Source: Ectocarpus siliculosus
Taxonomy: Eukaryota > Sar > Phaeophyceae > Ectocarpales > Ectocarpaceae
Reading direction: 5' to 3'
Length of the DNA: 64,000 nucleotides
Assembly: GCA_000310025.1 (NCBI GenBank)
Contig: FN649740.1
Location: forward strand, 5,377,326 to 5,441,325
This document shows, in pieces, positions 1-64,000 of the stretch. The position numbers and the translations under genes are program-made. The notes below the pieces were generated by a model, which saw nothing but the letters and a program-made list of their open reading frames with translations, had not been told where the DNA came from and made no database searches. Position 1 is the stretch's first letter, and each line of letters begins with the position of its first letter.

Positions 1-262
1 CTTTTCCCCTTTTTTTTTCGGGTTTTTTTGGGTGGGGGAACCAAAAAAGGGGGGGGGGGTTTTAAAAACCCCGGGGGTTTCGGTTTTTGTTTTTTGGTTT
101 TTGTCCCCAAACCGGGGCGGGGGGGAATTTCCCCCCCTTTTTCCTAGGAGGGGGGGGAAAAAGGGGTTTTTTTTTCCCAAAAAACCCCCGGTACCCACCG
201 GGGGGGGGTTTTAATCCCGATTTCCCCAAAAGGGGGGGCCCCCCCCCCCCCCCCCCCCCCTT
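1..262. other. Low-quality contig end
   Basis: The stretch is almost entirely stretched homopolymer runs (T, G, C and A runs of 4-20 bases) that stop abruptly at about 262, after which normal complexity sequence begins. This is what an untrimmed, low-quality read end looks like, so the bases should not be trusted and the open frames in it (rich in Gly, Pro, Phe) are not genes. A genuine homopolymer-rich repeat cannot be excluded from sequence alone. Confidence 0.75.
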
Positions 263-1043
263 GTTCTCAATTAGTGTTGAGGGATGGCAAGAACTACAGC
301 AGCTTCTTTGATTATGATGGATTCTCTTGTAGATTACAGAGCTAGTCTACTAGACACAGGGACGTGAACCCAACCAGATGTTTGTTCCTACAGTACAACT
401 CCAACAGCTGGAAGAAGATCGGGGATGATAGGCAACGGGTTTAGTCCTTCTCGAGAAGACCAATTGGCGGCCATCAACCAGACTCGATTGGAACGATCCC
501 TTCACTCTACCATCGACTAAACAATCGTGTTTGTTTATCCACACAGACACCCAAGCTGACTTGGCAACGCCTTCACAATCTAAATACCACCGGGATATCA
601 ACCTAGAAGTTAGCCATCTTCACACCAACCTAGAACTTTGCCACCAGCCCAAACCTAGCACGTATCGTGTGGGCTTGGGGTTAAGGTTACGGTTAGCGTC
701 AGGGTTATTTGCCGCTATAGTGCCCGTTGCAAAGCAGATTATCTTCTATTGCTTGGGAATACACTGGTTGGGTGAAGGGCTCTCGTTGGCCCGCCCATGG
801 GCCGCCCACGGGGTACCCATGGGCAGCCCATATGGGCTGCCCATGCTCATGCCAATGCTCATGGGCATGGGCATGCCCATGGGTGACCCATGGGTGACCC
901 ATTGACTGCCCATGGGCCTAACGGGGTGCCCATACGCGGTCCATGGGTCGTTTGGGAAAACTGTAGGAAGTGTGGGAGACCCTACGTGCAGCGAACGGTG
1001 CTCTTGTGTCCCCAAGCATATTCTTGTACAACTTTCATAGCAG
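263..1043. other. Non-coding stretch, probably intron of the gene ending at 1215
   Basis: No exon could be supported here. The stretch holds a cluster of CCCATGGG palindromes (794-946, listed separately). It leads straight into a splice acceptor (ttcatagcag, ending 1043), so at least its right part is probably intron of the plus-strand gene whose last exon follows. Confidence 0.5.
794..946. repeat. CATGGGC palindrome cluster
   Basis: The 8-bp palindrome CCCATGGG and near versions (gcccatatgggc, gggcatgggcatgccc) recur many times within about 150 bases, alternating in orientation. The strand can fold on itself at several registers. Both strands read as Met/Gly/Pro-rich open frames purely because of this repeat. 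It lies in probable intron sequence. Confidence 0.8.
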
Positions 1044-1215
1044 GCAGTTGCTGGCAGTTCTCTTTGGAGCTCGTGCTGACCAGTCTAAGTGTTATCGCCG
1101 CGCGGCCATTCTTTACAAGAAGCAGCTTGACCAGGAGAGTCTGCGCGCCTTGATGATGAAGTTGGTGACCATGAAAGAGAAGGAAATGTTCAACACGGTG
1201 CTGGAATTTCTGTGA
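1044..1215 (+). CDS. Terminal exon of an unidentified gene
   Basis: A splice acceptor (catagcag) is followed by an open frame of 57 codons to a TGA at 1213-1215. The encoded C-terminus is helical and charged, reading RQLLAVLFGARADQ near its start, then CYRRAAILYKKQLDQ, and ending MFNTVLEFL. One leading base implies that the preceding exon ends in phase 2. The spread of Leu/Ala/Lys/Glu and the absence of low complexity make it a convincing coding exon. I do not recognise the family. Earlier exons would lie in or beyond the unreliable left edge. The gene converges on NUP93, which ends at 2362 on the other strand, in keeping with the strand alternation of the window. Confidence 0.6.
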
Positions 1216-2361
1216 TATAGGCGGGGACGCTGCGGACGGACAACGAACGTTTGTGCACGTATGCACACTTCGTAGCGTTTGTTGGGTTGAGAGTCGCGAG
1301 GGCCCGCAATTGGAGGTTGGGATATGGTACAGTACCAACCATCAGCTGGTTCGCACGCTTCATCAACGATTTGAGTGAACGGCGTAGCCGTAGTCGAGAT
1401 CACCAGTTTTGGAGCTGTATCGGTCATTTACTAAAACGCTTGAGCCCACGGGCAGACACACTTGCTTTACAAGCTGACCACACGCCGCCGGCAACACTGT
1501 ACCCAGAAAATAATCAAATGGGTCACAATCAAACGTCGTCAAACCTTCGGAAAAATCTAGGACCGACTTGGTGCCGGTGTTACTTGTAAAGGGTATGAAA
1601 GGGGAAGAAGGATCGAGGTCTTTGCTCAACACCGTGCAAACGGGATGCGTCAGAAACGCAATATCGTGGCGTTAGGACAACAATACTTCAGTAAATCCTT
1701 ACGACAATACCTACTGCACAGCCTTTCTACAGTACCCGACCATTCGCGTGTCCACCCGTTGCCATCGACATGACACGTCGTTGAACGGGATGAACAGCTC
1801 AAGACTCACAAAACCATTCAACATCTACCAACACGGTTTGCACTTGGCAATAACCTAGCGCTTGAAGTATTTCACAGCCAGAACCCTCATGAGAAAGACG
1901 CTGCCAACTATACGCGATCGCCATCCGCCCCAATCGATCTCAAACACGTGCTACTACTATGCTTGTACAGCTGCAAATTGTTCGCGGTGGAACTCTTCAG
2001 TAACGTAAATCGTCTTTGGAGCCATGAAAATTGCGGGTCGAGCACATTTCCCGAATCGATCTCGGAGGCCCGAAAAGGCGCCAATCAAAACCCCTAACCC
2101 CCTTTCCATATCCTGTAGGGAATGAATTCCGAGGGTAGCCAAGCTCGCCGCCGACAAGAGGAAGTTTCACCACAAACTGTAGAGGGGGCCCAGCCACATC
2201 CAATCTAGCACACCGGCACCTAAACACCGCTCCTGTTTAATCCCACGTGGACTACTCTATGATACAGTCAGTGCAGGGGAGGTGGAGAGGGTGACGTTTA
2301 CTTGTAATGTCGCCCTCCTCGATGACATCCGAAATACATTCATCCTTATCCTTCCTTGTCC
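1216..2361. other. Convergent intergenic region
   Basis: About 1.1 kb lies between the stop codon of the plus-strand gene at 1215 and the stop codon of NUP93 at 2362 on the minus strand. It should hold the two 3' untranslated regions. I see no exon with matching splice sites and no repeat. The short open frames on both strands lack coding character. Confidence 0.6.
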
Positions 2362-5300
2362 TCAGTTGATGATGTTCGCCTCGACTCTGCTGAGATCAGC
2401 CACGAAACTCGCCGGTAGCATGTCGGACAATCTTCCCGCAAACCCTACCATCGCGCGACCCTTCGCCTCTAGCTCCGCCAATCTCTGCCGCGGAGGATTC
2501 CAGAAAAAGGGGGGCTCATTAGGGTTACAGTTAGGATAGGACACAAGCGTCATGCACATCATCTCCCATGTCGCTCACACACTGGTGACAGACAAAGAGT
2601 ACACCAATTATTTCACGAAGGCTAACATTTGATGAAGATGGTTAACTTGGAGGGAAAACCGTGTCTTGGCGACACGGTATTACTACTGCCGTAAGGACGA
2701 TAGAGAGTTATCTGACCTTCTCTCTGGATGCTATCCACTGTTGACCGTCGATCCTACCGCCGGTACCCCCTCCGTGCAACTCGCGCTTAACCTCCAAGTG
2801 ATGGTGCCTGACGCACTGCATGCCGTTCTCCAGGGCCTGAACAAGGACATGTTTGTTTCCAGGGTGGGGGCAGCGAATCAAAAGCGGCGCTTGCAGCGCT
2901 TGCCGCTCTTCCGAACAAAGACGAAACTGAGGCATTGATCCTTGCAACGCGAATCAGACTAGCGACGAAAACCACGCCAAATCGCCGCAGCGGCGCCACA
3001 CCAGCTGCGAAATAACAAGGAAAACATGTATAATAGAAAACCAACAAGGAAAGCGATGGGCAATTCTCACGTGGGGCAGCACCGCGGTGACCGTATCCTG
3101 GGGACCCCTGCGTCTTATCGTATCGGCCAGCCCGGCAGCCTCTTCTTGAGATGAAGGCAGCATTCCGGCACCCTCCAGCTCGATTAGCGCCTTGAACAGC
3201 CTGCCGGCATGCAAAGAACACGCACAATGGTGGTTCACGATGACAACATAGTGCCCTTGATCAACAGCCTCATGGACAGAGGTGGCAAGGAAAAGGCATT
3301 ACATGGCTCGTCTAGTTGGAGTGTGGATTAATTTCGTGCGGAGCCTTAACGAAAATCGCGCAAAACGATTTCGAAGGAAAAATGTAAAGGGGTACATATG
3401 CAGCGCTACGATAACAAAATGAGACTCCCTTGCTGCGACGTCCTTCCCGATAGAAAAACATGTAAAAAAAAATCACTACCACTGGTACTATCAAATAAAC
3501 GCCTTCTCCCGTGCCCTCCCCCACAACAAGCAGGAGCGGGATGCGTGCTTAAATATCGGCCAGATCAAGCAATGGCACCAAACGGCGCAACAAAAAATAG
3601 TTATGTAGTTGACTTTGCACGACAAGCGGAACGCACTAAATAGGGGCGCCATGATAGCTGGTGTTAAATATTTAGTACAACTCAACTCACTCAACTCATC
3701 TCAACTCACTCTCGGTTGCTGAGGAAGACATAGAAGTCCATCAGCCGGAGCATCTGCCCGACGCCCTTGGTGGCCAGCGCGCGAGACTGTGAACATTTTG
3801 GTGTGACGTCATGATGACGTGACGATGAGTGGAAGAAAGCGGCACAGATGTGTGGACGGGAGCATTTCGTGACTGGTCAAGTCTTGGAGCGTGGCTATGG
3901 TAGAAGGGGCTACGCCATGCTATGTACCGGGGTAGAAAATCGAGCCAACGATTGAACGAACACGATTGGTCCGTTTGCGAGCTGTGCTTTCAGTAATTTC
4001 GATGGGGGTGGCTGGTTTATTCGATGACCCGGGGCAATGAGACCTGATGCTACGCGTAGCGCTCGGCAAGCGTAGGACGACCTCGCCGGCAACTTGAGTG
4101 GTACGTCGACTGCAACAACGTCACCAGGTTGTCGCTTGTCGTGAGGGGTTTAACGGAATTGCGTTGAAATTATCATGGGACCGAGACACGTCCAAGTGTG
4201 GCGAACCCAGCAGCATGCAGCTTCGACAACGGATTGGGTGTTATGCTTGGTGTAAGCTTGGGGAACGCGCGAGGGGTGAGGACTGCCCTCAAGGTCACGG
4301 TCGCAGTGGCAACCACAGAAAAACAAAAAAACACACACATCCATACACACGCACCTCACTGGAATCCGGGCCTTGCGACAGGGTGTTCAACAGAGTGTAG
4401 ATCGTCGTACCCAGCTCCTGGTAAAACACAAGGGAGGAAGTTGAAAGCGTTGTCAAGCGCAACGTCAGTCCAGCACCTCAGAAAACACGCATGGAATGAA
4501 CAACAAAAACAATTTGGTCAAGACAACCCAACGCAATGCCTGCGGCAACAGCAACGAGTCGTACGGAGAAGAGTGCAAGTTAAAATCTTAGTGAAGGAAG
4601 TGAAAAAATGAACAGGGAGATAAAAAAGCCACATCATCAACGGCAACAGCAGCAGACTACCTGGCACAACTCAACTCCTCACCTTCCAGAAAGCGCGTTT
4701 TTCCGCCTGAGGATCAAGGTTCTCGGCCAGTTTCTCTTGGAGCAGTCCGGCCATCTTCTCCCAGTCGCAAGAGAGGCCGAAGAACGTCATGGCGTCTTCT
4801 TTCCGCCCGGCATCCTCGGCCTAGCAGACGTCGATTGATCGTCCATCCAATCGGGAAAAACAGATTGACACGAAACAAAAAATTCAAACACCATCTTTGG
4901 ATTGGGTGTGCGCGCTTGCGCCGTGTTGTTTCGGGCTCAACACTCGTCTCGTGGATATGTTCCCCGCACCGCTTCAAGTGGTCGGCGAAGACTCTTGGGG
5001 TCATCATTTCGTCTTGGTTCAGACGGTTTGACCATCGAAATAAGTGCACTTTACCAAATGGTCTACTGAAAACCTCCATGTATGTCTCGAACCCCTTCGC
5101 GATCACACCCGGCCATGAACATCACGATGCTTACACGTGACCACCAATACGGATCAGAGAGATCTGGGCAGCGAACCATCCTTTCCAATGGGCAGCGAAC
5201 CATCCTTCCCAATGTAAGGCATACATTCCATTTTGGTCGACAATGGCGAAAATGATAAAAAACGTTATACCCCGCCTTTGTCGCTTTACTACAGTAGAGT

Positions 5301-8300
5301 CGACGAGATTCACAGAACGTCGGTTACATCCTGAAACGCAAACGGGCAAGGTACCTTCTTCCACACCTACCTTTTGTGCAGCGTTGAAGGCAACGTCTTC
5401 GACCGTGTCCTCCGTCAGGAAACGGTCCAGATCGCCCTGAACAACGGCAGTTTAGTACGGAGTAAGACATTGGCAACGGCATGATTACCTTGAAGAGAAT
5501 AACACACCACTGCGCGCGTGCAAGTGCCTGGTATATGGCTGTATCGTGCGCTCAACTTTGAAACCAAAATGCTCACACTTTTTTCACACAGTTGTACATA
5601 GCATACCAGAAGAATTATTGAGAGTTGTCCAGAACGGAAAGTACGTGAACATGTTGACCGGAAAGTATGTAAGATATTGGACGTAAAGAACAACTTCTGG
5701 AAACCATTCGGCTACTTAGTACGTACCAAAACGACAACAACACATTGGGTGCTGGGTCTCACCCTCTTTCGGTTGCCGTCGGTCTGGATGTACCCCAAGA
5801 ACCTCGCCGCCTTCTCGGCCCCCATCTCAACGCACAACGCTCCGATGCATTCCACAGCGACAGGAACCGGCAAGCGGAGCATGTACTCCACACACATCTG
5901 GGAGCGGATTTATAAGCGCGATTGAGACGTCGCGACAAATCGTACGCAAATTCGGACCAAAAAGGCCGCCGTCATGTTGGAAGGTATAGGACAGCTCGCC
6001 AAGGACGCCAACCAACGGCCACGGCTTTGTTGACCGGAATGGTACGGGCCGAAAAGGATACACAAAAAGGACAAGAAGCACACGAATGAATCTGTCCAAT
6101 AGTGCTGGCAACACATCGAAGGCTGATCGGACCGGGCTAATCGTTTGTTGCTTTCAATACAAGGATTTGCCCAGGGACCACGCATATGCGCTCTTTGGAG
6201 AGAGAACTTCGAGGTTGGGGGAAGAAAAGTGAATTAATCCGGTTCGCTGCGACTTGTAAGCGATATTCAGGAAAACAAAAATGAGGAGTACACGTAGACG
6301 CTCCGCAAATGGTACGACGAAGACACATGATTTTAAGACAAGGTTCCCGAGACACTACAGCAGTACGTCATACGAACAGAAAATCATAATCAGGAGAACG
6401 AATAAACAGTGTTAGGATGCCAAAAAACAGACAAACATAAAACACCATCAATCAGCCACGAGACATAGCACGAGAGACCGGAAGCCGACGGAGCGCGAGG
6501 CGAGGTTAGCGCGGACAGCCCATAGCACAAGCAAAAGCCTCCACACAATTGTACACGCATCAGAACAACCCACACCCAACAGACAGATCATTTCCGTACA
6601 AAAACCTTTTCATACGCCACCTGTGGGTCACTGTCGATGCGTCCCTCAACAACCCTTGCCATCAGATCGACCAGCGTGGGGGCGGGGCCTGGCTCGCCCC
6701 CATCACCGGGGTAGTGGTTGTGGTCGTGTGGCGTGCCAGAGGTCCGTTCCCCGGCCGTGTAGGCGTTGTGGTGGCTCATGGCCAGGGCCATGTGCAAAGC
6801 CTTGGTCGTAGCGATGGAGGTCGAGGGAATATCAAGGATGCGCGGCGGTGGGCTTGTTACTTCACTGCAGTTTAACTGCGATTGGCTTCGGCCGTGGAAT
6901 AACAGACCACTAATTCCGCATCCTTGTTCGAGCTACATACACTGGTAAACACCGTACGGTCACACTCCTACGGTTCACCATTGAAACTGGATGAGAGGCT
7001 CTTCTGAAGGTGTTTGAAGCACACTGCACGAAGCACCTTTCGGAATTCCAGAATCCTTGTGGGTTAGGGGGGGGGCAAACAAATATGCGGATCAACTTCT
7101 CGGTCCATGTACGCATTGTGCCCACTACTATGCCGAAGTGTGTGGAGTAAGGTACAACGGTGAGTATGAGAGGACTTAATAGAGGCGAGCACGGGCAACA
7201 AACACATATGCATAACTCTGGTCACAAACACAACGAATGCATCAGAAAGACGAGAGACAAACCACCACCACCACCAACATCAACAACAAAAACGACCATC
7301 TTATCCTACGGCCCTTACCGCCAAGTGCTGCCCCTTCCAGTGCAAGAAGGCAACCGCGGCCTCGAGCTGCTGCGTGTAGAGCAGCACGTTCACGTAGGCG
7401 TAGGTGTTGGTGCCGTCGGGATCGAAACGCCTCCTAGCGTCCCTGCCGCTCACACGCGCCTGTCGTCGTCATCGTCATCGTCATCGCAAAAAAAAACAAA
7501 AAAAACAGCGGCACGTCATGGTTGATGTAAGGTTCCCTTCCTCAAAAGTATATTGGACAAGCGTAGGACGAAAGATATTGACGGGCACACGGCGGTTCGA
7601 CCTTGAAGGCCCGAATGTAACTTGGATGTAAAGTGAAGACAAACACGAACAACGTACGACAGGCAATGCGGTACAGTATCGCTTACACGCTCCGCTGTCG
7701 TTTCTGAAATCTACTTATACAGCAGTCAAGCAAAGCGCATGGAGAAAAAAAGGCACGCGACGAAAGGCATATCCTAACCACACACAAACTAAGTGTGCAA
7801 CCGAGAGATACCGTTTGGGCCAACCCCTTTCAACAATGGACAAATAACCCTGAAGGCATTCGAATTGATCACTTCCGGGAACACATCAGAACAGAACGTC
7901 AACCTACCCGCATTGCAATGCCTGCGTAATTATCTGGCGCAGAACGACTTGCAGCAGCAAAGCTAGAGCCTACCCACAGCCCGCTTGTAGCCGCAACGTA
8001 TCCCTTAGAACGGATCATCCCCACACAGTGCCACAACAACAAATTTCGAAAAATAGTTCGACGAAACATGAACAAAAACCCGCTATCATAGATGAGATGT
8101 TACACTGCTGTAGATCATGTCTCCAGTGGCAACAGCACGGCACAATCGTCCCGACGCAGCCAAGGGAGAAGGCACAACAACACGACATGGCACCATACCT
8201 TGGCTGATTCAAGAATCTCCGAGCTCTCCACATCGGAGCCCACGAAGGATAGCTTGAACCACATGTAGTCCTCGATCGTCTCCTGTGAAGATAAGTTACA

Positions 8301-11300
8301 AGATTCATTTTGCAAGATGAATTACAGGATTCATACGAAGGACGAGATTTCAACATCACACGAAAGAGAGGTGTGTGTTGAGACAACCGAAAAAAAACGT
8401 CGGGTTCCCACGGGAGGGTGCATGAACAAGGTCTGAATGAGGCCGGGAAAATCGGGTGACAAGCCGAATATTCAAGTTGTTTCTTGCTCACTCGGAAAAG
8501 GTCCGGGCGCCAGGCACAAGGGCGGCCGAAAATCCCTTGGCCCTATGCTGTGCGGCCGGACCTAATCATCGTGCGTACGCCAGGACTGGGGACTTGCTTG
8601 CGTACACCAGTCCAACAGGTTTCGGGTTGTAGTTGGAGGTAGACATGAAACAAAAGCACCTACAGTGGCAGGTTTCCAGCCCCGCGCTAGGGTCAACTCG
8701 GCCTAAACCAACCGTAAACCCTACCCAAAACCCTCACCCACATCCCCAAGCTTGGTTGGTGTACACCGGGTAGTGCTCTCAATAGGTCGGTGTACCGAGC
8801 TACTAGGGCGCTCTTTACACCGTGAGGCACTACTGTAAACGTAGTGGTTTCAAGAACTGAAACCGAAAAGGTACAAACGTAGGTCACCTTGTTGATTCTG
8901 GTGACCTTCTTGTCGTCAGAGGCGGAGAGGATGTTGAGCACGGACTGCTTGAAGCTGTCCTCTCCGTCCCTCATGCTGAAACAGCAAAAAGAAAAAGAGG
9001 CAAGAGGAAGGCACCAGAACAAAGCGCGGAAGAGAGGCGGGGGTTTTAAGGCGGATTATATACAAAACGTGTGATTTAACTGCTGGAAGCCCAACACACC
9101 GCAAAACTTGTAATGTTGGGGCTGCGAATACATCCGCCACCTATATCATGTCCTTCGCATCTCAAACCTTGCATCACAGACTTCGACGCCACACTCATGC
9201 CCTCTAATCCCTCGTTTTGTATGAGATAATAAACAGTGGTATTTCTACAAGCTGTGGAAGACAACAACGAAAACGTGATTTGCCTACGAGCAAAACAGAG
9301 GGATACCGCATCCACATTAGCATGCCCACCAAAGCTGCGGCAGCAAGGAATGATAACCGAGCGAACAGTGATATGGACGCGGCGGGAAAGGTAGACAATC
9401 CTGAATTAAGAATGGCCTTCAATATGCAGTGAGCCGCGCTCGAATATTGAGCAGATCCTGCCCTCCATGTTAAGACATACATAGCACAGGAAGGAAATCT
9501 GCCGTAGGCACGAAGACAGCTACAAGTCAAGCGTCACAAAATTGTTCAAAGACGACATCGCATATCGGTCAGAGTGTCGGAGTGGGTCATCACATCACCT
9601 GTGGAAAGCTTGCTGAATGGCGCCGCCGAAGGCATTCTCCGTCTTCCCCTGGGCAAGCAGCTCGCTCACCTTGGTCAACAACTCAAGCTCTACAAACGAG
9701 AGACGCACAGGACACGCAAGACCAGTTCTATGTTAACCTTCATCTAGTCGTTGCCGGTGTGGACCGAAAGGCTCAAGAGACGAATGCGTGTGTTTGATGC
9801 TGCTGCTGCTGCTGCTTCTTTCCGGCACAAACAGTACAGGTGTCTACAGTTCCCCGTGTGGGTTCATCTTCCGCCTTCCGTGTGAGTTCGACGACATGAT
9901 ATGAACCCACACGATACTCTCGTGCCTGTTGGTCGTGACAAGCAACCCCAACCCCAACACAACCGCTTCAAGTAGCAGACATTCGTGCACACGATTGGAG
10001 GGAGTATCAAGATGTGGCTAACAGCATGCACGCTGTGCATGGCAGATGATTGTCGCCAACGCCATAAACAGCAGCAGCAGCAACAACAACAACAACAACA
10101 ACACTGCATACCTTGCGGGGTGCATCGTGAGTTCTCCGGAGATTCTGCAGCGGCACGAGCGATGGCGCTGGCGTCGGCTCTCCCCCCGCAGCGGAGGCAG
10201 AGAAAAATCTGCGGCCACACCGGCAGCTGCGACAACATGGCCCCGCCTCCGACCACGAACTGCAACATCAACCGAACGACGACGAAACCAACCACACGAA
10301 AAAGACCGTGGTATGTTGCCCCGCTTGTCTCACAAATCGCGTGCTAACCACAAGGGAAAAAAACAAAAAAGCAAACACAAACCGCGACCAAACCGCCAGC
10401 CGCACAAATATAACGACGCTGCCACAACAAACTGGAGCAGGGAAGGACAATCTTCCGAATTAAAACAAAAAAACGACCCGGGTGAATGCGCACGTTGAAA
10501 CAGCAGTGGGTTCGATCGATGGTACACAGGCTTTAATACGCACACTACAAGCATCGCCGCTTCGCACATTTCTGACCACAGTCAGTATGCTCTCGAGAAA
10601 AAACTAGTGGTACTCTTCAACAGACAATCCTAACAAAAAAGGGCAAGATCTGAGGACGTACTAATGCTCGAGAGCAAAGCTAATAGAGGCATTCCTGAAC
10701 GAGATGATGTCAACAAAAACGGCAACATCTGAGAAACTCATGGCGCTCTAAGCAAAATCACAAGTCGTCAGTCAACAAGGCGCCGCGAAAAAACAACCAA
10801 ATAACAACCAATACGTTATCAAACCTAACCATACCCAAACCAACAATACCTTGCTCTTCCTGTCGAGGCGCATGAAGGCTCGAACCTTGAACGGCAGCCC
10901 GGTATCGGTGTCTCGAACGGTTGACGCGTCCACCGTACCAGCCTCCCTCGCCCTCTTCACCTGGATACGTCAACCATGCAAGGCATGTCCACCATACAAG
11001 ACACCATGTCCAGCCATGCAAGGCATGTCAACCATACAAGACACCATGTCAACCATGCAAGGCATGTCAACCATACAAGACATCATGTCCAGCCATGCAA
11101 GGCATGTCAACCATACAAGACACCATGTCCAGCCATGCAAGGCATGTCAACCATACAAGACACCATGTCCAGCCACGGGCCATCCGAAAAGGTGCAGAAT
11201 TACAGCAACATTAAAGTATCCCAAGATGGGGCATGCTACTTGTAGATATAGCGTTGCGGGCTGAGGGCATATTTAACACTATCATAGGCAATTGGTGTCC

Positions 11301-14300
11301 AGGCGTGAAAAAAAAAAAAAAATCTAGAAAACTGTTGTATTGTAGTACTGATTTAACGACGTACCGTACGCCAACATACAGCAGTATACTCTACTGGCGT
11401 CGTTGCAAGAAACCAAATACATGCAACCTCGACAGCATACTCTAAATAAAACAACCAAAGACGCTTTGCTTTTTAACTGCACTGCTGCACCTGATCGTCG
11501 ATGACCTGCTTGAACTGCTTCTGCAGGAAGTCCAACGTGCCGTCTAGGCGAGAGCGGGACGTGCTCGCTCCGGCACCCTCCCACCCTTCTCCCTCGAGCA
11601 TAGTCCTGCAATAGTATAGCCATTCATGACATAGTCATACATGACATGGCGACAGACGGAAGAGGTGTTCGTTGGAGAGATGTCATAGTTCGTTGATTGA
11701 GAGGTGTGTGCCCAATCGTGCCCTGTTCTTTGTATTTCTTGTACAGTGTTCGAGACAGGAGCACGTCAAAACGGTGATAAGGTTTGACACAATCTATAGA
11801 AAGGTGCCGTTTTAGGTTGACACACGTTCTGTGGTGTAGCGCATCATTTTTCATTCTTAGTCAAGCCTGCGGTCTGTCATGTCAGGCCCACTATCTGCCA
11901 TGACCGTGACGGCACCGACAAGAGTCCACAACGACAACTACATTAGAAGTATTAGACTAGAACACCGGAGATGGCTCTACTAACGTCAGCACAATCAAAA
12001 ATGTGCCTGCGTGCGTTGCGTAAGACCTAGTAATTCAAATAACAGTCACATCACCGCATCCCCAGCAGCAGCGAAACGATAACAACAACAACAACAACAA
12101 CAGAAGCAACGACAGAGACACGGAAGTCTACTTTGTATTATAGTCTACTTACTCAAGCATCTTCAGCGCGTTGAAGTAGGCGTGTTCGGGACCGTTCTTG
12201 ACCCCCGGTGTAACCACAGTGCTCGCAGAGGCTGCCAGACGTGTCGCCAACGGGAACTTGCCGTCCTGCCAGAACCAAAACCACCATCCCATCCCCGATC
12301 GAGACGAAGAGAAAGAAGGGAGCGCGAGTAAGTTTGTGGTCGAGCGCCGAGCTCAGGAATGAGAAGAAAGACGATGTTCTCTGGCTGTTATTTCCGACAC
12401 CGGGCTGAAAAGGCGATATGAGAAGCGAACAACGAGCGTGGAGATTGGTCAATTGCCGCCTTGATCAGGCCAAACTGTCAGAGGTGATCACCGACTAAAG
12501 TTACGCAATAGGATTCACATGACGACAAGAAGCAAAAAACTGCCGACAGACCTACACCTGCCGACAACCTTTCAGCGCAGCACGGTAAGGTGACGGCCGA
12601 AAGACAACTAAATACTGCAGCGGTATCTTGGCGATGGGTCACATCGCCCGCGATGGATGCCTGCTGTCTGCGCAAAGGATGAGTTTCTGGGCAAAATTGT
12701 GAAATTGTGATACCGCGAGGAACATTCCAGAGCGAGCCGGCCTCATCATACTGACGACACTGGGAACTGTTGTTGATGTTGACCGCAACAAGAACCCGCC
12801 GTGTCGATCGAAAACAGAGAGCGCGGATGACTTGCCCAGCAGCCACAAAAAAAAAAAATCAAGAGCACCGTACAAACGTATCACCTCCTTATTAGCCACA
12901 ACCACCGCTCACTGAGAGGGCAACAAAGCCTAAAGCGTTCACGCATGTACCTGGGAAACGACATGGGTCTACTCGAGGCTATATTACGCCGCACACTTGA
13001 CCAACCAGAAGCCGACACTCAACTCACCGTGTCGTTGAGAGCGCGGATGACAGCCAGGTGCCCCACCTCCAAGGCCGACAGCCTGCTCGCGGTATCCGTC
13101 GTCGTGGGAGGGACGGCCGAAACGGGAGGAATCACGCCGCCCGCAGGGGGTACGGCCACCACAGCCAGCGACTGGTCCAGCGAGAACGGGGGGGGGGGGG
13201 CGGCGAGGGGGGTTCCGTGGTCGGGTGGTCAAAAAGATTGGGTAGTCTCAAGAAAGCAGGTAAGGTAGACAGCCATATATTCAACAAGTCTGGTGACGAA
13301 AAACAGGTGGTCTATACATTAATGTACGTAACAGTGTTGATCGGCTAACTTCTAGTTGATCGGCTAACTTCTAGTTGATCGGCTAACTTCTAGTTGATCG
13401 GCTAACTTCTAGCTGATCGGCTAACTTCTAGCTGATCGGCTAACTTCTAGCTGATCGGCTAACTTCTAGCTGATCGGCTAACTTCTAGCTGATTGGCTAA
13501 CTTCTTCGCGGCGACGACTACGGGCACATCAAGTTAGACTGTTTTCGACGGTAACCTCGGGGATTAACCAAAAACCGTATTTTCTGACAAACACAAGCAC
13601 CATCGCGAAAAAAAAAACAGTACCGACAGCGACGAAACAAAGGCCGCAAAACATCCCAACAGCAGCAAAAATAACGACAGCGAGGAAACAGGCCAAATGA
13701 GCATCCGGATAAGAGCAATAGCAACGCCAGCGCCAACGAGCGGAGAGCAACCAACTCACCCCTTCCGGCCTGGGAGTCTCTGGGTGAACCCTGCCTTGCT
13801 CTCCCGCACCACCGACGCCGGAGGGTCCTCTGAGCATCGAAACCCCAGAAAAAGAGGACGGACCAACGCCTCCGCAAGAGGAAACTCCGCCATTCATGGC
13901 CTCCCCCATCAAAGCCTGCTCGCCACAAAATGAAAAACATAAGCAAAGGCGGGCAGGCGTACTTAAACAGCAAACATCTAGAAATCGTGGGTGTAAAAAA
14001 AACGGCAAACATTTAGAGATCGTGGGGGTACTGATCGTAGGCGTACTGAAACAGCAATCTCTGTACATAGAGATCGTTACTTTAACGTTGAGAGATCGTG
14101 CGCGTACTCAGACACCAAGCAGTAATATACAGATCGATTGTGAAAGAAACAAGGCAGTGTCCGGTTAACCGACAGCCTACTCCACCAGACGAAAACTGCA
14201 GTCAGGTGGTGTGAATCCACCAAACCAAACCACACACGCTCGATTATGGCTTTCGCCGACCAGGCCCGGCCTACAGCAGTTGTTCGCCTCATGGCATCAA

Positions 14301-17300
14301 CTAACCCTCCAACCTTATCCAGCTCTTGCTAAAGAAATCGCAACAAGGATCAACACCAGAGAGGGTCCAGACTGCTGTCATCCTCCGCAATGCTCGAGGA
14401 GCCCACCTCCTCCCACACCATATCGCACCATATCACACCTTCCCCTCCCTCCCTCTGCCTCAACAGACGAGCGGACCACATTCCCTTGAAATTCACGTCT
14501 CAACAAGGACGTCCGGGGGGGGATCTACAGAGCCGGTGCTTGCCAGCCACCTTCAACCTTCCCCGGCGTCTTAGGGGGGGGGGCACCGCCGCTACTCAAA
14601 GTCAATAACAACATGACACATTTTCCATGGCTACCTTGTTCAAAGCATTGGCACTGCTGTACTGGGCACCGTTACTCTCCAACCCGCGCTACCCTGGGCT
14701 CTCGACCGCAACGCCAAGCACTCGTAAGACCGCAGGAGGAGCAACATGGTGTACGTGTGTGTAGCACGCCCAGGGTTGCAGCTTGTAGGCTGCTGCCTTA
14801 CCTTCTTGGTTTCCCTCCAGGAGTCCACCTCCCATTCCCTCTGCCTGACGAGAGAGCACTCCTCGGCTGCGGCCCTGGTCCCGTGAACAGCCGTGAGCAC
14901 GATCATGTCGTGGTGGTGCGCCAGGTATCCCTATTGTATTGTGACAAAAAAACGAAAATTGGCAAAATATATATATGAGTTACTAGATCGCTCGTGGACA
15001 GAAAAACTCAGGGGATAAAAAAAGTTGGGTGTATGTATGTGTGTGCGTGTGAAATGACAGTTCTGAGTGTCACGGCAGGCACCAGCGAATATAAAATCTT
15101 TCGACCATGCGAACATTCGGGGTCAACGTCAGCAGAGTCGGCGGAAAAACGAACGGGCGGTATGTATTGGTATGCATTATGCATAGACAGTGCCGGTACC
15201 GAGTTCGGAAAGCAATGGAAACCCAAGAGAGGCGTTTCTCAAAGGCCGTAGTATGCAGCCAGACTCTCTCGTACCAACGCCTCCCCGAAAGATTTCGTCC
15301 AACCCTGACATCACCGGAACCAACATAAAAAAAAAAAAACACCATTCCATTCCGCGTGATGTCATATCAACCTCTACTGTCCCCAACCTCCCAAGCAGCA
15401 CCCCGCCTCTCTCTCCCTCACAAAATTCCCATTTTCACGTTTTTTCCGATGTCCTCCACAAGTCTTCGCAACCACCGCACGGCAGACCCACGGTTCTCGT
15501 TTGGTGGGTTGCTGCGATACCTCCCAAAATATATTAAGACTGAATCGCAATGATACTGTCAATCCTTCACCTCGATATCGGTCTCGCCGAGAGGCTGCAG
15601 GGGTTGGTAGCCTCCCCTTAGGTGCACCGCGTTCACCGCACGGGTCAAAGATTCGGGGTCGAACCTGTTGCGTGCCAGCATGCTCTGAACGCACAGCAGA
15701 GCGATGAAGGTATAACACAAAGGGAAGACAACAGGGCCCGCCAAGAGGAGAAGGCATGAGGAACAGGTAGGCGGCCCACACAACAACGACGAGAAGAGAA
15801 CGCGGCGCAACTAGAAGAGAATGCGGCACAACTTGCACGTTGAAGCCTTGCCGCCGACCTGGAAAGTTTTTCGAAGTTCAGGGTGCGACCTGACAACTTG
15901 GAGTCAAGTCTTTGGTGGGGGGGATAGAAGTCAACGATCGTAGTAGGTTGTGTGTTCGAAAACGCAAGGGGAAAAACAGGCAATAGACAAAAATAGCAGC
16001 ACATAACGTCACAGCTGAGTGCCGTGTAATTCAGCACAGACTCAACTCAGCTCCCAACTTTAACTTTTCCCTTGTGCCATTCGGCAAAGACTTGGCCAGT
16101 TTGTCCAAAAACATCACCACAGACGACGGCCGTTTTAGTTCGGTGACAGACGCGCCTACTATCGCAATCCAACGCAAGGAGTCGCTGAGACACCTAAATT
16201 CCGTCCCGTCAAACATGAGAAAGCTCACAAGGAGCACGGCCATCCATACCCCGTCCTTCGCCGCTCCGTTCCTTGGTTCAACTCCACGGTAAAGGAAAAA
16301 CCCGCGCGACCCGAACTTAGGTATGTCCGTGAAGTCGACGCCATGTGTGTGAGTGAATGTGTGCACCGTACCGTCCCCTTTTCACATGGAGGTCAGTCTT
16401 TACGCATTTCATGGGTATATTGCCCGGATGTACATATAAGCCGGGGTCAGACAGGAGGAAGACCACCCATACACACAAAAAAAAAATGATCTGCTCTTCA
16501 AGAAGAGGGTACAACATTAGCGACAATCAACGGAAAGCCTATTTCACCCTTTCTCACCCCGCCTTTGAGCTCCTGTTTCTGTTCGGCCACTTCAGCGGTT
16601 ACCCCAAGCGACACCGCCTCTCTCCGGCTCCTAGCGGCTGCCTCGGCTCCCATCCGCAGTGATCCTCGTTCCTATCGTGCATACAGCAGTATCACAGAAG
16701 AACATGGTTGGTCAAATGTACTTCGACGTAACCGATAAGTATTAGGAGAATAGAACAAAAACATAATAAAATTGCCAGATGATATTGCCAGATTGTATTG
16801 CTAGATTGTATTGCCAGATTGTGGTGTCTCGAAAGGGAGCATGGGGTGTTTTGAGTGAGAAGTACTCCGCGCTAGCGCCGAGGGTAGGAAGGAGTGCTTC
16901 GATCTCGCAGGTGCCTTTGTCTGCCCGTGTAGATGAGCAGAAGTTCCATCCACGAAAATACGGAGGAGTAGAGCTATTATATGTAGCAGACCATAGCAGA
17001 CCAATACCACAGGTCTATTGGACGGAATCGCGCTAGCGAGACAAAATAACCCCAACCGAAGTGCACAGAGGGGTGCTTGTACCGAACACATGACCGTCTA
17101 GAATAGACTGCGGAAGGTAAAGGGTCGAGGGTAAGCAAGACGAAACCGTTACCGAAGTACGACCTCGAGCAACACGCCATGTTGCTACATGCTATCCTTG
17201 CAGAGCAACCACAGGCATAGGTTCCATGGGTGGCGTAGCCCATCGAACTGCTCTTTATCATGCGCCCGGGGCACCATTGGCACGACCGACTGACGTGTCT

Positions 17301-18885
17301 GCTGTGAAGGTGTGAAGGTGTGTGAAAGATATAGGACACGATGATACCAAGCGACGTGCTCACTACGGTACTACCGTACTCGTGGAAATGTGTATCACAC
17401 GCAAGCCCTTTCAAGACTCTTTTTCTCTACTACGGGCGAGGAGAGGAGAAGGTCAAATCCAAAATGAATTACCAAGTACATCACATGCATACGTTTTCGG
17501 AAAGCTCTCGACGAGCCGGTTCCAACGCCTTCCGCTATAGTCGGCACCGCCCCTCTTCGCCGCGGAGTACTATTTATATCATACCAGTACGGTCGCCCCG
17601 GTGGTCTAGTTGGTATCCTCGAAACCTTCTAGAGGTCAGGTCAGGGGTTCGGATCCCGGCGCAAGCGAGCTTTTCTTGCAAAAGTGAGTTTTTCTCTCGC
17701 TTCCGCTCCTGGCCTAGTGGATAGCGCTAGTTCGTGCGTACACAGAGGGAAGAGAGTGCTGAACTCTTCTCGCATTAAAAATCGAAGGCAAAGTACCGCA
17801 GGAGGGGAGGGTAGAGAGGGGCTCTGCTGTGTGACCACGGGTTGGAGTAAACGGCACGAGTGCTGTGAGCGCTGATTTGAAGTGAAGACAAAAAAAAAAA
17901 AAAAAATGAGCTTTCAATATCGGTCCAGGGTGTGTGATATTTAACGTCACCCACGGAATCAGGTGCCCTTGATCTATAGCAACCTACGGTCGAATAGTCT
18001 GGTGTCACAGCAACGTGCCCCGAAAGAATGGCCCTTGGAGGTTGACGCTATGGGCGTGCACGTGTGCCTACACATGAGGCACCCCACGGCGGTGCTGCTG
18101 TGGGCATCCACATTGACATGTCCGCACGTTTCAAACTTTTGTAGCCAATAGCTATACAGCACCTATGACAGGAAAGAGGGTCCGACAAAGAAGGATGTTT
18201 TCGGCTTGGACCGCAGCAGCGGTGTCAACCCAAACAACGGGCAACAGCAGTGCACATCTACAGCTACCGGAGTTTGCACCAGCGCCCGACTGGCATATCC
18301 GCAATGTAGTGCACAATGCTGCCTGCAGACTAGAATGCTCCGAGCTGGGGAGCAAGAAAATATGCACCTTGAGAGAAAGCACACAGGGCTGAAGATTTCT
18401 GTTAGTGAACAACCGGGAGGCTACGGTTGGGCGACTCAACTACTGTAAACCCAATGAGACATTGAACAATCGGTCGCCATCAAAATTCAAACCGGGGACT
18501 ACCGCAAGTAAGCGCAGGCTTGCAGGCGGCAAAATAAAGCTGGCCGTTTGATTTACGACAACAGCGGACTCTGCACCACAAAGACAAAACCCAGTCCAAC
18601 GACGCAGCCAGGGAAAGAGCGACACATCAACAGCTCCAGACAGAGAGAGCGAAGGGATGGATGGGAGAAGGACACATGGTAGGCAGGCACTCAGGCACTC
18701 ACGATCTCAGCCAAGCTCTTGTCGAGGCGGGGGATGCCATCCGGTCGTGCGATGTGCGTGAGGAGGCTCTCGCTGCCCATCATCAAGGCCTGCAGGTCCA
18801 TCTCCACAGATTGACTACTGCCGCCTCGACCAACCCCACCGCCGAAGCCATTTCCACCACCACTACCGCCAATGCTTGCATCCAT
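2362..18885 (-). CDS. NUP93: Nucleoporin NUP93/NIC96, scaffold of the nuclear pore inner ring
   Basis: NUP93 is an alpha-helical scaffold protein of the inner ring of the nuclear pore. I rebuilt 24 exons, in transcript order: 18885-18703, 16671-16558, 15684-15571, 14930-14802, 13915-13760, 13171-13028, 12265-12153, 11605-11491, 10960-10850, 10259-10112, 9689-9599, 8975-8888, 8282-8199, 7969-7908, 7442-7319, 6800-6621, 5897-5763, 5436-5371, 4820-4683, 4417-4355, 3786-3710, 3200-3071, 2836-2717, 2484-2362. All junctions are GT-AG and all phases agree, giving 935 residues against 819 in human. Family landmarks run in order: GGYQPLQPLGETDIE (animal TTFEPLEPVKDTDIQ), LPVWPQIFLCLRCG (animal HPVWALIYYCMRCG), ETIEDYMWFKLSFV (animal TEDYLWLKLNQV), TYAYVNVLLYTQQLEAAVAF, and a helical end AMVGFAGRL. 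The least certain points are the start codon, exon 14 (7969-7908) and the exact acceptor of exon 15. Sequence identity to animals is low, but the collinearity is unmistakable. Confidence 0.95.
10070..10104. repeat. CAG/CAA trinucleotide tract in a NUP93 intron
   Basis: Four to five CAG units are followed by eight CAA units. They sit about 8 bases past the 5' splice site of NUP93 exon 10 (donor CAAG|gtatgc at 10112, minus strand). On the transcript this reads as a (UUG)n(CUG)n tract just downstream of the donor. The poly-Gln, poly-Asn and poly-Cys open frames here are by-products of the repeat. Confidence 0.85.
10974..11174. repeat. Five-copy 40-bp tandem repeat next to a NUP93 splice acceptor
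   Basis: Five head-to-tail copies of a 40-bp unit are present, beginning catgcaaggcatgtcaacca and continuing tacaagacaccatgtccagc. They differ by a few substitutions (tcaacc or tccacc; cacc or catc; ccag or caac). On the minus strand the array ends only about 13 bases before the acceptor of NUP93 exon 9 (exon starts 10960), so the repeat must occupy the region where the branch point normally lies. There are no spacers between units, so it is a minisatellite and not a CRISPR array. Confidence 0.95.
13337..13506. repeat. Nine-copy 19-bp minisatellite in a NUP93 intron
   Basis: The unit ttgatcggctaacttctag is repeated about nine times without spacers. The first four copies start ttg and the later ones ctg, so the array expanded from two variants in blocks. 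The last copy carries gattgg in place of gatcgg. It lies entirely in the intron between NUP93 exons 5 and 6. Confidence 0.95.
17480..17943 (+). mobile_element. Copy of a short inverted-repeat element (MITE-like), interrupted
   Basis: The core around 17491-17560 (acgttttcggaaagctctcg, then gacgagccggttccaacgcc) and the right end at 17907-17943 (gagctttcaatatcggtcca followed by gggtgtgtgatat) match elements at 42862-43053 and 35059-35270 and the half copy at 37993. The left terminal repeat is degraded. Between core and right end sits a SINE-like insert. It lies in the first NUP93 intron (16672-18702). Confidence 0.7.
17595..17906 (+). mobile_element. tRNA-derived SINE-like insertion
   Basis: The left end resembles a tRNA gene. 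It has an A box (tggtctagttggt, about 17603), a possible anticodon-type stem, and a B box (ggttcggatcc, 17646-17656) spaced as in RNA polymerase III promoters. A second tRNA-like A box (tggcctagtggatagcgc) starts at 17710. The right end closes with gtgaagac and 17 A residues (to 17906). That layout of tRNA-like head, unrelated body and A tail is typical of SINEs. The 3' end resembles sequences at 38982 and 47467. The acceptor stem does not pair (5' gccccgg against 3' ccggcgc), so it is not a working tRNA gene. Confidence 0.7.
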
Positions 18886-20520
18886 CTTGTGTGCGCCGGT
18901 TTCGCTGTAGGGCAGCAGCCGAGTGACAGAGCACAGCGGCAGAGAACAGAGGCTGGGGGGTACACAGTTGGGAAACTGACGGAGGAGTGGAGTTGCATGC
19001 GGTTCACGAGGCTTCTCACAATAAACACTATTTTTTTTTTCGGAGGTCCGAAGGTGTGCGAGGTGCGAGGAGGGTGTGGAGTGCGGATTCCGCCCAGAGG
19101 ATCGACAAGTATGGATGCCTTTAGCGAGAGGGGTGAAGTTCCCTGCCAAGATGGCGTGTGTTTAGGCCAAGACGTCCGAAGGACCTCCAGGTAGCTCCTT
19201 CGAAGCTGGAAGCAAGGTGGGTCGTCACGTTGCGAAATGAGCCGCATCCATGAAGATCTTTACACCGGTTCCTATTATAATTGTGAGTGACCGACCCCGA
19301 TTCCTGCAGCTGTGTACACACAATAGTACTGTAGCTCAACTCCGTAGTAGAGGAGCCAGCAAAATAGACCAGGGGGATATGGCGAGCTCGACGGAAACAG
19401 ATGGGTGCGCTAGGCTGATCGTGCGAGCGACCGTGCTACGGGGATTTACGCTCGAGAAGTAACTGCTGTATGCATACATACAGTCTACAGTCGATCACGT
19501 AACACACAAACCTAACAACCAACTTCGAACGATGCGAGAAGATTTTCTGCTTTGGATCCGTGTCGAGTGGCGAGGTCGTCGTGAGAGGTGCACGGGTGGA
19601 CGTCTGTCGAGGAACCACAACAAACGGTCTGCAGCATGATTCGAGGGGTGGTACAGTAGGTGTTTCCACCAATGCAATATTCACGGCCGGCCCTGGGGTG
19701 AGGGCTCACGGCTTGTCCTCGGCACATTTGATTGTTGATCCGCTTTCTGTGGTACAAGGCTTGCCCAACCCTACTTTGTACCGAATCGTTGGCGGGGACC
19801 ATACATGTATACTTCAATCGATATCGGCTTCGAAACGTGCCATGAAAGAGTGAGGAAATACGTCGCTGTGTGGAGGTGAAGAGGTCTCAAGGTGATATCT
19901 AGCCACTGGCGCTCCACTGATACTGATGACGATCACGAGCGTCGGCCACCTTGACATTTGCCGCCCTAGACTTGTGTCCGACCCCTTTGATAATGTACCG
20001 AACAGATACCGATCCTATGCTCCCGAACGCCACACTCTGAAGTGAGTGAAGAGGGTCCGGCGATAAAAAGGGCGCGTATGAGAATAGAGTATCCTCGTTT
20101 CGACTTCCACGCAGAAAATGGGGGGGATACGGCAGGGTCTGTACTGCAACCGTGCCTACCTTACCAAGTCATTCTTTCAATTTCCAATGGTGTAAAGAGC
20201 TCGTCGTTCCCAACAAAGAAACACACCCAAAGATGTTGGGTGTTGTTCTCCTATGTTAGAGATGTATTCAAGCCGTCAGAAATAGCAAAGCCATTTCGCT
20301 GCGTAGACTGCGGAAAGCAGAGCCCTACCCACGCACGCCGCGTTGTGACTGAGAACTTTTCACACTGCAGCAGGTTGTTGATGTGCCGACGACCCACTCA
20401 TACACCATGTAAAACCACCCTCTAAAATTCCTTTTTTTCTCACCCTACACTTTCAACAGAAACCACCAACACTTCCTCGTCTGAGAGGACGCCACCGCTG
20501 CTGCCCCGAAACAGAGAAAA
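18886..20520. other. Divergent intergenic region between NUP93 and the WW-domain gene
   Basis: These 1.6 kb separate two start codons on opposite strands, so both promoters and 5' untranslated regions should be here. I recognise no convincing TATA or initiator element, no exon with supporting phase, and only a short T run (about 19030-19039). The open frame upstream of the NUP93 start stays open to 19149 in the same frame but reads like non-coding sequence. Confidence 0.5.
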
Positions 20521-23328
20521 ATGCACACGGCAGCCGTTCGCTTCTCTGCGCTCGGCACGAGGATCGCGGCCGTGGCGCCGCCGCCTTTCTCCGCCCCGCC
20601 CGAAACAACCGACACTGCCCTCGCTTCCGAAGAACGACTCTGGAAGTGGAACCAGACTGACACCGCTGGGACGGCGAGGGTAAAGACAGTGGAAGGAGCG
20701 AAGAAAAGGGTGAAATCAACCCGGCCGGCAAGCGCCCCTCTCCGCAGAAGAACCGGTGGAGGTATTGCACACGGCGGCGGTGACGGCGGGGCGTCGGCCA
20801 GGGGGTGCCCACCCCGGCAGCTCAAGAAATCGCGACGGCAGAAGAAAGCCGTGGCAAGGGATGGCATCGATGTTTCCGGGGCCTCTGGCATGCTTGCACG
20901 GCGCGTGCAACCGGGGAAGGTGGAGAAGGTTGTGTTTGGTGGTTGGGGCCAACAGGGTCAACTGGGTTGCGGGAGAGGCGGGCAAACCTCAAAGAGAAGT
21001 GTACCTGCGTTTCTCGTTGAATGTGTGTAGCAACAGGGTGGCATTCTTCCCGGAAACATTTTTATCGACAGCAGTACCGTTTGGTTTGCTTCGCCCGGAG
21101 GCGGCGATTTCGACCGAATCCTTTTTCACCGTGCACGAATGCCTTCACTATCTCCGTGAAACAACAATAGGCAGGGCCCACAAATCCTCGAGCTTTGAGG
21201 CATCGCTGAACCTGTTGATGTAGGACGGACCTGTTTACTGTGCCGTTGCAACCGGTTTGCATGACCAAACCTTTCTGGTCAGAAAGAATGCCCGAGGTAG
21301 AAACATGCATGGCCACATAGAGGTGATGGTGACCGCACACACCATGATCGTGTTACTGCTACCGTTGTGAACGCTGGGTACAATCACCACACGCAGCCGA
21401 GGGCTCGCCCGTCATCCGCTCAGTCATCCTCAAGGACGACAGCATCCCCTTCGACGGCAGCGGCAACCGGGACTAACACCACCACCAACAGAACCCATGC
21501 GCATCGAGGCTATCGCCGAAAAATACTACCTCCCCCACGAGATGACAACAGCAGCGCAAGCGGCGATTGGGCCGGTGGCGGTGGCGGTTGCAGACGTGCC
21601 GGTGGGGGGCGGAGAGATTGCGAAACGGGCGAGTTTCTCGCGCAGCGGGTGGCGAGAGCGCCGATGGCTCCGGAAGCGTTGAATTTCGGCGGGGGTATGC
21701 GAAACGCCCGGGATTGGGATGACCGCGGCGCCTTGGCGCTTGCTCCGACCGCTTCATCACGGAGGGCAGTTGCCGCCAAGCTGGCGGCATCCGCGGCACG
21801 TTCGGCTGAGGTGAGAGAAATAGGGTCTTCGGGCACGAACTAGACCTGCCTGCGGTTCAAGAAAACGGAAGATTGCCAACGCAAAACTGAAACGTTCAGG
21901 ATTAGCTTTGATTGTGTGTCCCTTACCTTTATCCGAATCTATTAGACCTTTGGTATGACAGAATGAACACATGCGCGTACCACAATATTAGCTCGGTTAT
22001 GATGTGGCAGATACTCAACGGGTGCCAGGGTCTACAGCAGTATTATCGACACCGTACGTTTGACAGAGGATAGACAGGCCTGTCCATGTTCGCTTACCGG
22101 CACCCGAGTCCCCCTGATTTTCGATCGATGTTGTGACGTACCGTCTGAGAACAGACGACTCTGCATTCTCACCTCGGATTTGGAACACAACCCAGACGTG
22201 CGCTAGTGCTTTGAAGAAACCATCCAAGACCACACTCGCCCAGCCATTGATGCCAATACCCATAAGCACAGTAGGTTGAGCCGAATCCTCCTCGATCCCC
22301 TGCCCTCGCAGGACCTCGAGAACTGCCTGACGTAGATATACTGCATGACATCTCTTTCAGATGTCAGTCGCGACGTTGCCATGGGCGACCTTTGTAGGCA
22401 TCCTCAGAGAGATAAAACGACAACACATTAGGTTCCCTGTCAGTGGTCGCCTATCCCGCACGATCCATAATCAGCCAGCCTGAAATCGAGCTACCCGTCT
22501 CCAGGCGGCGGCCAGAGCTGCTGGGACATGGGAATCCCCGGATAGGGAAAGGGCGCGAAGAGGGGCGGCGGGAGCCGGTAGGCCGTACATGAGCAGGGCC
22601 GAGCTTGCCGCGGAGGGATCAAAGGAACTGGCCGAGTTGAGGTATGTGCTTTCAGTACATTTTCTCTTTTCTGCTACGTGGTCTGGACGTGAGATCATCA
22701 CGGTTCCCTTTGTAGAAAACGCATTCAACTATTCCCCACAAACTAATCCCCACAATAAATGTTGTCACGATTTGCGTGTTCTGTCATTACAATAGCACAC
22801 AATACCATCCCCTCCCCGGCTTGCTAGGATTCCATTCGATACATTCTCGTAGTATGCTCTTGCCGAAAGAAGTTAATTGAGAGTTTTGTCACGAGCGTTA
22901 CATCGAGCAACGAGGGCTCGAGCTAATGCAGGATTATTGTTTTTTTATGCTATAGGCTAGATACACAAGTGGCGCCTGGGTAGATCCATGCCGTGCACCA
23001 TTTGTGGAAAATAAAACGGTCCAGCGTGTGCCGACAGAACCCCCTTGCCCACCTTGCCGTTGCGCAGGAAGGAAGTTGAGCACTGGAAAGCAGAAACTGA
23101 AAATGCCCGTGCGGAGGCCAACGAAGCCCGAAAGCGGCTGGAGGATCAGGAGGAAAATGTGGCAGGCGTGCTCCATCGGTCGGCAGAGGAAAGTAGAATA
23201 TTTCGCCATCGATGATATCTGGAGGCACGCGACAAGCGTAGGTTTGAGTTAGATCTTCCTATGTAAGCCCGCATGAACGCACATGCTCTCCTGGTTGCAT
23301 ATTACCCAGAACCAGGTCACATGAATGG

Positions 23329-23392
<64 letters not shown>

Positions 23393-26300
23393 CTCTGTCT
23401 CTCGTGTTCTCTCATGGAGGCCCGCTACAATATCCTCTGCTAGTTTTCTTTCGTTGTTCGACAGATGCGACAAAGCCTTGCTTACTTGTCAAGTCTGTCC
23501 TTCCCATGTGATGAATAGATGTTGCCGACCTACCGTTATGGCCTGGATCTCACGGGCAACGGCTCGGCGAAGAATGGGCCCAGTAGAGGGCCGCCGCAGC
23601 GACAGCAGTTAGCGATCTTGGAGCATCGCAGAGAGTTGGAAAAGTCGCTTGTGGTCTGCCGATTGAGAGAGCAGGTGAGATCGATTGTCCTGTTGCTGTT
23701 GTTACTGTTGTTGCTGCTGTTGTTGTCGTTGTTGTTGTTGTTGCTGTTGTCGACGTCATTGTCGTCATTTCTGTCGTTGTCAACGTTGCCGTCGTCGTCG
23801 TTGCCGTTGTGACCATTGGCGTTGTCGTCGTGGTTGCTGTCGCCGACCTCCTCGCCCTTGTTGTTCTTATTGGTATCTTTGTGGCTGGTTTCGTCCAAGC
23901 TTCAAGCTATAGCTATCTTTGGTGGGCCCACAGAAGGGAGGAACGAGCATGTATCTTTTTGGCGAGCATGATTTAAATCCGGTCGTCGGTACATTTCCAA
24001 AGGAAGGCCCGGAATGTCGTCCCGAACCCGGCATCGCAGGGCATCACCCGTTTCGAGGAAATCTGTTTCTGTGAGCCGGACGTGATCATCACATGATTCT
24101 GGCGACGACAGTAGACAAAATACGATGAACCTCACGTACCATAACGCACAACGCTGCGCACGGCTCAATGTAAGTAATTGCCCCCGAGCCTGTACATTCG
24201 CTGCTTCCTCCGTGAAACCTGTTTTGGCTTTTCGACAACCACTCACAGTTGTCACGAGTGACAGAACGACTGGCCCATACGGAGGAGGAACTCATGCGCT
24301 TGAAACGGTCGTGCCAGTTCACTGCCCTCGCGGAGATGCTTACGGCAGGGGAGGAGTACGTGAGCGAGGTACTGAAAAACGACATTGAAATGATTGTTGG
24401 GGTACACGGGTATACGTTGACGCCGCTGCTTGGGCCCGAGATAGTCAGTAGCTCTGACCTATTCCTCGGTACCCAGGAGGGAGACGTTGGGTAAGCGGCA
24501 CCAACTTACCATTGCCAGGTCGGCGGTCCAGCTCTGGTTGGTCTGAAAAGACAGGCCTGAACGGCTATTCACACAGCATGTCCCGGATGTTCCATTGAAC
24601 GTGTGCCGTCTTGTGCATCCGTAACTCACCAACTGAGACTACCAAGGAAAAGGTTCATTAGTTCTCACGGGACATTGTTCTGTAGGACGAATGCAACAGC
24701 TTCACTTCAACGAAACGCTGATCACCCCAGACTTCGAAGCAACACAACGGGAGGACGCTGCTTGTTGAATGAAACTTCAAGCCATAGGATAGTAACCGAC
24801 TGCATCCTTACCGTGCGGAGTGAGCCAAGAGTAGCAGTAGTCATAGCCTCAGAAAGTTCAAAGTCTGCGCAATTCCAAGCAACTGCTTTTGCCGATTGCT
24901 TTCTCACGCTGAAGCGTTCGTTCCAATGAGCTAGCTGTCAAGTTTCCAACAAACGAAACTGCCAATTTTCAGGTGGAGCGACTGAGAGCGAAGCTCGATG
25001 AGAATCCCAACGGTAGCGGTACCTCCCCTGCGAGGGCGGCATGTCCGGCACCATTCATGTCACGCGTGGTGGACATTCCATCAGCAGTGACAGCGCTAAA
25101 ACCGAAAACGTCGCATAAACGGGGGACCACAAGACCAGAGAAGGAAGAAGAGCCAATTAGGAACGGTTCCCCCTCCGTAGCCGTTTATCCGGCGGACAAG
25201 GAGGAATGCAGCTTGTCTTCGGACGGCGCAATGTCGACCCGACACAACCCCCGACAAGAGGATGCGGGCCGAGACCATAGTCGACAGCGACCCCACAACC
25301 CCCGTAACCCTGACGACCTCCCCCAGCAGCAGCACCAGCTACAACAACACCAACAACAAGGGTACCCTCAAAGCCCCCAAACAGCGACCAGCCCGCAAGA
25401 GAGTGCTGTTCGCGATCGGGAGGACGCCCGAGGGGGCCGACAACGACAGCGGAAAGGAGAAGTGCTTGTTAGCTCTCGGGCCAAGGCGGGGCTTCTCGGC
25501 GTCCTCGCCCCAGGAGGAAGTCGGGGGTACATGAAAATCGACGGCCCGATCGCTACGGGGTCCTCGTTGGGAAGAGATCGCGCCAAACGAGGTGAGACGG
25601 GCCTGGGATGGCCGGTGCGCTTGCAATGGTGGGGGGGGGAGTGAATGCCTTCGGTAGATTGTTCGAGGTCAAGAGTATACATTTTTTCCTCTGGGTATGA
25701 CGTGTTGTAGCATGATCCCCTTCCCAGACAACCTTTGCCCTCACCCTCATCCTTTTGAGGAATAGTTTTTCCGAAGTGTAGAATCACCGAGCAGTTCTGC
25801 CGCAGATACTGAACAAAATATGATAAATGAAGTGGCGTCCCGCCTTCATTGTCTCATGACTGCGTCTTCCTCGGTGCGTTGCCCTCTGCCGTCTGGTCGA
25901 ACCGCCGCCACAACACAATAAATACACCAGTAGGCGTGGATGCGAGAGGAGCGTCTGGCGCAGAAAAAGGCGGGAGGGTGGGTCTGACCACGGAAATGGA
26001 GGTCGACGTGATGAAGGGACTAGTGCTGGCACAGCACCAGAGAATCGAGAGACAACGGACGAGGATGCAGGAGCTAGAGCGAGACCTTAGGTGAGGGTCG
26101 ATCCCCTTGAGAGCCAACTTCACAACGGGCTCTCTTAAGCTGCTGGTGCGCTGCCCACGGAGGCTGTTGGCCGAAGGTTGCCAGCAATACGCAGAACGTG
26201 CTCAGTGCGCACAACATTCTGTGAAGCATGAAAACACGAAACGCATCCGATCAACGGGTTTGGGGGAAAATCACCACATGGATGTTCGACTGCGGAATCG

Positions 26301-29300
26301 TGAAGTGTTTCATTTTCCCACAGGACTCGAATGTTGCACAAAAACAACTATTATGTACGCACGGAACCTTCACACCGCTACATGTAGGCACGCACTACTA
26401 CTTTTCCAACAAGAGTGTTGGTTCGTTGAGAATATACGTAGTACGTGCAGTAGAGGCCGTGAAATACTACCGTGGAATCTTCTTCCAATACCCTTCAAAG
26501 CATGATGATGTGGACCGAAATCGTGGTGATTCACGAAGAGGAAATCGTTTCACAGTTCTCCCTTGGCCGCAACCATGGTCTCAAGATATGTTCGGTGGTC
26601 GAAGTCAGCCATGTGAATAATCTCTGCGGTGACGCGAGTGACGCTGTGCTTGCTTGCAATGGCACCATATTCAACTTTGATATTGCAGGGCGAAGAATAC
26701 TAGTTATCTCTCACGAGAAACGTTGAAAGCGTGCACCACAGAAAACTCCTTCTGCGTAGGCCCAGACGAGAAACGAGACCTGGGAGGCAGCAACCGAAAC
26801 CGGCGCTCCCCTCTTGACTCTGTACCACCAACACAACAAACGTTTTGAGCAGGGATTACAGGCGAGCTACTGTTCTTGGTGGAGAGTGGCCGCCACCACC
26901 ATGGTTGAGGCAGCTGAACTTGCCGGCTTGGAAAGGCGGGCTCACACCATCAAGGTCGGAAGCACCCAGTGATTGGAGAGCAAATGACGGTCGCTCTCTC
27001 TCTGCCCTTTCAGGACGAGTACTATGTATCGTTCAGCAGATTCTATTGTTTCTTTGGGAAATACTTTCAGGTCGTGTTTGAACTCGTCACGTAGGCCTTG
27101 TTGATTCCCGTTGCACCCCGCTCAGAGTGCCCGAAACTCCCTACATATCCAGAAAGAAGCCTGCCGAGTCCAAAAAGTTCTCCGCACCAAAACCATTTCA
27201 AGCCTGGAACACCCCAGAGGGTTGTACGGTGGCTTTCCTAACATGGACCCTCGAAAGGGTACAGAGGTGCCATATTGCCGAAATTAAATCTTGCCGCACG
27301 CTTGTTCTCTTGTTCTCCGTGTCTGTCCGCAGATCAGCGCCGGCGGGGCTTGACCGGTTTACAGGAGCCCGCTTCGCGGCAACCGGCAACAATAGCGGCA
27401 ACGGGAGCAAAATCGACAACGATGGCAGACGTACTTTCGCTTCTTCCGGTTCTGCCAGCCGAAGCGCGGAATGTTCTCCGCAACGCCAGCAACGGCAAAA
27501 AGAGAGGCGAGGATCCGGCGGAGGCGAGGGCGGCGGCGGTAGCGGTATCGCAAACACATGTCCGGTGGAACGGAGCGGCGATTGGGCGGAGGATTCTCGG
27601 GGCACGAGGGCAGTCTTCTCGCCCAAACGTCGGCCGACGAGTTCTTCTTGTTGTTCTTCGGTAACGTCGATGGCGAACGACAGGAATGGCAATAGGCCGA
27701 GACCAGCGACGGCGGGGGGTAATACCCGAGCCGAGCGGCGTCGAATCAGAGGAAACCGTTGTGGCCACAATACTATCGCTACCGGCAGCGATGGAACTGC
27801 CGGAAAGTATCGCCCAAGGTCAGCGTCTTCGAGGCTTTATTCCCCTCTCGACCAGTCCGGGGATAACCAAACATCACAATGGGCGCGGAACGGGAGCACG
27901 AGTGTAGGTGGAGACGTCAACGGAGGACATGGTGGCGGGGGAGCCGGTTTTGTGTGGGAGGCGGAGAAAGCCGGGCTACCGGAGGGTTGGGCAGAAGCTG
28001 TTGACGAGGAAAGTGGCCACGTCTATTACTTTTCGGGAAAGAGGTACGAAGTCGTCCTGACAGGGGGGCATTCTTCCGCCGTACTGAATGTACATATGTA
28101 GTCCAAAGTAACGTTCCATCCACAGAACTGCAGTGAGTGCCAATAGGAGCCATGTGCAGTAAATAGTGTAATGCTCTCGACGCGGGTATTGGTTGATGGT
28201 TCTGAAGCGCCAATGGTACTTACCCTCGCGTGTTGCCAACCTTCCAAGCTTTTCGACCAAGTAACACTCACATTTACAAGCCTTTCACTTGTCGTTGATC
28301 TCGCCGGTCGGGGGAGCTGCCTCACGCCCCAAACACGGTTCATCCGAGTTGATGAACGATCACCCGCGCACGGTATACCTCGCACTTCCGAAACCCTGTA
28401 CATAATTCCAGGTCGACCTGGGTGAAGCCTGTCGCACCTGCCAGCCCTCGTTACCGTAGCCATTCATTGGGGGCCTGTCAGGCGACGAATGCCATCAATG
28501 GCGACGGTAACGAGGATGCTCACTCGGTGATCTTGAGCACAGCAGCAACAGGACTCGCCGGCTCTCTCCCCCAAGCGGCAGAGGCAACAACGCCAGGAGT
28601 GGCAATTTCAACAAGAGAGCGAGACAAGGCCCCCGATGGAATATTGGAGGACGGTCGACTCGCTGAACGCGTTGACACTAAGGCTGCTTCTACGGCGGTA
28701 TTGGCACGACCGGTCGATTCCCCCGATGAAGAACAGGAGGACAGCACCGAGACTAACATCCGTCCTGAAACTGGACGGAACGTTCCACCAGCAGCGAGCG
28801 GGCCAGAGAGAGCGGTTGGGGAGGGAGCGGAAGAGGGGAAGAGCGAGGAACGGCATGGCAGTCTGCACCGCCTCTCTTCGACTAACATACGAGGATTTTC
28901 CAATGGGTCATCTGGCGTGCCTGAGAGCCCCTCGGGATTTGACGATGCCATGTTGCCGATACGCGGAAGGAGTGGAAACAGCGCCCCGTCGGACCACCGT
29001 GGGAGAGGACCTAGCTGGCCCTCCAACAATGGCTTGGATGGCTCGATTCTGGCGGGTACGAGAAAATCGCGATCGGTCGTTCATGACACCGTCGATGCCT
29101 TCACGTCAACGTCATTACCGCAAAAGATCGTGGAAGGGAAGGTTTTGAGTAGAGCAAACGGGATCCAACCTGAAGAAGCAGAGCCATCGAGACCCCGAGA
29201 AGCCAGCGGAGTGGACAGGCTCAGCAGCGACGTTCAAGAGGAGGCAGGCTCTGCTACCAGCAGGGTGCGTAGCAACCTTCTCCCGCAAGCGAGGGAAAAT

Positions 29301-30035
29301 GACGAAGGCGATGATGATGTCGAGGGCTACAAGACGACGCCCACGTGCTACCGCGCTAACTTTGGCAGCGATCAATCATCGCCGCTGCAGGTCATCCAAA
29401 CAGAGGCTCTTCCTGCCACCGAGTCATCTCCTGATGCCGCAGATGATGTGGCTACCGATGCGTTGGTTTCGAACACGGCAAGCGCAAAAAAAAACGAGAC
29501 GCCTCCTCTGGAAACCACTCCGTACGTGAACGACCTGAGCGTCAACGACAGCAATAATATTGAAAACAAAACGTCGGTTTCCGTCGCGCCTGCGGGTGAT
29601 GATGCGGATGCCATCGACGCGAGGACCACGAGGGTATCGCCGGCATCGGTTTTTGCGGCGGGGGCGGCGCCAGGGTCTCCGCTTTCGCTCGAGGAGACAG
29701 AGAGCGCGATGGCGGCGTTGATCGCGAAGTTACGACCATCGCTAGAACGCAGCCTCTCTCCCGAGGAGTCAAAGGTTGCCGCTGCTGCCGTAGACTTCGA
29801 GACTGGGGGTAATGGCCCCGACCCGGGATTAGGGTCAACAACAGCGCCGCTGCTAACTGCGGGCGATGAAGGAAAGAGCGGCAACTACCGAGAAGGAGTA
29901 CTATCCGTGAGTTGGGATATGACCGCAATGCAAGAAAGCACCGATGGGGGAGGCGGTGTTGCTGGCAAGAAGTTGGATGGGGAGGCTTCCGAGGCAGCCA
30001 CGGGGATGTACGAGGACGACTTTGACGTCGATTGA
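20521..30035 (+). CDS. Large coiled-coil protein with a single WW domain, function unknown
   Basis: Rebuilt exons are 20521-20919, 21397-21810, 22505-22641, 23068 to about 23158, 23519-23674, 24249-24359, 24973-25591, 25931-26090, 27126-27266, 27333-28043 and 28412-30035, giving roughly 1,520 residues. Phases agree at nearly every junction. The ends of exons 1, 4 and 9 are the weak points. Exons 3-6 and 8 encode coiled coil (for example KEVEHWKAETENARAEANEA, and QHQRIERQRTRMQELERDL). A WW domain spans exons 10-11: LPEGW, then HVYYFSGK, then STWVKP, with two Trp about 21 residues apart and the closing Pro, which fits a proline-rich peptide-binding fold. The last 540 residues are acidic and Ser/Thr-rich and end MYEDDFDVD. 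Short Arg-Pro-x-Ser/Thr-Ala motifs recur (TRPASAP, ARPSSAQ, RPRPATA). The architecture suggests a cytoskeletal or ciliary scaffold, but that is inference. Confidence 0.78.
23331..23402. repeat. (CT)n / (CTAT)n microsatellite
   Basis: About 22 CT units are followed by three CTAT units and degenerate CT. The tract lies in the intron before the 23519 exon of the WW-domain gene. Pyrimidine richness on the sense strand may contribute to acceptor recognition, but the nearest acceptor is over 100 bases away. Confidence 0.95.
23686..23875. repeat. (TTG/TTGTCG)n-rich tract
   Basis: A degenerate trinucleotide tract of GTT, GCT, GTC and CGT units begins about 11 bases after the donor that ends the 23519-23674 exon. 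Frames through it give poly-Leu, poly-Cys or poly-Asn/Asp peptides on the two strands, which I attribute to the repeat. It is intronic in the WW-domain gene. Confidence 0.85.
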
Positions 30036-31486
30036 GGAAATCACCGTCTGGAAAAACTAATAAAACCTTGGCATCGTAGTTGGACATGCCTGTGAAGCTG
30101 ATGTGTATGCGCGTTGACCTCTCACAATACCATCATGCCGCGCCGAGGCGAACTTGCCGCGAGAGCCACCCACCAACAACGCTGTAGCAGTACTTTTGCC
30201 GGCACCCAACAGCAAGGCCTTGCGGTTTCCATCCATCCTCACAAAGGGATGTACGCGCGCTGTCGGCGGTTTGCTCGACCCAGAAGCTCGAACGAGCAAG
30301 GAAGGAATGAACACCGCCAACCAGGATCACATGAACGTGTGCATCACGCAGAACTATTATGGTAGTATCGTTTTCCAAGGGAAACCATTGCCGGTGCTGC
30401 CGCCATCAGGTCAGTCTCTCGGCGAGGCATCCCAGACTATCTCACGTCAGTCCTTGTCACACCTACATACCGCACACCAACAACACACAACTAAATATCT
30501 GTCGATCTGGGAATCGGGAGGTATATACCGTAGGTTAAATCTGTCTCGCCAGAACCCGAACCTAAACCCCCGACTGGGGCACAAATGTGTGTTGTCGACA
30601 TGCCCAACAAAATTCACTCCGCGTTCGAGACAAGGCGTGGGCCAAGACCATCAGGAGTACAGAGTGCGTACACGACATCCAAAAACTAACGGAGCAATGC
30701 AGTTTCCTTGAACTCACCCGATCCTCAGCACGACCAAACGTTCGAAAAAAAAAAACGCCACGAAAAATTCTCACATGAAACCTCCAACAAGCTGTGCTAA
30801 TTACCTCTTCCATCGAGGCATGAAACCACACCACCAACGACAAAATATATTACATACGCATACGTACCCTGCCGACGATTCACAACAGGACCCACAAGAC
30901 AATCATATGTTCGGGCTGCTGCCCGTAGTCGAGCTAAAAACTATCACTCTATTTTATGTGTGCAAGGATCAATGGGACGAAATAGACAAAACTTCATTAT
31001 AATAACAAGTTGCGAGTCATTTAAAACTACAATTACAGAGGAGTTAACACGACAAGAATATATGTGTTCACCACTATATTGCTCCGCAGTCGAATCCAAG
31101 CCAACGACAAGTAAGGCGGGTTGCATGCGTGCCCTCCAAGACAAATAACCCACATTGAACGGACGGGAGTTAATTCGCCCCGGGTGCACCAACTCAAATA
31201 CACTCAAATCTTGACCCGAGGAAGAGAAGAAGCGCTTCCGATGCGTGAATTCCCGCCACCAAACCCATCCGGTGGTTTTGGCAATGAATCTCGTAGCAAG
31301 CGGCCCCGCTGATCCCTAGTCTATGATCTTTCCGCTGCATCTAACGCGGTCAAATCCGGAATCGGCTGTGCATTCCTCCGTTCCCTGATGGTCCACAGTG
31401 AAACCGTGGCGGTAATCGAAACGGTGATCTTCACGTGGCGGCCGCCCTCTCCGACTTCTCTGAAGTCTTCCGAACCTCGGAGGGGC
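30036..31486. other. Convergent intergenic region
   Basis: This 1.45 kb lies between the stop codons of the WW-domain gene (plus) and the sulfotransferase gene (minus) and should contain both 3' untranslated regions. No exon is supported. An A run occurs at about 30745-30756. If the sulfotransferase is spliced past its apparent stop codon (see the donor-like site at that codon), further exons could lie here, but I found none that I trust. Confidence 0.5.
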
Positions 31487-34400
31487 TCACCTGTTCATCG
31501 TCTTGGATTCCGTAACACCGGCTGCTTTTTGGTCCAACTTGTTGGGGTCTTCCCTTCCCTCCTTTTTCTGCTCTTCTCGCTTCAGTTCACCTCCTGCTAC
31601 TGCATCCACCATGACAGCACCGGCTCCCCTATCCGTTTCTACATTGCCTCCAATCTTGACGTCCTCGCCCCCCTGTTCTTCCGTCGCTGCTGCCGCCGCG
31701 ATCTCTTCAGGCGTGCGATCATCCGAGCCGAAAACGTCCTCTCCCAGCGCTAAAGTCGGCATCCCAATCCGGAGCCTCGACACGAAATTGTCCCTCTTTT
31801 CCGGGTCTGTGAAATCGAACCCGTGTAGCTCGAAGAAGGCCAACGCCTCCGCCTCACGGGGGTTTCTAATCGTCGACCCCTCGCCCCTGAATTCGTCCCA
31901 GAGATGTTGGGCGCGAACCATTTCGGTGGCGTTGAAACTGACCTCCTCCGGGTGCATCTCCTGGTAAAGTGATTCTCGCTCAAGCTCGGTGAGGGTGTAC
32001 TGGGAAGGCGCGACAGGAACCTCGCACATGTCCAAGTCTCTGGTGTGAAGCATCTGGTGACACCTGCATCGACAAGATCACACGGGTTCCAAAGAGGACG
32101 TATTCCCAGTCGCAACCAAGGTGCAAGGGCAGGGTTCGGTCAGCTTGTACAATAGCGCCAACCTGGTGGCAGCCACGCAAAGTAGTGCACACCACCGAAC
32201 CTGTGGCACGAACGCACACAAGCAACATAAAGCTACCATGATGGAACGGAATCACGATTCTCACCGGTGCTTGTACAAATCGACAGCGTAGCTGTAGACC
32301 TCCCACTGGTGGCTCAAGGTTTCATTGAACTCTTGCACGAGGGCCGGGTCGATTGCTGCCAGCACTTTCCCTGCCCCCTGAGGAGACGTGTTGTACTTTC
32401 CCACTGCGTACCTCTTCCACATGTCGCGCTCGCTGGGCAAGAAAAGCGAGAAAAAACAGGTGTGCCACTGTGTTCAGAGAGAGGGGATCCGGAGAACGAC
32501 TGCCATTGCGTACGACCAGTTGCCCCGCACACGGCCCCAGTAGCGATGAACCACTCAATGCAACACCCATCAGCTAAGTCAAGTCATGTTACTTCCCTTT
32601 GGTGCGGGCGCATCACAACGGCAACGACGCTGTGGTACCCACCGAGATATGACACCCCCGCCACTACAAACCAGAACGGTAGTACAGACGGATAGTGCAA
32701 AGCCAGCACCCAACCGATACTTGTAGTATAGAGGGATCGTCCAGAACGACAGTACAGAAGGATACCGTAGTACAGACTCCCACCTTGGCAACTGCTGTTC
32801 TGGGTAGCCTCACGAATGAGGTTGACCTTCATCCAGAGAAACCTGAATACAGCATACCGCGAGGCTGTTGTTCCCCAAAATCAGGCAACACGGTCAACGG
32901 CATGTTACTCTTGGCGTCAAAATATGGTTAAAACGCACCGCACTGTTGATCCCCAAATCGTACCTCCAACGGCGTTCATCATAGTGTCACCTCTTGTTTG
33001 GGTCCATCATGGCCTGTAGGACCGCCATGAACCCTTGGTACTGCTCGATCACTCCCACGAGCCAGAAGGTGTCGAGGTTGTCCTTCGCCTCTTGTGCACC
33101 CGCGGATAGTGTCTTTCCTCCAACCAACCCCTGAAACCATTAAAAAGAACACGAACACATCATATGACACCGATAAAAAATACATCGTCGAAGAGCGCAT
33201 TGGTCCATATGAAAGGATTTTTTCCGAACGCTACAATACATCATTACAGTAAATTACGGTTGTTGGAAAAGGGCGAAATCAACATGGTCCAGAGGAATGC
33301 GGACAAGAAGTACCGCTTCGACGCAACCAATAAAACCACATCGTGGGTTGTTTCGCTCCTTATCAAGGAGAAAATAGCTTCAGCACGTCTCACGCCAGGT
33401 GGCAACGAAACCGCGACTATGGTAGCAAAGCACAACAAACACGGGATGCGAAAAATAACGGGCACGGGAAAACAAAAAATCTGGGACCAGCTATTGTACT
33501 CGTCTCTCAAGACTGTTCCCTCACTTGCTTATTCTCGGAAGCGGAGTTCGAAATATCGGTCAGCAAAAGTACACACAAAAAAAAAACTCAACTACGGCGG
33601 CAACCGGGGTCCGAGCGAGACTTGCCCTCGAAAACCATACTTCGTGGTACTTGGTAGAGCCATAAAAAACAGCACGGTGGCCACGATTTACGATGCGTAC
33701 TCGTATGACAGGCAACATCGGCATCAAAGACCAAAACAGGAGAACCAAGGCTATTTCCCACGGGTGTACGTCCTCCAATTCGTCCCAAAGGAAGTGGCAA
33801 TGCGGTATCCCACCTCTTGGGTCGAATTTGCTTGGACGGGGTCAACCAAGCGGTATATGAATCCCACGCTCTTGGTGTTGCCCATTCCCTCTGGCACCAT
33901 TACATCGCCCCTCAGTTGGTGTTGCTTGATCGCACGTAATATGGTATCCTCCACCAGAGACACCGCCTGCAAACCGAACCGAACCCAGACAAAATTCTCG
34001 TTAGAATATATCAGATCAGAAAAACAACGGGAACCACGAACGAGACGCACTGGGCAACAGCGCAGTCAACATGGCAACCATTGGGAATGGGCCAAAACAA
34101 TTATAATAGCCTAGTCCTGACGGTCATCCTGAGTGTGTAGAGGCCGCTGTTGCTGTTGCTACGGCTGTTGCTGCTGCTGTTGCTGTGGATGGCAGCTTGA
34201 AAGCACCAACGCAATCCGAGGAAAAAGTTCAAACTCCTTCCCTGAAGATGATAAGCCCGGCGAAAAAAACGACAACAACGAAGTGTCGAAGAGAAAGCCC
34301 CATCGGACTGCCCACACGTCCCTCGAAACCAAATATCCTCCTTCTTTGCAACAAGACTCCTCCCGAAAGCAACCTGAAAACTATTTACTCACATGAGCGA

Positions 34401-37400
34401 AATGTCGCGACGCCTTGCGGTTGAGGTACTGCTGTCCCGACACGAACAATTCTAGAGGGTTCCTCAGGGTGGTAAACATCACGTACGGCTGCCGCACATG
34501 GTTTTGAAAACCTGACATGTTCGAAAAGTTCGAAAACGAAAAAGATTGTAGCGAGTGCGCTCAGGAACGACGAACCAACGTAAAAAAGCAAGCCGGGCTC
34601 CTTCCCTGAACCTCTCTTTGCCAGGGCGGCAATCACCGCGTCCTGAGCTTGCTTCTCGAAAACCGAAACGATGACATAACGAAAGTCAAAAGTACGCCGG
34701 TGTTCCAACCCTATCCCGGATAAGCGGGCAGAACCCGATTGATTTCTGGTGTTGCGGAACAACCGCCGTACTCTTGACTCGACCAATTGGCGTCGGGTCA
34801 CAAGACGTGGGGGTTAGGATTATCTAACAAGAAGGGTTGAGTGGAATTTCTCGACCCATACATGAAACCCTCCCGCAAAACACGGAAAAATTGGGGTGCT
34901 CTGCTCAACAAGGAACATAATACTCCAAAGTACGAGCAAACAAGAAGCGTCGGGTTCAGTAGTGCAGACGGCTTGGTCGAAAGAAGTGGTCTCCATGTCG
35001 GAATACCATTTCTCGGAACATTCCTTGGGTAGGTGCAGCCCTGCGCGGCAACCTACCTGTAGGTTGCGTACGATATCACACCCCCTGGACCAATTTTCGA
35101 AGGTCGATTTCTCGGCAAGAAAAAACGTGACGGTGTCGAAAATGGCGGCGTTGGAGCCGTCTCGTCGAGAGTTTCCGAAATCATATCCTTAGATTTCGGC
35201 GTCCTCTTCGTCGTGAAGTAATCGAGCTTTGAAAATCGGTCCAGGGTTTGTGATATCATATGCAACCTACGGTAGCTTTTTACCATACAGCAACCTAGCC
35301 CTAACGGTGCACAGCAACCTAGCCTTCACGATGCACAGCAACCTAGCCTAAACGGGACAGCTGCAACCTAGACCGCGAACGGTACAGCAAACTAACTTTT
35401 TCGCCGTGCAGCAACCTAGCGCCGCCGCTCGGTGCGGCCTAGGCTTGCTTGGTACAGTGACCTAGCACTTTCAAATGCCATAGGTTTGGGTCGGGTCGGT
35501 TGGGTTGGGGTTAGGTTTTTAGGGTTAGTGTTAGGTCGAACGGACGCGTTCTATCCGTCGGGGTCAAGGTACTCTCGGGCAATAACTGTACTCTGGTGGT
35601 GTATCCAGGAAGTTTCCTCTGGAAATTTCCGTCAACCATTGCTTTCGACCACGTCGTCAGCACCCCTCTCGGGTTCTCTCCTGGGCCGAAACGGCAGGTA
35701 CTGCGAGTACCCCTGACAGCCAAAAGCGAAAGCAGGCCTACACAATTCGTATGGCTTCAACATGGTCGCCACCATTAGATTGCATGTTCCGATGGTTGGT
35801 GTACGTCTCCTTGGACAGGTGCAGGAGAGTTCCAGCAAATGGACATCATTCCAGACGGCATACGCCCTGCTCACCCCATGTGAAGTGCCCGGCGACCACC
35901 TGGTGTAGCCGAATGAAAGGCGCTTGGAACCTCTCATTGATGAGAGAGTGGTGCTTTAAGCAAATTTTCCCGGTCTGCACATAGACGAATAGATGGAGAA
36001 ATAAACAAGGACACAAATAACGGCGAAAAGAAGAGGCATTGGAGAAAACGAAGAGAGGACGTTTTCAGAAAGACGCTCTTGTTTCGTTATCGACTGGACA
36101 TCTCACCTATCGACATGCGCCTGGAACGATCGACCGAAGTGATAAGTCCTATTAATGAAGGCCTACGATGTTGCTTGACGGGGCAATCAATCGCAATCAC
36201 GGTCACACAGCAGCAGGCCAGGAAAAACAACCGGCCGGAAACAGACCATTCGCGTATACGGACATCCCAGGCACTACACGAGTCACATGCGATGAAAAAA
36301 CAACAAACCAAGACACTTTCGTGCCTCACGGACATCTCCATCCAATTATTATTGTCCTTTCGCCATGGCCCAGCCAAGGCCCGAAACATCAACCATTGCC
36401 AAACAAAGAACATCGGGAAGGAAAAACGTCTTCTCGGTGTCGACATCTTGCTAAACAGCTACGCTCACAGAGCAGACCGACTCTCTTCCCTCTCTGTCTT
36501 TCGCTGGTGACCACCACTTCCGTCCACTTGGCCAGGTTACCTCACCCCAACATTCCAATCCAGGCAATAGCCCGCCCGCCAAGCATACAAGCACACATCC
36601 ATGCAACGGTGGATTGTAAGTTTAGAAACCAAAATAGACGGCAGAGAGAAAACGACGCTGATCCGAAGGGATTAAACGGAGATTGCGGAGATTACGGGTG
36701 ACCAAACCAACGAAGGGCACCGGAAGAACGTAGCTCCAACGTTACCAAGGTAGATGCCACGGAGAGACAGTACCCACAGGAGGTGAGAAACAGGGTCCGC
36801 CAATCAGAGATGGCATCGGTACGCTCCGATCTCAGACGGGATGCGTGGGCAATGGACTCTCTGGGCTCAGAACCACCCACCGACTACCCTTCCCACGTCA
36901 GCGACACCGCACACATCGCAATCGCACCTTGGACACGACGTCGGTGCACCTGACCACGATCCCGATGTCCTGCTCCTTAGCCTCCGCCCAGTCCCTCAAC
37001 AGGTGCCTCAGCGATGACCCGGCGCACTTCCACAGGTGCATGAACAACAGCGTCGTGCCTACCTCGGCCCCCGCCGCAGCTGCTACTGCTCCCCTGTCAC
37101 CTTCGTCGCTGCTTGCATTCGAGCTCCCAGCCACCGGTGGCGCACCGTGTGGCTCAACCGGTCTCAGGTGCCCCTTCTTGTTGAACTGGAGGCCGTTCAG
37201 GCTGGGGAACGCCATGAGGGGTATTGGCCTCTCGTCGGGGGGTACCCACCGGGGCCCCGGGCCGCCATCATCTAGGGGGTACGTGATCATGGCCTCAAGC
37301 TCTGCGTCTGTCGGGCCCTCCCGCATTGACGCTGACGAAGAGCTGGAAGTAAGGCGCGACCAGGCTCTCGCCTGCCCGACGGTGTTCTTGAGGAGCACGG

Positions 37401-37569
37401 CGGCAACGCAAAAGCAGCACGTCGCCGCCAGAAACCGCGAACGGCACGCGAGCAAGACGACCGAGAGGCCGCTGTCCCAGAACCGCCGCCCGTTGTTGCC
37501 ATCGCCGCCGTCCAGGCCGCGGCAATCAGAGACCGCCCCCCTCTTGCCGGTCCCGCGCAATTTGGGCAT
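31487..37569 (-). CDS. Type II membrane sulfotransferase, probably Golgi carbohydrate sulfotransferase
   Basis: The enzyme class transfers sulfate from PAPS to an acceptor, here probably a polysaccharide. Seven exons in order: 37569-36928, 35974-35875, 34511-34393, 33966-33814, 33130-32991, 32432-32265, 32063-31487. All are GT-AG with consistent phases, giving 632 residues. A hydrophobic stretch at about residues 34-60 after a basic N-terminus fits a signal anchor. The 5' PAPS-binding loop is at about 174-192 (LLFMHLWKCAGSSLRHLL). The 3' phosphate-binding motif is at about 257-272 (YVMFTTLRNPLELFVS, with Arg264 and Ser272). Between them QVVAGHFTWG matches the conserved H-F-x-x-G segment, and LDTFWLVGVIEQYQGF is typical of the family. 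The C-terminal 80 residues are low complexity. Brown algae make sulfated fucans, so cell-wall polysaccharide sulfation is a reasonable but unproven role. The start codon could also lie in an upstream exon. Confidence 0.92.
34136..34192. repeat. (GCT/GTT)n tract in a sulfotransferase intron
   Basis: A run of gctgttgctgttgct-type trinucleotides lies in the intron between sulfotransferase exons 3 and 4. It encodes only repeat-derived Cys-rich or Ala/Thr-rich frames. Confidence 0.8.
35059..35270 (-). mobile_element. MITE-like element with long terminal inverted repeats
   Basis: Two arms of over 50 bases are inverted copies of each other. The left arm contains gatatcacaccccctggacc and ends near ggtcgatt. 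The right arm contains aatcgagctttgaaaatcgg, then tccagggtttgtgatatc. The inverted match extends outward into gtaggttgc / gcaacctac. The roughly 110-bp middle carries the family core (gatttcggaaactctcgacg on the minus strand), so this copy is reversed relative to the one at 42862. It has no open frame of its own and sits in intron 2 of the sulfotransferase gene. I could not find a clear target-site duplication. Confidence 0.85.
35281..35450. repeat. Imperfect 24-26-bp array built on CAGCAACCTAGC
   Basis: The motif cagcaacctagc is repeated about six to seven times with diverging spacers such as cctaacggtgca. It starts about 10 bases after the MITE-like element at 35059-35270. The same word (gcaacctac) closes that element, so the array may have arisen from its end. 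It lies in intron 2 of the sulfotransferase gene. Confidence 0.8.
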
Positions 37570-37992
37570 TCGATACCCTGTTGTTGCCGCTGCCGTGTAA
37601 AAGAAAATTAGCAAATTAGCCTCGCTGGTGTATGTTCCGAGTGCCGCACAATAAGCGCCGCGGAAAAAACGTTCGGCAAAAGTGGCGACCAGAGGGACAC
37701 AACACGTGGAGAGAGAGACATTTGTCGGGCCTTACGTGATGCCACCATCGAGAAAAGCACGTGTTTTCGCAAGCAGTATAGCAACGAAAGCACGAAAACC
37801 AGACGGAGTGGGAAGGAGCTTGGGGTACGGTCGGTCAATCTAAATAGGGACACGGGGAGACCGGGAAAAATCAATCACCCTGTAGCAACGTGCCTGAAAA
37901 TCGTCCTGCGCGTATATACTTTTTGGTTGCAAAAGACTTCAAGCAATTGCCCCTGACGAACTTACGAAGACTTTTCCAACGTTAGATGACAT

Positions 37993-38150
37993 AAGATATC
38001 ACACCCCCGGGATTGATTTGCAAAGCTCGAGTACCGTATGCATGTATGCACACACTACCCCAGGACTAAGAGGATAAAAAAAATGCGATACGTTGTACGT
38101 CATCGGAAAGCTCTCGACGACATTTTCGGTGCCACCACTCTTCTTGCTGC
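37993..38150 (+). mobile_element. Truncated MITE-like copy
   Basis: The left terminal repeat is present (aagatatcacacccccggga, then ttgatttgcaaagctcgag), as is part of the core (atcggaaagctctcgacgac). No matching right terminal repeat follows, so the copy is broken or decayed. It belongs to the family at 42862, 35059 and 17480. Confidence 0.75.
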
Positions 38151-38664
38151 CGTGGAGAAACGCGCACGAGTCCAGTCACTCGTATTTCCTGTGCTTCACC
38201 ATTACTCTGTGATGCTATAATAATATAATGCTATGTATATTTCTACTTTGCTCTGCTGTATGAGTTCGCTTGCCCTTCGGTCAGTTCATGTCTCGGCTTC
38301 CTCTCTAGTAGACGCATGATGTAGAGTACCTTTACAGCAACAGTGGCATTATCTTGGGTGAAACAGCCCACGAATGAATACGTAATTAGCAACCACAACA
38401 AAGCCCGTAGATAAAGAAAAATACCGACCTATATGGATTGATTGCCTACCGAAAGACAGAGTACCTTTGCCATCTTGCAATCGGTTAAACCATTGCACCA
38501 ACCCCCCAGTAGTGATGACGTACCATTACAATGCCCGTGCCCAGCAGAAAACATGTTGACCTGGTGCTGGGCCATGTTTGCGTGTTTGCTTGTTCGTTAG
38601 TGGTCTCTCCACCGTGTGCCTGTTTCTGCCTCTTATTTCTTGTTATTTTCGGCCTGGTCACTTT

Positions 38665-38760
38665 TTGTCCTCGCTCTTTTTCATTTTATTTTCATTTTTA
38701 TTTTCTCTTCTTCTTACTGTTTCCATTTTTTTTTTTTCTTTTTTTCTCTCTCTTTTTCTG
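38665..38760. repeat. Pyrimidine-rich T/C tract
   Basis: About 95 bases of almost uninterrupted T with some C occur on the plus strand. The Phe/Ser-rich frames here look like membrane proteins only because TTT and TCT dominate. No gene is called. Confidence 0.8.
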
Positions 38761-38981
38761 TGCCAGATGGCCTTGTCTCTGCTTGCGTTGTGAAGTACGA
38801 AGATTGAACCAAGGGGGTGTACCTCGTTCTCTCCGGCCCATGATAGATAGTGACTCCTGGTCTCAGTTGATGCCTCGTATAGCGCGCAGAGGGAGTGGAG
38901 GATTCCAGAATATCTGTCGTTGATTTCTATTGACTTGCGGACCCCTCGGGGCCAGTTTATTTGAGTGTACCTTTTTGGGTA

Positions 38982-39097
38982 AGTTAACCTGTGACCACGG
39001 GAATCGACCGCGTCGAGTGTTGGATCAGTACGGACATACGAAGGTACTGGTAGAGAGAGATCGGAACGGTTTTTAATGTGAAGACAACAACAACAAT
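38982..39097 (+). mobile_element. Retroposon-like 3' end with (CAA)n tail
   Basis: A segment starting near cctgtgaccacgggaatc ends with ttttaatgtgaagacaacaacaacaa. The start resembles the SINE-like body at about 17829 (gtgtgaccacgggttgg) and the end resembles tails at 39545 and 47467. A shared 3' end closing in a simple (CAA)n tail is expected of non-LTR retroposons. The upstream boundary is not defined. Confidence 0.55.
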
Positions 39098-39544
39098 CGG
39101 TATTCACGTACCGGTAAATACGCCAAAAGCATGCAAATTTGCGCAGATGTATCTACTAATATACCTGATACGAGATGATTTTCGACTTCTTCAAACTCCA
39201 ACCTGCTGCTGTGGTACGTGCTCACCGACGCAAGAGCACCTCGCAAATGCGTCAAAGGCACAGCAGTAGCTGTACATGACTCCGAAGCATGTTTCATCAT
39301 TTTTCCTTGTTTTCTTACGAGAACACAAGGAATTGCAATCTCTATACACTCTTGTACTGCTGTAGAGTCCCGGATAAAATAGCGACACATGCATTGCGTG
39401 TCTGTTGTTCCCCGAGCAGCACGATAGGCATATGGACAGCACCGTGATGAAGTTGAATGAACAATCCCCTGTAGGTAACCGCGGGTGAAAACACGAAATT
39501 TGACTCTTGGAAATTTCAACCTCCAACAGTACAGCGCATTGCGC

Positions 39545-39582
39545 ATTGTGAAGACAACAACAACAACAACAACAACAACAAT
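39545..39582 (+). repeat. (CAA)n tail preceded by TTGTGAAGAC
   Basis: The sequence attgtgaagac is followed by about nine CAA units. The same lead word precedes CAA runs at 39077 and 47470 and the A run at 17885. It is best read as another retroposon 3' end, though no body sequence shared with the others was recognised. Confidence 0.6.
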
Positions 39583-39716
39583 TGCGCTATTTCATCACAT
39601 GATTGTCTGGTACACTTACAATCATGGATACCTGCTGTACATGGATCGGAATTTGAGACACCTCACAAGCTTTTTCACGCTGCCGAGGCTGCTGCTACAC
39701 TACTGTACCTCCCGCC

Positions 39717-39718
<2 letters not shown>

Positions 39719-39750
<32 letters not shown>
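39719..39750. repeat. (TC)n microsatellite
   Basis: About 15 TC units lie upstream of the VPS24 gene. The Ser/Leu and Glu/Arg repeat frames are artefacts of it. Confidence 0.95.
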
Positions 39751-39755
<5 letters not shown>

Positions 39756-41140
39756 GATACGAGGGTGTCCTGTGGTTGCATTCTTTGGAACCAACAAATT
39801 GTCGAACAATACTTGACATCCTCCGCATTGTGCAAAAACCAGCAAATCATCGGACAAGGAAGTCGCGCGAGGGTGACTGACGGGAGACTTCCCCCCAGAC
39901 CAGGGCACAAGAGGTGATCCCGGAGACATGCTACCCAGCCCATTCCCAACGGCCTCCCGTTGCGGCACGACACCAGTAGCAGTAGCAGTCTCCACCAAAG
40001 AAGGGAACATTGACTCATGTACATGGGCTGCATGCTCTTCCATGGGCGTGCGAGACAGCAGCACTACTTGTTCTGCGGCATGTCTCACCGCAGCATCGAA
40101 TCGTCAGTGAGAACAGCGGACGGTTGAGGTTCCCCCACTTTCTGTGGTGTGTCTACGACAAGCGGCGGGCTACATACCTATGTCCGTTGTAAGTACGTGT
40201 ACGTTGACTACAGTAGAGGAGCACCACAACGCCCCAACGTACCGCCGAGCAAGCAGTGGCAACGGCACCAAGGCAAAAGGGGAATGCATTCGCATATTCC
40301 ACGAATCCAATTGACGAGACTGACTTGTTTATTTTGCTCTCCTCGTATTTACCCCGGAAGCCATTTCTCTCCACACGTACAGCGGGAAGCTGCCAACTAG
40401 AGGGACCGCCGGCAGCAAAAACAGCAGTGAGTTCACCCCCAAATCCAGCACACCTTGATCGAAGAGCAGGCAGCAGCGGAGCAGCAGGTTGCCTCTCACT
40501 CCCCTGTGACCGTTCGCCGGAAAATCAATCCAGCTTGTAGCTCTGCTGTGATTCTTGCACGTTACCGAACCTCAGAAAGAACGCTCAAGTGTCGCGATCC
40601 GACTGGCGCAGCTGTGCCGGCTTTCTCTCCTAGCCTATTCCGTCCCGGCGTGACTGTCAGTGTGCTCGCTGGTTTCGGGGAGCCTGCTGCCTGCGGCAGC
40701 CAGAAAAGAAGAAACTAAGAGAGCACAAAAAGTGTCTGTGTGATGAATCGGATGAAATCACGAATGTGCGAGCACACCATGTGCGGACCGAACATTTATT
40801 CCTGAATCCGGACGATCAGCACATTCGGACCCACATACCCGCCTAATGCGTTAAAGTACAATCTGCGAAGTCCCTGTCAAAAGTTCCACCACCCCGTCCA
40901 CCTCCTGCCTCGACGGCACACTTGCTTGTTCGCCTGACCCCGATCTCTCCAGCCGACACGGTTTCGCTCTAACGGGCTAGGCGACTGGTTGTCTCTGTTT
41001 CTGAGGTGAAGGGTTCTGTTGGATTTGACAGGCGATCTCAGCGTGGCGGTCGTTTGAGAGCTGCTGCAAGTAGTTGGTTACAGCAGCGAGGAGCCTGCTG
41101 GCAGAGAGAGTCGGAGCGTGCTCCTTTCGACTTCACCAAC

Positions 41141-44100
41141 ATGCGCCGACTGCTGCACCGGAAAGTCGACCCTGAAGAGCAGGCCAAGGAATGGAGGCGA
41201 AGCATCAACCACGAGGCGAGTTTTTTGTCATGCAAGTTCTACTACAGTACTGCACAAGTACATGGTTTCCATTCTGTGTGTCCAACCACGGACTATGCAT
41301 TGTACGCATAGCGAATAGCGGCGAGGACAGAAAAGGCGGCGTATCTCTCTCCTTGTTTTTTTTATTTTTTGCATATCTCTCTGTCTCTCTGTGTCTCGGA
41401 ACGTCGCCATCGCAGGGCAGCATCATGACCATCGACACCTGTCTCTTACAGTAAATCAGAGCATATCTCTGGTGCTTGTGTATCCCCCTGCCTGGCTCGA
41501 ACGATATCGATTTTTACAAATAAAGTACATATATTATGACTTAGCAGACCACGCGCTGGCTCGAGGGGGGGGGTCCGGGGGGGCGGTTCCCCCCCCCCGC
41601 CCNNNNNNNNNNNNNNNNNNNNNNNNNNNNNNNNNNNNNNNNNNNNNNNNNNNNNNNNNNNNNNNNNNNNNNNNNNNNNNNNNNNNNNNNNNNNNNNNNN
41701 NNTGGGGGGGGTCCGGGGGGGTGCATACCCCCCCCCGGCACTCGTATTGTGACCCAGCAGACAACGCGTGCGGTGGACCAAGCATACTACGCGTGTGGTG
41801 AACCCAGCAAACCACGCTGGGGGGGGTCCGGGGGGGGTTTACCTATTCCTCGTGTCACCAGACGATGGCTTGCAGGACAGAGAGTTAGCAAGAGATTTCC
41901 TCAAGGAGGCGTTCCAACCGCCCATCGATGCCGTCAACGCTCTAGCCGACATGCGACAAAAGGCACCGCCCACTGTTACGGTTAACAGGAGGGGTATAGG
42001 GGAGTTTCGTACGCTACACTGTGGGACGAAAGACGGCCATACAACGCCCCAGACGGGTGGGCGGGTGTGTGGTCTGGAGTTCTGTACAACGGTTTGGGTG
42101 GGGCAACGCGTGTCGAGGGGGAGTATGCACTCGCTGAGCTGTCGAACTATTGATCATCTTGTGCAATATCGCCAAGTGGCTACGAACGGAGAGAAGAGAG
42201 GCACACCGGTGTGTGACGAAGCACATAAGGAACTCCTCGAGAGGGGGAACATGACGCTGCTGCGCATGAACTGTCTTTGAGTACATGCGAGCAACACGGC
42301 ACTCCTGTGACGCACACTGCACGACGCTCGAATCCCCGTCAAGTGCCTTCGAGCGAATCGAGTCACGCGGCACTGTGACCGCACACTGCACCGCGCCCGA
42401 AACCCCGTGAAGTGTCTGCGAGCGAAGCGAGTTACGATGCCACTATGTCTTACTCCAAAACCATTACACCAACAACACACCAAACCCTGCTATGAATTTT
42501 TTTCATTTTTTCCATCTTGCCCCCCTCTCTCCCTCTCTGCCTTTTACTTGTACAAATACATATTGTATCTTATAGCAACTATTGTTTTCTGCTCTCCTCT
42601 TCAGCAGTTGCTCGACCTTGCTTCCAGAGTCGTTTCCTATTTCCTGCCGATGAAGAGTTGAAATTTCGGTAAACCGATCACACTGCTGTTTGACTTTTTC
42701 TCTTGTGTGACCCTGGCCGTGGTACGTCAGATATATACGCCGAAAGGCCTGTGAACCGGCGCCAGATTAAATGTGACGAACACACACACCTCCCCCTTTT
42801 AATACATAGCAACAGCAGTAGCGGACGTGACGGTCACATATGACCTGTACCGATTCGACACAAGATAACACACCCCCTGGACCGATTTCCAAAGCTCGAT
42901 TACCCCACGGCGAAGAGGATGCATAAACGAAACGATGCGTTTTCGGATAGCTCTCGATCAGGCGGTTTTCAACGCCGCCGTTTTCGGCGCTGCGATTCTC
43001 TCTGCTGGTGGTAAATCGAGCTTTGAACATCGGTCGAGGTGGTGTGTTATCTTGTGGTCGTATACGGTAACATGTACTACATATAGTACAACACACACGT
43101 CGAGCACTGCCAGATGCTACTGCTGTAACTCCGTTCATCTACTACATGTCTTGGTGTTTTTATTCGCTGGTGTCACCCCCCCCCCTCCCCCCCCTATTGG
43201 GTATACTTGGACATCCGCAGGGTTTGTTGTACACAGCAGTAGGGGACACATTTACGACCACGACCCAAATTATGTGCGTTTTGTACGGACGTGTTCCGTT
43301 CGAATGTTGTCTGACACTATCCCGAACCGCCCGATCTTTTTTGTGTACTGTACATGTATCAGTTGATCTGTACGTGGTCCAAGAACATTCCATTCATGAT
43401 TGAACACACGCTCTTCGCCCTTTAACGTCGCAATGTCAATGCAAGTTACACATTTTGCAACGTTGTGTTCGGTAAGGTGCGGGTATGCTCGGTACCGGTA
43501 CGGACATCGTACCGAACGTACCGAACTTCTCGGTAACGGTACGGACGGCGTACCGAACCTACCGAAGTCCTCGGTACCGGTACGAACATCATACCGGACG
43601 TACCGAACTTCTCGGTACCGGCACGGATTATCGTACCGGCACCACCGGTACCGGTACGAACTGCGTACCGAACGTCCCGAAAATCTCGGTACCGGTACGG
43701 GCATCGTACCGAATGTGCCGAACTTCTCGGTACCGGTATAGACACCGTACCGAACTAACCAAGCTTCTGGGTATGGTATGGAGGCCCATACCGGTACCGG
43801 TACCGGTGATACAGGCGATACCGGCGGTGTGTGTGCGGAGCGTCTGTCATATTGCCCGCCCAAAATGTCAATTTCAAAATGCACGTGCAAAAACAAAAAT
43901 ATTTGTATGTGTGCGAGCAAAAGATTGAAACCATTGAATGAAACCAAATAAAAAATATCTATTAATATTAATGCAGTATTAATATTGTAGTATTCATATT
44001 ATACGCAGTAAATCCGAGACTCTCCCCATTGAAAGTCGAGCACAGGAGAGTTGAAACGACAACGGATTTCAATTTCCAAGGTTGTGTTCGAAAATTCAAG

Positions 44101-47100
44101 ATAAGAATTTTTGAATTTCAATTCCAAGCTACGTAGATGGGAGCAGGCCTTATCACTGGCACATCACTGGCACGCCCGTGCCTCCTCCACCATCCACGAC
44201 AACAACTCCTGCCTCCGGAGGTGCTGGCGCCGGCGCTGGCGTTGATGAGCGTTGGTCGCCAGCAGCGGGTGCCTCGTTGTTGGACCCCCCGACAGCAGCG
44301 GGGGCATCGTTGTTGGCGGGGGTTGATGCGGTGCTGATGAGGGCGGCTGGTACGCACGACCTACCGAGCGAGGAGGGTACTGCTGTGCTGCTGGTGCTGT
44401 GCGTGTGTGGCGGTACCGGGTGAATACCATGCCTAACTTCCCGATCAGCCCGGTACCGGTATTCTCGGTACTGGTATACGCTCGGTACCGGTATGAACAT
44501 CGTACCGAACGTACCGAAGTTCTCGGTACCGGTACGGACGTCGTACCGAACGTACCGAAATTCTCGGTACCGGTATACCGGAGGTATATTACCGCTGGTA
44601 CGCCTCGGTATGTACCTTACCGAACACAACCTTACATTTTGTATGTATTCAGCCATGTATCCAGCCATCAGCCACTTCTCCCGATAGGAATGAACCGTAT
44701 GGCTTGGAGATTTGTTGGACGAATTGCATTCATCTACCGTATGCGTAGAGAATTGCGAAGTAAGATTGTATAACCGAGCTTGTTTCTTACGAACGGCTTA
44801 CATACTGTGTTTTTGGTTGGTAGTTTGTTTTTTTCAACTACTTGACGGCAGTATCATGTAGCACAGCACAAAGACTGTCGTAACCAGTGTCAATTGATGG
44901 TGAATAGTGATACCCATCTCAGATTACGATCGCACACACACTATTTAGCTTACCCCACAACGTCTCCAGTACACGCCGGTCTATGGCAACACTATCCACG
45001 GTGCGCTAACCTCACGTAAACCGGTGGCATAAGGGTTAGGGCTAGGGAACACACGGGATGCGAAAGTTTTAAAGAATATTTGCCGTGTCAACCACTGCTG
45101 TTACGCCAAAGTGGCAAGCACCCGCCACATCTGGTGAATGTTGTATGTATGCCTGTTTCCCCACCGTGTTCCCGTCCCAATGTCGTGCACTTTTTTTCCT
45201 CGTGTACCAGATGTCGATTTTTTTCGGGCGGAACGATTCCGCGGAAAGCAATAACCCCATCCGCATTTGGTCCCGTAATGCTTGTTGTAACGCCACGAGT
45301 CTGTTACCCTAATCGTTTATGGATTAATTTCGTGGGGCGTTTCTCTTCCACCCACTCCGTGGTAACCGCTAAGACATGGTTACGTGAGTACACCCCCGCC
45401 GTACTTGCTGTCTGTAACGCGTGGTGTGTGACATGTGATGCAGGTGCGAGCGCTTGAGCGACAGATCGTTTCCCTGGAGAGGGCCGAGAAGAAGGTTCAG
45501 AAGGACATCAAGACCATGGCCAAGGAGGGCACTCGCAACGAAAAGGCCATTCGAGTGAGCATGAGGATGAGGATTTGATGTACAGGGCGTGTTGTGTCGT
45601 TTTGCTTCGTCTTGTTTGCTTTTCTTCGTACAGGAAGAGTTTCGAATTTCTGGGTAGAGATATCTCGCGATTTTTTATGGGTTTTCTAGGAGTTGGTAGG
45701 GAGGCGGGCGTGTGTAAGCCGGCGCCCAGAATATAGATGGGACGAAAGCACACACAATGTAAAGCAGATAGTATTCCCGACACCATGTCTCGCAATCTTG
45801 GCGAGTGACGAGATCTAGCGTAGATGGGCAATTCAGCAACCAAGAGCACGAAGGCGACACGTGAGTGTTCGGAGCACAACCAAAGGCATTTTCCTGTACC
45901 CAGGCTCGCAGTCTTCGGAGAACGTTGTACCGGCAAGAAGATGAGTATTCGAAAATCATGATGGCGTCTTGGAATTTTCTGTTGCTTTGTACCGTCGTTC
46001 TCTGTCTGAAATGGCGTGTCCCATGGGCGATGACAGGAAGGGTATGTATTTCGTGAAGTACATGTAACTGGTCATGTGTGTTTCGTCTCCTGATGCTTGC
46101 GTACTGCATCGTCCTTTTTCTGGTTCTGTGGTATATTCGACTTTTTTATTCCAGCTGCTTGCGAAGGAGTTGGTCATGTCGCGTAACGCCAAGAACCGCA
46201 TGCACGAGGGAAAGGCACAGCTTCACTCCGTCCAGATGCAACTGCAAAACCAAATAGGTGAGCCGGGGCCGTGTCTGTTCGTGTATTTCAGTGTAGTCAA
46301 TTTATTTAACGTCAAGGTTACGATTGTGTCGCCATTTGGTCGCCGATATGAATTGAGGAGGGCGCAGCTGCGGTTCAGATGCAACCTCAGAGACACCGCG
46401 CAACGCGTCAATGCATGCTGTAGAGTCTTGGTTCTCGCCCTTCACGCCGCCGCCTTCTGCAGCTTCTTTGGTGCGGGGCATGGCTTGAAGGGCTAGGCTC
46501 GCACCTCAACCCAAGGATCTACTCCTCTGCTTTGCTGTGCTCATCTTTTTTCTGTTGTGTGTGTGTGTGTTTGTGTTTTGTTCAGCGTTGATCAAGGTCA
46601 CCGGCGTCATCAAGAAGAGCACAGAGATCATGGCGTCCATCGGAGAGTGAGTGCAACCACTTGAACCACTTACCGAGCCCGACGATGGCGACTATGTTGT
46701 CCATTCGTGCATGGTTTGTGTTTGTCGACGGCCTTCAACCCGTCTACGCTCTTGATCGTTGATAGTAGCGCTGACAGTCGATGTACCCATTCCCGTTGTA
46801 GACCTTGTCACGTTGGTTCTGGCTGTTGGTTTTGTCCAAGTTTGGTAGATCGGTGTACACGCCACTTTGGTGCCATGTTGCTAAGCCCAGCTGCGTGAAG
46901 GCTTCGAAGTCGGAAGGCACAGAATTGCGACTCATCGGAAACTGGGTAGCTGGGCCCCGCAACCAACTAACTCTCCTGTTCTACTTACACAACACGATGG
47001 CTCTTGTGCTACCCACCGCGTGTTGTGCTGTTCCTGGTGACCCTCCGCGGCGTAATTTACGGTACGTACACGCCGTTTTGCGCGCCCCTGGGGTCCTCTT

Positions 47101-47975
47101 GTGCAGTAACGGCTACCTGTAGGTTTTCGTATGGGGTATGTCTTAGGGCTATCGTTCTGACGTGCTGACTATATCGAAGCCTGTTCTTATGTGTACGCTC
47201 ATACCGTCTGCGTTTTTGTTGTCCCCGTTTGCTTCTTCTTTGTTTCTTTTGGCAGTTTGGTGAAAATTCCTGAGCTGCAGGAGAACATGTTCCAGCTGGC
47301 AACGGAGATGGAGCGTGCGGGGCTAGTGGAGGAGGTTGTCGCCGATGGACTTTCCCTTACAGACGTGAGATCGATTACGAAGGCCTCTTTGTCGTTCGTT
47401 GTACACGTATCCTTGTTTTATCTTGTACCATACCCCGTACTATTTTCTGAGCAGAGACTGGAATGGTTTTAATGTGAAGACAACAACACTGAAATATTGT
47501 AGTCTATTCCAGAGGCTTGTCAACGGCCACGTCTCCTGAGGGTGCTCTGTTAGTCTTCCCTGCTAAGCTACGCGTCACCTGTTTTTTCGTTTGTCCGTGT
47601 TCGCGCAAGAAAAAAGTCGTGCAGTAGGTCTTGGACTGTCGAAAGAGCAAAACGCTCACGAAGCAGAGACACACGGTTTTGAGGCATCGAAAATGCGGCG
47701 GAAATTCCCAGGACAGTACAACCTGTGTCAATCGTAAATTGTCCGGGTTGTGCCGCGTTTCGGATTTTTGTTTCGGCACACAGGCGGAGGGACTCGATGC
47801 CCAGGCAGACGCGGAGGTGGACAAGGTCATCGCCGAGATTACGGAAGGGGTTCTCGAAGGGGCGGTCGATGCGCCGACGGCGGTTCCCGAACCGGCAGCG
47901 GTTGCGGCGCCTGCTGCTGCCGCTGAGGAGGAGGAGAAGGCGAACGCCATGAAGGCTCGATTGGAGTCTCTGTGA
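41141..47975 (+). CDS. VPS24: ESCRT-III subunit VPS24/CHMP3
   Basis: VPS24/CHMP3 polymerises with other ESCRT-III subunits on endosomes and drives inward membrane budding and scission. Six exons: 41141-41215, 45444-45554, 46155-46257, 46586-46646, 47256-47364 and 47784-47975, giving 216 residues (human CHMP3 has 222). The exon 1-2 junction reads EWRRSINHE|VRALERQIVSL and aligns without gaps to the first helix of CHMP3. Further matches are AKELVMSRNAKNRMHEGKAQ, KKSTEIMAS and DLVKIPELQENM (animal SLVKIPEIQATM). The acidic tail ends with a MIT-interacting motif, NAMKARLESL. The basic N-terminal helix (RRLLHRK) fits membrane binding. Intron 1 is 4.2 kb and begins with GC; the other introns are 0.3-0.6 kb and GT-AG. 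Intron 1 contains an assembly gap and two transposon-like elements. VPS2/CHMP2 was considered, but the KIPE segment and alignment favour VPS24. Confidence 0.95.
41545..41835. repeat. G-rich minisatellite around the assembly gap
   Basis: The block gggggggtccggggggg occurs three times (about 41567, 41704 and 41820). It is interspersed with diverged copies of a roughly 25-bp unit like gacccagcagacaacgcgtg. The homopolymer lengths look unreliable, as at the left end of the window. The tract surrounds the N run inside VPS24 intron 1 and is probably why the assembly broke there. Confidence 0.7.
41603..41702. other. Assembly gap of 100 Ns
   Basis: Exactly 100 N characters are present, a conventional placeholder for a gap of unknown size. 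The true length of VPS24 intron 1 is therefore unknown. Confidence 1.
42862..43053 (+). mobile_element. MITE-like element, most complete copy
   Basis: Terminal inverted repeats of about 40 bases flank a 110-bp core. The left repeat reads aagataacacaccccctgga then ccgatttccaaagctcgat. The right repeat, on the other strand, reads aagataacacaccacctcga then ccgatgttcaaagctcgat. The core contains gcgttttcggatagctctcg and ttttcaacgccgccgttttc. There is no coding capacity. It is related to the copies at 17480, 35059 and 37993 and lies in VPS24 intron 1. The target duplication is unclear because the flanks extend the palindrome. Confidence 0.88.
43458..44633. mobile_element. 1.2-kb inverted-repeat transposon with 8-bp target duplication
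   Basis: The two ends share a perfect 17-bp inverted repeat, gttgtgttcggtaaggt at 43462-43478 and its reverse complement at 44614-44630. Immediately outside, the 8-bp word acattttg occurs directly at 43450-43457 and 44634-44641. Each end carries a block of tandem palindromes based on tcggtaccggtacg and tcgtaccgaacgtaccgaa (about 43490-43805 and 44450-44585). The middle is AT-rich with no transposase. Terminal repeats with an 8-bp duplication are characteristic of the hAT superfamily, so a non-autonomous hAT-like element is the best guess. It lies in VPS24 intron 1. Confidence 0.85.
47467..47488 (+). repeat. Retroposon-like 3' tail in a VPS24 intron
   Basis: The sequence ttttaatgtgaagacaacaa is identical to that at about 39070-39089. 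It lies in the intron between VPS24 exons 5 and 6, immediately after about 100 bases that may be the retroposon body. Only the tail is securely shared. Confidence 0.6.
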
Positions 47976-50534
47976 AGCGTGAGCGGCAGTGACGATATGC
48001 TCTCTTTGTGGGGATGTTGCGTCGGGGTGCGGTACAAGTCTCACGCTCAGGTTTATGGTCGCGATCGAAAATTGGGGTGCGCACAATGTAAAAATAACGT
48101 CCCAAGAGGCTGATTGGGACTCTCTCTCTTCCGGATAAGGGAGGGAGGGCGTGTAGAGAGGTGGGAAGGTGAACACCCCTTGGATGTTCGGTTGAATGTG
48201 CGTACGCAAAGGACTTGTAACGCTTCTGGTGCTCTTTTTTTTCCAGGCGGTTGCAGTTATGTTGTCGAAGCGGTTGCAGTCGCGCCGCTTGCTGCTGCTG
48301 TTAATGCGGTGGCCTTTACAGCGAAAGGGGGTGTTGTGGTATCATCGGTTGGCCAGCCGTGTTTTTGGTGGACGTCGTTGTGTGCACCCAGGCCAGCGTG
48401 TTGTCGAAGGCACACTGGTTGCATGCTGCAGCAATCATGAAGCGTTTCTGCTCGGTTGGCTTGAACTATAACTTGTTGTGTTGTGACCGCAAGGCAAGGG
48501 AAGACGTGCGGGAGAAAGACGCGGCCGGAGAAAACTCTTAAGCTCCAAAGATGTGGTTGTTTGCACCTCGCCTGTGTTTGCCGAACTAGCTCGTTCGGCT
48601 GTCCTATTTTTATCCTCCGTACCTTCCTAAGGTCCTTGATGAGCACGTGGTTGGTCTGACGTTGTGGACGTGCTGGTCGACGACACGTCCGTGCCTGCAT
48701 GAATCCAATGGCCGTGTACCAAAGGTGGCAAACCCTTGATTTTAGACCCCTGACTGTGGGTCTCGAGGTTGGACCCGAGGGTGGGACGGTCGAGACCTTC
48801 CCGCTATTGTTCTAGTGTATTAGGCGATGGAGGTTGACTGCACTTGTAGCGAGATGAGTAGCAGGTAGCCGGGGTTGGTTTTGCGTTTAGCGTACGCTCT
48901 TCAGGGCTTGCTGTTTATTGGCCTAGAGCTTGGCCGTGCATACTGTAGACCGCAACATCACGGGCGTGAGACATTGGTATAGTATGCCAATTGTACGGCC
49001 GTGCTGCCCTTCAGCCATACACCATCGCGCACGCAACTCACAGCATGCTTGAGCTTTCAAAAACTCAATGTTGGTATTTCACACGCATGAACACTAGTCC
49101 CCTCACCGAGAGTGCAGAACTCTGGTAGGACATAGTCATGGCGCATGTTTGACGCACGGTTTGGTGCGATTTAGTAGACCAACCGCGTGCATGTTGTATG
49201 TAGGTACATTAGTGTTTCTGTTGTAGCAGTCTTTTGCTCTCCTCGGGGCTCGATAATTAGTTTTTTGTTCCACCGCGCTCTTTCCGATGAAAGTTTTGTC
49301 GTTGGTCGTGTCTGTCGTGGAAGGAGGAGCGGCTTGATAGTCGTTGATGCTTCGGAAGGTTCATACCAGCAACGAAGGGTTCCAATGCAATTGGAAGAGG
49401 TTTTGTACTGAAAGTCAGTTTCGGGGGTCACGACTGGGCTGTCCTTCCATCGCCGGTACTACAGATCCCAGTGTTCCTTTGAATCATTTCGTGCGCCTCA
49501 CGATCTGGTAGGATAGCAGAGTGACACAGTACCTATCGAGACGGCCTATCACTGGTAGAGCCAAACGTTAATGCATGAGGCACCAATCACAATCGCTGAG
49601 GGCGTCTAAAGTAGTGCAGGACGACCGATGGAGCGATTTCTCGCGCGTCGGGGGTTCGACACAAAAACGTGCCTGGTTCGCGGGTCTTCCGAATGAGAGT
49701 GATCAGGACGGGCGGAAGCGTGTACTACGCGCGGTGAGACCTCTAGAGGCTGTCACGTCGCGGAGGAAACGCAGCAGTAGGTGCTCTTGTTTCTGTGCGG
49801 TCTCCACGGCCGTATTCCGATCAAGCTGCATTGTCGTATTGCGTTTAACGTGCCAACGAAAGTTTTTCAAGTTTCCCCTCCGGCTTTGATATCGTTCTTA
49901 CCGCTGGTCATGTGTACCACGCGCAGCAGTCAAGACCTTCCCATCGAGTGCAGAAGGGAAAATTTACTCTGACACGCGCACAAGGCTTTCTTGGAATAAA
50001 CGAGCTTCGCATTTCACTGAAGCCACTACCGTCTGTTGGCTATCTATGTGCTCTTGGAGATTCAGGACGTTGGCGACTGTCACGATGCGTGGACAATCGA
50101 TTTTGTGTTCATGTTTGATATCAGAAGTGCTTGCAACCTGCGGCAAGTAGCCACTTTCGCTGCAACATGTGCATACACACGCTCACTCTTTACATGCTCT
50201 TCTGACACCAGAGCCACATGAAGCTCACGCCTTCACATTCATCACCAGAGAATTGCACCACCCACGACAAAACAAAACTGGCGAACATTGTAAAGTTTTT
50301 CGAGCGCCCTAAATGAGTCTCATGTTCGCCCTAACTGAGGCTCATGTACGGGGTCCCTCCATCGTTTCCGAGAGCTTATTTCTTCGATGAATGTTAACTT
50401 CCGCGCAGGTACCCTCACCCCCCATGCTGTAACAAGACTTTCACTTCCTGTGGAGGCTGGGCGGTGTGGATATAGCGTGCATGCCAACGACTACCCAAAC
50501 AACAATCCAGTGCTCTCTCTCTCTCTCTCTCTCT
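47976..50534. other. Convergent intergenic region
   Basis: This 2.6 kb lies between the VPS24 stop codon and the stop codon of the minus-strand gene at 50535. I found no exon with matching splice phases. The frames near 48200-48540 and 49571-49890 look random. A (CT)n tract at 50512-50536 overlaps its right edge. Confidence 0.5.
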
Positions 50535-50536
50535 CT
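50512..50536. repeat. (CT)n microsatellite abutting a stop codon
   Basis: About 12 CT units end exactly where the minus-strand stop codon TAG (50535-50537) lies, so the messenger would read ...ACGTAG followed by (AG)n at the start of its 3' untranslated region. Confidence 0.9.
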
Positions 50537-52345
50537 ACGTTGAAGTCGTAGCGCTTGGAGGTGGTCGCACTGCAACGGCTCGAAGTCCGCGCGAAAATCT
50601 CCCAACCCCACCAGATTTTCCACCACCTCCTCCGCTGACGGAAGAAGAAGACGGCGATCCCGAAGAAAATATCGCTCCGGAGACCGCTTGTTCGATCGAA
50701 GCGTTCTTCGCTCGTTGGAGGCTTACCGCTAGCGGCTCCACGGGGCCGATGTAACCATCAGACTTGTCCTGCGGGGGGCGAAGCCAATATCGAGAGGCCG
50801 TTTTCGGTTATTGCGGATGACGCCAATTATATTCGATGTTCGTTCGCGAAGTGTTGTCTGGGCGTCACTCACAAGCTACGAAAGGAAAAACTGAACTAAG
50901 TTCTGCTATTGTTTGGGTTAGCACGATGCAGTCCATCGCAGCGTTCTATCCACTACACTGTAAAGGATATCTTGGACGGATGTTCTCCACATTAAAACTA
51001 GCGCAACACTACATGTAGTGAGAACCACGAACGTTTTTTCCATGGGTGCTCGACTCTCCTTCCCGTTGATTCGGAGAACTCTCGGAGACCAAGAAAAACG
51101 GGGCTCTTGCCAACTCTACCGTGTGCTCCATCTTCCACAGTGTATATGTTTCTTGCACTGGCGATACCGGTGTGTCCGCGCTGCATTTCGTCCTTGCATT
51201 GACACTGATACCGATTCCCTACAGTAGTGTGGCAATTTCCTTGGGGTATACACATCAATGACACTTGTACGTTGAAACCCTTACCCGGTGCGGGGCTAGG
51301 ACTTGGGTGAACGTGTGGCGTTGTACAGAAGTCATTCTCTTCGCGACTTCTACAAAGAGCCGCAGCTCCTTCGTGCCGACCTCCCACTGTCCACTTTTCC
51401 TGTCGACGCCATAGCAAGCGTATACCGGAGAAAGCGAAATACCGAAATGTCAGCAAACCTTGGCGAACGATTCCAACGAAATGTGTGGCATGATATCCTC
51501 CACGTTCAACGCGGAACGGCGTGACACGAAAGCACAGACAGATCGGGGCAACCTTGCACAGAACGATCCACTACCGTCATTTCATACCTTCACTTCACCG
51601 GGGGTGCTCATACAAAGAACGTCAACTTAAGCAATGGGCTAGAACATGTTTTCGCGATTCCGTGAAGAAATCGACATCTCACCCAAGGTGTGACGTAAAT
51701 AAAAACGTTTGAAGGCGCAACAAAAGAATGCAATCCCATAGGATCAGAGCGATGAACGGTAACGTTTTACACGTGAACGATTGTATTCCAAACGTCTGTT
51801 CCTGAGGAATCCCGAATGTGGTACATAGAGGCAGCAGTGAATGTATTATATTTACTCCCCTACCTGAGGTGTGACTCTGTTATCCAAGACCATACACACC
51901 GCGTTTACCAAGCGATACACATTTTTACGGTAGTGGGCTGGTCATGAACGCACACTCTGTCCGGGGTAAGATGCGATGAGTGCTTGTCCTCGTATCCATG
52001 GCAGGCTTGTGCAAGCGCCGCGTTCCTTTGCTCGAGAGAGCCTAGCACCGCCGACATCTCTTCTGTCTGAGCCTTTCCTCTAGAGCGATGAAAAAAGTCC
52101 ATCGACGTAGTAAGAAGGCGAATGGCGAAGCAACAAGTTTGACATTAGGTATTGGATGATTTTCTCCCGCTTGCAGTGCCTGCACACTCAAGTAAGGGAA
52201 TTGTTTTTTTGAGAACCAAAGATAGTCAATGTAATACAAAACTTCTAGTATCTCAATACATACAGTAGTCGCTCCTCGCTTCGAGCCTGATACACAGTTT
52301 GGGCACAGATAGCGCAATCAACCACAGACGGGAATAGCCTCCGTG

Positions 52346-52415
<70 letters not shown>

Positions 52416-52981
52416 AACTTCTCCGACATCGCTCTTGAAGTGAGGAATCTTCCTCAAGACAGTAGAGGAGTCCGATCCCACAAGACTTGCTGTACGCACA
52501 TAGGTTACAGACCCTTGTGCCCTGGGCACTCAACGCATGTGGCATCTCACGCGCGGGTCATTCCAGAGTGAACGTTCATAAGCATGGGTTTGTGACCCAT
52601 TCCGAATGCTCGCCGCTCAACCGGCGAAGACTAACTTGTACGACGTGGCGGTTGGATGACAATGGTGCCAAATTTTGTAAATCAAATCAATGATGAGGTC
52701 AAATCGAGTGCCCACACGCCCATGGTTTGCTTTAGATAAGGGCGATTCGACCTGTCCACCTGTCGTAGAGATGCATCGCTCGCTCCGCCGAGCCGAAGAA
52801 ACCTTTGCAAGCAGCGGCACCCACCCCGCCACCATGCGGGTAACTCCGTTCTTTCGGTCGGAAGGCCCGTTCCCCGGTGATGTGCCACTCCTCCTCCTCC
52901 CGCTTCTGCCTCTCCCGTGCCCTCTCGTCCGCACGCTCAATCCTCTTCTGTTCGGCCCGCCTCTTGTGTAGCGCTTCGGCG
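50535..52981 (-). CDS. Partial model of an unidentified charged coiled-coil protein
   Basis: Candidate exons in order are 52981-52825, about 52079-51955, 51399-51285 and 50768-50535. The first is a charged helix (KRRAEQKRIERADERARERQ, then EEEEWHITGERAFRPKERS). The second reads KAQTEEMSAVLGSLEQRNAA. The third is the most convincing (QWEVGTKELRLFVEVAKRMT, ending TQVLAPHR before gtaagg). The last begins DKSDGYIGPVEPLAVSLQRA and ends in a Ser/Gly-rich tail at a TAG. The last two junctions agree in phase. The junctions of the first two do not resolve cleanly, so an exon may be missing. I do not recognise the family. The strand alternates with both neighbours, which supports a real minus-strand gene here. 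Confidence 0.5.
52347..52413. repeat. (GA)n microsatellite
   Basis: About 33 uninterrupted GA units occur, probably in an intron of the minus-strand gene. The poly-Ser/Leu frames there are repeat artefacts. Confidence 0.95.
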
Positions 52982-54294
52982 CTACGCCAAGAGGAATGAG
53001 ACATGCCGGTCCTGGTGCTGCACGAAATGGTCCCGTGTCGGTTTAGACTACCGTTTTCGATGAGCGAGGTGTTCACCTATGGAACAGAAACACTTGCGCC
53101 CGGCAACTTTCGGTATAGTATGGGTCTTCCACTGCACCACTTGCAGGTTACTGCATCGCTACTTCAACCATGGGCAAAAAGTGTAGCCGGGCAGCTGAAT
53201 TCAAATATTCGTTCAAAAAGTTGTTGCGCACCCAGCACGGTCACTCGAGGTAAATTGTGGCCCTGCCCTACCGACCTTTCAACAATGAAAAGGATGGGCT
53301 ACTTGAGTCAGTGGGAACGGATCGGGAGAGACCACGAACGTGGGGACGTGCATGCTCGGCATAGCGTGCTCACACTGCTGTAATCTGCCCGTCATCTGCA
53401 CATCGCAGAAAAGTGAAAAATTGCGGCGGAATTGGGTGAACCGGACGCTATTTCGCCGCATTTTGACATCGCGAACGTGAAACAGTGAGTGGACACGTGA
53501 ACGCGTTCACCGTACCTGCTGAAGGGTATGATCGATCTCACTCCTTGCTGCAGCTGCCAATGGTGCTGGTGAAACCGGCTAGTGGGTCGGCATAGCGTGC
53601 ACAGGTGAGGGGTTCATGGTTGGTGGTCTTTTCTGTTCGAAAGTCCCGCGAAACCGCAACATGAAGACTCATCTCCGTGATCACTCGGGCGAGCACGAAT
53701 CGCTTCAAAGCGCCATCTGATAAGGGTTGGTTTGGTGGGCAAGTATAGAATCAAGCAAAAACCCAATTGCCAGTTTCCGGCTGCAGACATCGTTGAAGGG
53801 TCGGAAGGAACCACCGAGCTCAGCGATATTCCAGAGCCGCGATTCGCCTACTCAAACAAATGCTTGTACTTGTAGTACAGAGCAACACACGCGAAGGTGC
53901 GTGGAAATCACCAGCCTCCTATTCCGCCGTACCCGCATGTACTCCCACGAAGCACTATATTTGGGGTATACGCTATAAGTCACGTTGGTTCGATAGAATC
54001 ATGGCCCTGATTGGTTCGGCTGATTCTAACGCGTGCTTCTCGGTATTGGCAAGCTTTTCCCCAGGTTCAGCTGCTCCTCCCTACAGTTTCTAGCTTGCAA
54101 ATGGCACTTCTGGGGTGAGATTGGACAGAAAACTTTGGAAGTATTTCAACCCACTGCGAACTCCTTTAGGTAGACCGCCTCTCCACCTGCGACAAAACTT
54201 CAACAACCGACACGCGTGTTCTGTGCAGTACCAGGCCAAGACTAGGGAGCCCGCTGAACTGTAGTGATTGGCGGTTGCTCTTTCGTATGGGCAG
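52982..54294. other. Divergent intergenic region
   Basis: This 1.3 kb lies between the leftmost reconstructed start of the EF-hand gene (54295) and the upstream-most exon found for the minus-strand gene. The first exon of that gene may lie here but was not found. No repeat or recognisable promoter element was seen. Confidence 0.45.
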
Positions 54295-57200
54295 ATGCCT
54301 CCCAGAATGAATCGACGAGGCTCGGTAGCTCTCACCATGCTCGACAGCCAATCTCTCGTGCCACGGCTTGAGTCGGTGGTTTCCAGCGTCAACCCACCAT
54401 CAGAGGACGCCGCCTACCAGGTGATGACATATTTTTGTGTTTCCCTTTTCCAGGATGCTGTCGTCGTGTATTGTTGCTGACGGGAGTATTCGTTCAGTTT
54501 GGCACCCACCACGCCATGTATCACGATGAACCCTTTGTCCCAGGAGCGCATGCGCCTCCCAGAAAAAGACAAGAATTTCTGGCCATGTCGGCCTTCATTG
54601 TCGTGGATGACAAAAGCCCGGCTGGCCCTCGACCGACTGATCGATCTAGGTTGTGGACGCAGTAACTACTGCAGCGATTTGGAGGAGTCACCAGGCCGTC
54701 CTGGAAAAAATCTCGGTGAGACTCGACGTACTCCTAAGCAATTTACTCGTTTCAAGGATAGTGTATCTGGTTGCGGGAGATCTGCAAAAGCTAGACGCCT
54801 TTCTATCCTGAAGGAAAAAGATAGACCTTACCTGGGGGACGAAGCCCGCGGGCTGTGTGCCAGATGGATGGCGGACCTAGCGGTTGTACTGCACAACTCC
54901 CCGAACAGCTACGTACGTATACGCTTCTCAAACCGCCGGCGAATGAACAAAGCAGATCCTTAATTGTTAATACATACTTGTTGGTACCTCTCCCTAACCT
55001 GCTTCACAGGGTCAAACGGCCGTTGTCACACGCCTGCCTGAGTCTTCACCCGAGCTTTACGTAGAGCGCACCACCTGAGGAACTTAGCATCTGCGAACGG
55101 CAGCTCCTCTTTCTCATTCCCTGCCTAAAGGTCTACCCCTGACCGGCGAAATGGCCACGATTTCCACCGGGGCCGCCTTCCAACGCCCTGACCTTGCAAT
55201 GGCACCAAAGATATCCGATGAATTTATACAACCGCACGTGTGCGGCCAACCTCGATTTGAATTAGTGTTCCGCATGAAAGTCCCTTCACCATTCGTTTAT
55301 TCCCTGTCCTTGCTGATGGGCAAGCCAGCTTGTGGTGATGAAACAAGGGACCTTTCCCCCAAACCTGCCGTAGCTTGTGCGACAAACCGCTCTGGTTTCT
55401 TTCGACGGGTGTCCATGGATTGTTGCCCCCGTCGTTCAGCGGGCATGCGGTGCACAACAGACCACCCTCGGACTCGTACGGCTGATGGCAATGACGAACG
55501 AGTTTCTGGACCGAGACCACCCTGATGGTGGACCGAACACCGCCAGTCTCGAGGTATGTGGGGCAAAATGATTTTCTCTTTTTGGACTTGAAAAGAACCT
55601 ATCGGCCTCATCTCAATATAAGTGGGTGTGGATTCAAGTTGAAATTCCCAGCCAATAGGTTTGTCGCTTTCGGTTAAACAACTTCGAATAAGAAAAACGA
55701 AACTTTGTGTCTTTTCGTGGTTCCTGCTCTCGTAGGCAGGGTAGGAAGAATGCCGGCTGGCGAGAGATTCTCCCCGTTATTTACTCTTCTTTTTCATTTT
55801 CATACCCTTGCTCTTACATTTAGCTGGAGACCTCTCTCCACACGTTGTGTCCTTGTAGAGCTTGGGGCGTCCTGTCGATCAGGAGCTAAATCCATGTCTG
55901 ACACTCGCAAAGCTAGCCACCCGCCCCGTTTGATTTCGAAGCAAAGGCGAAGCTTAGTCGCCAACACCTTTATGTAGTACACAGCCAACCCTAGCCCTTC
56001 GTTGTGTGGGTGCTTTACTCTGTGACAACAATATTCTGCTCTCTCCGCAGGGCGATGAACCGGTACCATGCCATATCGACGTCAGGGCGCGAGGTCGGGT
56101 GGGGACCAACTGTTGGACTCTCACTCAACCAGATGGAGACGGGTTCTCCGACGACGTAAGACGTAACAGACGCACGTGAAGAAATCAGAGAACATGGTCA
56201 AGACGCGCTTTCACACAGATGCTTAGAGGTAGGGTCAAACGTTTTTAGTGTCATGGTCAAAGGGACAAAGAGCAAGAATTCTGACAATATTTCAGCCATT
56301 GAACAAAGGTGTGACGTTCTTGCTAAGAAGCAAGAAGCGTTGAAAACTTTCTACTTTGGCATCAAGTCAAAGTTACGAACGGGCACAACAGCAGCTCTTC
56401 GTGCCGCAGGTCTCGTCGGTCGCACGTCCTTGCAGGATGTCACCGACGCATGCTAATGCCCAACCACCTTTCATATCTTCCCGTGTGAAATACGGAACCT
56501 CTTCCTCCTCACACTCGCCTACAACGCAGACGATCAGCGATGGTGACGCGTCTTGCGTCTCGACTTCCGGCGGAACCGTAACTGGAGAAAGGAGTTCCAC
56601 CAACAAGAGGCAATCTCGCGGAGGTATGTAGGTGTGGTCCGGCAACATGGATGGATTAAGAGGATGGAAACTGCCATTGGTTTGTGGGCCCCGAAGACAG
56701 GAATGTTTTGAGTGTGAGTCTTGGGATCGACAATCAAGAAGGGCCATTTAGGACTAGGACGAGGGTGAGTGATGCAACAACATTTTCGGTGTACAGGCAA
56801 GCGGTCTCTCGATGTTAGGATGAACAATAGGATGCAAGAAAGATTGAAGGAGGGTTCTGGATTGATCGCGCATCTCTGTTTAGTCTGGTCGCCACCTGTG
56901 TCAGTTTTGTGTGCTTCTGGAAGGTTGGATGTTGGTAGCATGTGTGTTCGCTATTTCCGACATTTTCTTACTTCTCTGTGTGCGGGTTGGTTGAGGAAGT
57001 GGAAGGATCAGGGAGTTTCGAGACCCTGGCCGACCTCCCTTTACCCGCAGCGATCAACATCAAGAAGGGCATTAATAGGGGGAGGTCAATGTCTCGGCAC
57101 GGCTCTGGCATGGTGAGTGAAACTCTGCGGTCTCGTGTAGCCGACAGCACCCAAAGTAATGGTCATCGAGCCTGCTCGCGTGTACCATAGCCGAACATAT

Positions 57201-60200
57201 TGTCGCAGGGTCACACGTTGCGTGGATGTTCTGGGTGGAATTGTAGAGCTTCCCTTGAATAATCATTCCCCCCAATACAATTTCCCACACTATGCGTGTG
57301 TGCATGTGATGTGTCCACGACCTCTGTGGGGTACAGCTGAGCATCCACACGCTTACCCTCGCTTCACAAGCGTGTCTTTGTGTGCCTAGTATAAACACCT
57401 AGGGTCTCCTGTTGTTGTTTGAGGTCTCGTGTAAGAGTAGGTGCATACATACGCAGTATTCCGTGTCGGTCATGGCTCGTGGTCAGTGAAATCATGGCTA
57501 AACGTCCGAACTAAATTTGCGTATCCTTCCCCCTTACACCGTGTTCCCACTGCAGATGACAACGCCAACGTCGGAAGGTCCCTCTACCGCTCGCTCACAG
57601 GCCTCCAGCGCCAAGTCGGTGGTCCACCCGGCGATGGCCATGCTCTTCGACATGGCTGATCGGAGAGATGTCGGTTGGCTCAACGTGACAGACTTGCAGG
57701 CGAGGGCGACAGACATTCACGAATGAATGGATGAGACTAAGGGATTTCAAACTTGATTCCTTTGCCGGAGGAGGGTTACACCACATTAACAACCGTTCCT
57801 CTTCATGTACGCGTGATGATTGCAACTTAATCGTCATCAGGTCTTCCTGGAGTATCATGGACACAAGCAGTGGGCCAACCCGGCCTTCATCAGAGCGACC
57901 CTGGTTACCCTCGACATTTCCAAGGGCGGGAACGAGCCGATCAACCGGCACCACTTTGTAAGGTAGCGCTTGTTTGATCCCAAGAACACACTTGCACGTT
58001 GCATACGGTGCTAGACAGCCATAGTATCATTCCCTTTAAGGCATCAAGTCTCCGTTGTGATCGCCAACTTGTCAGGTCGGAAATAGCAGCGTGTCGATGC
58101 ACGCCATTCTCTGAGGTGCGTCGAAGCTTTGCAGTAGTGAAGTAGAAGCCTCCTTGCGCCAAAACATGATATTCACAAGGACTGTGTCGCTCGAAGATTT
58201 CGTCTTGGTATCCAAGGACGATTATGAAAAAAGCTGCGAGACTCGCGAGCTGCCCAGCATCCGGTATTTTGTCGTTCTTGCCGCGAGCCAACAACATGAT
58301 GCAAGTTGACCTACATGTAGATTCCCTTCACAAAAAAGTGTGTGTTTGTGTGCCGTGCGGCAGATTCTTGCTCTTCTTGATGAGAAAGGATCCCCTCATG
58401 GAGTTCGCTGCTCGACCGATTCCCCCCGACAAGTGGTCAATCGGGGTCCCAGAACAAGCAAGGTAAGGCTGGTCAAAAGCCTACGTTCACCCCGCTGCCT
58501 CTCACGCACGATCAACACAATGCACACGCGACCTTTTCCTACGTCGCGATGCTTACTTCGGAGAAACGGTATTATTATTATTGTTCAAGAGGGGCCTTTG
58601 CCCCCGTTCTGGGCTATGCACTGAAAATCCTTCAAGCACTGTTTTATGTTTTAGTTTGCTTGCCTGGCGTTGCCCAATGGTTGGGATTGATGTCGGGTCC
58701 TGCACTGAGATTGCATACCGTCGATGTCCAACCCATCCCGTATTTCCGCGTCTCTGGGTCTGAATATTGTGCTTTGCATGTTGTGTTAGGGAGTTGGCCG
58801 AGATACTGAAGGAGATTGCGAGTCGTAGCCGCACCAAGCCCGTTGCTGCCCGTCGGCGACTGAACCGGTGAGACAGCGAACCTCGTCGGGTCTCGTCGAG
58901 GCCATCGAAGAGTTGCGGACTCAAGTGACCGGTGCAATGACTGCAGACGCTAAGCGACACGACAGCAAAAATTTTCGTATGTCATTTGTAGGCCGTCTGC
59001 TTCAAAGACAAGACTCTGGTGAATGGTGTCGCGGTTCAATGTGAAGTCAGAAGATCTGATCATGTCGTCTACAAGCATTCCCGCTGCTTAGGGGCCATGA
59101 CCGCCACACAAACCCTGTGCCCACTTCCAGGAAAATAAACATGCCTCCTATCCATGGATATCTTGCATCACTCGGCCCCTATCCGTACCGGACCTGCGCC
59201 ATCCATCAGGGCCCTGACCTCAAAGCAGGTGCTTGGCCAACAGAACGCGCCGGCAGCGCAAGTATCGACGGCGGCGGGGGGCGAGGATGGCGCCACAGGC
59301 GATGCATTTGCGAAGGGCTTGGACCGGTCAAGCCACCAGGTGCGTGCAGCGGGGGATGGGTACGCCTCCAGACCTTCTCGCTGATAAATATTGCCCGTGC
59401 CCATACGCCAAGCTCATAATTGAGGGCAAAAGCCAGTCACTGTACGCAATCTTAGGCGCATGACCCCGCTGCCTTCCCACCCCAATACTGCACATACATG
59501 CGCTTGAGAGAACCCGACCCCCCCCCCCCCCCCTCCGTTTTTCTGGGATGATGGTTGGACGGTTTCATGAAAATTATCGAGGCGGTCCGGTTTTCTCTTC
59601 CGTAAAACCCACACATACTTGGCAGTGAACTGAAGTCGCCAGACCACCCACCAACGCTCCGACCGCTGCAGCAACTCTAAGGCCTTCCCGAATAGCATGC
59701 TCGACTTACGCCTGTTTCCTTGGAAAATCCCCAGGTTTCTCCCCAGGTGAACGTTCGGGACTGTGTGGGCTATAGAAGGCCTTCCACAAGTCCGGCGGGG
59801 GTAGGAGCATCCAGTCAACGGCAGCACCAGCACCAGCAGCAGAAAGGGGGCAAGAGGGGCAGGCTTTCCGGAGGAGAAGGAGGAGGAGGCGTTGAGAAAG
59901 GATTGGGGGCGTTCTTGCATCTCGACTACACGGTGCAGGTGAGAAGTTGTCGAACAATGTCATGGGGCATGTTGTTCATAGTTGCGGATCAATTACGAGT
60001 CCGGTCCGTGTCCGTAGATCAGTTACGAGATCCGCGTGTCTACTCGCGTTCATTCCAAAAACTTCCTACGCGCATAGGCATACATCGCTATGTGCATGGT
60101 GTTGGCATCTACTACTGTAATACAATGGAGCTACCCGTTCGGATGGCTTTTTGGTGGAGTTGGCTCAATAGCTGGCAAACAGTGGCCTAGAGGGAACAAA

Positions 60201-63200
60201 AGTACTCCGACCCTCGCCACTTGAGGTGCTTGCATCTCGAGCGTTGGATGGTTGATGCGAGACAGAGCGGAATGTGTCGACGCCGGATAGCAGGCGTTCG
60301 GGATATCTTTCATCGGTCCCCTTTGAGAAAAGCTAGCAATATCACCCGCTAGAAAGATTGTCCTTTTTATATCTAGTTAGCAGGTATTCACTCTCCCAAT
60401 CAATCGATTCCGATTACGACACGACCGGAAAATTTAGGCTCATCGTCGCCTGTAGCTGGACAACTGGTCGAGAGTACGACCACACGCTCGCGTTCGCGTC
60501 AGAACCCAAACTCTCTAAGGCGTCTATTGACCCCGCATCGATGCCACTGTAGCTAGCCACATGGACCATTTGACTGTGGCATCCATGTTGTAGGGTGTTG
60601 CGTGTAAACGGCAATGGTCTTGCGCGGTGCCTGTGAACAGGCTAGCCTTGTCGAGACGGTCGCGAATGTTCGACCGGGCGTCACGGTCCAAGAGATGGGT
60701 TTCCCCGAAGAAGGGGGCGTGGACGGGTCGGGGGAGCCGGAGGTGATTCGAATGAAGGCAGGGCCGGCAGACCTGCAAATCCCAGGGAGACTGAGCCGCA
60801 GCGCATACAAGGTGATTACGGTTGGTGCGAGGTTTTGTTGGTAGGGCTGATGACTCTCTCGTTAATCAGTCTAAAAGTAGTGGGGTGTCTCAGTTGCACC
60901 ACCAATTCGTTGATGAGGTTCAGTACAGGTTAACGAGGTCGTTCAGTCCTTCACTTTTCAGGATTATTCTGCTGAATGCTATGTAGCATTGTCTCGCCGC
61001 TGACACCTTAGGAACACAACTTTTTGGACGACGCCACCGACAAGCAATTTTCACCATCTCTTCCGCCCAGCGACATCGCCTTCTTATAGACTAGTGGACC
61101 AATCACCCGGTACAGGCATTGTCCCGTTCAAGAACGGTGCGCGAACTTCCAATGGGGCTAGGCCGCTCGCCGACAGCGTCCACCTCCGTCGGCGCCGACG
61201 GTACCAACGGTACCGCGTTGGGCGGGGCGGGTATGAATCATCCCCTCAAGAACGGAGTCGCGCGAATGCGTCGTCCCTCGACCGCCCCGATGGGATTGCA
61301 TGGATTTTTCGGTGAGCTGGGTCTCGGATACCCGTCTGTCTGGCGGTATGGTGCATGTTGGAGTAGAAGACGGCATTGTTGGTGACACAGGGAGATTGTC
61401 GTTCGTTGTTCTGGACTCGATCGCTCTCGCTATTGAACTGTATTTCCAGAGGATGAAAGTGTCCGCGAGCGAGGCGGACAGAAGAGAACTCCTCGGGACC
61501 GAAAAGGGATTTGATTGGGTGGTATTTGTAATACCTCACTGCATTGGGTTGCCGGGTAGCTTCTCCTTGGGAGAATACTCACGCACCACGATGCATTTTA
61601 GGGTGGTTTTCGGCGGAAATCCGAATAAGGCATGTTTTGGTGCAAGATGGTAAAGCACATGTTGGCGAATCCCCCGGATTGGATAGATATGATAGCGAAG
61701 GCCCGCAAGCCCTGAACCCTCATGTTTCCGCGAGACGAAAGCCCTGTGCGTTTGGGCGGCCGGTGCCGGAGGAAGCTTGCCAGAGTCTGTTCTGGCAACC
61801 GAAGTGTTGACGGTTCGAAATGGAAAGCTTCTTACGTAGCAAAGCGTACGTACCCCCTGACAAGCAACCGAGAATTGGATTAGATTGAAGCAACAAGGAC
61901 TCCTAAAGCTATCGTACGCGAAAAATCATATATATGGTAGGAGATTCAGCCGTCATGTACCGACCCCCACCCCACGCACACGCCTCATGCGGCCTGAAAA
62001 CCCGGCCGTCATGTACCGATCTCCTCATGCGGCCTGAAAACCCAACCCACTTCTCGCCTCTTAAAAGGGTTGGATGAAGGCCCCGACCCCCGACTGCTCG
62101 GTGGGTCCAAGGCTTCTACCGATTACGATGGAGACGAAGGGCGTGACAACGACGGTCGCGGTGAGCCGAGCTTGCGCGAGTCAGCGGCAACAGCCAATAG
62201 CGCAGAGTTATAGTTCGTTGAGAGGCAACGCCGGCATGCCGCCGTCTGATTGATGTACTCGCCGGGGACACCTTGGTTCCGAGGAACTGCTTGATGTGAA
62301 GCACGCCGGGAAATGGCCGAACCCTGGACAGAGGAGGACGGCTAGACCAGCAACAAATGGCGTTGGTCCAACATAAAAATAAGCATGGCAGGGGCTGGAC
62401 ACCGTGGTCAAGATAAAGCAATGGCCGAGGAGCCAGGTGCTTGTTCGGGCGTCGAAAGCTTGTTTTACCTCGCCTGGGTGTGCGTGCCTCAAAGTACTGC
62501 AGTTTTGACTTTTTTTGACTGTTTCAAAATCCTCGCTGCCGTATTGCCTCTTCCGCAGACTTCGACGGTGGCCATGGTCGAAGACTCAGCGCGTCCGTTT
62601 CCGACAACGCACTACCGTCGAGCTTAAGATCACGTGGGGCAACAGGTCCCGATGGCGGCGACGATAAAGGAGGAGTCCCGCCGATTTTTGCGGGGGAAGA
62701 CATCGGCTCTTCCTCGATCCCAGGGGGAGGGAGCGGATTGAAGCCGCATGCCTTGATGCCAAGGGTGAGCGGAGACATTCTGTCGGTCCTCGGACCCGAG
62801 TTGCAGGGATCGGATGCCGGCACTATTTATTCCTTGAGCTGTAGTTTGCAAAATGCTTGCCCGTGGGCTCCATGGGGTGGAAGTTTCGTGCTTGCAGACC
62901 TGGCTCGTCACTCCATGGCAGGTATGTTCCATTCGCAATTGGCCGAGTTTCGTCGACAGTGTGGTCAGTCCGAGCATGAGAGAGTTAACCCATTTTGTTG
63001 TGCTGCAACATACATCAAGAGGAACAACTATTCATCGCGGTCGGAAACGATTCGCACGCAGAAGCATCGAAAACAAGCGTCATACCCGGCTGCCGCCTTC
63101 TACACAGAACGAAACATAGCGGCATGACAGCCGCCACTCCACAGGTAGAGTTGCTGCTACCCCAGCCAGCACACCGCAACCAACCGCCCCTCTGTCACTG

Positions 63201-63360
63201 TCCTCCGTCCCTTTCGACTCGCGATAACCCATCTACGCCTTCACGGCAGAGTGCCCGGCCGGCGTCTCACGCGAGCGGTGCCACGAGGGCTCGCGTATCA
63301 TCACCCGGAGTGGGTGTCCGAGGGGAGAAACGAGGGGGGAGGGCCGTTGCCGCATGGTAA
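54295..63360 (+). CDS. Multi-exon protein with EF-hand-like region, function unknown, probably continuing to the right
   Basis: Exons: 54295-54420, 54544-54649, 54675-54715, 54814-54912, 55440-55553, 56051-56155, 56530-56623, 57012-57112, 57556-57699, 57841-57962, 58364-58462, 58790-58867, 59210-59339, 59735-59938, 60641-60811, then probably 61116-61311, 62559-62764 and possibly 63145-63360. Phases agree at all these junctions. One intron (57700-57840) starts GC. Across it an EF-hand-like segment reads LFDMADRRDVGWLNVTDLQ then VFLEYHGHKQW, with Gly6, Leu8 and Asp12 of the loop in place but position 3 Arg and position 5 Val, so calcium binding is doubtful. A second degenerate hand follows (TLVTLDISKGG...HHFVRFLLFLM). 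The rest is low complexity, with basic patches and RRPSTAP. The start codon and the 3' end are uncertain: two other acceptors at 60961 and 61011 lead to early stops. I do not recognise the family. Confidence 0.68.
61949..62048. repeat. Tandem duplication in an intron of the EF-hand gene
   Basis: The segment gccgtcatgtaccga...cctcatgcggcctgaaaaccc appears twice (from 61949 and from 62005). The first copy carries an extra block of about 17 bases rich in C and A. It lies between the 61116 and 62559 exons. Confidence 0.85.
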
Positions 63361-64000
63361 ACACGAATCTAGCTACACCGAGGCCATTATCCACGTAGTC
63401 TATCTGTTGCCTTGTTATCGAAGCCTTGGAAGGGGGTCTGCGTCCGAAACAACGTTGTGTGCTGGCGTCTCAGGTTGCTGCCTAGCCATTGGAAAACCTC
63501 GGTTCGGAGGGTTTGAGAAGGAGGGGGGTTGCGTCGTCGACACTGAACAGTAATCGGCAGTGTTCTATGGGTTAAGCAATGCCGTCCTCTCCTTTCGACG
63601 CTGCCCCTATGGTGCCCGCGTCAAGAATGGTTCCCGTGCTGTATCGGTATCAGGCAACCACAGAAGCAACGGGTGTAGAGTCCTTGCGTGTTTTGTGCCA
63701 AGAGGATGTAGCAGGCGGCCAGAGCTTCGTTTGCGGAACGGAACCCATACCCACGTTGAGGCGATGCGGCCTGTCTTGTGGTGTGTGATGCTTGCGTGCC
63801 TCCCAGCAGCTTCCAGGTCGACCCCATGCTGCTGCCTGTATGGTATCAATGTGGCGTGATATCCTGTATACTGTGGGCATTGGTTCGCCAGTTCCAACGT
63901 GTCGAGAGAGACGTTCAAGGGTGAATTAACGTTAGCGGTGCAAACCAAGAATGGGAGAACCGCTTCCGAGAGTGACTTTCAAAGACTTTCAGCGTCCACA
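63361..64000. other. Right edge, no secure exon
   Basis: If the EF-hand gene continues, its next exon should be here or beyond. A frame from about 63577 (MPSSPFDAAPMVPASRMVPV...) is open for 69 codons and follows an AG, but no donor with matching phase settles it. Nothing else is supported. Confidence 0.4.

Follow-up and report, generated by a model that had tools for sequence, protein, structure and literature searches.

Transposons of the hAT superfamily are described as having short terminal inverted repeats (TIRs, 5-27 bp), 8-bp target site duplications (TSDs) and subterminal repeats at both ends (PMC3517528, PMC4890040), the latter having been termed a defining hAT feature (PMC4890040). 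In the Ac/Ds system of maize, 11-bp ends (C/TAGGGATGAAA and TTTCATCCCTA) are combined with 8-bp duplications and a hexameric binding repeat, AAACGG, and filler-containing Ds-like elements about 1 kb long constitute the largest class in maize B73, with 486 of 903 elements (PMC3260210). Hermes, an autonomous hAT element encoding a transposase of 612 residues, possesses imperfect 17-bp TIRs and two dissimilar ends; at its left end, two neighbouring subterminal repeats form a quasi-palindrome that is bound by two BED domains (PMC10368747). The hAT7 families of rust fungi, which encode a transposase and in twenty cases also a TET/JBP gene, generate 7-bp TSDs and cluster with other fungal hATs and with plant hATs such as Ac and Tam3; in the literature that we found, this 7-bp lineage is described only in rust fungi (PMC12730594). 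TSDs of 7 or 8 bp are likewise described for the KDZ superfamily, comprising Zisupton, Dileera and Kyakuja (PMC12730594), which is prominent in Ectocarpus (PMC12477816).

Here, we analysed a 64-kb stretch of Ectocarpus siliculosus DNA (the window), in which a block of 1.18 kb with inverted ends lies within intron 1 of VPS24/CHMP3. We interpret this block as a cut-and-paste (class II) transposon that is non-autonomous and most probably hAT-like, and assign this reading a probability of roughly 60%, its membership in hAT being plausible but unproven. Like maize Ds (Ds2 and the Ds-like class 4), the element has short inverted ends, a length of about 1 kb and possibly a filler interior, along with subterminal repeats, which bind transposase in Ds and putatively do so here; an outermost C/T mismatch between the ends would be a further likeness, should the 7-bp reading of the duplication given below be right (PMC3260210). 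In contrast to Ac/Ds, to which it is compared by description only, the element has 17-bp arms (19 of 21 positions over the full ends) and a 41-bp palindrome-bearing tandem unit. Its TIRs, its dissimilar ends and the palindromes of its arrays resemble those of Hermes, whereas tandem 41-bp arrays are not among the Hermes features described in PMC10368747, no protein was detected in the element, and its target site departs from the Hermes preference nTnnnnAn. The likeness to the hAT7 families is again one of description only and holds if the ungapped 7-bp reading is right (PMC12730594).

Ends of the element and flanking duplication

The features of the locus are compiled in the table below.

Table. 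Coordinates of the element, its parts and its host gene within the window
Feature	Position	Strand	Details
Element block	43458-44633		1.18 kb; 17-bp perfect inverted arms, direct copy of acattttg on each side
Left target site duplication, acattttg	43450-43457	+	letters and inverted-pair scan
Left duplication, 7-bp reading	43451-43457		cattttg
Left duplication, 9-bp reading	43450-43458		one mismatch
Left TIR	43458-43478	+	CAAC, then 17-nt perfect arm GTTGTGTTCGGTAAGGT (43462-43478)
Left subterminal array	43488-43773	+	41-bp unit, 7.2 copies; palindromic CGGTACCG cores, then GTACCGAACGTACCGAA; Tandem Repeats Finder
Two further cores beyond left array	43792, 43798
AT-rich interior segment	43870-44109	+	18-43% GC in 60-base bins
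Internal 13-nt exact copy of right terminus	44078-44090	+	AAGGTTGTGTTCG; left-end orientation
GC-rich interior	44170-44409	+	63-70% GC in 60-base bins; no Pfam match; possible filler DNA
Right subterminal array	44411-44576	+	41-bp units at 44481 and 44522; cores at 44411 and 44451
Right TIR	44614-44633	+	17-nt arm ACCTTACCGAACACAAC (44614-44630), then CTT
Right TIR, 7-bp reading			A44634 added
Right target site duplication, acattttg	44634-44641	+	letters and inverted-pair scan
Intron 1 of VPS24/CHMP3	41216-45443	+	4,228 bp; GC...AG borders; holds the element
VPS24/CHMP3 exons	41141-41215, 45444-45554, 46155-46257, 46586-46646, 47256-47364, 47784-47975	+

The window was scanned for exact inverted words (minimum length 11, separation 60-6000) flanked, no more than 4 nt outside each arm, by an exact direct repeat of 7-10 bp. 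Three such pairs were found, with arm and duplication lengths of 17 + 8 (the element), 12 + 7 and 11 + 7. Order-1 Markov shuffles (n = 20) yielded no pair in 18 cases and a single pair in each of the other two, the sum of arm and duplication reaching at most 18 bases compared to 25 for the element. At the spacing of the element, 0.04% of random positions show a direct repeat of 8 bp within 5 + 5 nt and 0.16% one of 7 bp, and the arm pair was also recovered by a repeat finder (23 nt at 91%). The inverted-ended block with its flanking direct repeats is confirmed as real, far above shuffles, and its terminal inverted repeats together with exact acattttg on both sides are those of a class II (TIR) element.

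The preliminary description had reported 17-bp inverted ends and an 8-bp target duplication. While the arms are indeed perfect over 17 bp, they are set back from the flanking acattttg by 4 nt on the left and 3 nt on the right; read inward from each tip, the bases outside the perfect arm are CAAC and AAG, respectively. Since the arms do not lie at the very tips, the duplication can be read at more than one length. The exact match of acattttg on both sides stands, but a duplication of 8 bp implies unequal ends, the left one being one base longer than the right. When the A following CTT is counted as part of the element, the ungapped ends CAACGTTGTG... and TAAGGTTGTG... differ at 2 of 21 positions, one of these being the outermost base (C vs T), and the duplication becomes cattttg (7 bp). 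When, alternatively, the C is counted as part of the target, the ends differ at 1 of 20 positions and the duplication extends to 9 bp with one mismatch (acattttgC/acattttgT). One copy cannot choose among these three lengths. A recent insertion, as proposed earlier from the preservation of the element, is possible, yet this age is left unsupported by the duplication, because as much as 17% change per site (95% bound) could have occurred with all 16 target-site bases still unchanged, and because an 8-bp duplication already requires ends unequal by one base.

Subterminal arrays and interior of the element

The exact palindromic core CGGTACCG occurs 13 times within the element and twice in the remaining window, which bears out the blocks of palindromes noted previously at both ends. 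These blocks are 41-bp arrays, each unit containing one palindrome CGGTACCG and two GTACCGAA words; the tandem stretch of the right array (44481-44576) holds 2.3 copies of the 41-bp unit (Tandem Repeats Finder). Left and right units share one strand orientation, and the arrays are not mutual inverted copies. Among the nine units compared, left and right units are identical at 17 to 39 of 41 positions, or at 32 to 39 when an irregular unit at 43611 is set aside. Folded as single strands, the left array (43488-43810) outperforms 100 of 100 shuffles (z -6.45) and the right array (44405-44600) 200 of 200 (z -3.77), scores that mainly restate the palindromic nature of the units. TIR and arrays have the 8-nt word GTTCGGTA in common; this is a weak test, a shared word of that length being matched by 801 of 20,000 shuffled TIRs (4.0%) and 889 of 19,548 random 17-mers of the window (4.5%). 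The suggestion that the arrays are transposase-binding subterminal repeats is plausible, and we retain it as a putative role.

With the exception of one step of 6 bp, the spacings between cores (32, 33, 40, 41, 64 and 82 bp) are near multiples of 10.5. The resultant length for helical phasing at 10.5 bp amounts to 0.60 for the eight left cores and 0.78 for the five right cores. In a control in which the 41-bp, 82-bp and 6-bp steps were fixed and the remaining four spacings randomised, the observed value was reached in 14% of draws on the left, 16% on the right and 2.2% at both ends. Phasing of the cores is thus suggestive only, a lead and not a result. One might picture the ends of this family as being read through tandem palindromic sites near one face of the helix, a 'landing strip' that would expand the subterminal recognition known from hAT, in a lineage with 7-bp duplications; its odds being lowered by the random-spacing control, we consider this picture very unlikely.

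Between the arrays, an AT-rich segment is followed by a GC-rich one, the border between the two being about 80 bp or less from the internal copy of the right terminus. Interior matches of at least 13 nt were reached by 21 of 19,553 random 25-mers of the window and by 2 of 2,000 Markov interiors, whereas the best interior match of the left terminus spans 10 nt only. This copy might represent a former end or have arisen through filler capture; like the mosaic composition of the interior, it is suggestive only. In line with the non-autonomous element devoid of coding capacity that had been described, no Pfam family was matched by the two longest frames across the element (E 0.1) or in six-frame scans of it (E 0.01), both being weak tests. 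GC by codon position in the interior frames is 0.66/0.67/0.61, 0.70/0.69/0.64 and 0.74/0.59/0.67, compared to 0.67/0.36/0.73 in VPS24; this measure is indecisive for coding in the interior, given that the same flatness is seen in a long open frame outside the element (28356-30032; 0.61/0.55/0.59).

Superfamily assignment and alternative explanations

The tip pattern of hAT elements is YARNG, to which both tips conform under the 7-bp reading (CAACG / TAAGG), only the left tip under the 8-bp reading and neither under the 9-bp reading. We regard hAT as the best fit since this superfamily combines short TIRs with a duplication close to 8 bp and with subterminal repeats on both sides, and since the tips are readable as Ac-like. 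The TIR of 17-21 bp falls inside the hAT range cited above (PMC3517528), and subterminal repeats are present at both ends, their binding role being putative; an exact 8-bp match is present as well, yet the ungapped ends imply 7 or 9 bp. Against hAT stand this uncertain length, the much greater frequency of KDZ elements in Ectocarpus and the target site, acattttg fitting neither nTnnnnAn, preferred by Hermes (PMC10368747), nor nnnTAnnn, preferred by Buster (PMC3517528), although both are preferences only and are here compared with one site. As a hAT-like transposon, the element would be mobilised in trans by a transposase supplied from elsewhere in the genome. Several copies of the N-terminal DNA-binding domains of this enzyme would load onto the palindromic 41-bp units, and its catalytic core would engage the short inverted ends. 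The block would then be cut out and re-inserted with a stagger of 7-9 bp, the fill-in of which would yield the duplication, while the interior would be replaceable filler, like that of maize Ds.

The same working could be driven by a KDZ transposase, the block then being a non-autonomous member of the Zisupton or Dileera group. KDZ is far commoner in Ectocarpus (8 families, 1.80%) than hAT, which is rare there (4 families, 0.05%; PMC12477816), and 8-bp TSDs are made by Zisupton and by the Dileera-lineage Zisupton-1_PGr, 7-bp TSDs by the two characterised Laccaria Kyakuja families (PMC12730594). The latter, however, are described with 5'-CA..TG-3' termini and no TIRs (PMC12730594), whereas the element has TIRs and ends in CA...TT or CA...TA, and its ends can be read as Ac-like. 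A Zisupton element with subterminal repeats and a target site duplication was not found in our literature search, which carries little weight; nor does the length of several KDZ families (>10 kb) argue against such an origin, because a derivative may be short. On balance, we consider KDZ an unlikely source. Similarly improbable, in our view, is a non-autonomous element from some other superfamily with long duplications, be it Mutator-like (9 bp with one mismatch), P-like, Dada or an unassigned TIR group. The 9-bp reading, which leaves the ends differing at a single position, would suit this origin, and 51 Ectocarpus DNA families lack a superfamily while one is MuDR (PMC12477816); but the TIRs of plant MULEs are long in most cases (PMC3310237), and Dada elements are described as making 6-7-bp TSDs in small RNA genes, the U6 and U1 families being without TIRs (PMC3706591), whereas the present insertion lies in a VPS24 intron and the window has no Rfam or tRNA match.

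The block might also be a mosaic, in which one element or end is nested in another (some 556 bp between an inner end near 44078 and the right terminus) and mobilised by the shared ends. This reading draws on the internal copy of the right terminus, its left-end orientation and its rarity among random 25-mers, as well as on the rise in GC from 0.33 in the bin of the inner copy to 0.68 two bins (120 bp) further. It is weakened by the short internal match of the left terminus, by the overlap of the first bases of the inner copy with a local near-repeat (ATTTCAATTTCCAAGG / ATTTCAATTCCAAGC), and by the lack of an array directly after the inner copy and of a visible second duplication beside it. A mosaic origin thus appears doubtful, and it is compatible with a hAT-like transposon instead of excluding it. 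That no transposon is involved, and that a minisatellite-rich stretch of the intron happens to be flanked by similar repeats, we regard as scarcely credible: the arrays are tandem repeats, but the inverted arms and the flanking repeat lie outside them and exceed the shuffles by far.

Search for relatives and host gene

A second copy of any part of the element was not detected in the window (blastn, E 0.01). Six-frame Pfam scans of positions 20001-58993, minus a few bases at chunk joins, revealed no transposase; they also missed the exons of VPS24 and are therefore insensitive to split genes. Beyond this range, Pfam coverage comprised one reading frame (18538-19191). Neither Rfam families nor tRNAs were found in the window, and the element was not found described in the literature searched, supplementary TE libraries lying outside the scope of this search.

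In sequence collections, the exact 17-mer of the arm occurs in 2 stretches of viral contigs and 18 of bacterial or archaeal genomes; chance alone would give about 30 in 257 billion bases when both strands are counted and the four bases are equally frequent. When the element was compared to 24 collection loci (L001-L024; blastn, E 0.1), the arm itself was matched over up to 23 nt in L001-L020, and the sole match outside the arm was 32 nt at 84% in L012. These stretches were rejected as relatives, being alike essentially at the arm only. The four matches to a TIR-plus-core pattern (L021-L024) are ascribed to chance, since none of them matches the element better than E 0.36, and a degenerate pattern of the 41-bp unit had 0 matches in viral contigs.

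The element is an ordinary kind of jumping element, which leaves the general picture of transposition unchanged; in its regular subterminal arrays, it offers a clean case of the non-autonomous type. It is useful for locating the autonomous partner and for separating 7-bp from 8-bp hAT lineages; the arrays deserve a second look only if 7-bp duplications or phased binding sites can be established for the family.

The previously described position in VPS24 intron 1 is upheld by the gene model, whose six exons (41141-47975, + strand) are spliced to encode a protein of 216 residues with a Snf7 domain (E 4.9e-26). The best solved relative of this protein is Charged multivesicular body protein 3 (3frt_A, E 1.7e-39), VPS24/CHMP3 being a membrane-trafficking gene. 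The window has a GC content of 52%, and its introns are long.

Intron 1 of VPS24

The first intron of the VPS24/CHMP3 gene, which holds the probably hAT-like element, appears to be a GC-AG intron. Its 5' border reads GAG/GCGAGT, with an apparent GC start, whereas the remaining 4 VPS24 introns start with GT. The same intron contains an assembly gap, shortly past which lies a 25-bp tandem repeat, as well as a 69-bp tandem repeat that precedes the element by about 1 kb.

Features elsewhere in the window

Of two long open frames, the first partially matches a WW domain, at E 3.8e-5 and short of the Pfam cut-off; the Pfam search returned no match for the second. A further inverted pair (TGGCGCTGGCGT), weaker than that of the element, spans 3.6 kb with 40-bp and 19-bp tandem arrays inside, and may be due to chance.

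Window positions of the features described
Feature	Position	Detail
Inverted pair	10163-13735	12 bp, 7-bp direct repeat
Open frames	27082-30032	
Intron 1, 5' border	41216-41223	
Assembly gap	41603-41702	100-N run
25-bp tandem repeat	41751-41817	
69-bp tandem repeat	42305-42436	1.9 copies
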